Shown piece after piece: positions 1 to 64,000 of a stretch of 64,000 nt of DNA. Where the stretch lies: assembly GCA_964035545.1 (NCBI GenBank), contig OZ037767.1, positions 16,945,781 through 17,009,780 of the forward strand, given 5' to 3'. The notes below the pieces were generated by a model. That model saw nothing but the letters and a program-made list of their open reading frames with translations. It was not told the DNA's origin and ran no database searches. A program made the position numbers and the translations under genes. Source of the stretch: Bugula neritina. Taxonomy: Eukaryota > Bryozoa > Gymnolaemata > Cheilostomatida > Bugulidae. Each line of letters begins with the position of its first letter. The stretch's first letter is position 1.

Positions 1-299
1 AAACGGGCCCGCAGCGCAGCCAGTATGCCGTCTACGTCCGTTCCCACTCCGTACGGCTTGGCTTGCTCCGTCACCGCTCTCCGCAATTGAATGAGGGCCA
101 CTCTATGCGGCCATTGAGCAGCTTCCATTACCTCTCTAAATTCTTGTACAAATTGTTCGACATCTTCCGACCCAGTAAAGGTGGGAGCTTTCAAGCAATG
201 TCTATAAGCTTCTTCTCCTTCACGATTCACAGGATTAACAGCATTTCTACGCTCACCTTCTACTGGGGGTGGTTGCATTCTAGCATTTTCAGTCTCCAT
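1..299 (-). CDS. Gag-like N-terminus of an LTR retrotransposon, cut by the window edge
   Basis: Read on the minus strand, an ATG at 297-299 opens a frame with no stop to position 1 (99 codons and counting). The protein starts METENARMQPPPVEGERRNA and contains KAPTFTGSEDVEQFVQEFRE followed by a Trp-Pro and helical stretch. That arrangement is typical of the N-terminal capsid part of gypsy/Ty3 gag proteins in animals (family knowledge). The ATG lies 33 bases inside the presumed LTR boundary, with a primer-binding-site-like stretch between. The rest of gag and pol would lie outside the window to the left. Whether the element is intact cannot be judged. Confidence 0.7.
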   Translation of the reverse strand, partial: METENARMQPPPVEGERRNAVNPVNREGEEAYRHCLKAPTFTGSEDVEQFVQEFREVMEAAQWPHRVALIQLRRAVTEQAKPYGVGTDVDGILAALRAR

Positions 300-636
300 C
301 TTTGATATACACTATCCCACCGCTGCCACCACTGTTATAATTTTCAGATTTAGGGTCGATGTGCTACCAAGAGAGTCTATTTATCATTAGAGAAACTTCA
401 CCAGTTAAGTCGAGTAGATATCGTTATATTTAATACAAGAATACATAATAAAAGTCCAATGTACAACAGTAATGATACACACGTCTATTTAATTTACAGC
501 ACTATCCTCAACTGAGCTAGTAGCGCGAAGCGGCTACTATTACTTATAAACAGCTTAGCTAATTGGCTAATACATTGTTCCGGGTCAATACGCAACCTTG
601 CGTATTGTGTTGCTGGTAGCTCCACGAGCCACCACA
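1..636 (-). mobile_element. 5' end of a gypsy-like LTR retrotransposon with its LTR
   Basis: The presumed LTR spans about 333-636 and begins TGTTATAATT and ends CCACCACA on the plus strand, so it has TG...CA ends in either orientation. Between LTR and gag, on the minus strand, lies GTGGTGGCAGCGGTGGGA, a stretch of the kind seen at primer binding sites of such elements. The right boundary is supported by the paralogous block. There the sequence ATTGCTATTTCATCG (from about 50,488) continues without an LTR, whereas here it starts directly after it at 639. The target duplication cannot be tested because the other end is outside the window. Confidence 0.6.
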
Positions 637-1328
637 CTATTGCTATTTCATCGAAGCTTATGCTTCAACAATCTTATATGACTTTTTAGGTTCTGCACAC
701 ATCGGACAAGATCTTCATCTTGATTTCTCACAATACTTGCTGGGCTGAAAAAAAACCATATTCTGTTGAGAACTTCTCACTTTCTGTTCTGCAAGCTTCA
801 TCACTAGAGATCACAATTGCACCTGAGCTTCTGAATTTACAAGTAAACTGAGTCAACACTACAGAACTTTATCAAAGTAATATACTCAAGCTTCCACTTG
901 CACTTGGCTCAGGTAAGTTAGTATTAGTTTTTTTGCCACAGGTCAATTTTTATAGTTTTTAAATTGTTTTAGTAATTTTGTGGGTCAACTTGGATTACAA
1001 GCTTTGGGAAGAGATGCCAAAATAAAATATTATGTTAAAAATTATGTTTTATCATCACCTATATTATATAATAATTATATAACATTTTGTAGATGCGGTA
1101 CAAAATCCTGTTTGGCTGGTAAAAACACTTCCACATTCTTATTGGACCACAATTATTTCTGCACTTCTGAATTTTAAGTAGACTTCCATCCTACTGTGTT
1201 CAAGCCTGAAAAGTAAGTTCATTTAAAGAGTTATTATTTCTGTTTTCTGAGTTGATGCAGTTTTGGCACTTCTGGTTAATTAATATGGATCAATGTTCAG
1301 TGGCGGAAATATTAAATTAAGTATTTAA

Positions 1329-2495
1329 CAGGGTTGGGGTAATTGTAATTTGTAATTGTAATTGGCTGTAATTAATTACATTTTTTCAAGTAATTGAATG
1401 TAATTTGTAATTGAGGCTTAAAAATGTAATTGTAATTGTAATTGTAATTAATTACATATCTAATGTAATTGATTTTTACAATTACTTTATAATTACATGT
1501 CAATTACTTCAAACTTTTAAATCTTAAAAAACTCCTTCTTTTTCTACAATGCCTACTGTTAAATAACAAGTTCAGATAGTTAGGTCAATATAGTAGGGTC
1601 ATTCCATGCCAGCTCACCGAATTGACCGCGTCTATTTGTGTCTCAGATTTTGTTAATGTTTACACCAAATAGACCTACACGTGCCTCAAGTACTCTTCTT
1701 CAGTATTTCTGACCTGACACAAATTTTTTTGAGAACTGACTACTTTTGTGGACAAAGGTTGAGGAACATTTTGAGTAAAATTTGTGATTTCTACTTTTAG
1801 ACTAATCTATAAACGTCTATATCTCAATCATTTTTCTAGCCTGAGCCTTAAAATTTGCTGTGTGATTTGATAATACCTATCAATTTGCACTAGTAGCAAC
1901 ACATATTACAGAATACTTTGTGTGCATATATGCAAAGTCATTGAATATGAACAAATCTTTGTAAATTTTGAAAAATTTCAAATACTCGCTTAATCAAATT
2001 TTAAATTACTTATAAATTGGTTTAAAAGTATAAATCACAAATTTTCCTCAAAATATTTTCCAACCTTTGTTCACCAAAGTAGTAATTTCGCAAAGTGTTT
2101 TTGTGTCAGGCCAGAAATATTCACGAATGGTGATCTGAACATGTGTAGGTCCATTTAGTGTAAATATGAGCAAAATCTGAGACACAAAGACTTGGGACCC
2201 CTTGAAAGTTGGTTGATTTGGTATGGAATGATATAATAGTATCACTGTAGAAAACAAAAGAGGTTCACCACTGTCAACACTGCCCCTGGTAGCTAGACCC
2301 TAGAAGTGACTTCTATTTATTCCTTGTGAGAACAAAAGTAATTGTAATTGTAATTAATTACATTGCCATGTAATTGTAATTGTAATTAATTACATTTATT
2401 TTTTACTGTAATTATAATTGTAATTGTAATTGACAAATCTTCATGTAATTGTAATTGTAATTAATTACATTTACATGTAATTGACCCCAACCCTG
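1329..2495. mobile_element. Non-autonomous hAT-like element with perfect terminal inverted repeats
   Basis: The element starts CAGGGTTGGGGT and ends ACCCCAACCCTG, a perfect 12-base inverted repeat. It is bounded by an 8-base direct repeat GTATTTAA at 1,321-1,328 and 2,496-2,503. An 8-base target duplication and CAGGG ends are hallmarks of the hAT superfamily. Inside each end is a TAATTG/TAATTA-rich tract (1,338-1,480 and 2,338-2,480). A second imperfect palindrome has arms at about 1,596-1,815 and 2,020-2,238. No transposase frame is present. The paralogous sequence at about 51,160-51,180 lacks the element and shows the uninterrupted site, so the insertion came after the segmental duplication. 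Confidence 0.88.
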
Positions 2496-5400
2496 GTATT
2501 TAAACTAGCTTCTAATCATTAGTTATAGCCAGTTAAGAACTCTTGTAGGCAATACAAAACCTTGGCTGGTAAAAACAGACAAGATCTTCTCTTTGACATG
2601 TCACAATACTGGATGGGCTGAAAGAACACTTTAATGTTCTGCTGAGAATTTTATCATAACTTCCACATTCTTTCTTCAAGTATTCATCACTTGAGAACTT
2701 GGCACATTCCAATTTCAAGTCAATGAACAGTTCATGTCTACAGTTCTTAAGATATGCAGAACTTTAGAACTTTGTTGAGGGTTGAAAGGTAAATTCCTTA
2801 ATTTGTTGTTTCTGGCTGAAAGTTTGTTGTTGCAATAATTATTTTGAGTTCTTTTGATTGGTCTAATATATAGCCGAGCTTGAAAATGCTGAAACAAAAT
2901 ATTCCAAAGTTCTGTAAATCATCATCTATACTGTTATTGAATCTTGTAGATGATACAATCCCTGTTTGGCTGGTAAAACACTTCCAGATGTGCATTGGAT
3001 GAGCAACATATTCCTCATTCTCTACTCTGTATGTTGACATTCACACATCTACATCTTAGTAAACTGAAGAGTAGTTTATTAGTGGATCTTCTTAAAACTC
3101 CTCTACAATAAATACTTGGCTAGACACACCATGTCTTTAACTGTTGATCAGATGAGTCTAAAACTCTATATAAAAGTGAGTCCTTTCTCTACCTTTTCTT
3201 GAAATTTTACTTCTTGACTTCCAAATATCTGATTAGAAGAACTTAGTCGTTGTCGTTTTTGGATACTATCCTGTAAAGAACAGTTTAATTTCTGCAACCG
3301 TTTTTCAAGAATAATGCTATTTTTACTTATGACTGTCATTAAATATTTGTAGTTGGCTGGTACAAACTTAGAACTCCTCTACAACAAATACTTGGCTGGA
3401 CACACCATGTCTTTAACTGTTGGTCAGATGACTCCAAAACTTTATAATTATAAAGGTGAATCTTTGTTCTACATTTTCTTGAAATTCTGCTTCTTGACTT
3501 CCAATTGTATCTGACTAGAAGGTCTCAGTTAAAGTATTTTTTTTGTCAATTTTTTGGATTTATTTTTCTATAGAAAAGTTTAATCTTTGCACCGAAACAT
3601 TTTTGAAGTATGGTATAATTTCTGCACATGACTATCATTAAACCTTGTAGATGGTGAGATCACTTGTTGGCTGGTAAAAACACTTCTACGTGTTTATTAG
3701 AAGATCTGATCCACTCTGCAAATTCACTTCTGGTGCATCTCTCCTTGATTTCAAATAGAGTAAACAGTAACTCTATTTCTCAGAACATCTCCAAGACTGT
3801 TTTTTTTAGATAACTATCCAACACAAATATTTGGAGTGGATCAAGTGAAACACCCTTCTAATGTATTTCATACTTCAGTTTCTCTGTTTTGGAGCTGAAT
3901 GAACCCCTTCTTGGCTTCAACTGAACACTAGATGTGGCTCAACTGACCATAACTTGGTAGACTCTATTCTACTAGGGTAATGGTGAGTTTATGTAATACT
4001 TCTATACTATCAGTTTGTATCAGATTATGGAACTCAAATGACATACTTGCAGTACGTGTTTCTAGTTTAGTGTTTGCATGTATGCTGAGCTATATAGTAA
4101 AATATATATTGTAGTAAAATATATAGTAAAATATATAATTATAGTAAAATAGTATAATAAAATGGTGTAGTAAGACATAATATAGTAAAAGAGTGTAAAC
4201 TTTGTGTCTTCTGGCTTCAATTTTTTTCATTGAAATATCTAAAAATTTACAAAAAAAGGTTTAAAATTTGGAATATAACAACAAATTTAAAACTTGGCTT
4301 AGTAATACAATATAAAGCTTCAATTACACCAATTAGGTTTACTATAGGCGTATATATGTAATGCTTTCAGAATATTGCTATTTTAGCAAAACTCCTCTCA
4401 GATTCTTTTCATTTGACTTTTTAGCTTCTGCACACATTCCACAAGATCTTCATCTTGACATGTCATAACACTTGCTGGGCTGAAAGAAACATTTATATGC
4501 TGGTGAAAACTTCTTCCTTTCTGTTCTGCAAACTAGTTGAAGAAGATAACTCAATGTGACTGGTGATCTTTACTGGTAAAGGTAAGCTTTTCTTTCTGTT
4601 TGTATTTGTTTATACTCTTGCTGCTGATTACAAAATGAATATACATTTTAGTCAATTGCAAGATCTGCTAATACACTAATATATAGGGTTATTTACCAGA
4701 GATTCATGTGAACAGCAAATCGTTTTCTTTCTGAACAGAATCAGGCCAGCTATGTTATTGAAATATATATTTTGTTGTAGACTTATTTCGAAGAAATGAA
4801 TATCACACTAAGGCTGGTATCCTCACATATCTGGCTGAGTTGAATGAAGATTATTCTCTGGAATATTTTCACACCTCAGAACTTTACAGAAGAAACAAAT
4901 CTCCATGTTCTGCTGAGAACTTTTTTCTATTCTTCAAACTTCCAAATATTTAACACTCGAGATCACAATTGCACCTGAACTTCTGAATCTACAAGTAGAC
5001 TGAGCCAGAGTCTACAGCACTTACTCAGAATATTATACTCAAAACTTCCACCTGCACTTCTTTTAGCTTTAAAGTAAGCTTATAGTTTCTATTATCTATC
5101 TTAGTGAAGATTTAGCATAAATTCTTGTAAATTCTTTTAGCTCATCAGACATGCCTATTTTTTAAATGTTTTGTAAATATTTGAAATAGGTTTTCAGAAT
5201 GACCTACACTGTCCATGGATGTTTGTTTGTTTCAGGTTATAAAACATTGCTTCCCTATAGAGTTTTCAAACTTGTTGATAGGGTCATTTGATTTCCCTGT
5301 GCCGTGATGGTTACATAATTTATTTGGCTGATAGAGAATGTGTTTCTAATGACATCTACTGCTCACCGAATTTCCTCTTCAAACCTTTAACCAAAACCAA

Positions 5401-5894
5401 AAGTGAGTTATTGGAAAATTGCCATTTTGAGCAGTTTACCTATAGTTCAGTTAAAATGTTTTATTGTGAGAATTTTTATTAAAATTGATAGGTGTTCGTA
5501 GATTTCCCACATCATGTAGAGACAAACTGAACCATAGTTAATAATGATGTTACTGCATGCAGTACTGCAGGCTATAGGAGTTGTGGTACCACCTTGTGGG
5601 CCTCGGAATCTGAGAGCATATCTCAGCAGTAACACTAGAGAAGGTAATAATGCATACTATAATATATTCCCTACTGTTACAATTTTAACATGTGTGGCAT
5701 TTGAATTAATTTGTGTCTCTCCAAGTGTTTAGGAAGAGGCAGCTGGTCAAATCTATTAGTTTAAGATGTGTAATGTATCTATTGTTGGATAGTAATATAA
5801 GATATGTATTACATAATAACATAATGTATCTATCATTATATGATATAAAGGCTTGTTATGTTCTCTTATTTGTATAAAGCCATTTGTAACTAAG

Positions 5895-6110
5895 TACACA
5901 TGTTGTCATGGTAATACTATGTATACATGTGTGATGTTGTCATAGTGATACTTTGTGTACATGTGTTGTCATGGTGATACTATGTATACATGTGTTGTCA
6001 TGGTGATACTATCTATACATGTGTTGTCATGGTGATACTGTGTATACATGTGTTGTCATGGTGATACTATGTGTACATGTGTTGTCATGGTAATGAAAGT
6101 TTGTTTCTAG
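5895..6110. repeat. 29-bp minisatellite, left copy
   Basis: About six to seven tandem units with the core ACATGTGTTGTCATGGTGAT followed by ACTATGTAT. The same repeat is present at 57,970-58,370 in the paralogous block with roughly twice as many units. Confidence 0.9.
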
Positions 6111-9028
6111 AAAGCAGGTACTAGCCAGGACCACCAGCTGACAGGTGAAGGTAGTAATAGTAGTCAACAGATATAGTTTGGTCACATGTATTAATACTTC
6201 CTGTTACATCTTGTGACAGTTTAAATAAAATACACTGCGGTATATTTAGCACTGGGTGAAATTTTAGGGTTCTTAGTCTAAATGTGTGACCAGACAATCT
6301 TTACAATGATTTTTGTTAATTTATAATTTTCAGCTGCTTTTTAATTTACAACATTTATACCATGATTGAGAAAGTCAGAGCAAATTCAGCATAAATTCTT
6401 ATAATTGCTACCAATTGAGCCGTTAATGAGTTAGCTGAGCGAAACTCTACGACCTTATACTTTCCAACTTGCGTAGCTCTTGAGATGCTGAGGGAATCTG
6501 ATGCATGATTGTAGTTAATGTCTGTTGGAATGTAGATAGACAACTCCTATATTGACTATTCACAAAAGTAAAATGAATGTTTGATCTAGGAAAGTGGCTG
6601 TAGAATAATATTATGATGATATGTTCTTCAGTCATAAACAGTTAACAGTGTGTTGTATTTCAGTGACTCCCTGTTACAGTAGTCTTCACACCTCATATCA
6701 ACATCTAGCTCTCTACAGCAGCTGTACATAGTATAATCTGAGTGTATTTATTACTCTGGTCTACAATGCAGAGATAGGAAATACCTTTTGGTGAGGTAAA
6801 GACTTTTACTTTCTAATATGTTACAGTAACTCTCTGAAGGTATTTTATTGTAACACACTATCGTTTAAAGCTTAAGCATTTCCATAACTAATAGAGGAAT
6901 CTTATATGTAGATAAAATTCTTATTTGAAATTATCTGGAACATTAAAATATTATTACATTCGATCAAATAATCAGGTATTTGAGTTTTGAATTTATAACA
7001 GCTAATTATTTATTTACATGTAAGTATGAAGCTGACCGCCATTTACTTGGAGTCATCCCACATGACACAATCTTGGTTATCTTGATTGTCAACCTTCATG
7101 TGTTGCTTTTTAGAGGAGCAACCAGAAATTATCGCTCTTAGAAGACTCAAGTGTAAGACTATTCAAGTACCTTGTAGCCAGAGGAGGGTCATATGACACA
7201 AGCAGTAAGTCTCAAGCAGAGCATTTTGAGATATGAAGGAGTTACCTTCTCTAATTCTTTTACAATCACTCCAAAATAACTATTCTCCTTGCACTTTTAT
7301 AGTTGGTAGTGATCACCAAGCAAAGGTTGATTTAATTCTCGATATTTATATACTGAGTTTTAGCAATTATTGAATAACTTTAAATTTTTAGTCATGCATT
7401 GCAGGAAAATCAACCACTCGGTTTACGGAGCTGAAACAGTTTATGAAATGAGATCGTAACCTTTAATTGGCCAGCCATTGACAGCTCTGAAATATCCAAC
7501 ATGGTAGATGAACTTTTCCCCAGATAATCTCTGCACTGGACAGTCACACAGTACACAGTACAAACTCTGTGAGTATCAACCACCTCTGACAGGGACAGAT
7601 AACTTCTAATCAGAGGTAAATCAGGCTGTTGGTTTTCCTGTTATTTAATATAATAGTTTGCGTTAATTCACATTTGCCCGCAGATAGCTAAGGCACTACT
7701 TATCTTAGAACTGTCAGCATTAACATTACTATCAGCTATAATAGTGAATATTTATTTAAGCTGAGCTCATTTCTATTGTAGAAAATTCCTCTTGCAACTT
7801 TCATCACAGATCTCTCATATAATAGTTTCTTCTGGAGTTCACCAGGAAACTATTGCTCTCAATGCTCTTTACCATATCTGCAGACATCAGTGTGAAATGG
7901 CCCTCAGCCCTGGTGATATATGCATCAATACTTAACACTTGCTTCATAAACATAAACATAATTTTCTGCATGTTATTTGTTGGCTAAAATGCAACATTAA
8001 GGTCATTAGTTGATTTTTGTTTAGAATGTAATATTATGGTTTTTAATTGACTTTAAAGTTTGTAAATACTAATTTATATGGCAGATAATTTTTTTATCTT
8101 ACAAGATTGTGAAGCACAACAGAAAATATTAGACCTTTAAGAGTTGCTGTATAAGCCTTGTACAGGTTATTGTAGCCTCAGCTATCCGTTAGGCTTTTGT
8201 TTTAAGAAACTTCCTAATTTGGATGAACATAGAACAAGTAGTGAAATGAAGTTCTCTCAGCAGAACTTGAATCTAATGCTATACACAGTTTTCAAAGGAT
8301 TGACTCTAATAGGCTATATATAACATGGCTTCATTGATGGCCTTAATTTGACAAGAATTATAGTGCTCAGTGAATTTTAGAATGCTAAGTGGCTAAAAGC
8401 AGACTAGAATAATTTTATTTGGTAATATAACAGAAAATCACTAAAACTACTATTCATAAATAGGCAGTTTTACTTAAGGTAGTAAAAATGGTATCTTATA
8501 GTGTAAAATAACCAATTTAATTAAACCTCTTCTATTGATTACATCTAAGGCCATCTTCTAGAATAAGTTTGTGGTAGCTATCTAGAATTGTTTATTGGGC
8601 TGTTTTAAATTACTACATTCTAGGATAACTTTACACGTTGTAATATTTGAAATATACACTACAGCTTATTGTAGTAAACTTCTATATAGTCAAACAATTG
8701 CCTGAAATTTATTAGCTAAGGTTTTATCTAAAATAGTCACTAGAATGTTGAAAAGTAGAGCCAGATATTTAAAGTTCAATGAAAATGATGCCCAATAAGT
8801 ATATCTTTCAGTAACTTAACTAATATCTACAAATACAGCTAACATCTGCTCACAGCACTGAGGCCTATCAACAGCTAACTAACTGCAACTAGTAGCACTA
8901 ATTTATTTTTCTTTACGGATATTCTAACTCTCATTGGCTATAACAGTAAACAATATACATGTATAAAATATGCTATATGTTGTATAATTTGAATATGCAT
9001 ATATGTCGTATGCTTATAACACACACAC

Positions 9029-9075
9029 TCACCTACACTACACACACGCACACACACACTCACACACACACACAG
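9029..9075. repeat. CA-rich microsatellite
   Basis: Interrupted ACACAC tract directly upstream of the 19-bp minisatellite. The matching position in the right copy (about 60,900-60,990) has an imperfect counterpart. Confidence 0.85.
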
Positions 9076-9114
9076 CTGAAGTACATGCGTAACCATAGTA
9101 TAAGCCTAGCTGTA

Positions 9115-10435
9115 ATATATACATAATTCATAACTGTAGTATAGACATATAGCTGTAATATAGTCATATAGCTGTAACATAGTCATATAGCTGTAACATA
9201 GTCATATAACTAATATAGTCATATAGCTGTAATATAGCCATATAGCTTTAATATAGTCATATAGCTGTAATATAGTCATATAGCTGTAATATAGTCATAT
9301 AGCTGTAATATAGTCATATAGCTGTAATATAGTCATAAAGTTACAATATAGACATATAGCTGTAATATAGTCATATAGCTGTAATATAGACATATAGCTG
9401 TAATAATTATAGTCATATTATAGCTGTAACATAGTCATATAGCTAATATAGTCATATAGCCGTAATATAGACATATAGCTGTAATATAGTCATATAGCTG
9501 TAATATAGTCATATAACTAATATAGTCATATAGCTGTAACATAGTCATATAACTAATATAGTCCTATAGCTGTAATATAGTCATATTATAGCTGTAACAT
9601 AGTCATATAACTAATATAGTCATATAGCTGTGTTATAGTCCTACAGCTGTAACATAGTCATATAGCTGTAACATAGTCATATAGCTGTAACATAGTCATA
9701 TAGCTAATATAGTCATATAGCTGTAATATAGTCATATAGCTGTAATATAGTCATATAGCTGTAATATAGTCATATAACTAATATAGTCATATAGCTGTAA
9801 CATAGTCATATAGCTAATATAGTCATATAGCTGTAATATAGTCATATAGCTGTAATATAGTCATATAGCTGTAATATAGTCATATAACTAATATAGTCAT
9901 ATAGCTGTAACATAGTCATATAACTAATATAGTCATATAGCTGTAATATAGACATATAGCTGTAATATAGTCATATTATAGCTGTAACATAGTCATATAA
10001 CTAATATAGTCATATAGCTGTAATATAGTCCTACAGCTGTAACATAGTCATATAGCTGTAACATAGTCATATAGCTAATATAGTCATATAGCTGTAATAT
10101 AGTCATATAGCTGTAACATAGTCATATAGCTGTAACATAGTCATATAGCTAATATAGTCATATAGCTGTAATATAGTCATATAGCTGTAACATAGTCATA
10201 TAGCTGTAACATAGTCATATAACTAATATAGACATATAGCTGTAACATAGTCATATAGCTGTAACATAGTCATATAGCTAATATAGTTATATAGCTGTAA
10301 TATAGTCATATAGCTGTAATATAGTCATATAGCTGTAATATAGTCATATAGCTGTAATATAGTCATATAGCTGTAACATAGTCATATAGTTGCAATATAG
10401 TCATATAGCTGTAATATAGAAATAGTGATAGTAGA
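9115..10435. repeat. 19-bp minisatellite (ATAGTCATATAGCTGTAAT), long left copy
   Basis: About 70 tandem units of ATAGTCATATAGCTGTAAT, mixed with a 17-base variant ATAGTCATATAACTAAT and with C/T changes (TAACATAG or TAATATAG). Longer blocks of mixed units recur around 9,480-9,960, which suggests the array grew by copying blocks. The right paralogue at 61,030-61,560 has only about 25 units. The repeats are exact tandems without spacers, so this is not a CRISPR array. Confidence 0.95.
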
Positions 10436-12481
10436 AGTATAGCTGTAATATAAGCATAATTGTAGTGTAGACATAGCTATAGTATAAACTTATATGTATG
10501 TATGTAAATAATATATGTATATTCAAATAATACAACATATGGTATCTTATATGTATATTGTTGACTAAAAGCTATAATTATTATAGAGCCCATAACAGTT
10601 AAAATATCTATAAGAAATAAATTAGTGCTACTAGCTATAGTTAGTTAGCTGTTAATATTGGTAATAGTGCTCTTAGCAGCTGTTAGCTGTAATATTAGAC
10701 ATGAGTTTTGTTGCTGAAAGATATACTTATTCATGAGCATCATTATCGTTATTAAACTTTGAATATCTGGCTCTACTTTTCAACGTTCTAGTGCCCATTT
10801 TAGATAAAACTTTTGCTAATAAATTCCACGCAATTGTTCCACGATATAGCAGTTAACTTTGATAAGCTCCTGTGTATATTTTCAAATATTACAACACATA
10901 AAGTTATTCTAGCATGTAATAGTTTAATGCAGCCCAATAAACAACTCTAAACAGCTACAAAAAATAGAAGAAGTGTCAAGAGTTTAATTAAACTGTTATT
11001 GCTATATATATGCATGTGTAAAGCTTTATAGACATGACTGCAGTATAAGCATAGCTGTATAGTAAAGACATAGCTATATAGTGTAAGTTTAGCTGTATTA
11101 TATACATTGTTTAACCTGTAAGCTCTTACTTGTACACTTGTATTAAGGTAATCTTACTTATACCCATCTTGGTTAATCAGATACAGATATTTAAGCTGGT
11201 CAAATACCAGCAAAATATTGCTAGCACATGTATAAAAAAGTTACTTCGAAATGGACCGGTTATAATTTGTAAGTATATAATGAAACATGCCTGTGCCTAT
11301 GTAGTATGAATATATCAAACAGTTTTGACCACTTGCCATTCTGATTTTAATGAGACCTGTCATTAGTATTATTAATGATCATGATTTGTAACTAACATTT
11401 TCAAATCTTTGAAAACTTTTCAGTTTAGTTTGAAATAAATTGCTACACTGTTTCGAACTAAAAATTTCATAAAAACCTTTTTTCTCCTGACATCCAATTG
11501 ACATTAGTTAAATAATATCTTCATGTATTACAAAGTTGTTAGAGCCTAAAGGAAAGTTGACATTACAAGAACAAGAACAACTTAAGCTATGAAAGGAATA
11601 AAATATTAGCTAACTTTAGAATCTAATATTTTTCTGTTGTGCAAACTGTATTTTCAATTTATCTTCATTATCTGTTTAAGTCAAAGTATTTTTTATGAGA
11701 AACATAGTTTAGTAGTTTCATTCAATTTCAATAAAACTTAAACTAAAACATCCATAAAACAATGCTGTGTTATGTTTATTTATTAAACAAAAACCTTAAC
11801 AAAAAACCAATTCAGGGTGACCTGTACCTATTCTAAGCGTTAATGCGGAAGCAATCTTGGCAGGTTATTGGAGTTGTGTTCTTATCTTGAGGATCACATC
11901 TTAGCAGCTTATATGATGCAGAAACTTTTACAGCTTCATTTAGTTACTATTTCTATCGCATACAGATACTATTCGGCTCATACTGTAATCACAAAACAAT
12001 GCTGGATAGGATATTTAATAACTAGCCAAAAATCAGCTTCACCAAAATATGTTATGGCGAAAATGACTTCACAGTCAATCAGCTCTGTTATATTGCATTA
12101 GCAAAAAATATAAAATATAAATAGCAATACTACTCAATAATTATTTCTTCTTAGAATTTATTTGCATTATAATTATGTAGGAGTAAATAAATGTAAATGG
12201 AGAGCTAGGCATAAGACATAATAAGGTACTTCTTGTCCTTTCAAAATGGGGCGCAGTTTTGCTATTTTTGAGTTGTCTATCCATTTTTGCTTATGTCTAA
12301 GCTTGGTTATGACAATTTAATCAATAAAATCTATGTTGCTTATTTGGCAGACTATTTTGCTGTATGAAATTTTGGGTAATAGCAGTGCTAACAACTCGTA
12401 CTGTTAATATTACATTATCTCATATAGTTGCACTTTCTTTTGACAGATAACGAAACTGAAGGTAATTTAACAGACATTTAG

Positions 12482-13954
12482 AGCATTAGGAAAGATGGGT
12501 TGATTCTGGTTACCTTCATCATTGAGAAACTGCCAAACCTGGAGGTAACATGTCTTTTGCTCACTCCATAGTCTAGTAGGCTATATATCTATTCTATTAC
12601 TCTTCCTATAGCCTACTATATGTATGGTACTTACTCTATAGTCTAGTATATATCTATTCTATTACTCACTCTATAGTCTAGTATATATCTACTCTATTAC
12701 TCACTCTATAGTTTAATATATATCTACTCTATAACTCACTCTATAGTCTAATATATATCTACTCTATTACTCACTCCATAGTCTAGTATCTATCTACTCC
12801 ATTACTAACTCTATAGTCTAATATATATCCATTCTATTACTCACTCTATAGTCTAGTATATATCTATTCTATTACTCACTCTATAGTCTAATATATATCC
12901 ATTCTATTACTCACTCTATAATCTAGTATATATCTACTCTATTACCAACTCTATAGCCTAGTATATATCTACTCTATTACTCACTCTATAGCCTAGTATA
13001 TATCTAGTCTACGACCCATATAAATTAAAGTTTATGTAGAACTGCTGAAACATTCTGAGTACAGGAAATGGTTGTGAACAATCTGAAGCTGATACAAGAC
13101 GCCAACTTCCTGTCTACGTCAGTGACTGCTCATCAGTGGATTTCTATGAAACAAGTGAGGCGTGTGTTGACTTATTATATACTGCAGAGGGAAAACTAGC
13201 CACAGGTGTCATTCTCAATGCTAACATGAGTATTGTTTTAGGTTCCTGCGCACTGCCTCCCGCAGCACTTGAGCGCGATGAGAGAAGAATATGACTACAC
13301 CATAGTTGCTCTGGAGCAGACCACCAACAGTAAACCACTAACTCACTATAACATGCCAGCTAAGACTCTTCTACTTCTCGGGTACAATTTTACTGTTCAA
13401 GATTATGAGTTTTCTACTGCTTTAAACAGCCTTTATCCATCTTGTTTGTTGGTTGACAATAACTAGATGCCATTAGTCTCTAGATTGTCTATAGCTATCA
13501 ACAGTTTTGATGAAAAATTTAATTTCCTCATTAGACTTATTAAACGTACAAGTTTGTGATGAATATATTGCAGTTAAATTTATCCTTTGCTTTGGTGTCC
13601 CTACATAGAGATGTGATCAGCAATATAAACTAAAGCTGACCTATATTTGCATTAAATTCTACCTCTCTAAACACCTAACTTAGAAGGTCACTTTTGATGT
13701 TTGACCTCCTTATAAGCCTGATGGCTACCAGTCAAAAGAGTTAACCATATTTGACTATATACTCATTGTATTTTAGCAATGAAAAAGAAGGAATTCCTGC
13801 AGAGCTCATACAGCTAGCTGATGTCTGCGTTATAGAAATATCACGACAAGGAATTATTCGCTCTCTTAATGTTCATGTCAGTGGAGCTCTTTTGATATGG
13901 GAGTACAGAAAGCAACGTCTGTTCGAACAGGAAGTCAGTGCAAAAACCTCATGA
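12482..13954 (+). CDS. TARBP1: C-terminal exons of a TARBP1-type tRNA 2'-O-ribose methyltransferase (SpoU/TrmH family)
   Basis: Four exons are read: 12,482-12,544, 13,065-13,154, 13,242-13,381 and 13,777-13,954 (stop TGA). Flanking splice sites are GT-AG and the phases join (0, 0, 2). The last exon encodes [20 protein letters not shown], then [20 protein letters not shown]. These are the SAM-binding knot motifs 2 and 3 of the SpoU family, in the form typical of animal TARBP1, which methylates the ribose of G18 in tRNA (family knowledge). The third exon gives [14 protein letters not shown] and ends KTLLLLG, continuing directly into NEKEGIP. The first exon resembles the GLIVVASLIDKPTNL segment, but the expected GGLCRTCE-like motif 1 that should follow is absent. 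Earlier exons were not found; they lie left of the window or are lost. Either this is a live gene with a very long intron, or a 3' remnant. Confidence 0.82.
12556..13016. repeat. 35-bp minisatellite in the TARBP1-like intron
   Basis: About 13 tandem units with the core CTATTACTCACTCTATAGTC followed by TAGTATATATCTA. It fills the intron between the first and second recognisable TARBP1-like exons, exactly where coding sequence for motif 1 would be expected. Confidence 0.92.
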
Positions 13955-14143
13955 CACAATGCATTATTATCATTTACGGAATGAAGGCAAATTAAAATTA
14001 AGCAGCAAAAGTGTTTTAGTCAACAATCACCTAGTGTAGTAATATGGGTATGGGGCTTCAAAGAACACTGTTTTTATTGATTCGTTAAATGATTCTGTCA
14101 AAAGACTAATGGGATAATATTTGTCATGTTATTTTATTTTGGT

Positions 14144-14149
14144 AATAAA
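14144..14149 (+). terminator. Polyadenylation signal AATAAA for the TARBP1-like gene
   Basis: AATAAA lies 190 bases after the TGA stop at 13,952-13,954, in an AT-rich 3' region. It is the first canonical signal downstream of the stop. Position and context fit, but no transcript evidence is available. Confidence 0.45.
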
Positions 14150-16890
14150 TCATATCACAAAAATGTTAATAAAATAAGTCAATATTATAGTTTTATTTAA
14201 AAATGGCAATAACAGTATCGAGGAACTAAGTTACTTCATATTGAAACAACTAACAAATTGCCAAACATTATTTTTTAACTATGCAATTATTATAAGGATT
14301 ACACATAGTTCTTTTTTACGTTTAAATTGCATAGTAAGCAGGTATCACATATATTTAGTCGGACTGTGTAGCTTTCATTTCTATGATAGTATTTTATCAA
14401 CAAAAGGAGAATAATAAAATGATTCTACCTCAATATGAGCAATATAAAACATTGAGAAGTGTGCTTAATTGTACCTAAATATTTATATTCAAAAACCTGC
14501 AACATGAAGCAACTACAAACACAACATAATTTTTAGTTGCTATTACTCTCCAATGACCAGTAGCTTAAGAGCAGAGCTTTGGGAGACAGAACTAGCAGCT
14601 AGCACATCGTTTAAAGCAGCACGTTTTTAAACATCTTAATTCAAACTATCCAGTGCTTGCTGGTAAATGAAGGAAGAAGGTATGATGAAGGGCTTTGTGT
14701 GTCGTCATGCCACCAGCAGTTGAAGGACCTTCAAAGAATAGTAGACTAAAAATTTAGCAGATTAACATTAGAAGTCATGTAGAGAAGGTGATGCAGGGAA
14801 TATGAAACATTCAGGTTCATCAACAATGTTGTCACAGTTTCATTATTTTTTGAGCTATGTATTACAAATATACAGGGTTTAACAATAAAAGATGGGGTAC
14901 AGCTACTTGTATATAGAAAAACGCATCAACTATATATAATACAGTTCAATTGGTATATATAGCAAAATATTCACAACTTAAAATGTAACTTTTAATTGGA
15001 AGTATAAAGGCTTTAGTTTTGGTATATTGTATATTAATGAGCCTATTGTGGAATATTACCTCCTGTGTTTGTGTGCGTGTGGGTGTGTGTGCAGGCATGG
15101 ATATATGAACAAGTTTTGCCACCGACATTCAAGCCAGTGCGTGCATATGCTCACTTAAGGAACTTTCGATGGTGTGTAAGCACAAACAATACAAAAACAA
15201 ACGGAATTGTAAACTAAATTATTCTATCACAACGACCTGAAGAGTATATGTACTATCACGAGATTATTTTGTTATACGAAACAGAGCTGTAGCCAAATAG
15301 ATAATCGATTATATGTAATTTTATCCAATATAGTACAATTCAATAATATGACTACTCCATTTTGTAATTAGGTATAAAAACTTTAAGTTCCTTTTAATTA
15401 ATTTTTACTCACAGATACGAGTGTGCAGTTGTTTACACACAAGAACTGCAGAAATAGAGAAAAATACCCCTTAATGCCAAGATAGTAAAGTTGTTTACCA
15501 ATCGACAGTGGTAACAACCACAATGAGTCATACATGTATTGAAATAAGTAAAGGACCCTTCAAAATCAAAGTTTGGCAACTATAAATTGTCAATTAATTA
15601 CCACAAAGAAAAAGCAAACCAACCAGAGCTTAGTAACTATACATTTGGAAAACAAGTAAAAAAAACAATGAGTACACTGTAGGTAAACTAGAAAATAGCC
15701 ATTAGTTTTCATTCTTTAATCGCTATGTGATATCTAACATGCCCTAGCATGGTGGACCAATCATCAATTTTAACAACTTTAAAAGCAGTTTTTGAATTTT
15801 TTTTCATGGTTCTTAACTTTGTATGTTGAACAACTAAAAGAAAACCAGGATTTTATGCTTTGTATTACAATTTCAATGATCATACTGAGTCAGCTTTATA
15901 CCAATACATATACGAATATTTGGTACTAGCTACTGCTTATTAATTACAAAAGCTAATTTTATCTTGCAATATTATCTGTAAAGCTTTTTTCTTGAGCTAG
16001 ACTAGGCTTGGGGACCACACTTCATCTGGGCCAGGATTAGTAGCTGTTCCACCACTAGTTGTTAAATTGCAAATTCAATTGCAAAGCTAAAGTGACTCAG
16101 CTTGACTCAGCTATATAGCAGCTAGCTACTGTTACCTATTAAGCTCTCACATTATTTTGAGCTAATATATTAATCAGTATCCTACAAGGCATAGACCTAC
16201 AAGGTAGCTATGTTGTATTCTATTACATAATTATATATTCAATTTTTGTTTTTTTTATAATTTAGAGTGTTGTAGCTTCAATGAATAATGATATAATATC
16301 TTGTATTTATGTTTTTGTATCACTGTCAGTTGATCATTTATTATATAGTTAGTATTGTTTAATAAGTTTCAAGGTTGGTAAACCACCAGTTTCAGATTAA
16401 AAATAAAGATGACATACAACCCGTGAGCCTTTCTGGCATAGTGGTTTATTCAACTGGCAACCTTGAAGTAAAAACTTCATATTATCTGTACCTCTACAAT
16501 GCTGAAGGCTGTTAAATCCCAAATCTCACTCTGAAACATACAGATATTGAATCTTTTCAGATATGGGAAAGTACCATATGAGCATGCAGTGCTTGTAAAA
16601 GAAAATGTCTGGTAGCTCTAGCCCAAATGCACTTTTCAATTTAGCTATGTGATGCAGACACATGACTACAAGTTTGGCTCAATAAAAGACTCAGGAGTTA
16701 TTCACTATTAAAAAATTAACATCCTTTTTGAGTTTTGCTGTGATGTTCCAGCATAAGCTGCTCAGTTTTGTCCATGTTTAATAAAACTGAAAAAAAATTT
16801 TACAGAGAAACCAGTGGCCACTATAAGCTTATACCAGTTTTAAGAAAAATCGGTTTCTCATGGAAACTCAAAAAAATACTTTGGCCAGTA
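14150..16890. other. Intergenic AT-rich sequence, nothing recognised
   Basis: No conserved coding signal, repeat array or duplication partner was found. A short GT-rich tract lies at 15,065-15,095. Confidence 0.5.
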
Positions 16891-16894
16891 TCAA

Positions 16895-17600
16895 GTTTGA
16901 AGAACACATCAAATATATAACTGTACCAAGAGTTTACTGAACACCCACCAAACAGGTTTGAGCAAAGTGGAGATTCCTCTCTAGTGATGAGGATACACTC
17001 CCAAGTGAGACAAGTATAAATTGCTTTCTCTCTAAACCTGTGTTGTGCCATGTTCAACATAATAAAAATCTCCATTCATTTAGGATGGATGAGATGCCAT
17101 ACATTAAATAAAAAGCAGCTCAAGCCAGCAAGTATTGGTTGAAAAGTTTCACATAGTATGAGTGCTCCTATATTTAATGAAGGTTTAGGGAGGTGGTTTT
17201 AATTTATATTTTAACAAATAAAATTGCCATTTAATTGTGTATGCTGTCACCATGTGACCAAAATGTTGGTGAGACACTGCGGGTGGATGTAAAGTTACAA
17301 ATCAACTCCCATATAAGGTACTGCACTGCTTCAGGTGCTACCAGCACTTGAAGTGTTGTCAGTCTTTTAGCGTAAAAGAACCAAGTGCCACTAATTTCAT
17401 GGAGTCATTCACTTTTGAACAAAAGTAAAGAAGTTACACTGCATCACATATGCACAAATTTCTATTACCAAAGACATAAAATATATCCAGGTATATGCTG
17501 AAAATCAGGTATGTCTCTCTCATTCAACATCTCTATTTTTATGCTGCGATACCTCTGTTTATCTCGAAGAAAAAACTAGCTCAAATATGGACACTTTTGA
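16895..17600 (+). pseudogene. Oldest decayed copy of exons 1-3 of the 18-exon gene
   Basis: At about 16,945-17,010 the sequence aligns with coding exon 1 of the main gene: the CTAGTGATGAGGATACAC segment matches its CACTGGTGATGAATATGC. The ATG has become AGG and the donor is gone. At 17,330-17,435 there is a match to the 3' half of exon 2. At 17,545-17,600 a weak match to exon 3 (AAAAACTAGCTC) follows. All frames are broken. This is the most diverged of the copies seen. Confidence 0.55.
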
Positions 17601-18376
17601 AAGTAGGGCTTTAAAAAATTGAAGAGATCAACAAACATGAAAAAACCACTCACAAAACTATCTCCTAGACTTATAAGAAAAACTGTAATAGAAAAATACC
17701 GCTTGCTAGAACTAAAATTCACAAGGCTGTCAAATCATAATTGTATTATATTATGCTGCTTATATAGTATTAAAATAAGGCAGAATGATAAGTGCTAAGA
17801 TAATGAAAAATAAAGAGAAGCTTTTGCCAAAAAAAATCTAAAATTTAATTGATGCCTACTACCTACAAGAAGACTTTGTTTTAAAAGCAATTACAAAGCT
17901 GTCTTGGTTTACATGCTAGTGAACCTTAGTTTCACTTTTTAACAACATGCAAAAGTAGAGAAAAAAAGAATGCTATTATCATGCTGATTTATTTCATCTT
18001 TTTTTAAAATTGAGAAAGAGTTTCACTAAAACTGTCACTAAATTAATAGGTAAAGAAGTTTACTGAAAAAAGAAAAAGAATGAAAAAAAAAAACCGATTA
18101 CCCTGAAAAAAATATTTTTAGCAGTTTAACATCTGGTTACCAACCCAAGCTCTATTCTAACTTCTAGCTCAACCATGTCAGATTATAAGTCTGCCACTCA
18201 TGCAGCTATGAGCTTTGCCTCTCTACGATTCAGCAAGCAGTCTGGCTCAGAGAATGCTAACAGCTTTGAGCTCAGCTTCAGTGTAAACTGGCAGTTTTGC
18301 TGTGACCTTGGCTTAAATGTGGTTTTTACTGCTACAAATATAACTATACCAGCAGTTTACCGAACACCTCCTATTC

Positions 18377-18438
18377 ATGGTTGGACGGTTGGAGAGTTTC
18401 CTCTTTAGTGATGAGGATACACCTCCAAGTGAGGCAAC
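18377..18438 (+). pseudogene. Copy of exon 1 of the 18-exon gene, start codon kept
   Basis: An ATG opens MVGRLESFLFSDEDTPPSEA, matching exon 1 of the main gene (MLGRLWNFLTGDEYAPPRQT) at 10 of 20 residues. The exon length of 62 is kept. The following bases GTAAAAG could act as a weak donor. No coherent downstream exons follow in frame: the next recognisable piece is an exon-5-like copy with stops at 18,911. Confidence 0.65.
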
Positions 18439-18910
18439 GTAAAAGTTTTTTTTTTTTGAACCCGCCTTTATCTGGGAAACAAGGTTTTAGAAATGGTGGC
18501 AAATTCAGGTTAACAGGTCAGGACGTTGATCAGAGTACTGTAGGTAACTATTATAGTAAAGCAGTAAATGCAAAGCAGAGGTCACCCATGTGGCTATAAC
18601 TTTCAACAAAAATCTAGACACCTAATAAGCATTGAAAAAATTGCGTTTGAAAATCAATATAGGCAATTTACTATGCCCATCGTACCTGTAAACATCCGTA
18701 CACACATTTTTATTGGCAAATAGCTCACACCTGCACACCAATGTAAACATTGAGACAAGAGTTGTAAGATTCTGTAGGACATTTGCCAATCGGCCTGTTA
18801 AGTGCATTCAACCAATTGTTTCTGAGAAAAGCAACTCCGAGAATTGTTAGAATATTGTAGCAAATTCAAGCTGGTTAAATGTTATATAAAACAATACAAC
18901 ACGTTTATAT

Positions 18911-19143
18911 CCTAATGCAGCCGAAGCCCAGTCCCCCAGCAGTCAAGGAAAATTGTTGCAGGGAACAAATGTTCATTTTGACAATACCCTAAGCAGCCGC
19001 AATCCGAGCAGCAAAGACGTTGCTGTACAACATGAGACAGCGCATGGGGTCCTGCGGTGGTGAGTTCAGCAGCCTGTCCCATGCAGTCATCTGTGCCCAT
19101 GGAAATGCCTTTGCTCTGCCAATGTCATACTGTTTGGAGCAGC
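18911..19143 (+). pseudogene. Decayed copy of exon 5 of the 18-exon gene (unit A)
   Basis: From an AG at 18,920 the sequence aligns with exon 5 of the main gene. Shared stretches include GAGCAGCAAAGACGTTGCTG and GTCATCTGTGCCCATGGAAA, equivalents of the main gene's AGCGGCAGCGGCGTTGCTG and CCACCTGTGCTCAGGGGAAT. A TGA stops the expected frame after about 20 codons. Confidence 0.75.
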
Positions 19144-19338
19144 AAACAGGTGTGTAAGGAACTATCATACTAACATTTCACATAATAATTACATCATATT
19201 ATGAGATATATTGCATGGTACGCGATCTTAATTACAACACATTATTGCATTATTTATATTATTATAATGAATATTTACTATTAGTATTATGCATTTTTAG
19301 TTGTTTCACAAATCCTATTGTTTCCATCAGTTTTCAAG

Positions 19339-19440
19339 GATTTATGTGATTGCCATCCACAGTATACAATTAGAAAATGTGACTGGAAAAGTCACTTAGC
19401 TGGACACAAAAGAGGCTTTCGGAGAAAAAAAAGAGAATAA
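19339..19440 (+). pseudogene. Decayed copy of exon 8 of the 18-exon gene (unit A)
   Basis: After TTTTCAAG, the phase-2 frame reads RIYVIAIHSIQLENVTG, then meets a TAG. It matches exon 8 (RTYVIQNHFIQSESMTG). The donor is replaced by an A-rich run. Further on, 19,560-19,675 holds the 3' half of an exon-2 copy with its intron. Confidence 0.75.
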
Positions 19441-20914
19441 AAAAGATTACTCTGAAAAATGCTAGTCAACACTGTGATGTTCTCTATAAAGCATTATTAT
19501 GCTATCACTAGAATAGGAGATTAGCCAACACAGTGAGTGAAGAGCACGGCAACAAGTGCTGCTTCAGATGTTACTAGCAGTTGAAGTGTCACCAGTCTTT
19601 AGGAATAAAGGAACCACAAGCCACTAATTTCATGGGGTCGTTCTATCCTGAGCAGAGGTAACAAAGTTACACTTTATCATATGCACTGTTTTCTACTACC
19701 AGTGATATAAAATATATACAGGGTATATGCTGAAAATCAATTATCCTGCTCTCAATCCATATCTGCATATGTAAGCTGTGAAACCTGATTGTTTCTAAAA
19801 GTAAAAACTAGCTCAAATAATGACTGATGTGAAAACTGGGCTTGAAAAACAGACAAGTGTGTCAAACACAACCAAAAACCTAAATGAAAGCTTGCAACTT
19901 GTCAACTATCAGAAAGAAGAAGAACAAGAAGGGCCAAAATTTATATCAAGAACCTCTCTTGCCACGACATGAAAAAACTCACTTCCCAGCTTGTTATCTA
20001 TACAGGTATTGCTGGTTTCATAAAATAGGGTCACTATTTGAGCATCAAATACTAGCAAGCTAATCTCATGTTTTTATAAATTACAGAAGCTATTTCATGT
20101 GTTGTAGGGTATTTTTTTTGCAAAATGTTTAAAACTGTACCACTCTTTCTCTCTTAAATCATTTGCAGATGTGAAACACCTGCGAATTATATGAGATGTT
20201 GACAAGCAAAAGCTTTGTTGGTGGCCAAAGAGCCAAAGGTTTGACACACCGTGGAAGATTAAAGATGAGAGAAGATGATGTGTAAATGTCATAAGATGAA
20301 AAGTATGAGTTAACTATGTTTCAGTAACAACATCGATTTTTAAGCAATGCATAGTAACCAGTGTTAAGATAATCTATGCAAGTTTTAATATGTTTAACCA
20401 ATGTGCTTATCAAAAACAAAGCACACTGGAAATTCTTACTAGTGCTTTAAAATGGTATGAGGTAAGTTTTAAAAGGAACTTCCCTTTTTATATCATTTCC
20501 CTGCAAAAGATATACCCAATATTAACAATTGACAAAATATTCAAAATTTGTTGTTACTGCAGTCAAATTAATGACTGGATTAAAGTGATTTGTATGACGC
20601 ATGCATTTCGTTCATGCAAAATTACTTTTCATTTTTATATGTTCATGGTTGTAGTATACTTGTAAAAGTTTTTTATATTGCTCTGTGAATAGTGGTATTC
20701 ATTTAAAGCCAATGCTTTTTGAACTAGTAAAATAAACTTGGTATTAAATTAATCTTGTAAAAACCAATTATTTTGTTTTATTATGCAATCATTTGAATTG
20801 TTTGCTCCATTCTAGATGCGTTAATCTAAGTCCAACTGTTGGGTCATACCACAGTAAAAAACTTAATTTTTTGTTTAAAAGTTCTTTATAATGTGCTAGA
20901 TGTGGCACAAAGGT

Positions 20915-21400
20915 TTCTTGTTAGACGTGCACTGATCAGGCGACCCAGCGCATCCAACTTCATAACTCTGAAAAAATCAACCCCTTGAAGAGATAAGAAA
21001 ATTGTGCTGACAATGCACTGAGCTACCTGTCAGTTTACTGAGATGGTATACTGTTCTAGCAGTGAGACCTCGATCTTTTTCGGAGTGAAAACTAGCTCTG
21101 AGTTCATTTTAGTCCTTCCACAGAGAAAAAATTGCGCAGACCTAAGAGGACTCCATTCACCATTAGCCATGTACGCCAGGCTGCGCGAGAAATGACAGTA
21201 AAAGTTGTAGTGGCAATTAGTTTTAGAGTTATATAACACAATGCAGGGGTCATTCATCTTGTATTTTGTATATAGGTTATATCTTGCATTCTGTATATAG
21301 GTCACATGTTGTATATAGGTCACATCTGCTTGCCAATGTGGACGTCGAAGCAGGTGTTGAGGTTTATGTGCACATAATGACTACGATGTAATAAACCAAT
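20915..21400 (+). pseudogene. Decayed exon 4 and exon 3 copies of the 18-exon gene (unit A)
   Basis: About 20,920-20,993 matches the end of exon 4 (GACCCAGCGCATCCAAC) but ends AGAGATAAG, a lost donor. 21,063-21,192 matches exon 3: after the acceptor it reads SETSIFFGVKTSSEFILVLP, like exon 3's SETSIFLRVRPGSEVTLVIP, and then shifts frame, with the donor GAGGTGAG changed to GAAATGAC. 21,313-21,365 matches the start of exon 4 (GTCACATCTGC). Order and spacing differ from the main gene, so pieces have been rearranged. Confidence 0.75.
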
Positions 21401-21655
21401 GGCTTCACATTTGATCTCGATTATAAGAAAATTCAGATTGCATGTGCCATCTTACTACTAGTATCATATCGATATTTTCTAATTCTTTGCTTCTCCACAG
21501 TCAGGTTGGTTTTTACTTGCATATACTAGTGCTCTGAAGTCACAGTTTAAAGGAAACAATTTTAAAAGATGGGACGTCTAACCAATTAAATAAGGGTTTT
21601 TGTGATGAACAGATATATGTAATTATATCAACAGTTTACCCAACATCCACCAGCC

Positions 21656-22420
21656 ATGCTTGGGCGACTGTGGAATTTTCTCACTGGTGATGAAGATGCA
21701 CTTCTGAGCCAGACCAGTTGATAATTGTTTCTTTCTAAACCATTGCTATACCATGCATAAATTGTTAAAAATCTCTTACTCATATACGATGGATGGATCA
21801 AATTGCCATTCAACTGCACAATTATGATACTGTCATGCACAAAAGTAGGTCACCACGTATTAATGTAAAGTTGCAAATCACCCCCATATAAGGTACCGTA
21901 TTTAGGCGTATCCAAAGGAAATATATGCAACACTGCTGCAGGCTGCATATTGTAACATCCATTCTGTTTTTATTTCAGCTCTGCTCAAAGCACCTGCTTA
22001 AGTGCAACCAGCCCTGGGGGTATGCATAAACTTTTTAGTGTAAAAAACACTGCCAGCTACTCCAATCTTGCAAAGCCCTTTTCTTAAAAGCAAGGGTAAA
22101 AAATTAAACTGTACTATAAGTATTGAATGCCAATACCAAAGGTATAAAGTGCATGCTGAAAATGATATCCGTTCTACTCCTATCTCGGTTTTTGAAGAGC
22201 GAAACCCCAATCTTCTTCAAAGTGGGACCTGGCTCAGAGTTTAATCTGGTCATTCCATAGAGCCAGAAATCTCGTGGACTCAAGATTTATGCTAAAAATT
22301 GTCTCCGTTTTCACACGGTGAAATCACAATCTTCCTCAAAGTGAGACCTAAATCACAGATTACTCTGATCAGTTTACAGATGAAAAAATCGTGTAGACTC
22401 AGGACTACTCGAGAAAAGTG
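21656..22420 (+). pseudogene. Decayed copy of exons 1, 2 and 3 of the 18-exon gene
   Basis: Exon 1 copy at 21,656-21,717 reads MLGRLWNFLTGDEDALLSQT, with the donor GT changed to TT. Exon 2 copy starts at 21,979 and reads SSAQSTCLSATSPGG onward in the expected phase to a TAA at 22,085. Two exon-3-like stretches follow, at about 22,190-22,275 and 22,317-22,417. The gene order 1-2-3 is kept here but each piece carries a disabling change. Confidence 0.75.
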
Positions 22421-22610
22421 AGTAACAGAAGTGGTGGCGGCAAGTAGTTTCATAGTCTTAAAATTTACATAACACAATACAGGAATCATTTATATCATGT
22501 TGTACCCTGCATATAAGTCACATCTAGTTACCACTGTAGATGTGGAGACAGGAGTTGAGAGGCCAAGCTAGAATTGTGCTGAGCAGCTCCCTAATGCATT
22601 TAACTGCGTG

Positions 22611-25540
22611 CCTTTATCTGGGAAACAAGGTTTTAGAAATGGTGGGAAATTGGAATAAATTCAGGTTAACAGGTCAGGAGGTTGATTAGAGTACTGTAGG
22701 TAACTATTAAAGTAGCGTTTTACATAATTATTACATCGTAATATATCATGTGACACATTTAATGTTGCTATCTTTATTACAATAAACTATTGTCATATAA
22801 ATTATAATATTTAGTTGTAGGGCCTGCACATATAAACGCAAAGCAGAGATCACCCATGTGGCTATAACTTTTAACAAAAACCTAGACACCTAATAAGCAT
22901 TCAAAGAATTGCGTTTGAAAATCAATAGAGGCAATTTGCTATGCCCATCGTACCTGTAAACATCTGTACACACACCTTTATTGGCAAGTAGCTAACACCT
23001 GCACACCAATGTGAACATTGAGACAGGAGTTGTAAGATTCTGTAGGACATTTGCCATTCGGTCTGCTTAGTGCATTCAACCAATTGTTTCTGAGAAAAGC
23101 AACTGCCAAAATTGGTAGAAGATTGCAACGGATTCAAGCTGGTTAAATGTTATATAAAACTATACAAAATGTTTATATCCTAATGCAGCCAGAGCCAAAT
23201 CGCCCAACAGTTGAGGAAAATTGTTGCAGGGAAAAAATGTTCACTTTGATAATACCCTAAGCAGCCGCAAGCCGAGCAGCAAAGACGTTGCTGTACAACA
23301 TGAGACAGCGCATGGGGTCCTGCGGTGGTGAGTTCAGCATCCTGTCCCATGCAGTCATCTGTGCCCATAGAAATGATTTTGCTCTGCCAATGTTATACTG
23401 TTTGGAGCAGCAAACAGGTTTGTAAGGAACTATTATACTAACATTTCACATGGTTATTACATTATATTATGAGATATATTACATAGTACGCGATCTTTAT
23501 TACAATGCATTATTATCATTATTTATATTATTATAATGAATATTTACTATTAATATTATGCATTTTTAGTTGTTTTACATATCCTATTGTTTCCATCAAT
23601 TTTCAAGGATTTACGTGATTGCCATCCACAGTATACAATTAGAAAATGTGACTGGAAAAGTCATTTAGCTGGACACAAAAGAGGCTTTTGGAAAAAAAAG
23701 AGAATGTAAAAAAGACTACTCTGAAAAATGCTAGTCAACACTGTGATGTTCTGTACAAAGCATTATTATGCTCTAACTAGAATAGGAGATTAGCCAACAC
23801 AGTGAGTGAAGAGCACGGCAACAAGTGCTGCTTCAGATGCTACTATCAGGTGAAGTGTCCCCATTCTTTAAGAATGAAAGAACCACAAGCCACTAATTTT
23901 AAGGAGTCATTCTATCCTGAGCAGAGGTAACACAGTTACACTTTATCATATGCACTGTTTTCTACTACCAGTGATATAAAATATATACAGGGTATATGCT
24001 GAAAATCAATTATCCTGCTCTCAATCCATATCTGCATACGTATGCTGTGAAACCTGATATTTTCTTAAAGTAAAAACTAGCTCAAATGATGACTGATGTG
24101 AAAACTGGGCTTGAAAAACAGACAAGTGTGTTAAACACAACCAAAAACTTAAACGAAAGCTTGCAACTTGTCAACTATCAGAAAGAAGGAGAACATGAAG
24201 AGCCAAAATTTATATCAAGAACCTCTCTTGCCACGACATGAAAAAACTCACTTCCCAGCTTGTTATCTATACAGGTATTGCTGGTTTCATAAAATAGGGT
24301 CACTATTTGAGCATCAAATACTAGCAAGCTAATCTCATGTTTTTATAAATTACAGAAGCTATTTCATGTGTCATAGGGTATTTTTTTTGCAAAATGTTTA
24401 AAACTGTACCACTCTTTCTCTCTTAAATCATTTGCAGATGTGAAACACCTGCGAATTATATGAGATGTTGACAAGCAAAAGCTTTGTTGGTGGCCAAAGA
24501 GTCAAAGGTTTGACACACCGTGGAAGATTAAAGATGAGAGAAGATGATGTGTAAATGTCATAAAATGAAAAGTATCAGTTAACTATGTTTCAGTAACATC
24601 ATCTATTTTTAAGCAATGAGTAGTAAGCAGTGTTAAGATAATCTATGCAAGTTTTAATATGTTTAACCAATGTGCTTATCGAAAACAAAGCACACTGGAA
24701 ATTCTTACTAGTGCTTTAAAATGGTATGAGGTAAGTTTTGAAAGGAACTTCCCATTTTATATCATTCCCCTGCAAAAGATATTCCCAATATTAACAGTCG
24801 ACAAAATATTCAATTTTTGTTGTTATTGCAGTCAAATTAATGACTGGATTAAAGTGATTTGTATGACGTATGCATTTCTTTTATGCAAAATTACTTTTCA
24901 CTTTTATATGCTCATGGTTGTAGTATACTTGTAAAAGTTTTTTATATTGCTCTGTGAATAGTGGTATTCATTTAAAGCCAATGCTTTTTGAACTAGTAAA
25001 ATAAACTTGGTATTAAATTATTCTTGTAAAAACCAATTATTTTGTTTTATTATGCAATCATTTGAATTGTCCGCTTCATTCTAGATGCATTAATCTAAGT
25101 CCAACTGTTGGGTCATACCATAGTAAAAAACTTAAATTTTTGTTTAGAAGTTTTTTATAATGTGCTAAATGTAGCACAAAGGTTTCTTGTTAGACGTGCA
25201 CTGATCAAGCGGCCCAGCGCATCCAACTTCATAACTCTGAAAAAATCAACCCCTTGAAGAGATAAGAAAATTGTGCTGACAATGCACTGAGCTACCTGTC
25301 AGTTTACTGAGATGGTAAACTGTTCTTGCAGTGAGACCTCGATCTTTTTCGGAGTGAAAACTAGCTCCGAGTTCATTTTAGTCCTTCCACAGAGAAAAAA
25401 TTGCGCAGACCTAGGAGGACTCCATTCACCATTAGCCATGTACACCGGGCTGCGCAAGAAATGGAAGTGAAAGTTGTAGTGGCAAGTAGTTTTAGAGTTA
25501 TATAACACAATGCCGAGGTCATGTATCCATCTTGTAAATA
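22611..25540 (+). repeat. Tandem segmental duplication, unit B (partner of unit A)
   Basis: Direct repeat of 18,463-21,400 (landmarks given there). Within it lie the exon-5-like copy at 23,187-23,410, the exon-8-like copy from 23,608, the exon-2 3' copy at 23,830-23,945, the exon-4 end at 25,190-25,262 and the exon-3 copy at 25,332-25,470. Both units share the same stop in the exon-8 copy (GTCACTTAG and GTCATTTAG), so the exon was already dead before this duplication. Confidence 0.85.
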
Positions 25541-25760
25541 GGATATATCTCGTATCCTGTATTTAGGTCTCATTTCATATCCTGTATATAGGTCACGCCG
25601 TGTATCTTGTATATAGGTCACATGTTTTGTCCTGTATATAGGTCCCATCTTATATCCTGTATATAGGTCACATCCTGTATCTTGTTTATATGTCATGCCA
25701 TGTATCCCATATGTAGGTTACATTTTGTATCCTGTATATAGGTCACATGTTGTATACAGG
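25525..25760. repeat. Short tandem repeat in exon 3-4 intron copy (CTGTATATAGGTCACAT)
   Basis: About nine irregular units of roughly 25 bases with the core CTGTATATAGGTCACAT. Single or few units of the same sentence sit in the matching intron at 21,255-21,325, 26,160-26,210, 26,600-26,655 and 36,830-36,950. In the main gene the last unit supplies the acceptor of exon 4 (TATGTAG then GTCACATC). Confidence 0.8.
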
Positions 25761-25882
25761 TCACATCTGCCCACCAATGTGCAAATCGATGCAGGTGTTG
25801 AGGTTTCCTGTCAGACATGCGCTGATCAGACGACTTGGTGCATCCAACTTCTCGTCTTTGAAAAAATCAACTCCCCGAAAGG
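25760..25882 (+). pseudogene. Open copy of exon 4 with intact splice sites
   Basis: After TATACAG the phase-2 frame is open for 41 codons, begins RSHLPTNVQIDAGVEVSCQT and ends at GG followed by GTAAGA. It matches exon 4 of the main gene (RSHLLTDVGVEAGVEVSCQA). Its length of 123 is a multiple of three, so phase 2-2 is kept. The exon-3 copies around it (25,332; 25,953; 26,399) are frameshifted, and another exon-4 copy at 26,199-26,326 has a TAG and a lost donor. It is labelled a pseudogene because no intact neighbours were found, but this exon alone is not damaged. Confidence 0.6.
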
Positions 25883-25952
25883 GTAAGAAAATTGTGCTGA
25901 CAGTGCACTGAGCTACCTGTCAGTTTGCTGAGATGGTATCCTGTTTTTGCAG

Positions 25953-26700
25953 AGAGACCTCAATCTTTTTCAGAGATAAAACTAGCTCTGAGTTCATTTT
26001 AGTCATTCCACAGAGAAAAAAATTGCGCAGACTCAGGAGGACTCCATTCACCATTAGCCATGTACTCTGGGCTGCACGAGAAAAGTGAGTAAAAGTTGTA
26101 GTGGCAAGTAATTTTAGAGTTATATAACACAATGCAGGGGTCATGCATCACTCTTGTAAATAGGTTATATCTTGTATCCTGTATATAGGTCACATGTTGT
26201 ATATAGGTCACATCTGCTCACCAATGTGGAAGTCGATGCAGGTGTTAAGGTTTCCTGTCAGACATGCGCTGATCAGACGACTTAGTGCATCCAACTTCCT
26301 GTCTCTGAAGAAATCAACTCCCTGAAGAGATAAGAAAATTGTGCTGACATGCACTGAGCTACCTGTCAGTTTGCTGAGATGGTATACTGTTTTTGCAGTG
26401 AGACCTCGATCATTTTCGGAGTGAAAACTAGCTCTGAGTTCATTTTAGTACTTCCACAGAGAAAAAATTGCGCAGACCTAAGAGGACTCCATTCACCATT
26501 AGCCATGCACGCCAGGCTGCGCGAGAAATGACAGTAAAAGTTGTAGTGGCAAGTAGTTTTAGAGTTATATAACACAATGCAGGGGTCATTCATCTTGTAT
26601 TTTGTATATAGGTTATAATCTTTCATTCTGTATATAGGTCACATGTTGTATATAGGTCACATCTGCTTGCCAATGTGGACGTCGAAGCAGGTGTTGAGGT
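25953..26700 (+). pseudogene. Two further decayed exon 3 / exon 4 modules
   Basis: Exon-3-like copies start at 25,953 and 26,399 (GAGACCTC...GGACTCCATTCACCATTAGCC), and exon-4-like copies at 26,199 and 26,658. Donors read GAAATGAC or AGAGATAAG instead of GTGAG or GTAAG. The modules are about 0.45 kb apart and resemble those at 21,063 and 25,332, showing local tandem copying of the exon 3-4 segment. Confidence 0.7.
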
Positions 26701-26984
26701 TTATGTGCACATAATGATTATGATGTCATAAACCTATGGCTTCACATTTGATCTCGATTTGTCTGTAAGAGAATCCTTTTTGCTGTCTTACTATTAGTAT
26801 TATATCGATATTTCTAATTCTTTGCTTTTCCACAGTCCGGTTGATTTTTACTTGCATATACTAGTGCTCTGAAGTCACTGTTTAAATGAAATAATTTTAA
26901 AAGATGCGATGTCTAACCAATTAAATGTAGGTTTTTGTGACAAACAGATATATGTAATTATATCAACAGTTTACCCAGTTTACC

Positions 26985-27860
26985 CACATAATGATTATGA
27001 TGTAATAAACCTATGGCTTCACATTTGATCTCGATTCGTCACTAAGAGAATTCAGATTGCGTGCCGTCTTACTTTTACTAGTAGTATCATATCGATATTT
27101 TCTAAATCTTCACTTCTCCACAGTCAGGTGGGTTTTTACTTGCATATACTAGTGCTTTGAAGTCACAGTTTAAATTAAATAATTTTAAAAGATGCAACTT
27201 TTAATCAATTAAATAAAGGTTTTTGTGACAAACAGATATATGTAATTATATCAACAGTTTACCCAACATCCACCAGCCATGCTTGGGCGACTGTGGAATT
27301 TCCTCACTGGTGATGAAGATGCACCTCCCAGACAGACCAGGTCAGAGTTGTCTTCTTCCTAAACCATTGTTTTACAATGTAGTGAAATAATCAAAATCTT
27401 CAGTTATTTATGATGAATAAAATAAGCTGCAGTTTAAACAAGCTAGTAGTTAGCATACATTTCCATAATATAGCATGAGTACCTCTATATTTCATAGATG
27501 TTTGGGGAAAGGGTTATGATTTATATCCTAGCAAATAAAGTTTGTGTTCAGCTATGTATGTTGTCATGTGATCAAAATGCTAGTAAGACGCCACAAGGTA
27601 ATGTAGACCTCTAGACCAACTCTCATATGACACTGCTGTATCTGGAAGTAACATAGTAAATATAACACTGCTGCAGGCTGTGTTTTGTTACATTCATTCT
27701 CTCTTCACTTAAGCTCTGCTCAAAGCACCTGCTCTGTTGCAACCAGCTATGGGAGCGTGCATCACTCATTTGGAGAGTGTGTTTCTTGTTCCCAGAGATA
27801 GGAAAGTTTTATTGTGTTATATAGGTTGAGTGCTTGTATCAAATGAATAAATTTTATACC
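26985..27860 (+). repeat. Recent duplicate of the 5' region of the 18-exon gene (partner 35,369-36,180)
   Basis: The sequence from CACATAATGATTATGATGTAAT through exon 1, intron 1 and the start of exon 2 matches 35,369-36,115 almost base for base, at an offset of about 8.35 kb. This is the youngest copy in the upstream graveyard. A partial copy of the same flank also lies at 26,707-26,965 and 21,370-21,640. Confidence 0.88.
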
Positions 27861-27963
27861 GAAAATTATTTATGTTTTCACGCAGTGAAACCTCAATCTT
27901 GCTCAGAGTGAGACCCAGGACACCCTTCACCATCAATCTTGTTCGCCGGGCTACTCGAGAAAG
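27279..27963 (+). pseudogene. Nearly intact copy of exons 1-3 of the 18-exon gene
   Basis: Exon 1 copy 27,279-27,340 is identical in length and reads MLGRLWNFLTGDEDAPPRQT with a good donor GTCAGA. Exon 2 copy 27,714-27,797 is open (SSAQSTCSVATSYGSVHHSF) but its donor is AGAGATAGG instead of AGAGGTAGG. Exon 3 copy 27,886-27,963 is open, shorter (78 against 132) and phase-preserving, reads SETSILLRVRPRTPFTINLV, and ends in GTGATT. The only clear lesion is the exon-2 donor. An exon-8-like copy at 28,337-28,430 has lost two bases and its donor. Confidence 0.65.
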
Positions 27964-28336
27964 GTGATTACCCAAAGTTCTGACAGCAAGTCGTTTTAAG
28001 GTGGGTTAAGAGGTCCAGTTAGACTTCTGCAGATTATTTTCCTCAATAGATTCAATTGCTTATTTTTTGAGAAAGGTTCCAGAAAAGGTAGGAAACTGTC
28101 GTAATTAACTTCAGGTCAACAGGTCAGGTCTGTTTTTTAGACCAATATTAGTAGCTATCATTAAATTGGCATTTTACATTATCATTACATGGTATTACAT
28201 CATGTGTTACAGTAACTATTACTTAATCATTATTACAATGCATTGTGGCCATTAGTTATATTATTACAATAAATTTTTGCCATCAGTATTATATATCATC
28301 AGTTGTATTACATATTCTATATTGCACCCCTTCCCT

Positions 28337-28435
28337 TCTCCAGAAGTTATGATTGCCCTCCACAGCATACAATCCGAAAGTGGGGCTGGAACTGCTACTT
28401 AGCTAATGCGGAAAAGATTTTTAGAGCAAAAAGAT
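28337..28435 (+). pseudogene. Decayed exon 8 copy downstream of the third gene copy
   Basis: After CTTCTCCAG, the DNA matches the exon-8 copies at 19,339 and 23,608 (TTATG-ATTGCCCTCCACAGCATACAATC). A two-base deletion shifts the frame, and the donor is replaced by ATTTTAAG. Confidence 0.6.
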
Positions 28436-28539
28436 TTTAAGATGTAAAAAAACTCATCAGTCTGAAAATGTTAGTGACTACACTGTGATATTCTGCACAT
28501 AGCATTATCATTTCATTACCCACTGCCAGCATAAGAGGA

Positions 28540-29190
28540 TATGGACTTTAACTATTGTCATTCCTTCTGAGCAAAAGAACCAAGTTCCAATAATCTCAGG
28601 GAGCCATTCTCCAGTACGCAGAGGCAAAAGAGTTACATTGTATTAAATGCACTAATTACTAATTAATATCAAAAATATAAAATCTAAAGTACACTTTCAA
28701 AAATTGTGTATGCAAATTGCAGGTTATTCAACATTTCTACATTTATGCTGTAAGATTTTTATCTTAGCCAGGATAAAAAATAGCTCAGATTTCCCTCTTG
28801 TCTCCTTTTGAAAAAACATCTTAAACTTAAGTGCCCATTGTCATAGATTGATAGAGTATTCCAGCTATGCGAGACATGCATTCTCATTGTTATCTTTTAC
28901 TAAATTCGAAGAAATAAAGTGCCATTTGTAATGGCTAAATAAATCGACAAAAACATGAACCTCAATCAAGTTGTAATATAACACCCATCACCAGCAATCT
29001 TGTTTATTAGATTATGTGAAAAAACGAGGAGTACCAGAAGTTACAATAAAGTGTTTATTGGTAACTAACTATAGCCTTAAAAGCTGACTTTGGGTATAAG
29101 ACTTGCAGAGACTATTCCTAATGATGTTTGTTCATAGACCTAAAATATATTGTGCAAATGCCGACTGTATATAGACAGTGCATTTAAAGC
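28540..29190. other. Remainder of the decayed third copy and unassigned sequence
   Basis: About 28,540-28,640 resembles the exon-2 3' part (CAAAAGAACCAAGTTCC...GCAGAGGCAAAAG). 28,720-28,790 resembles the exon-3 start. Beyond that nothing is recognised to about 29,190. Confidence 0.4.
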
Positions 29191-29204
29191 ACATGGTTAA
29201 ACAT

Positions 29205-29330
29205 CAAAGCTTAATCGTTCTTATGAGGACACACTGGAGAAGAGCCATAAAGGTATAAAAAATGTGGGAAGGCCTTCAGACTAAGTGCAAACTTGGCCAC
29301 ATTGCTGATCAAAAAAGCACCATAGAAATT
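29205..29330 (+). pseudogene. Possible relic of a C2H2 zinc-finger segment
   Basis: The DNA reads ATGAGGACACACTGGAGAAG, then AATGTGGGAAGGCCTTCAGA, then AAGTGCAAACTTGGCCACAT. This is close to what encodes the classical linker and finger: H-T-G-E-[KE]-P-Y, then K-C-G-K-A-F-x-x-S-x-x-L-x-x-H. The frame is broken by small deletions between linker and finger, and the first Cys is lost. Only one finger remains. It is a relic if real; chance resemblance is possible. Confidence 0.45.
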
Positions 29331-30329
29331 TGCAATAGAAAATAGAAAAACATGGCAAAATAATTTCAAATAGTTTCAAGTATTGTAAAACCTTTATAGT
29401 ACAATGCTTTAGCACGCACAGATTTGGCAGCAATTATCATATGATTTGTAATGTCTAAAGTTAGTTTGTATAACTGTTTTTAAATACACTCTAAATATAA
29501 GTCTTGTAGCGATTGTGGTATCTGAAGTGCATGTACACATATTTACGTGGCTAAAGCTAGAGCAGTGACGCAAAGGATGCTTAAATAATTGTAAAAATAT
29601 TTGACTTTTGCTGACAAATGCAGGCAACACCAAAAAGTATCACGCATACAGATTTTTGGATCGTTGGAATGTTGGTGATGTCTACTCATTAAATTGGCTG
29701 TTGAGATAAAAATTGAAATATTTAGTAAGGTGTGTGCTGATTAAATCTCCCAATGCACTAGCAATGAGCTTCTTGTCTATAAAGCATGCATTTTCAGAAA
29801 AAGTGGAAAGTTGAAATAAGTTCAAATTGATGCAATTTAATGCTTACATGTTTAAATTGGTAATTATGTTACATGTATACTTGAAAGTGTGTTTTGAATG
29901 AGACGAGCTATGTTGTTGACAGCTCTGACCCCAGGTTTGAACATATCTTTTCAAACTTTCAACAAACTTATAATGAGTCTTTTAGTAAATAAGTGGAGCG
30001 ACGGCCTTTTGTTGCCACATGAGACTATGACCTGTCGTTCTCACCTACTACATGTAGTTTAACAGCTTGTCTCAGCCAAGTCTATTTAATGTTAATGTTT
30101 ATTTGTTATCTTTGTTATCTTTATATAAAATATACTGATCTTGTAACCTATAAAAAACATCAACTGCACAAAAGTAACAATTATCTAATGCTTAAGCAGT
30201 TTTTTCTATTTTTTAAACTGAAATAAAGTTATCAAAAATGCAAAGTTCGAAAGTAGTGCTAGAGTAAAACACCCATGTAACACTAACACTCAGAGTAACA
30301 GTAAATGTAGCTGACAATCTGAATGACTA

Positions 30330-31130
30330 TGATTGAAGTAATACTAACAGTATTAGTAATATGAATATTTATAGTTATAAAAGCATTAGTAACACTAATA
30401 CTGACTTTATTATTACTAATGATAATTGTAATAGATCACTTGATGTAATACTAATAGTTTTATATAAATACTACTATTAATGTTAGACTTAGTATTACAG
30501 TATCAATTAGTATTAGCACATTGCTATTTCAATTTGTATTAAGCATTTATTATTACCAAATTATTATTAATATAATTATAATACTAATAGTATTAGTAAT
30601 AGTAAATTATAAATAATTAATAAACAATAACTGAATAAGTAATTCATGATGATGATCACTGATGGTTGTTTTAGTTTATATTAAGCTTTACCTAACACTA
30701 ACAGTAAATGTAATACCAATTACCAAAAATCAAAATCCAATAAATGAATAATCATTAATGACAATATTAAAATTCAATACTAATACTAATAGGAATGATA
30801 GTAATAATATTAACTAATAAATAAAAATACTAACAGTAACACTGAGTAATACTAATAGTAATACTAATAATAATTATAATAGTAATACAAAAACACGTAT
30901 CACTAGTATCACTATCAGTAGTACTAGTAGCATAAAAAATAAAGATTAAGTGCAGATTCACTTGCTACTTTAAATTAGGCAATTATGAACTATCTTCATA
31001 CTTATAGTTATTAATGTTATTATATGTATCATTATTATTATGAATATGATTATTTAATTAATATTTATATTACTCATTATGAAAATCTATATTATTATTT
31101 TAATTTATCATAAAATAAAAATAAGAATTA
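30330..31130. repeat. Degenerate TAA/TAG-rich simple-sequence tract
   Basis: Irregular runs built from ACTAATAGTAATACTAATA. A further patch lies at 31,860-31,955 and ATTATC/ATTATG runs at 31,660-31,760. No coding potential. Confidence 0.75.
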
Positions 31131-31269
31131 AATTCAAATTGACAACCAGAAAAAAAGCAAATATATAGAGAATAATAGCTACAATTAATTAACTAGTAAT
31201 ATTACAAACCGTGTTGAACTAAAATCGATGATCTTAGAGGATGCTCAAGTAGCTAAAGCCTAAATAAAC

Positions 31270-31450
31270 AACAAAGCTCATAGTACGAAGTGAGAGCCTC
31301 ATGGCCATTCTGATTCTTGCTCGTCGCTCAGTAGCCCGCTTTTTGTTGCAGACGACAGTCAGTCACGTGATATAATTTTGTGCCCATCCGTTTTAGGAAG
31401 ACAATTCTCAAAACTATCTGCGCGGGTTAGTTATCTGCAGACTGCTTCAT
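31270..31450. promoter_or_regulatory. GC-richer patch with an E-box upstream of the LINE
   Basis: In otherwise very AT-rich sequence this stretch contains several CG dinucleotides (CTCGTCGCTC, GCGCGGG) and a CACGTG at 31,364-31,369. It ends about 0.75 kb before the LINE start codon. It could be the LINE's 5' UTR promoter or an independent promoter. The element's 5' boundary was not found. Confidence 0.25.
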
Positions 31451-32199
31451 CCTGTTAATCCTGTTAATATTATATTATGCTAGAATTTCATGTTAATTTA
31501 TATTGGTATTCATGCTCTCAATTTCATATATTTTACAGGTAAAAGCAGGTTGTCCTTTTTTAGAGTTAGGTTACTTTATGTAATAGTAATACCTACTGCA
31601 ATTGGTAAAGTTATTTATTATTGAGTATTTGCTAAAGAGAAAGTAGCAACATTTACATTATGATTATCATTATGTGATTGCTGATTATCCTTATCATTAT
31701 GATTATCATTATGATATTGATTATTAAAAATAAAATATTATTATTCATATTGTTATTTTCATTTATATTGATATATTTATTATAAAATTACATCTAACAA
31801 TAATTATAATGGCATTAGTTGAACAATTTCTGTTAACCTTGCCCTTAGAGTTAGAGTGACAGCCATACTAATAATAAGTCTAATAGTAATACTAATACTA
31901 ATACAGTAATAGTAATAGTCATACTGTCATAGTAATACTGATACTGTGATAGTCATTTGGAAAACTGCTAATTAGCCACAAATCAGGGATTACGGACAGT
32001 GGTGGCATGGCGTTCGGGCGCTAAATTTTTATGATTTGAGTTCTTTACCAAATTTGGTTCAAAATTATACATAATTAGGGATAGCCTGTAGTTTAAAAAT
32101 ATTTTTCAAGCATTTATAGGTACCAGGGTATTTACGAAATTATTTAAATAATTTAATTAATTTATACAATTTATTTTACACTGCCACCACCGTACCAAG

Positions 32200-33597
32200 A
32201 TGACCAAAAGTAAAAAAATAGAATCTCAGCCGGTGAACTCTGAATCAAAACGGCTTGGAGATGGGCAGGCGGATATCAGTAGTAACCATGAGGAAAGATG
32301 TGTCACATGCAATGAGATAGATTGCACTCTCCAAGGGAGGAACAACAGGCAAATCAAGGTTCTCACTAAGTGGATTACCTGTGATCTCTGCAACCAATGG
32401 TACCATGGAATATGCCAGGACCTGCAGCCAGCTGATGTATCGTGTATAACTAAGTTGGCAGAGAAAGGCGTGAGCTGGAAGTGCAGTGACTGCAGAGATA
32501 AAACAGAAAATAGCCCACACGGAGAAAGTCTAACACAGCCCATGACTCAAAAAACAACACAGCAGATTGACAACAGAGAGAGGATAGTGAAGGAAATTGC
32601 TGAACAAAGCCATAAATTAAGTGAGATGGAACAGAAATGGTCTGATGTCGTCAAGCAAAATCTTGAGAAAATTGACAAGAATAAACAGATTGCTGCAGAT
32701 GCAAAAACATTGATAGAAAAGAGTCACCAACTGAGGGAAGAAGAGAGTAGAAAGAGCAATACTATCGTTACCGGGGTCACTGAAAAAGATAGTAAAACAT
32801 CAATGGAGCAGATACAAGAACTAATGAGAATGGAATGTTTTACCAAAACCAACTCACTAACTCAGGTTTTTAGGCTAGGAAAAAACAGAAAATGAGGGAA
32901 AAAACGTCCAATCAAGGTGAGATTTGAGGATGAGTAATCGAAACGGGAGTTCGTTAAAAAGTTCAACAATCAAATACTGAGAGAACAGAGTATTTACTGC
33001 AGACTTGATGAGAGCAAAGAAATCCGAAATCAACAATTCCAGCTGAAAAAGGAAGCTAACAGGCTTAGAGAGGAAAATACATCTATAGCATATCGAGTTC
33101 GACATGCAAATATAAGAAAAGCAAGCCTCGGGGGAATGAAAAGTGAGGAAACAAGTCTAACAAAAGAGAGTGACGGAATGCTGAAAGTATTCCTTGCCAA
33201 CACAAGATCTGTTAAAGGTAAAACCACTGAACTGCAATTTCTCACCACAGATTCTGACATAATTTGTTTCACTGAAACACACCTAGATGACACAATACCT
33301 AATAGCAGTATTCTACCAATCAAGAACAAAACAGTATTTCGTCGTGATCGCAACATTTGTGGGGGTGGAGTTATGAGGGCTGTATGTGACCGTTTAAATC
33401 CCAAACTAGTAGATCTTAGTGAGTATAGGGAAGAGGTGGTAGCAGTGAAAATTCAACCAAGAATGGCCATCTGCTGTTACTACAGACCCTATGTACATCT
33501 CTCCAACACAGATGTTATAAATGACATTTTGGCTTACCTACAAAGAGAGTATCAAAGGCACACTATTTTGTTTGTTGGAGACTTGATCATTGGATGA
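32200..33597 (+). pseudogene. CR1-like LINE: PHD-finger and endonuclease coding region with stops
   Basis: From the ATG at 32,200 the frame encodes a PHD-type zinc finger (CVTCNEIDC ... ITCDLCNQWYHGIC ... WKCSDC, residues about 35-97), a charged coiled-coil-like stretch (about 120-190), and an ORF1-type nucleic-acid-binding region (SNTIVTGVTEKD onward). TGA at 32,893 and TAA at 32,935 interrupt it. The same frame then continues through IYCRLDESKE to the endonuclease start (VFLANTRSVKGKTTELQFLT, ICFTETHLDD) and stops at 33,597. PHD fingers before an APE-type endonuclease are known in CR1-group elements. The conserved G-D-F-N is altered to GDLIIG where the frame ends. Confidence 0.85.
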
Positions 33598-34300
33598 CTG
33601 TAAAAAATTTCAGCGAAACCTGGGCTCTCGTTGTACTTGGTTGGAAAAGTGGGAAATGTCATGCAACATCTTCAAGAGCAGGATAATCAGCTTCAACTCT
33701 AAGAACGATACTCCCCAATACAAGCTTATTTGATTAGTGTTGGATCATGTTAACTCAAAAAATACCTTGGTGTAACCTTGCAATCAGAATGTAAATTTGA
33801 CCAGCACATCCTAAAGGAGGCATAAAAACATGCACTGTACTGGGGCCCCCAAAGGAGCAAAGCTTATTGACTAAAAAGCCCTCCGTCTCCCACACTTGGA
33901 ATATGCCAGAGCAGCCGGAGACACATCCAGCAAGCACCATATGAGTATAATTGAAAATGTGCAAGCAGATGCTGTGCGTTTTATCACAAACACCAAAAAA
34001 AGAACTTATATTCTTGAGGAAATGAAAAATGTTGTCTATAAAGAGAAACAACATCTAGCTCTGAGTGCTGTCTATGATGATTTTCTGGATCAGCAGACCA
34101 CAAGCACTGTGTAGACTAGATCTCAGGTTTCAGGACTCCCCAGATCAGTTAGAGCAAACAAGAATGGATATTTTTATAGTTTTCTCCCAAGAATGATAAG
34201 ATATATGAGAATCAGCACTGATTGAGTGACTTTTCCAGAGCATTCAATAACTGTAAATCATACACAGACGAGCTGGTTAGCCTGTTTAATTAATCTGCAC
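33598..34300 (+). mobile_element. LINE 3' remnant: sequence downstream of the reverse transcriptase, core deleted
   Basis: From about 33,596 the translation reads DCKKFQRNLGSRCTWLEKWE. This is the stretch that in non-LTR elements follows the reverse transcriptase palm (YADD) motif. Pieces of the familiar downstream segment follow in shifted frames: TLQSECKFDQHILKEA, then LPHLEYARAAGD and NVQADAVRFITNTKKRTYIL. The whole catalytic domain is missing between the endonuclease end and this point. The element is therefore an internally deleted, frameshifted, non-autonomous copy. Confidence 0.75.
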
Positions 34301-34329
34301 AAGAATTTTAACATTATTTAAAATACTGC

Positions 34330-35360
34330 TCAAGTACTGACAACTTATTTTCTATATGCCACAAAACCCTTCTTCGCTCTAGGGAGGTCCAGTGTGGGGG
34401 TAACATCGACAGACGGGTCTCAACAGGTATTTTTCCAACTAGTCTCAACATTGTGATTGTGGGTGTCATTGATGATTTCTAATTGGTCAATAATGACCTA
34501 TCATGTTCTATCATTCTTCAAAGTTTATTGTCACTACAACTCTATCATAATAATTATTGTTTTACTATTTCATTACCATAGGTATGGTGACAGTCGCACA
34601 AAATAATTAACAATAACTGTAATTTATATTATTTATTTGAGTTATGGACACTAGATTGTAGAATTATCATTAATCTGGTTTGAATAATTTGTATTTACAT
34701 TACTGATATTCAAGATAATTGCAATGACAACTTTGCATCCAAAGTGAATCTAATTATATTTTCATTAGCTATGATATCATTGATGATGCAATTTGATTTA
34801 CTTCTAATTTCACTGCACAGAATAGGAGTAAATCAAATTATAATGCCTGTTTATTTATTAAACTTTGTGACACCTTGACAAAACTTTGCACCCTTCCAAA
34901 TCTGTCAAGCCTAAAATGTAATTATTGATGTTGTTAAGGTTTTGATAGTATCAATATGTGCTTTATGACATTGTAAGTTAGCACTATAGCTATACAGTAG
35001 ATTAGTTTGTAGTACTAATTACCACTAGATAACTTAGTACAAATTAGCAGTATGACTAGGTGAATGAGTAATGATCTAAATATGTTTGTAAAGACAGACA
35101 TTACCTGCTAAAGATGTCAAATGAAATTTACCCTCTAATGTATGATGAGATAAAAATCAAAGCTATGCTCACAACCTTGAAAATTGGATTTATTTTATGT
35201 ATTTTGTTATTTGTTTAGTATTTTGATAATAATTGTTCTTGAATTTAATAATATTAACAATTTTAAATATTGTAGCATTCTTGAAATAGTTCATTAGTTT
35301 TATTCTTAAAATCATGGAATTTCTTGTAAGAAATACTATCCAATGAGGACTGAGAAATTT
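34330..35360. other. AT-rich spacer between LINE and main gene
   Basis: No coding or repeat structure recognised. The LINE's 3' end and the start of the duplicated gene flank (35,369) bound it. Confidence 0.5.
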
Positions 35361-35368
35361 CTTGTGCA

Positions 35369-35627
35369 CATAATGATTATGATGTAATTAACCAATTGCT
35401 TCACATTTGATCTCGATTATAAGAGAATAGTAGTATCACATCTATATTTTCTAATTCTTTACTTCTCCACAGTCAGGTTGGTTTTTACTTGTGTATACTA
35501 GTGCTCTGAAGTCACAGTTTAAATGAAATTATTTTAAAAGATGCAACTTTTAATCAATTAAATAAAGGTTTTTGTGATAAACAGATATATGTAATTATAT
35601 TAACAGTTTACCCAACATCCACCAGCC
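35369..35627 (+). promoter_or_regulatory. Conserved 5' flank of the 18-exon gene
   Basis: This flank is kept in copies at 21,370-21,655, 26,707-26,965 and 26,985-27,278, always just upstream of an exon-1 copy. It contains CTTCTCCACAGTCAGG and, just before the ATG, a TTAACAG that looks like a 3' splice site. It may hold a 5' UTR exon and intron or the promoter. No clear TATA box was identified. Confidence 0.35.
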
Positions 35628-38600
35628 ATGCTTGGGCGACTGTGGAATTTCCTCACTGGTGATGAATATGCACCTCCCAGACAGACCAGGTCAGAGTTGT
35701 CTTCTTCCTAAACCATTGTTTTACAATGTAGTGAAATAATCAAAATCTTCAGTTATTTATTATGAATAAAATAAGCTGCAGTTTAAACAAGCTAGTAGTT
35801 AGCATAAATTCCCATATTATAGCATGAGTACCTCTATATTTCATAGATGTTTGGGGAAAGGGTTATGATTTATATCCTAGCAAATAAAGTTTGTGTTCAG
35901 CTATGTATGTTGTCATGTGATCAAAATGCTAGTAAGACGCCACAAGTTAATGTAGACCTCTAGACGCACTCTCATATGACACTGCTGTATCTGGGAGTAA
36001 CATAGTAAATATAACACTGCTGCAGGCTGTGTATTGTTACATCCATTCTCTCTTCACTTCAGCTCTGCTGAAAGCAACTGCTCTGTTTTTACCAGCCATG
36101 GGAGCGTGCATCACGAAGAGAAGGCGAGTTCCACCAGTCTCGCAGAGCCCTTCTCTTGTGAGCAGAGGTAGGAAACCTACACCGTATTAAATGTACTGTG
36201 AGGTATATACTGCATGCTGAAATCACCTCTGTTCTACCTCCATCTCTGTTCTACCTCCATCTCTGTTCTACCTCCATCTCTGTTCTACCTATATCTCTGT
36301 TCTACCTCCATCTCTGTTCTACCTCCATGTCTGTTCTACCTCCATCTCTGTTCTACCTCCATCTCTGTTCTACCTCCATATCTGTTCTACCTCCATGTCT
36401 GTTCTACCTCCATCTCTGTTCTACCTCCATCTCTGTTCTACCTCCACCTCTGTTCTACCTCCATCTCTGTTCTACCTCCATCTCTGTTCTACCTCCATCT
36501 CTGTTCTACCTCTATCTCTGTTCTACCTCCATCTCTGTTCTACCTCCATCTCTGTTCTACCTCCACCTCTGTTCTACCTCCATCTCTGTTCTACCTCCAT
36601 CTCTGTTCTACCTCCATCTCTGTTCTTACAGTGAGACCTCCATCTTCCTCCGAGTCAGACCTGGATCTGAGGTGACTCTAGTCATCCCCCGGAGGAAGAA
36701 ACCGCGCAGGCCCCAGCGGACTCCATTCACTATCAGCCCTGTTCGCCGGGCTGCGCAAGAGAGGTGAGTAAAAGTTGTAGTGGCAAGCGGTTTTAGAGTT
36801 ATATAACACAATGCAGGGGTCATTAATCTTGTATCTTGTATATAGATTACATTTTGTGTCTTGTTTGTAGCTCACATTTTGTATCCTGCGTGTAGGTCAC
36901 ATGTTGTATCCTGTATATAGGTCATATTTTGTATTCTGTATGTAGGTCACATCTGCTCACTGATGTGGGCGTCGAGGCAGGCGTTGAGGTCTCCTGTCAG
37001 GCGACTCAGTGCATCCAGCGCTCTGCCTCTGTAGACATCAGCTCCCAGAACAGGTAAGAAAGTCGTACTGTTAGTATACTGAGATACATATTAGTATACT
37101 GAGATACCTGATAGTATACTGAGATACCTGATAGTATACTGAGATACCTGATAGTATACTGAGATACCTGATAGTATACTGAGATACCTGATAGTATACT
37201 GAGATACCTGTTAGTATACTGAGATACCTGATAGTATACTGAGATACCTGATAGTATACTGAGTTACCTGTTAGTATACTGATAGTATACTGAGATACCT
37301 GATAGTATACTGTTAGTATACATGTTTACAGTTCAGAACCCGGCTGTGTGGACAGATCTGTCCAGTGCGCCACAACCAGCCAGGCTCCAGCCTCCCAGCA
37401 CAGTCGGGCAAGATCTCGTCTGGAGAGAAAGACGTCCACTGCTGGCACCACACTGAGCAGCAGAAAGCCGAGCGGCAGCGGCGTTGCTGTACCACATGAA
37501 AGGGCGACATGTGGTCCTCAGGTGGTGTTAAGTCAGCAGCCTGTTCCAGCCACCTGTGCTCAGGGGAATGTGTTTGCTATGCAAATGGCATACCACCTTG
37601 GGCACCTGACAGGCCTGCTGACTACAGCACTGTAAGTAACCTCTCTTTAACACTTGTTGACACCTAGCAGTGAGCTTACTTCCCTAAGTAATTTACTTTT
37701 GTGTCCTATTGAGTGTAAATGACACACTGCAGTATTGAGTTAACCCAGCAGACCTGTGGTGTAATGGTTAACCCTCCCGCTTGCAAACCAGATGCTTCGG
37801 GTTCCACTCCCGGTGGCGGCAAAATTTTATAAGTTTATAATTTGTCACTTGCAGCAACACTAAGGAGTCAGAGAAGAGAAAGGTAGACGCCAGCACTTTA
37901 GTCTCAACACGCTATCCTTCTCTGAAACTACCCAACACCAGATCCGCTTTCACTATCAGCCCTCTCCGCAACTCTGAATCGAGAAGGTAGAAAAGTAATG
38001 GAAATCATGTCAGTGAATACTATTGCTTGCAGACTGATAACACCTACCTGTTGGTTATGGTTACACTTCTTGTACCTATCATCACGTTGTGGTGTTCTGC
38101 TTCACGTGTGTTCTCTATTACAGGCCTACTATTGGGTCGCGTCTCTTCAGAAGGCAGGCTGATATAAGTATAGCCGGGCAGCTCACCCTGAGCTCTGGTG
38201 TTCCAAGAGAGACAACTCTGTGCTCAACCATCGGTCACTCTGATTGGTCCAGTGAGACACTCTGGAGGACATCTGTTCGCAGTGCTCAGAGGTAAGGAGG
38301 GTTCCTTTATTATAATTGGAATATTGGTATATAATTATATTATCATAATAATGTCATATAATGTCGCTATTAGTGTAATATATTATTATATAACAATACC
38401 ATTAGTATAACATATTATTGTAATATTATATAACATTACCATTAGTATAATATTTAGTGGAATGTTATATATTACTATTGATATTAAGCATCGTATCTCA
38501 TTGTCTCTCCAGGACTTACGTGATTCAAAATCACTTTATCCAATCAGAGAGCATGACCGGGACTGAGCTGGATACAGAGGAAGTTTTCCGGGAAAAGAGG

Positions 38601-41600
38601 TGAGAAAATGTAAAAGATGAATTCATAGCTGTAAAATATTCTACTGGCCCTACTGTGATATACTGTATATAGTATTACTACTCTGTGGTATACTGTACAT
38701 AGTATTACTACTCTGTGGTATACTGTATATAGTATTACTACTCTGTGATATACTGTATATAGTATTACTACACTGTGATATACTGTATATAGTATTACTA
38801 CTCTGTGATATACTGTACATAGTATTACTACTCTGTGATATACTGTACATAGTATTACTACACTGTGATATACTGTACATAGTATTACTACTCTGTGATA
38901 TACTGTATATAGTATTACTACTCTGTTATATACTGTATATAGTATTACTACTCTGTGATATACTGTATATAGTATTACTACTCTGTGATATACTGTATAT
39001 AGTATTACTACTCTGTGGTATACTGTATATAGTATTACTACTCTGTGATATGCTGTACATAGTATTACTACTCTGTGATATACTGTATATAGTATTACTA
39101 CTCTGTGATATACTGTATATAGTATTACTACTCTGTGATATACTGTATATAGTATTACTACTCTGTGATATACTGTATATAGTATTACTACTCCGTGATA
39201 TACTGTACATAGTATTACTACTCTGTTATATACTGTACATAGTATTACTACTCTGTGATATACTGTATATAGTATTACTACTCTGTTATATACTGTATAT
39301 AGTATTACTACTCTGTGATATACTGTACATAGTATTACTACTCTGTGATATACTGTATATAGTATTACTACTCTGTATATAGTATTACTACTCTGTGATA
39401 TACTGTATATAGTATTACTACTCTGTGATATACTGTATATAGTATTACTACTCTGTGATATACTGTACATAGTATTACTACTCTGTGATATACTGTACAT
39501 AGTATTACTACTCTGTGATATACTGTACATAGTATTACTACTCTGTGATATACTGTATATAGTATTACTACTCTGTGATATACTGTATATAGTATTACTA
39601 CTCTGTGATATACTGTACATAGTATTACTACTCTGTGATATACTGTACATAGTATTACTACTCTGTGATATACTGTACATAGTATTACTACTCTGTGATA
39701 TACTGTATATAGTATTACTACTCTGTGATATACTGTATATAGTATTACTACTCTGTGATATACCGTACATAGTATTACTACTCTGTGATATACTGTATAT
39801 AGTATTACTACTCTGTGATATACTGTATATAGTATTACTACTCTGTGATATACTGTACATAGTATTACTACTCTGTGATATACTGTACATAGTATTACTA
39901 CTCTGTAATATACTGTACATAGTATTACTACTCTGTGATATACTGTACATAGTATTACTACTCTGTGATATACTGTATATAGTATTACTACTCTGTGATA
40001 TGCTGTATATAGTATTACTACTCTGTGATATACTGTACATAGTATTACTACTCTGTGATATACTGTACATAGTATTACTACTCTGTGATATACTGTACAT
40101 AGTATTACTACTCTGTGATATACTGTATATAGTATTACTACTCTGTGATATACTGTATATAGTATTACTACTCTGTGATATACCGTACATAGTATTACTA
40201 CTCTGTGATATACTGTATATAGTATTACTACTCTGTGATATACTGTATATAGTATTACTACTCTGTGATATACTGTACATAGTATTACTACTCTGTGATA
40301 TACTGTACATAGTATTACTACTCTGTGATATACTGTACATAGTATTACTACTCTGTGATATACTGTACATAGTATTACTACTCTGTGATATACTGTACAT
40401 AGTATTACTACTCTGTGATATACTGTACATAGTATTACTACTCTGTGATATACTGTATATAGTATTACTACTCTGTGATATACTGTATATAGTATTACTA
40501 CTCTGTTATATACTGTATATAGTATTACTACTCTGTGATATACTGTATATAGTATTACTACTCTGTGATATACTGTATATAGTATTACTACACTGTGATA
40601 TACTGTACATAGTATTACTACACTGTGATATACTGTATATAGTATTACTACTCTGTGGTATACTGTATATAGTATTACTACTCTGTGATATACTGTATAT
40701 AGTATTACTACTCTGTGATATACTGTACATAGTATTACTACTCTGTGATATACTGTATATAGTATTACTACTCTGTGGTATACTGTATATAGTATTACTA
40801 CTCTGTGATACACTGTATATAGTATTACTACTCTGTATATAGTATTACTACTCTGTGATATACTGTATATAGTATTACTACTCTGTGATATACTGTACAT
40901 AGTATTACTACTCTGTGATATACTGTACATAGTATTACTACTCTGTATATAGTATTACTACTCTGTGATATACTGTATATAGTATTACTACTCTGTGATA
41001 TACTGTACATAGTATTACTACTCTGTGATATACTGTATATAGTATTACTACTCTGTGATATACTGTATATAGTATTACTACTCTGTGATATACTGTATAT
41101 AGTATTACTACTCTGTGATATACTGTATATAGTATTACTACTCTGTGATATACTGTATATAGTATTACTACTCTGTGATATACTGTACGTAGTATTACTA
41201 CTCTGTGATATACTGTATATAGTATTACTACTCTGTGATATACTGTATATAGTATTACTACTCTGTGATATACTGTACGTAGTATTACTACTCTGTGATA
41301 TACTGTATATAGTATTACTACTCTGTGATATACTGTATATAGTATTACTACTCTGTGATATACTGTACATAGTATTACTACTCTGTGATATACTGTACAT
41401 AGTATTACTACTCTGTGATATACTGTACATAGTATTACTACTCTGTGATATACTGTATATAGTATTACTACTCTGTGATATACTGTATATAGTATTACTA
41501 CTCTGTTATATACTGTACATAGTATTACTACTCTGTGATATACTGTATATAGTATTACTACTCTGTGGTATACTGTATATAGTATTACTACTCTGTGATA

Positions 41601-44600
41601 TACTGTACATAGTATTACTGCTCTGTGGTATACTGTACATAGTATTACTACTCTGTGATATACTGTACATAGTATTACTACTCTGTGATATACTGTATAT
41701 AGTATTACTACTCTGTGATATACTGTACATAGTATTACTACTCTGTGATATACTGTACATAGTATTACTACTCTGTGACATACTGTATATAGTATTACTA
41801 CTCTGTGATATACTGTACATAGTATTACTACTCTGTGATATACTGTACATAGTATTACTACACTGTGATATACTGTACATAGTATTACTACTCTGTTAAC
41901 AGCCTGGTCGCCAGCTCCAGCTCGACTATAGTGTCCAGCTCAGAAGGGTCAGGGCGGAGGTCAGCTACCTACGTAGTCTCTAGACGGAGCAGCGGGTCAG
42001 AGGTCAGCTTGACTAACACAGTCAGCGAGCTGAGGTCACTGACAGAACTCGAGGAAGGGAGGTAAGAACTCACTACGAGCAAGTGTAGCTTCAGGTTGGA
42101 TATGTATTGTGAGTACTGTGCTACTGTGGGCTCTCGTGTAGAATAATTGTCAGTAAAGAGACGTTACTTTCCTCACACAATTAGTATATATGAGGTGGGT
42201 GCAGTAATGAATGAATTGAGAAAAACTGGTGTTCTAAATTAGAAATGTACCATAAATAATTATGTTCTCACGAGAATTTCAACCTTCGCCCCAAACATAA
42301 ACTTTACATTAAATTTTAAGAACTTGGACTATCTCAATTTCTCCAACTACTGCTCCTAAATGTAGTATATATAGTTTGTAATGCCCCGTTATCAATATGT
42401 TTATTAGCTCAGCTCTCAGTCTCTCCTCCAGCCCACCTCGCAGCCTCTCTCTCAGCCCACCTCTCAGCCTCTCTCTCAGCCCACCTCGCAGCCTCTCTCT
42501 CAGCCCACCTCTCAGCCTCTCTCTCAGCCCACCTCTCAGCCTCTCTGCTCCTATACCTGACACGACACTCAGCTCTAGTCTCTCTCCAGCTTCGAGCTCG
42601 GCTGTAAGGGTTGTCTCGGGTTCCGCTCGCAGCCTCGCTCTCAGTGTGGCTCGCGGATTCCAGCCAGAGATGCCGTCAGCTTTGAGCTCAGCTGCGGCTG
42701 CTCCTGAAGACCAAAGTTCTCTCATAGAGTCAGTGACATATTTGGTCGATACGGCAACACACGACTCTACATGTACACAGAGTGGTGCTTCTTCTGTACC
42801 CAACACCTCCGCACTCAGAGCTCCTCCACTGCTAGTCTTCAGCTCAGCTCTTGGGTTTGTGTCCAGCTCCTCAATAAGTTCAGATTGTAGTCTGGCTCAG
42901 GGAGTGACTACTGGCACGTTTTCAGCCTTGAGCTCCACTTGCAGTTCTTCTATGAGCCCCGCTGATAGCCATGGAAGTCCACCTTCTGCTGCAACACCCT
43001 GTGACTTGAGCTCGGCATGCAGTTCTGTCCATAGTCTCGCTGCCTCCCTTGGACACCCGCCATCTCCTGGCACACCATCTGCCTTGAGCTCGGCCTGTAG
43101 TTCTTCTATAAGCCTCACTGCCAGTCTAGGAGCTCTGCCATCTCTTGGAACTCCATCACTTTTGAGCTCGGCTTGTAGCTCTATTCTGAGCCTTGATGAT
43201 AGCCATGGAGATCCATTGGCTGCTGCAACACCATCTGACTTGAGCTTGGCTTGCAGTTCTGTCCATAGTCTCGCTGCCTCCCTTGGACACTCGCCATCTC
43301 CTGGCACACCATCTGCCTTGAGCTCGGCTTGCAGTTCTTCTATAAGCCTCGCTGCCAGTCTAGGTACTCCGCCATCTCCTGGCACATCATCTGCCTTGAG
43401 CTTGACATGCAGCTCTGTTCTGAGCCTTGATGATAGCCATGGATGCCTGCCATCTCCTGGTACTCCGTCAATCCTTAACTCGGCTTGCAGTTCTACTACA
43501 AGCCTCGCTGCCTCTCTAGGAGTTTCACATTCAGCTTTAAACTTGGCTTGTAGCTCTTCTATAAGTCTCACCGCCAGCCATGGAAGTCCTCCATCTGCTG
43601 CAACGCCATCAGTCCTGAGCTTGGCTTGCAGTTTGGTTACAAACCTCAATGATAGTCATGGAGATCCACTGTCTTTTGCGACACCGTCTGCCCTGAGCTT
43701 AACACCAAGGTCAGTTGACGAGACTGCCTCCAGCTCTTCTTCAACTTCAGCAGGAACTGAATCCTGCTACACATTGCAAGACACTCTCATCCCGACTGTT
43801 CGCCCAACACGCTCTCTATTTTCCTGTGACACTTTCGACTGTGAGATGGATTCGTCGGCCGGGGAAATCAGTAATCATGTCTCTTCATCTCAAAAAAGTT
43901 TGCACAGGTTAGAAAGTAATATTTGTTAGTAAAATTTGTTGAAGTACTGCTAAAATAATTTTACAATTATTCCCCCGATAAATAAAGCTAGAAAACACAT
44001 TTCATCTACTTTAATCTACTTTAATCTACTAAGTTGATGGAAAAAAGCTCTTCTGTCGTCTAGAAGCAGCCACTTATGTGTTTAGCTACTTTCTCAGTCC
44101 CTCCATGTTATTCCTGCTACATACTTCTTATAATAAATTGTACCTTTACAGTGTGACTGTGAGCGTTAGTGATAAGGCCATTCAGGCCGATCCAGTCCAC
44201 CATGACGGTCCAGCCCATAAGGCCATCCAAGCTGACCCGGTTTGCCAGGCTGATTCAGCCCACAAGGCTATCCAGGCCAATTCAGTCCACCAGGTCGATT
44301 CAGTCTACCAGGACAGTCCAGCCCAACAAGCTGGTCCAGCTCATGAGGCCATCCAAGCTGATTCAGTTCACCAAGCTGATCTAGCCCACCAGGCCGGTCC
44401 AGCCCACGGTGATGTCAGACCTACTCAGAGCCACTCTACTCAGTGTGCGCACCATGTTAGTGACACGCTGTCTGCTGCTGTGCAAACTCTAGACAGCAAA
44501 GTTACTGAGGAGAGGTAAGAAAACTCCATATAGTTTATTTGTTGTATTTTCACTTCTTCCTCCATTAATATTCATATTCCGTATTATACATGTATTATCT

Positions 44601-47260
44601 CTTTATTTCTTTCAACTTCACTTCTTTACACACGCGTCCAGTTCAGCATTTTGACAGCGTATGCAGTGTACTGCCATCATATCTCTATGCCGTTCTTCAG
44701 CCTCTTTTCTATTTATGTTCAGCTCACCTCCAGCTGGTCCTCCGACACCAGAAGACAAAGCTAGTCCTGCTGGTCTAGACGGTAAGGTGGAGTCTCCAGT
44801 GGCTGTGCCAGGCTGCAGCAGAGAGAGGTGAGTAGCTCGTTGTGTACGGCGTAACTCAGTCTGATGTACTTCAGCTCTACAGAGCTTAGTTGTCCGTGTG
44901 GAGCCACGTTTAATATATATACTCTTGTCATCTATAGATCTACCACTAGCCTCGCTGTCAGCCACTTCTTATATGGTGACGGTCCGAACTCGAACCGCAG
45001 TTCCAACCTTGACTCTGTTTCCACTTCCTCTCTGGAATCTGTCCATAGCTCGGCTCTCGGCTATACAACCACGACCAGTGTCGATGATTATTCACCTCAG
45101 CCAGATGTCCGGGGATGGACTCTCAGTCCAGTACACAGTTTCACCTTCTCTGGGAGTTCCAACTCTGAGAGTAATCATGAGACTTTCGTCAAAGAACACT
45201 TCGAGCCAAGGTTAGAACCTCACCATATGCTGTTTCCTGCCTGTATCACTTGTCAGCGTAGAGAAAGCTGCTAACAGAAAGTGTAGATAGCATAGCAGCT
45301 GATTCATTATTTCTCATTTTAGTACATCCAGACCACAACCACGCTGGAGAACTCTAATGTCTGGGATGGCTGTTCCTGTTAGCAGACTCATTAGGAGGCC
45401 TGTCACCATTCCTCCCACCGTCAGGTATGTCTACCACCAAGTTATGTAACATTGTCTGGTACGTAATTTTCTCTACAGCTGTATAGTTATGTCAACCACT
45501 AAGTTATGAACTCCCTTCAATGTTGAAGTGAGTTGAGTTGTAGTTGTAGTTGTAGTTGAGTTGTAGTTGAACTTGTTGTTATATTCTCCAGACCGGCTGC
45601 CCACGCTGTGTATGTTGGTGGAGCACCTCCAGCAGTGCAGTGTGTTACCGCTTTCCTGCCCACTCCACGGCTCTATGGAGCACCAGCCATGAGAGCTAGC
45701 TCAAGCAGAGGGTTGAATGGAGCGAGGTAGGACTAAAACATGTACAGTTTTGGTGGGAAAAAGTATTTCATAATAAAATAAGTCTACTGGTGTATTTGAA
45801 ATGTGCTGTGTAGTAAATTATTTACGTCATAAACAGAATCTGGTTATATTTATATTATTATAATACAAACATGATCCAATTATATTCTGTCTTTCACAGC
45901 ACTGTCACCCGATGCCTTTGCCGAAAGGAAGTTCCGGCAAGCTCGATGCTGAAGCGGTATAGCTCAGAGCACGTGTTTGACCTTGGCCCTTCTACTAAGA
46001 GATCGTCTGACACCTATTCGAGATCTAGTAGAAAAGGGTGAGCACATTTTCTCAACTGTGTTTGCGTTTAAGATTCAGAGCTGTGAATTATATAACTTAT
46101 GCTCTCTCAATACATACAACTCTCAATATAGGTGTAATCCATTGGGTGGGTGTACCAATACTTATACTGAAGTTGAGTGTAAACTTGTTCATTCTACTAT
46201 GCTCATGATATATTAGTTTGAGCTGACTACAACTACGTGTCTGTATTTTTAGCGCCAATCTTCTATGTTCATGTCACGGGGAGCACACCGACTGTGAGGA
46301 AAGGTAAGAACTGTAGAGTTTGCTTTCTAATGAGGGATATGTGTTGCAATGGTTGTATTTCATTTCTACCACTGAACCTTTTATTTGTAAAGTTTTCCAG
46401 CTGTTTGTCAGCATGCATTGGAGTTATTTCCTGTTGAGGTACAGCAGCTGAGTAGTCAGTATTGCTGTGAAATCTGAACATCAATAGAGTTGTAATACTT
46501 TAGTTTGATACCTTTTAGCACAATCTCTGAGAGTGAGTCACTGCAAGCCTGTGCTGGAAAGGGTAAGCAGCCGGCTAAGAAACCGCTTAGAAAGGGACCT
46601 CTTAAACAAGGTTCTCTCACAAAAGGACCTCTTAAGAAGGGACCTCTCACAAAAGGACCTCTTAAGAAGGGACCTCTCACAAAAGGACCTTTCAAAAACG
46701 GACCTCCTAAAAAAGGACCTCTTACAAAAGGACCTCTCACAAAAGGACCTCCTAAGAAAGGACCTCTTAATAAAGGACCTCTTACAAAAGGACCTCCTAA
46801 AAAGACACAGCTTAGAAAGTCATTAACTAATGGCAGAGCACCAGCTTCCAACCGCCAAGCTGGAGGTGTTGGAAATCGTCTGGGGCCTCCAAAAAGAGGA
46901 GCTTTGAGCAAAGCACCAAAATTAGGGGCAAAGACCCCTGTAGCTCCTAAAAGAAATGCACCTAGTTCCGGGAGCAAGCTAGGCTCACGTGCTGCAGCGT
47001 CTAAAAAGAAGCAGTCATGTCCTGATGTGTTCACCAGGCTGTCAAGTACACCTCTGCGCGGCGCACCCAGGCGGCTGAACAGCACTCCAGCTGTCAAGCC
47101 ACCAGTCAAGTCAAAAACGTCTCGGCCAGCAACCTTACTTAGTCAGCAGTCCTCTTCTGCCCCACAGCGCAAGATGAGGCAGTTGAATGCCTCGAAAGCA
47201 TCGGCTAATAATCTAGAGAAGCGTTGTCCAGTGCTGGAACAGCGCATTCGCAAATCATAG
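35628..47260 (+). CDS. 18-exon gene for an unrecognised 1,553-residue repeat-rich protein, all introns phase 2
   Basis: Exons: 35628-35689, 36063-36167, 36632-36763, 36946-37053, 37332-37631, 37855-37986, 38124-38291, 38513-38599, 41903-42061, 42408-43907, 44152-44514, 44723-44827, 44938-45210, 45323-45424, 45592-45726, 45900-46037, 46253-46303, 46519-47260 (stop TAG). All have AG before and GT after. The lengths sum to 4,662 and the joined frame is open throughout. Every intron splits a codon after its second base, usually AG|N, so an Arg or Ser marks most junctions. Exons are clearly richer in GC than the introns. No signal peptide, membrane segment or known domain was seen. The start MLGRLWNFLTGDE could form a short amphipathic helix. 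The rest is Ser/Pro/Arg/Lys-rich and probably disordered, with FTISPxR sites (proline-directed kinase type) in exons 3 and 6. Function unknown. Exon 1 was taken as first because its ATG and length are conserved in four copies; 5' non-coding exons are possible. Confidence 0.8.
36226..36626. repeat. 17-bp pyrimidine-rich minisatellite in intron 2
   Basis: About 24 units of TCTGTTCTACCTCCATC with few changes. The array stops five bases before the CAG acceptor of exon 3, so it forms a 400-base extended polypyrimidine tract on the sense strand. Homologous introns of the decayed copies (for example 24,000-24,030) hold only one or two related units. Long open frames here come from the repeat and are not genes. 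Confidence 0.95.
36632..36763 (+). CDS. Exon 3 of the 18-exon gene (related to exon 6)
   Basis: 132 bases, encoding residues 56-100. It contains a basic patch IPRRKKPRRPQR and then TPFTISPVRRAAQER. Exon 6 (37,855-37,986) has the same length and phase and ends SAFTISPLRNSESR, so the two probably arose by exon duplication. The basic patch is a candidate nuclear localisation signal and SPVR a candidate proline-directed phosphorylation site (inference). At least six decayed copies of this exon lie at 21,063-27,963. Confidence 0.8.
37064..37318. repeat. 20-bp minisatellite in intron 4
   Basis: About 12 units of GATACCTGATAGTATACTGA with minor changes. It begins shortly after the exon-4 donor and ends about 13 bases before the exon-5 acceptor TTTACAG. 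Confidence 0.95.
37332..37631 (+). CDS. Exon 5 of the 18-exon gene
   Basis: 300 bases, residues about 136-236, open in phase 2. Contains RARSRLERKTSTAGTTLSSR and later VFAMQMAYHLGHLTGLLTTA, the most hydrophobic stretch in the N-terminal part of the protein; it is short and has no flanking features of a membrane helix. The donor is CT|GTAAGT, unlike the AG| of most other exons. Two dead copies exist at 18,911 and 23,187. Confidence 0.78.
37751..37821 (+). tRNA. tRNA-like sequence inside intron 5, probably a pseudogene or SINE head
   Basis: The A-box-like TGTGGTGTAATGGTTAACC and B-box-like GGGTTCCACTCC are spaced as in a tRNA. The T-arm pairs (TCGGG with CCCGG). The anticodon-arm region CCCGCTTGCAAACC would place TGC in the loop, but the anticodon and acceptor stems do not pair well, so a working tRNA is unlikely. 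No second copy was noticed in the window. Confidence 0.4.
38647..41897. repeat. 30-bp satellite array of 3.25 kb in intron 8
   Basis: About 108 tandem copies of TACTGTATATAGTATTACTA followed by CTCTGTGATA. Most differences are single C/T or A/T changes (TACAT or TATAT). Units shortened by about 12 bases recur at 39,371, 40,828 and 40,945, and identical multi-unit blocks recur near 39,400-39,770 and 39,960-40,190, which suggests block amplification. The array ends directly in CTCTGTTAACAG, the acceptor of exon 9. Because the unit length is a multiple of three and contains no stop in several frames, it yields open frames of up to 628 codons that are artefacts. Confidence 0.97.
41903..42061 (+). 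CDS. Exon 9 of the 18-exon gene, directly after the satellite
   Basis: 159 bases, open in phase 2 (SLVASSSSTIVSSSEGSGRR ... SELRSLTELEEG), Ser-rich. Donor AG|GTAAGA. Its acceptor is built from the last, altered satellite unit. Confidence 0.78.
42408..43907 (+). CDS. Exon 10 of the 18-exon gene, 1,500-base Ser-rich repeat exon
   Basis: Encodes residues about 418-918. It opens with a 30-base repeat (SLSLSPPL or SLSLSPPR, 42,415-42,545). From about 42,920 to 43,710 it carries ten units of 26 residues of the form TPSALSSACSSSISLAASLG plus six more. The units cycle in threes (SVHSLAASLG, SSISLTASLG, SILSLDDSHG), a 234-base higher-order repeat. Each unit has one conserved Cys in S-A-C-S-S. The exon is exactly 500 codons long and phase 2-2. 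Low-complexity, probably extended or glycosylation/phosphorylation-rich; no enzyme motif seen. Confidence 0.82.
44152..44514 (+). CDS. Exon 11 of the 18-exon gene, Ala/Gln/His repeat exon
   Basis: 363 bases, residues about 919-1,039. About eight repeats of roughly 15 residues, built on KAIQADPVHHDGPAH and shorter QADSVHQAD pieces, cover 44,178-44,410. The repeats are followed by a unique tail (SDTLSAAVQTLDSKVTEE). Phase 2-2, donor AG|GTAAGA. Confidence 0.8.
44723..46303 (+). CDS. Exons 12-17 of the 18-exon gene
   Basis: Six short exons: 44723-44827, 44938-45210, 45323-45424, 45592-45726, 45900-46037 and 46253-46303 (35, 91, 34, 45, 46 and 17 codons). Introns are only 110-215 bases. Exon 13 is Ser/Asn-rich (SSNLDSVSTSSLESVHSSAL). 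Exon 14 is basic (RLIRRPVTIPPTV). Exon 16 has RCLCRKE and a Ser/Arg-rich end. Exon 17 reads ANLLCSCHGEHTDCEE, with four Cys/His residues close together. All are symmetric, so any could be skipped without breaking the frame. Confidence 0.75.
46519..47260 (+). CDS. Exon 18, terminal exon of the 18-exon gene, basic KGPL repeats
   Basis: Residues 1,307-1,553, ending RIRKS before TAG. From 46,592 to 46,806 there are about 14 five-residue units (KGPLT, KGPLK, KGPP), often as a ten-residue pair, giving a strongly basic, proline-rich tract. The rest is also Lys/Arg/Ser-rich (RAAASKKKQSCPDVFTRLSS). The composition suggests binding to nucleic acid or another acidic partner (inference). The last 140 bases are copied twice downstream (48,125 and 51,843). 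The minus strand is also open across the repeat but is a shadow. Confidence 0.8.
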
Positions 47261-47483
47261 TCTCCCGAACTTCTCAGTCCGAGTTGTTTGGTGGTAGACT
47301 GTTGTTGGTTGCAGTTATCCTTGTGTAATGTGTCTCATTGTGCAGGTGGAATACAATGTATCTCATCCATTGATGTCTCTGATTCTGTTGGCTTGTACAG
47401 CCGCTACTTCTACTTTTACTGCTACTACTATTACTACTGCGCACACTACTCAGTACACTAAGCCTGAGGATGACTGGATCATC

Positions 47484-47489
47484 AATAAA
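47484..47489 (+). terminator. Possible polyadenylation signal AATAAA of the 18-exon gene
   Basis: AATAAA 224 bases after the stop codon. The following sequence, up to about 47,790, stays similar to the downstream copies and ends in AAAGGTAAGC, a possible donor. The transcript may instead continue into the non-coding exon-like array. Confidence 0.35.
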
Positions 47490-47699
47490 GAGCTGGACTC
47501 TACAAATACAGCAAACCTCTGAACGACGTGAATGGTTCATCTACTAAGGGTAGATGCGCCTCGTCCCGTAGTGATGCTGTGGTTCACCAGGCACATCAAG
47601 ACGGTCATCTGATTACTGGTTCTTGAGAAATGGTCAGGTAGCTAGATAGAGACACTAAACTCTGCAGCTCACCAACATTTCTCATTCTCTCCCCTTTCG

Positions 47700-50600
47700 G
47701 CACATTTTCTTTCGCTATTCAAACCTTTATTTCTTCTCCTCTTTGATGAAAGAATATAACTCAATGTGACTGGTGATCTTTATTAGTAAAGGTAAGCTTT
47801 TCTCTCTGTTTGTATTTGTTTATGCTCTTGCTGTTGATTACAAAATCAATATGTATTTAAGTCAATTACAAGATCTGCTAATTTACTAATATAAAGAGAT
47901 ATTTATTAAAGATTAGTGTGAGCAGCAATCTTTTTTTCTGAACAATAGCAGGCCAGCTATGTTTTAAATATATATATATTGTTGTAGATTTATTTCGAAA
48001 AATGAATATTACACTACGGCTGGTGTCCTCACATATTTAGTTGGGTTAAATGAAGATTATTCTCTGAAACAGTTTTGCACCTCAGACCTTTACTAGTTGG
48101 TTCCACTAAAACGCACAAAGAAGTATTGGCCAACAACTTTGCTTAGTCAGCAGTCCCCTTCTGCCCCACAGCGCACGGTGAGGCAGTTGAATGCTTCGAA
48201 AGCATCAGCTGCTGATTGAGAAGAGCATTGCCTTGTGCTGGAAAAGCGCGTAGCAGAATAGAGCAGAGCTGGACTCTACAAATACAGCAAACTCTGAACG
48301 ACGTGAATGGTTCATCTACTAAGGGTAGACGCGCCTCGTCCCGTAGTGATGCTGTGGTTTACCAGGCACATCAAGACGGTCATCTGATTACTGGTTCTTG
48401 AGAAATTATCAGATAGCTAGATAGAGACACCAAACTCTGCAGCTGACCAACATTTCTCATTCTCTCCTCTTTCGGCACATTTTCTTTCGCTATTCCTTCT
48501 TCTCTCTGGTTGAATTTGACTGAGGATCTGTATTAGTGAAGGTAAAGGTAAGCTTTTCTCTAAATTTTAAAACATTATTTTCTGTTTGTATCTTTTTTTA
48601 CTATAGAAACGCCACCTCTTGCTGCTTAGTACAAAACATGCATTTCGGTCAATTGCAAGATTTGCTAACTCACAGATATGAAGGGTTAAATACTAAAGCT
48701 TGATGTCAACAGTAATCCATTTTTCTTTCTTAACAAAAACAGGCCAGCTATGCATATTTTATTATTAAATTATATATTTTGTTGTAGATTTATTTCAGAA
48801 GAATGAATATCACACTAAGGCTGGTATCCTCACATATTTGGCTGAGTTGAATGAAGATTATTCTCTGGAATAGTTTCACACCTCAGGACTTTACAGAAGA
48901 AACAAACGTTCTGTTAAGAACTTCTTTCTGTTGGGCAAATGTCTGAATATTCATCACTCGAGATCACAATTGCACCTGAACTTCTGAATTTCAAGCTGAC
49001 TGCAATACTGACTCAAGCTTGGCAGTGTTCAGGTAAGCTTTTTTAATATTTCTTTTTTCTAATTATCTACATCGTGACTGAGTAAAATTTAGTTAGAATA
49101 CTTTTTATAACTTTTTTGAGCCAATTATGATTACAAGCTTATAGAAAATATACTTAGTTTAATATTTATGCACACTTTTCATCATCATTACCTATACTGG
49201 TAATCAATCTTGTAGATGATACAAATCCTTTTAAGGCTGGTAAAAACACTACTAGGTGTGCATTGGATGAGCAACATATTCCTCATTCTCTACTCTGTAT
49301 GTTGACATTCACACATCTACATCTTAGTAAACTGAAGAGTAGTTTATTAGTGGATCTTCTTAAAAATCCTCTACAATAAATACTCGGCTGGACACACCAT
49401 GTCTTTCACTGTTGGTCAGATGACTCCAAAACTCCATATAGAGGTGAGTCCTTCTTCTATATTCTCTTAGCATTTTGTTTCTTGACTTCCTATAATATCC
49501 GGTTAGAAGGTTTCTCAGCATGTTTCTGTCAGTGTTTTTAAATGCATACTTTTTAACTTTTCTCTCCTATCATGCATAGAACGTTCTTTTAAAGGTTGTT
49601 GATACAATTTTTAGAGAATAGTTTAATTTCTGCACCTAATAGACATATTAAATATTATAGATGGTGATATCACTTGTTGGCTGGTACAATACTACATTGT
49701 TAGTGGGTTCTCAACTCTGCAAATTTGCACTTCTGGTGCATCTCTCCTGGATTTCAAGTAGACGGAACAGTATTTTACTTCTCAAAACATTTACTAGATT
49801 GCATTTCTCAATGAGCCAACAGAACATGTCTCCAATTCTTATTTTCGAATTTGGGGATGGAAGAATTTAGGCTGGAGTTGAGTCAGATGTGGATCATCTT
49901 ACTAACATAGAACATTCTATTCTACCAGAGCAATGGTGAGTTTGTGAAATTCTTCTAAAAACTGTGATCTGCTGTGAGGACAGACTTGTGTGAGTATTCG
50001 ATGGCAATAGTTGACGTAATTCTTTCAAGAGTTAAAGTTGCTGTGGTAAATGATTATTAATATGTTATGATGATTTTTGCAGAGTCTCTCACTGAATCTA
50101 TATTACTTGTCTGACTGGTACAATCAATGATAGATGATGATTCCACTTTCTTCTCCTTATAAATGTCTGGATTCTATTAATAGACTGTCACAGATATCTG
50201 CTGGTCTCAGAGCCTCTCCACTGGCAACTCTGTTCAGAGTTTAACTTCTTCCTATCTTGTTATAATATAGGTGAGTTCATGTAGTAGCAGATAAGGCACA
50301 ATTTAATTTCTCTCATTTCCATTATCATTGCACAATGGTCAGGCTGTCTATAAGTTTGACTATGAAGATGTATTATAAGTTCTATCAGAAACTATTATAT
50401 CTTGCTCAGGCACTTCAGTAAAACAATATTAAGCTAGTTAATATCAAACAGGTTTAAAAGTTTGAGTTGTCTACAGCATTGCTATTTCATCGAAACTTAT
50501 GCTTCAACATTCTTATATGACTTTTTAGTTTCTGCACACATCAGACAAGATCTTCATCTTGATTTCTCACAATACTTGCTGGGCTGAGATAAAACCCGTT

Positions 50601-51460
50601 TACATATTCTGTTGAGAACTTCTCACTTTCTGTTCTGCAAGCTTCATCACTCGAGATCACAATTGCACCTGAGCTTCTGAATTTACAAGTAAACTGAGTC
50701 AACGTTACAGAACTTTATCAAAGTAATATACTCAAGTTTCCACTTGCACTTGGCTCAGGTAAGTTAGTTTTAGTTTTGTTTGCCACAGGTCAATTTTTAT
50801 AGTTTTCAAATTGTTTTAGTAATTTTGTGCGTCAACTTAGATTACAAGCTTTGAGAAGAGATGCTAAAATAAAATATTATGTTAAAAATTATGTTTTATC
50901 ATCACTTATATTCTATAATAATTATATAACATTTTGTAGATGCGGTACAAAATCCTGTTTGGCTGGTAAAAACACTTCCACATTCTTATTGGACTACAAT
51001 TATTTCTGCACTTCTGAATTTTAAGTAAATCTCCATCCTACTGTGTTCAAGCCTGAGAAGTAAGTTCATTTAAAGAGTTATTATTTCTGTTTTCTGAGTT
51101 AATGCAGTTTTGGCACTTCTGGTTAATTAATATGGATCAATGTTCAGTGGCGGAAATATTAAATTAATTCTTTAAACTAGCTTCTAATCATTAGTTATAG
51201 CCAGTTAGGAACTCTTGTAGGTGATACAAAATCTTGGCTGGCTGGTGAAAACAGACAAGATCTTCTCTTTGACATGTCACAATACTGGTTGGGCTGAAAG
51301 CAACACTTTAATGTTCTGCTGAGAATTTTATCATAACTTCCACATGCTTTCTTCAAGTATTCATCACTTGAGAACTTGGCACATTCCAATTTCAAGTCAA
51401 TAAACAGTTCATGTCTACAGTTTTTAAGATATGCAGAACCTTTATTCCTTCTTCTCTCTG
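47700..51460 (+). repeat. Right tandem duplication, unit 1
   Basis: This unit and the next (51,460-55,250) are about 3.72 kb apart and similar throughout: 47,752 with 51,468, 48,099 with 51,806, 49,661 with 53,383 and 50,827 with 54,600. The final part of each also matches the left block from 640 to 2,900. Confidence 0.85.
48096..48410 (+). pseudogene. First downstream fragment of the terminal exon
   Basis: From about 48,125 it matches the end of exon 18 and its 3' UTR: TTAGTCAGCAGTCCCCTTCT, GAGGCAGTTGAATGCTTCGA, then CTGAACGACGTGAATGGTTC. It lacks about 240 bases that are present in the main gene between its stop and AGAGCTGGACTC. An in-frame TGA replaces the NNLEKR part. No upstream exon is present. 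Confidence 0.8.
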
Positions 51461-54400
51461 GTTAAAGAATATAACTCAATGTGACTGGTGATCTTTATTA
51501 ATAAAGGTTAGCTTTTCTTTCTGTTTGTATTTGTTTATACTCTTGCTGTTGATTACAAAATTAATATGTGTTTTAGTCAATTGCAAGATCTGCTAGTTTA
51601 CTAATATAAAGAGATATTTATTAAAGATTGGTGTGAGCAGCAATCTTTTTTTCTGCACAATAGCAGACCAGCTATGTTTTAAAAATATACATATTGTTGT
51701 AGATTTATTTCGGAAGAATGAATATTACACTAAGGCTGGTATCCTCACATATTTGGTTGGGTTGAATGAAGATTATTCTCTGAAACAGTTTTGCACCTCA
51801 GACCTTTACTAGTTGGTTCCACTAAAACGCACAAAGAAGTATTGGCCAACAACTTTGCTTAGTCAGCAGTCCCCTTCTGCCCCACAGCGCAAGGTGAGGC
51901 AGTTGAATGCCTTGAAAGCATCGGCTGCTGACCGAGAAAAGCATTGTCTGGTGCTGGAAAAGCGCGTAGCAGAATAGAGCAGAGCTGGACTCTACAAATA
52001 CAGCAAACTCTGAACGACGTGAATGGTTCATCTACTAAGGGTAGATGCGCCTCATCCCGTAGTGATGCTGTGGTTTACCAGGCACATCAAGACGGTCATC
52101 TGATTACTGGTTCTTGAGAAATGATCAGATAGCTAGATAGAGACACCAAACTCTGCAGCTGACCAACATTTCTCATTCTCTCCTCTTTTGGCACATTTTC
52201 TTTCGCTATTTAAACCTTTATTCCTTCTTCTCTCTGGTTGAATGTGACTGATGATGTTTATTGGTAAAGGTAAGCTTTTCTCTAAATTTTAAAACATTAT
52301 TTTCTGTTTGTATATTTTTATACTATAGAAACGCCACCTCTTGCTGCTGATTACAAAACACCCATTTTGCAAGAATTGGTAATTCACAGATATAAAGGGT
52401 TAAATACTAAAGCTTGATGTAAACAGCAATCCCATTTTTCTTGCTTAACAAAAACAGGCCGACTGTGCATATTTTATTATTAAATTATAGATTTTATTGT
52501 AGACTTATTTCGGAAGCATGAATATCACTCTAAGGCTGGTATCCTCACATATTTGGCTGAGCTGAATAAAGATTAATCTCTGGAATATTTTCACACCTCA
52601 GGAGTTTACAGAAGAAACAAAACTTCTGTTAAAAACTTCTTTCTGTTGGGCAAACGTCTGAATATTCATCACTCGAGATCACAATTGCACCTGAACTTCT
52701 GAATTTCAAGCTGACTGCAATACTGACTCAAGCTTGGCAGTGTTCAGGTAAGTTTTTTTTAATATTTCTTTTTTCTAATTATCTACATCGTGACCGAGTG
52801 AAATTCATTTGAGATAGTTTTTTTCTAATTTTTTTGGGCCACTTAGGATTACAAGCTTATAGAAAATATACTAAGTTTAATATTTATGCACACTTTTCAT
52901 CATCATTACCTATGCTGTTATTGAATCTTGTAGATGATACAATCCCTGTTTGGCTGGTAAAACACTTCCAGATGTGCATTGGATGAGCAACATATTCCTT
53001 ATTCTCTACTCTGTATGTTGACATTCACACATCTACATCTTAGTAAACTGAAGAGTAGTTTATTTGTGGATCTTCTTAGAACTCCTCTACAATAAATAGT
53101 CGGCTGGACACACCATGTCTTTCACTGTTGGTCAGATGACTCCAAAACTCCATATAGAAGTGAGTCCTTCTTCTTCATTCTCTTAGCATTTTGTTTCTTG
53201 AATTCCTATAATATCTGGTTAGAAGGTCTCTCAGCATGTTTCTGTCAGTGTTTTTAAATGCATACTTTTTAACTTTTCTCTCCTGTCATGCATAGAACGT
53301 TCTTTTAAAGGTTGTTGATACAATTTTTACATAATAGTTTAATTTCTGCACCTATAAATATAGACATATTAAATATTATAGATGGTGATATCACTTGTTG
53401 GCTGGTACAATACTATAACATTGTTGGTGGATTCTCAACTCTGTATCTCTCCTGGATTTCAAGTAGACGGAACAGTATTCTACCTCTCAAAACAGTTACT
53501 AGATTGCATTTCTCAATGAGTCAACAGAACATGTATCCAATTCTTATTTTCGAATTTGGGGATGGAAGAATTTAGGCTGGAGTTAAGCCAGATGTGGATC
53601 ATCTTACTAACATAGAACATTCTATTCTACTAGAGCAATGGTGAGTTTGTGAAATTCTTCTAAAAATCTGTGATCTGCTGTGATGACAATCTTGTGTAAG
53701 CATTCGATGGCAATAGTTGACGTAATTCTTTCAAGAGTTAAAGCTGCTGTGGTAAATGATTATTAATAGGTTATGATGGTTTTTGCAGAGTCTCTCACTG
53801 AATCTATGTTGATGACAATATCACTTGTTCAACTTGATAGATGATGGTTATAACAGCTGATGATTCCTCTTTCTTCTCTTAAACATCTGCTACTCAATAT
53901 CATAATTATTCTGCACTTTCTTTCTGTATTCTATAAATAGACTGACACAGATATCTGCTGGTCTCAGAGTCTCTCCACTGACAACTCTATTCAGAGTTTA
54001 ACTTCTTCTTATTCTGTTATAATACAGGTGAGTTTATGTAGTAGCAGAAGGCACAATTTAATTATTCTAATTTCTATTGCATGGTGGCAGGGCATATCTA
54101 TAAATTCAATTATGGAGATATATTATAAATTCTATTAGAAATTCTTTACAGATATTTATATCGTGTGCAGGCACTTCAGTTATACAAGATTAAGGTTTTA
54201 TGGCATCTAACAGCTTTAAAAGTAGTTTAAGGTTTCTACAATATTGTCACTTCATTAAAACCTATACCGAAACATTCTTATATAACTTTTAGTTTCGGCA
54301 CACATCAGACAAGAGTTTCATCTTGGTTTGACAGAAATGGGCTGAAAGAAACACATTTATATTCTGCTGAGAACTTTTTCTTTTCTGTTCTCCAAAATTC

Positions 54401-55250
54401 TGAATATTTATCATTCGAGATCACAATTGCACCTGAACTTCCGAATCTACAAGTAGACTGAGCTAGTGTCTACAGTACTTACTCAAACTTCCACCTGCAC
54501 TTGGCTCAGGTAAGTTATTTTTAGTTTTTTGTTGCCTATTATCTACATGGTGACTGAGTGAAGGTCAATTTATATAGTTTTTAATATTTTTGGTAATTTT
54601 TTGAGTTAATTAGAATTAGAAGCTTTGAAATGAGATGCTAAAATAAAATACGTTAAAAATTATGTTTTATCATCACCTATATTCTATAATTATTATATAA
54701 CATATTTTTTGTAGATGCGGTACAAAATCCTGTTTGGCTTGTAAAAACACTTCCACATTCTTATTGGACTAAAATTATTTCTGCACTTCTGAATTTCAAG
54801 TAGACTTCCATCCTACTGTGTTCAAGCCTGAAAGGTAAGCTTGATTGAAGAGTTATTTTTCTATTATCTGTGTCATGATAGACTGAGTTGATGCAGTTTT
54901 GGCACTTCTGATTAATATAGGTCAATGTTCAGTGGGGGGGGGGGAAACACTAAATTAGTTATTTAAACTAGCTTTTAATCATTAGTTATAGTCAGTTAGA
55001 AACTCTTGTAGGCAATACAAAACCTTGGCTGGCTGGTAAAAACAGACAAGATCTTCTCTTTGACATGTCACAATACTGGATGGGCTGAAAGCAACACTTT
55101 AATGTTCTGCTGAGAATTTTATCATAACTTCCACATTCTTTCTTCAAGTATTCATCACTCGAGAACTTGGCACATTCCAATTTCAAGTCAATAAACAGTT
55201 TATGTCTACAGTTCTTAAGATATGCAGAACTTTAGAACTTTGTAGAGGGT
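51460..55250 (+). repeat. Right tandem duplication, unit 2
   Basis: Second copy of the 3.7-kb unit. A run of nine G occurs at about 54,936, where unit 1 has none. Confidence 0.85.
51815..52130 (+). pseudogene. Second downstream fragment of the terminal exon
   Basis: Same structure as 48,096-48,410, including the identical junction to the array sequence (CTTTACTAGTTGGTTCCACT), so one fragment was made first and then duplicated with the 3.7-kb unit. Here the frame runs further (TGA absent) to a TAG after GCGCGTAGCAGAA. Confidence 0.8.
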
Positions 55251-57969
55251 CGAAAGGTGATTTTCTTAGATTGTTGTTTCTGGCTGAAAGTTTGTTGTTG
55301 CAATAATTATTTTGAGTTCTTTTGATTGCTCAAATATATAGCCGAGCTTGAAAATACTGAAACGAAATATTCAAAAGTTCTGTAAATCATTACATATACT
55401 GTTACTGAATCTTGTAGATGGTACAAACCCTGTTTGGCTGGTAAAACACTTCCAGATGTGTATTGGATGAGCAACATATTCCTCATTCTCTACTCTGTAT
55501 GTTGACATTCACACATCTACATCTTAGTAAACTGAAGAGTAGTTTATTAGTGGATCTTCTTAGAACTCCTCTACAATAAATACTCGGCTGGGCACACCAT
55601 GTCTTTCACTGTTGATCAGATGACTCCAAAACTCTATATAGAGGTGAGTCCTTCTTCTACATTCTCTTAGCATTTTGTTTCTTGACTTCCAAATATCTGA
55701 TTAGAAGAACTTAGTAGTTTTCGTTTTTGGATGCTATCCTGTAAAGAGCAGTTTAATTTCTGCACCTATAACCGTTTTTCAAGAATGGTGTAATTTTTGC
55801 TTATGACTGTCATTAAATCTTTGTAGTTGGCTGGTACAAACTTAGAACTCTTCTACAACAAACACTAATCAGACGACTCCAAAACTTTATAATTATAATG
55901 GTGAGTCTTTGTTCTACATTTTCTTAAAATTCTGCTCCTTGACTTCCAATCGTATCTGACTAGAAGGTCTCAGTTAAAGTATTGTTTTTGTCGATTTTTT
56001 GGATGTAAATTTTTATAGAAAAGTTTAATCTTTGCACCTAAACATTTTTGAAGTATGGTATAATTTCTGCACATGACTGTCATTAAACCTTGTAGATGGT
56101 GAGATCACTTGTTGGCTGGTAAAAACACTTCTACATTGTTATTGGAAGATCTGATCCTCTCTGCAAATTCACTTCTGGTGCATCTCTCTTTGATTTCAAG
56201 TAAACAGTAACTCTACTTCTCAGAACATCTCCAAGACTGTTTGTCTTAGATAATTATCCAACACAAATATTTGGAGTGGATCAAGTGAAACACACTTCTA
56301 ATGTATTTCATACTTCAGTTTCTCTATTTTGGAGCTGAATGAATCCCTTCTTGGCTTCAACTGAACACTAGATGTGGCTCAACTGACCATAACTTGGTAG
56401 ACTCTACTCTACTAGGGTAATGGTGAGTTTATGTAATACTTCTATACTATCAGTTTGTATCAGATTATGGAACTCAAGTGGCATGCTTACAGTACGTGTG
56501 TCTAGTTTAGTGTTTGTATGCTGAGATATATAGTAAAATATAGTATAGTAAAATATATAGTAAAACATATTATAGTAAAATATGTAGTAAAATAGTATAG
56601 TAAAATAGTGTAGTAAAACCGTGTAAACTTTGCGTCTTCTGGTTTCAATTTTTTACACTAAATTATCTAAGAATTTACCAAGCAGGGTTTAAAATTTGGG
56701 AAGTCATAGAAAATTTAAAACTTGGCATAGTAATACAATATAAAGCTTCTATTACACCAATTATGTTTACAATAGGCATATATATGTAATGCTTTCAGAA
56801 TATTGTTATTCTAGCAAAACTCCTCTCAGATTCTTTTCATTTGACTTTTTAGGTTCTGCACACATTCCATAAGATCTTCATCTTGACATGTCATAATACT
56901 TGCTGGGCTGAAATAAACGTTTATATGCTGGTAAAAGTTTCTTCCTTTCTGTTCTGCAAACTAGTTGAAGAAGATAACTCAATGTGACTGGTGATCTTTA
57001 CCGGTAAAGGTAAGCTTTTCTCTCTGTCTGTATTTGTTTATACTCTTGCTGCTGATTACAAAATGAAATAAGGCTTTTTAGTCAATTGCAAGGTCTGCTA
57101 ATACACTAATATAGAGGGTTATTTACTAGAGACTGATGTGAACAGCAATTCGTTTGCTTTCTGAACAGAAGCAGACCACCTATGTTATTGAAATATATAT
57201 TTTGTTGTAGAACTATTTAAGAAGAATAAATATCACACTAAGGCTGGTATCCTCACATATTTGGCTGAGTTGAATGAAGATTATTCTGTGGAATATTTTC
57301 ACACCTCAGGACTTTACAGAACAAACAAATCTCCATGTTCTGTTACGAACTTCTTTCTGTTCTGCAAACTTCCAAATATTTATCACCGAGATCACAATTG
57401 CACCTGAACTTCTGGATTTACAAGTAGACTGAGCCAGAGTCTGCAGTACTTGCTCAGAATATTATACCAAAACTTCCACCTGCACTTCTTTGAGCTCTAA
57501 GGTAAGCCTATATAGTTTCTATTATCTATCTTAGTGAAGGTTTAGCATGGATTGTAAATTATTTTAGCTAATCAGACATACCTATTTTTTAAATGTGTTG
57601 TAAATATTTGAAACAATTTTCAGAATGACCTACACTGTTCATGGATGTTTGTTTGTTTCAGTTTATAAAACATTGTTTCCCTATAGAGTTTTCAAACTTG
57701 TTGATATGATCGTTTGATCTCCCTGTGCGTGATGGCGGCATGAGTTATTTGGCAGATGGAGAATATATTTTTTTTATGACGTCTACTAGCTCACTGAATT
57801 TCTGCTCAAACCTTTAATCAAAACCAAAAGTGAGTTATTGGAAAATTGGCATTTTGAGCAGTTTACTTATAGTTATCTACTACTAGATAATAGCATAATG
57901 TATCAATCATTAGATGATATAATTGCTTTTTATGTTCCATTATTTGTATAAAGCCATTTGCAACTAAGT

Positions 57970-58372
57970 ACACAGTGTTTTCATGGAGATACTTTGTATA
58001 CATGCGTTGTCATAGTGATACTATGTATACACGTGTTGTCATGGTGATACTATGTACACAGTGTTGTCATGGTGATACTATGTATACATGTGTTGTCATG
58101 GTGATACTATGTATACATGTGTTGTCATGGTGATACTATGTATACATGTGTTGTCATGGTGATACTATGTATACATGTGTTGTCATGGTGATACTATGTA
58201 TACATGTGTTGTCATGGTGATACTATGTATACATGTGTTGTCATGGTGATACTTTGTATACATGTGTTGTCATAGTGATACTATGTATACATGTGTTGTC
58301 ATAGTGATACGTTGTATACATGTGTTGTCATAGTGATACTTTGTATACATGTGTTGTCATGGTAATGAAAGT
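57970..58372. repeat. 29-bp minisatellite, right copy
   Basis: About 14 units of ACATGTGTTGTCATGGTGAT plus ACTATGTAT. Longer than the left copy at 5,895. Confidence 0.92.
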
Positions 58373-61029
58373 TTGTTTCTAGAAAGCAGGTACTAGCCAG
58401 GACCACCAGCTGACAGGTGAAGGTAGTAGTAGTAGTCAACAGACATAGTTTGGTCACATGTATTAATACTTCCTGTTACATCTTGCGACAGTTTAAATAA
58501 AATACACTGGTATATTTAGCACTGGGTGAAATTTTAGAGTTCTTAGTTTAAATGTGTGACCGGACAATCTTTGATTTTTGTTAATTTATAATTTTCAGCT
58601 GCTTTTTAATTTACAACATTTATACAATGATTGAGAAAGTCCCAGCAAATTCAGCATAAATTCTTATAATTGGTACCAATTTAGCCGTTAATGAGTTAGC
58701 TAAGCGAAACTCTACAACCTCATGCTTTCCAACTTGGGTAGCTGTTGAGATGCTGGGGGAATCTGATGCATGATTGTAGTTAATGTCTGTTGGAATGTAG
58801 ATAGGCAACTCCTATATTGACGATTCACAAAAGTAAAATGAAGTTTTGATCTAGGAAAGTAACTGTAGAATATGATGATATGTTCTTCAGTCATAAACAG
58901 TGGATAGTGTGTTGTATTTCAGTGACTTCCTTTCACAGTCAGCCACTATCAGAGTAGTCTTCACACCTCATATCAACATCTGTCTCTCTAGAGCAGCTGT
59001 ACATAGTATAACTGAGTGTATTTATTACTCTGGTCTACCATGCAGAGATGGGAATTACCTTTTAATGAGGTGAAGACTTTTACTTTCTAATATGTTACAG
59101 TAACTCTCTGAAGGTATTTTATTGTAACACACTATTGTTTAAAGCTTAAACTCAACCATTTGAGTTCTGTTATTGGTAGTGATCAACGAGCAGAGGTTGA
59201 TTTGATTCTTGATATTTATATACTGAGTTTTAGCAATTATTGAATAACTTTAAATTTGTAGTCATGCACTGCAGGAAAATCAACCACTCGGTTTACGGAA
59301 CTGAAACAGTTTATGAAATAAAATCAAAACCTTTAATTGGCCAGTCATTGACAGCTCTAAAATATCCAACATGGTAGATAAACTTTCCCAGATAATCTCT
59401 CTGCACTGGACAGTCACACAGTACAACCTCTGTGAGCGTCAACCAACTCTGACAGGGACAGATAATTTCTAATCAGAGGTAAATTGGGCTGTTGGTTTTC
59501 CTGTTATTTATATAATAGTTTGCGTGAATTCACATTTGCCCCGCAGATAGCTAAGGCACTACTTATCTTAGAACTGTCAGCATTAACATTACTATCAGCT
59601 ATAATAGTGAAGATTTATTTAGGCTGAGCTCATTTCTATTGTAGAAAATTCCGCAGCAACTTTTATCACAGATCTCTTATCTATTACCTTTTATCTCATA
59701 TAATAGTTTCTTCTGGAGTTCACCAGGAAACTGTTGCTCTCAATGCTCTCTACCATGTCTGTAGACATCAGTGTGAAATGGCCCTCAGCCCTGGTGATAT
59801 ATGCATCAATACTTAACACTTGCTTCATAAACATAAACATAATTTTCTGCATGTTATTTGTTGGCTAAGTTGCAACATTAAGGTCATTAGTTGATTTTTG
59901 TTTAGAATGTAATATTATGGTTTTTAATCGACTTTAAAGTTTGTAAATACTAATTTATATGGCAGATAATTTTTTCATCTTATAAGATTGTGAAGCACAA
60001 CAGAAAATATTAGACTTTTAAGAGACTTTGCTTTATAAGCCTCGTGCAGGTTATTGTAGCCTCAGCTATCCGTTAGGCTTTTGTTTTAAGAAACTTCCTA
60101 ATTTGGATGAACGTAGAGCAAGTAGTGAAATGAAGTTCTCTCAGCAGAACTTGAATCTAATGCTATACACAGTTTTCAAAGGATTGACTCTAATAGGCTA
60201 TATATAACATGGCTTCATTGATGGCCTTAATTTGACAATAATTAGAGTGCTCAGTGAATTTTAGAATGCGAAGTGGCTAAAAGCTGAATGGATTAATTTT
60301 ATTTGGTAACATAACAGAAAATCACTAAAACTACTATTCATAAATAGGCAGTTTTACTTAAAGTAGTAAAAATGGTATCTAGAGTCTAAGAACCAGTTTA
60401 ATTAAACCTTTTCTATTGATTACATCTAAAGCTATTTTCTAGAATAAGTTTGCTGTAGCTGTCTAAAATTGTTTATTGGGCTGTTTTAAATTACTACATT
60501 CTAGGATAATTTTACACGCTGTAATATTTGAAATATACACTACAGCTTATTGTAGTAAACTTCTATATAGTCAAACAATTGAGTGAAATTTATTAGCTAA
60601 GTTTTTATCTAAAGTAGGCACTAGAATGTTGAAAAGTAGAGCCAGATATTTAAAGTTTAATGAAAATGATGCCCAATAAGTATATCTTTCAGTAACTAAA
60701 CTAATATCTACAAATACAGCTAACAGCTGCCCACAGCACGAAGGCCTATCAACAGCTAACTAACTGTAACTAGTAGCACTAATTTATCTTTTTTACGGAT
60801 ATTCCAACTCTCATTGGCTATAATAGTAAACAATATACATGTATTTAATTTGCTATATGTTGTATAATTTGAATATGCATATATACCATTGCTTATAACA
60901 CAAACACACACCTACACCACACACGCACCACTCACCTACACTACACACACGCACACTACAGACAGACACCCAGACACCACACACACACAGCTGAAGTACA
61001 TGCGTAACCGTAGCATAAGCCTAGCTGTA

Positions 61030-61565
61030 ATATAGTCATAATTCATAACTGTAGTATAGACATATAACTGTAATATAGACATATAGCTGTAACATAGTCA
61101 TATAGCTGTAATATAGTCATATAGCTGTAATATAGTCATATAGCTGTAATATAGTCATATAGCTGTAATATAGTCATATAACTGTAATATAAACATAGTG
61201 ATAGTAGAAGTATAGCTGTAATATAGTCATATAGCTGTAACATAGTCATATAGCTGTAACATAGTCATATAACTAATATAGTCATATAGCTGTAACATAG
61301 TCATATAGTTACAATATAGTCATATAACTAATATAGTCATATAGTTACAATATAGTCATATAGCTGTAATATAGACATATAGCTGTCATATAGTCATATA
61401 ACTGTAATATAGTCATATAGCTGTAATATAGTCATATAGCTGTAATATAGACATATAGCTGTAACATAGACGTATAGCTGTAATATAGTCATATAGTTGT
61501 AATATAGACATATAGCTGTAATATAGTCATATAGCTGTAATATAGACATAGTGATAGTAGAAGTA
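61030..61565. repeat. 19-bp minisatellite, short right copy
   Basis: About 25 units of the ATAGTCATATAGCTGTAAT family, split by a duplicated GTGATAGTAGAAGTATAG flank at 61,198 and 61,550. In the left copy this flank occurs once, at 10,428. Confidence 0.92.
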
Positions 61566-63779
61566 TAGCTGTAATATAAGCATAATTGTAGTGTAGACAT
61601 AGCTATAGTATAAACTTATATGTATGTATGTAAATAATATATGTATATTCAAATAATACAACATATGGTATCTTATATGTATATTGTTGACTAAAAGCTA
61701 TAATTATTATAGAGCCCATAACAGTTAAAATATCTGTAAGAAATAAATTAGTGCTACTAGCTACTAGTTAGTTAGCTGTTAATATTGGTAATAGTGCTCT
61801 TAGCAGCTGTTAGCTGTATTATTAGACATTAGTTTAGTTACTGAAAGATATACTTATTCATGAGCATCATTATCATTATTATAAACTTTAAATATCTGGC
61901 TCTACTTTTCAACATTCTAGTGCCTATTTTAGATCAAACTTTTGCTAATAAACTCCACACAATTGTTCCACGCTATAGCAGTTTACTCTGATAAGCTCCT
62001 GTGTATATTTTCAAATATTACAACACATAAAGTTATTTTAGCATGTAATAGTTTAATGCAGCCTAATAAACAACTCTAAACAGCTACAAAAAATAGAATA
62101 AGTGTCAAGAGTTTAATTAAACTGTTATTGCTATATACATGCATGTGTAAAACTTTAGAGACATAACTGCAGTTTAAGCATAGCTGTATAAGTGTATAGT
62201 ATAGACATATAGCTATATAGTGTAAGTTTAGCTGTATTATATAGTATATACATATTTAACCTGTAAGCTCTTACTTGTACACTTGTATTAAGTTAGTCTT
62301 ACTTATACCCATCTTGGTTAATCAGATACAGATATTTAAGCTGGTCAAATACCAGCAAAATATTGCTAGCACATGTATAAAAAAGTTACTGTAAAATGGA
62401 CCAGTTATAATTTGTAAGTAGCCTATATATTGAAACAGGCCTGTGCTTATGTAGTATGAATATATCAAGTAGTTTTGACCACTTGGCATTCTGATTTCGA
62501 TAAGACCTGTCGCCAGTATTATTACTGATGGTGATTTGTAACTAATATTTTCAAATCTGTGAAAACTTTTCAGTTTAGTTTGGATTAAAATTTCATAAAA
62601 ACCTGTTTACTCCTGACTTCTGATTGAGGTTAATCAAATAACATCTTTATGCATTGCAAAGTCGTTGGAGCCTAAAGGAAAGTTGACATTGCTAGAACAA
62701 CTTAAGATATGAAAGGAACAAAATGTTAGATAACTTTTAGAATCTAATATTTTTTGTTGTGCAAACTGTATTTTTCAATTTATTTTTATTTTCTGTTTAA
62801 GTCATGGTATTTTTATACGAAAAAATAGTCAAGTAGTTTGATTCAGTTTCAATAAAAAATTAAATTAGAACATCCATGAAACAATGCTGAGTTGTATTTG
62901 TTTATTAAATGCAAACTTTTTACAAAAAAACCAATTCAGGGTGACCTGTAATTATTAAGCCCTATGGTTCAAGCAATCTCGACAGGTTGTTGGAGTTGGG
63001 TGCTTATTTTATGAATTGCATCTTCGAAGCTTAAGATGCAGAAACCTTTACAGCATCATTTAGTCACTATTTTTATTGACTACAGACACTAGTCTACCGA
63101 TACTGTAATCACAAAACAATGCTGCATAAGCTATTTAATAGCTAGCCAAAAATTCACCATCACTAAAATATATTATGCTGAAAATGACTTCACATGCAGT
63201 TGCAATCTAAACATAGTCAACTGTCTGTTGTATTTCATTAGCAAAAAGATGCAATTTAAATGACAGCGCGTATAAATAGCAATACTGCTCAATAATTATT
63301 TTTACTCTCTTGGAATTTATTTGCATTTTAATAATGCATGTGTAGGAATATAATGAATGTAAATCGAGAGCACAAGAATAATGTCCTTTTTGTTCGTTCA
63401 GAATTGGGCACATTTTTAATATTTCGAGTTGTCTGTTCACTTTTGCGCATTTATAGACTTGGTTACGACAATTTAATCAATAAAATCTAGGTTGCGCGTT
63501 TGGTAAACTTTTGCTAAACGAAATTTTGCGAGAATCCGGTGAATGGCAACAAGATTGGAGCACTATAGTCTATATAAGACCACTATTAGTATTACTATTA
63601 GTAGAAATTGAATAGAACTTTTTGTTTTGGAAATATTTTTAAAGTTTTTATCAAACCTCTGGATTATTGTACGACTGTAATGTGATTTTCTTCAATTTAT
63701 TGCAACTCAAATTTATTGTTATATTATAAATAAAGGTCTTGTGCTGATTTTTATGGCATGAATATTGAATTTAACATTA

Positions 63780-63891
63780 ATGTAAAAGTACTCAAGGCAG
63801 GCGTCAGTGATTAGTCGCTTACAGTTACAGTTGGAGTTAATATTCGAGTCCTCCGTTATCAGTTCAGTTCTCTGCCCGTGGGTAAGTACTA
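63780..63891 (+). other. Possible first exon of a gene running out of the window
   Basis: A short GC-richer stretch (GGCAGGCGTCAGTGATTAGTCG ... CTCTGCCCGTGG) ends in the strong donor GTAAGT at 63,892. It has no ATG-initiated frame, so it would be 5' UTR. TATAAATA lies at about 63,725. No downstream exon is visible in the remaining 109 bases. Confidence 0.25.
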
Positions 63892-64000
63892 CTATTATAC
63901 TACTATAATACTTCTAGTTAATGTTATGCTTTTAGTCATATTCATATTGATATTGAATTTCAATTTGATAAAATTAGGTGTTAACAATAACTAAGTTTAA

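Follow-up and report, generated by a model that had tools for sequence, protein, structure and literature searches.

In modular proteins that are secreted or extracellular, symmetric 1-1 exons are a product of exon shuffling. Their uniform phase is explained by the addition of exons into an intron of the same phase, and phase 2 accounts for ~20% of introns in human non-secretory proteins (PMC5308243, in the portion drawn on here). Across eukaryotes, phase 2 was the least common intron phase in 9 of 10 species, according to the part of PMC1574350 available to us. A second described system, the micro-exon genes (MEGs) of schistosomes, comprises genes with many exons, mostly multiples of three, where in-frame skipping is possible; their exons measure 6 to 81 bp and their proteins are secreted (PMC10526429, likewise in the portion drawn on here). 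Among the papers on phase 2 that were listed, judged by titles and the starts of abstracts, we found no description of an animal gene with all introns in phase 2, although one may be in print.

The gene described here lies at positions 35,628-47,260 of a 64,000-nt stretch of chromosome 3 of Bugula neritina (Bryozoa, Cheilostomatida; C3:16945781-17009780; assembly of 215,847,546 bases in 295 contigs), and we refer to this whole stretch as the window. It is a gene of symmetric exons, a known kind, but in the rarest phase. Exon boundaries were set by reading the sequence, and the exons were joined by a script. The features are as follows:

35628..35689, plus strand: exon 1, containing the start codon and 62 nt of coding sequence; also in both paralogs
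36063..36167, plus strand: exon 2, 105 nt; in both paralogs
36632..36763, plus strand: exon 3, 132 nt, FTISPVR module, kin to exon 6; in both paralogs
36946..37053, plus strand: exon 4, 108 nt; in both paralogs
37332..37631, plus strand: exon 5, 300 nt, junction codon CTC; in both paralogs
37855..37986, plus strand: exon 6, 132 nt, FTISPLR module; in both paralogs
38124..38291, plus strand: exon 7, 168 nt; in both paralogs
38513..38599, plus strand: exon 8, 87 nt; in both paralogs
38653..41896, no strand: minisatellite, 30-bp unit, ~109 units, occupying most of intron 8
41903..42061, plus strand: exon 9, 159 nt; in both paralogs
42408..43907, plus strand: exon 10, 1,500 nt, Ser-rich tandem repeats with a 24-bp minisatellite at the start; metagenome protein P0001 retains both ends
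44152..44514, plus strand: exon 11, 363 nt, KAIQADPV repeats; length varies among copies
44723..44827, plus strand: exon 12, 105 nt; in both paralogs
44938..45210, plus strand: exon 13, 273 nt; in both paralogs
45323..45424, plus strand: exon 14, 102 nt; in both paralogs
45592..45726, plus strand: exon 15, 135 nt; in both paralogs
45900..46037, plus strand: exon 16, 138 nt, junction codon GGC; in both paralogs
46253..46303, plus strand: exon 17, 51 nt; in both paralogs
46519..47260, plus strand: exon 18, 742 nt including the stop codon, KGPL repeats; matches Bugula protein P0002
47484..47489, plus strand: AATAAA, possible poly(A) signal by sequence match only
18376..27970, plus strand: nearby copies, fragments of exons 1-5, mostly broken
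25,320-26,700, plus strand: tandem exon 3-exon 4 cassettes inside the fragment region 18376..27970
27,267-27,352, plus strand: near-identical exon 1 fragment, 98.8% identity, donor retained
48116..48249, plus strand: exon 18 fragment, 82% identity
51832..51965, plus strand: exon 18 fragment, 85% identity

Joining the 18 exons yielded a coding sequence of 4,662 nt, i.e., 1,553 codons, with a single stop, at its end, which bears out the one open frame that a preliminary description of this locus had put forward. All 17 introns were of the GT-AG type and in phase 2, the lengths of all 16 internal exons were divisible by three, and the junction codons were AGN in 15 of 17 cases (the remaining two being CTC and GGC), all of which agrees with the earlier account of multiple-of-three internal exons and of phase-2 introns mostly of the AG|N form. 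Its further statement that exons can be skipped without breaking the protein holds arithmetically for all 16 internal exons, each of which would leave the frame intact if skipped. An upstream in-frame stop was located 27 bases 5′ of the ATG, and the phase-2 frame was the sole open frame in 14 of the 18 exons, with one additional open frame in exons 1, 2, 13, and 17. The uniform phase persisted when the phase was left free: Upon scoring GT..AG pairs of any phase within 60 bases of the model sites while keeping both reading frames open, the model pair ranked first in 15 of the 17 introns, the higher-scoring alternatives for introns 9 and 10 were likewise phase 2, and no pair of another phase scored above the model in any of the 17 introns (the closest competitor, in intron 12, scored 9.2 versus 10.7 for the model). 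The splice matrices were generic and self-written, with no training on this genome; scores below 1 resulted for 4 of the 17 acceptors and for 1 of the 17 donors, and an acceptor 24 bases downstream within exon 10 outscored the model acceptor.

We found that this gene exists as three tandem copies that arose by tandem gene duplication. Copy 2 (C3:16923081-16936464; window coordinates -22,699 to -9,316) and copy 3 (C3:16876007-16886564; window coordinates -69,773 to -59,216) are both complete and lie upstream, outside the window, where they encode 1,516 and 1,576 codons, respectively, in 18 exons in the same order, with 17 GT-AG phase-2 introns and one final stop each. Over the three copies, all 54 exons and all 51 GT-AG phase-2 introns thereby agree, the exon set is unchanged, and no exon gain or loss was found among these three full copies. 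Fifteen exons, as well as exon 18 in total, were equal in length across the copies. The lengths of exon 10 (1,500, 1,407, and 1,407 nt) and exon 11 (363, 345, and 525 nt) differed, each being divisible by three, i.e., the repeats change length in frame among the copies. Between the window gene and copy 2, the 17 introns were 91 to 100% identical over the aligned bases, with intron 8 spanning 3,303 nt in the former versus 5,076 nt in the latter. Introns 8, 2, and 4 consist largely of minisatellite (38653-41896, 36227-36626, and 37068-37282, with periods of 30, 17, and 20, respectively), and a segment of intron 5 (37750-37830) resembles, by eye, a tRNA-derived short interspersed element.

The gene is under purifying selection. 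Pairwise dN/dS values (Nei-Gojobori, own script, computed pairwise from a three-way alignment with bootstrap intervals) amounted to 0.395, 0.365, and 0.393 (intervals 0.30-0.51, 0.28-0.49, and 0.29-0.54), and a two-way alignment of the window gene with copy 2 gave 0.41 (0.30-0.57). For this latter pair, dN/dS was 0.21 without exons 10, 11, and 18, and exon 18 alone was approximately neutral (dS 0.033, dN 0.029). As judged from the sequence, the window gene is a real protein-coding gene under constraint, since three intact copies share the same structure and dN/dS is 0.37-0.41.

How does this gene compare with the described systems? The earlier suggestion of a likeness to schistosome micro-exon genes stood for the multiple-of-three rule, which all 16 internal exons follow, and for nothing else: Unlike the 6- to 81-bp exons given for MEGs in the cited portion of PMC10526429, the internal exons measure 51 to 1,500 bp here, and just 1 of 16 (exon 17, 51 bp) is ≤81 bp, the others ranging from 87 to 1,500 bp. 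Because the exon size fails in this manner, we do not regard the locus as a micro-exon gene. In addition, the protein is 1,553 residues long and no sequence relation was seen; MEGs are an analogy and not the family of the window gene. With the 1-1 exons that exon shuffling produced, the gene shares a uniform phase, which for those exons is explained by exon addition into a same-phase intron (PMC5308243, in the part drawn on), but its phase is 2 (17 of 17) rather than 1, and it contains no Pfam domain above cut-off and no folded module.

The occurrence of phase 2 at 17 of 17 introns, preserved in three copies, is odd and needs a historical cause, because phase 2 is, as far as the consulted portions of the above sources go, the rarest phase in 9 of 10 eukaryotes and makes up ~20% of introns in human non-secretory proteins. 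By arithmetic, the chance of such an outcome is 8e-9 at a phase-2 frequency of one third and 1e-12 at 20%. As a same-genome control, we evaluated 36 neighboring exon pairs at six CCT chaperonin loci, which gave 24 introns, some with weak splice scores, in phases 0/1/2 of 12/4/8; 8 of the 36 pairs were without a junction and 4 were skipped (more than 12 profile positions missing between them). Composition was evaluated from the AG dinucleotides in the coding sequence: Phase 2 was the commonest phase both for AG (163 of 396) and for AG followed by a pyrimidine (C or T; 121 of 229) and applied to 14 of 73 AG|G sites, corresponding to chances of 2.8e-7, 2e-5, and 6e-13 for 17 of 17. These chances are uncorrected for the picking of this gene from the window, and upon multiplication by 20,264, the published gene count of the Bugula neritina genome (PMC11480708, in the portion drawn on), most remain small, which does not hold throughout for 2e-5 and 2.8e-7. 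The gene shows one phase throughout, beyond what composition yields, as is characteristic of genes built by symmetric exon addition.

Other matches came up for marker genes in this assembly. Genes of the CCT/TCP1 family with in-frame TAA and TAG were present on contigs C71, C90, C139, C186, C195, and C211. Some ciliates read TAA/TAG as Gln, and these contigs perhaps derive from a ciliate that lived on the colony. In addition to its match on C295, the mitochondrial contig, COX1 occurred near full length on chromosome 6 (C6:11174072-11175412) and in broken form on chromosome 4 (C4:5169166-5169759), perhaps as nuclear copies, and further COX1 matches on the small contigs C17, C65, and C196 perhaps stem from other organisms.

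The similarity of exons 3 and 6 that had been reported before proved real: Both are 132 nt long, FTISP is located at residue 33 of 44 in both, and their alignment score was equaled by 19 of 20,000 shuffles, which supports the view that the two are probably products of a duplication. Among the 105 pairs formed by exons 1-9 and 12-17, this pair was the only clear one, with a weak score for exons 3 and 9, and exons 2 and 12 have the same length (105 nt) without clear likeness; growth by exon duplication, as it had been proposed for the gene as a whole, was therefore borne out for exons 3 and 6 only. We also considered WTLSPVH of exon 13 as a relative of FTISP and rejected it, as its offset differs and a wider likeness is absent.

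The many exon copies that had been noted nearby do exist and correspond to exons 1-5 and, piecewise, to exon 18, but they are mostly broken and are not alternative exons of the window gene. Fragments of exons 1-5 precede each of the three full copies. In a tally of rows counted by hand, with partial copies left out, the 18 full-length copies of exon 3 outside the three genes comprised nine of 131 nt (frame lost), three of 129 nt, and six of 132 nt, two of which retain both AG and GT; of nine exon 4 copies readable throughout, eight contained in-frame stops. Tandem exon 3-exon 4 cassettes numbered three within the window, six ahead of copy 2, and two ahead of copy 3. Because of these tandem cassettes, we conclude that exon units duplicate at this locus, albeit in decayed sequence. 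On the 3′ side of the gene, 47261-58000 is a long tandem-repeated stretch with exon 18 pieces, in which 10.7 kb contain 20 strong donor-like sites. It has the look of successive non-coding, exon-like blocks, which are perhaps copies of the 3′ end of the gene that have decayed. A relative of this stretch, 634-12374, is an 85 to 95% copy of 50478-63528 and sits after copy 2. Elsewhere in the window, two frames at 32161-33597 appear, by eye, to encode a PHD finger and the endonuclease of a broken non-LTR retrotransposon.

Considering all of the above, we lean toward an orphan Bugula gene in three tandem copies that grew by the addition of symmetric 2-2 exons, with a Ser-rich product that is probably a mostly disordered intracellular scaffold or phosphoprotein. 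In such a history, an ancestral phase-2 intron would have received additional symmetric phase 2-2 exons, which could be copies of the gene's own exons (as may be the case for exons 3 and 6) or new sequence that was taken in. The frame demands that any exon entering a phase-2 intron be 2-2, which would leave both resulting introns in phase 2, and every intron would therefore end up in this phase. Three intact copies under purifying selection, phase 2 being best at all 17 introns with the phase left free, the mixed phases of the CCT genes, the insufficiency of composition, the likeness of exons 3 and 6, and the tandem cassettes count in favor of exon addition. Counting against it are the single clearly related pair out of 105, the constant exon set among the three copies, the mostly broken state of the duplicating cassettes, the phase-2 acceptor-like sites that the Leu-Ser coding repeats themselves bear, and the lack of an exon source elsewhere in the genome among the best candidates scored in whole-genome searches. 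For exons other than 3 and 6, addition would be the history that the uniform phase suggests.

Alternatively, the introns may have been inserted later, at AG sites of a long Ser/Arg-rich coding sequence, a scenario that we deem unlikely but retain, because the chances of 2e-5 and 2.8e-7 do not all stay small when multiplied by the gene count. AGN codons (Ser, Arg) place AG at codon positions 1-2 and would favor phase 2, also for sites derived from Leu-Ser repeats, in line with the 15 of 17 AGN junction codons and with phase 2 being the commonest phase for AG and for AG before C or T. Moreover, the 24-bp minisatellite at the start of exon 10 contains 11 acceptor-like sites in 12-base steps, all in phase 2 and any of them frame-keeping. 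Over all exons, acceptor-like sites in phases 0/1/2 numbered 19/22/31, but subtraction of this minisatellite left 19/22/20, i.e., no phase-2 excess. The three composition-based chances given above for 17 of 17 also weigh against insertion, as does the fact that exons 3 and 6 resemble copies of one exon.

Less probable still is that the phase is old and that the exons descend from a few founders that diverged beyond recognition, the arrangement being maintained by frame-keeping exon skipping: The likeness of exons 3 and 6, the weak score for exons 3 and 9, and the equal lengths of exons 2 and 12, whose likeness is unclear, would fit such an origin, but no clearly related pair beyond 3 and 6 emerged from the 105 tested. 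That the phase-2 model is an artefact of splice sites picked to yield phase 2, or a pseudogene, we consider very improbable, since the low generic scores of a few splice sites and the better acceptor within exon 10 are set against three open copies with an identical exon set and dN/dS near 0.4, phase 2 being best at all 17 introns with the phase unconstrained, and genuine fragments nearby that do carry stops and lost splice sites.

As for the product, the protein is rich in Ser (303 of 1,553 residues) and contains 38 SP/TP sites, in five of which the second residue after the Pro is basic, and the product of exon 18 carries a net charge of +54 over 247 residues. On a charge-hydropathy plot, 11 of the 18 exon products fell on the disordered side, and 7 of 18, including that of exon 10, fell on the ordered side and count against disorder, which is a guess from composition. 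Exon 1 reads MLGRLWNFLTGDEYAPPRQT and, by eye, is without a long hydrophobic run. Exons 10 and 11 may serve as tandem-repeat spacers, and the strongly basic Lys-Pro tail could bind nucleic acid or filaments. Taken alone, the assignment as a scaffold or phosphoprotein that is intracellular, disordered over most of its length, and basic in its tail is one that we make tentatively and with considerable doubt; we infer the disorder, the cell compartment, the molecular role, and any use of exon skipping. The sequence [TVI]Q[TCAV], which we take to be the motif of dynein light chain LC8 type, occurred 9 times (reached in 3 of 5,000 shuffles) versus 3 times without exon 11 (977 of 5,000 shuffles), and we did not use it as evidence because the excess stems from exon 11. 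A sigma-70 promoter scan was uninformative for an animal gene.

Genome searches with exons 1-9 returned at least 54 matches, and those with exons 12-17 and the first part of exon 18 at least 21 (both at E up to 0.1, among the best candidates scored), all of them at 16.858-16.993 Mb of chromosome 3, and no match was found in the 60 kb downstream of the window. The absence of a recognized domain noted earlier was confirmed: The sole Pfam matches with E up to 1 were Extensin_1 and Plasmodium_HRP, which lie on repeats far below the cut-offs and were rejected as identities, and a PDB sequence search with exons 1-9 gave no match at E up to 1. A protein search with residues 1-420 found none among 8,000 candidates scored, and Rfam gave nothing at gathering scores within the window. 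Only two relatives were found outside this genome. The first, a metagenome protein of 407 residues (P0001), shared 54% identity over 88% of a query with the exon 10 frame and continues into the flanking introns at both ends like the window frame does (MFISSALSL at the start, SLHRLESNI near the end); unlike in the window gene, a single exon (exon 10) was seen, with fewer repeats. The second, EB796_001983 (P0002), a Bugula neritina hypothetical protein of 215 residues, was found with a query that joined exons 13 and 18 and was 73 to 75% identical to exon 18 of the three copies, covering most of this exon and no other; it is annotated short, as it begins within exon 18 and stops before the last part of that exon. 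Its prefix EB796 is presumably that of the draft Bugula neritina genome of PMC7576161. A long repeat-rich orphan gene can thus be recorded merely as a short fragment.

In its boldest form, exon addition would make this a lineage-specific gene built almost wholly by phase 2-2 exon accretion, at a locus that is still making cassettes, with a protein varied by in-frame skipping and by acceptor ladders in its coding repeats, i.e., the equivalent, in phase 2, of both micro-exon genes and 1-1 exon shuffling, which we regard as a rather improbable extension. With intact copies beside decayed cassettes, the locus is well suited to the study of exon gain in new animal genes, where a comparison with other bryozoan genomes can separate exon addition from intron insertion.
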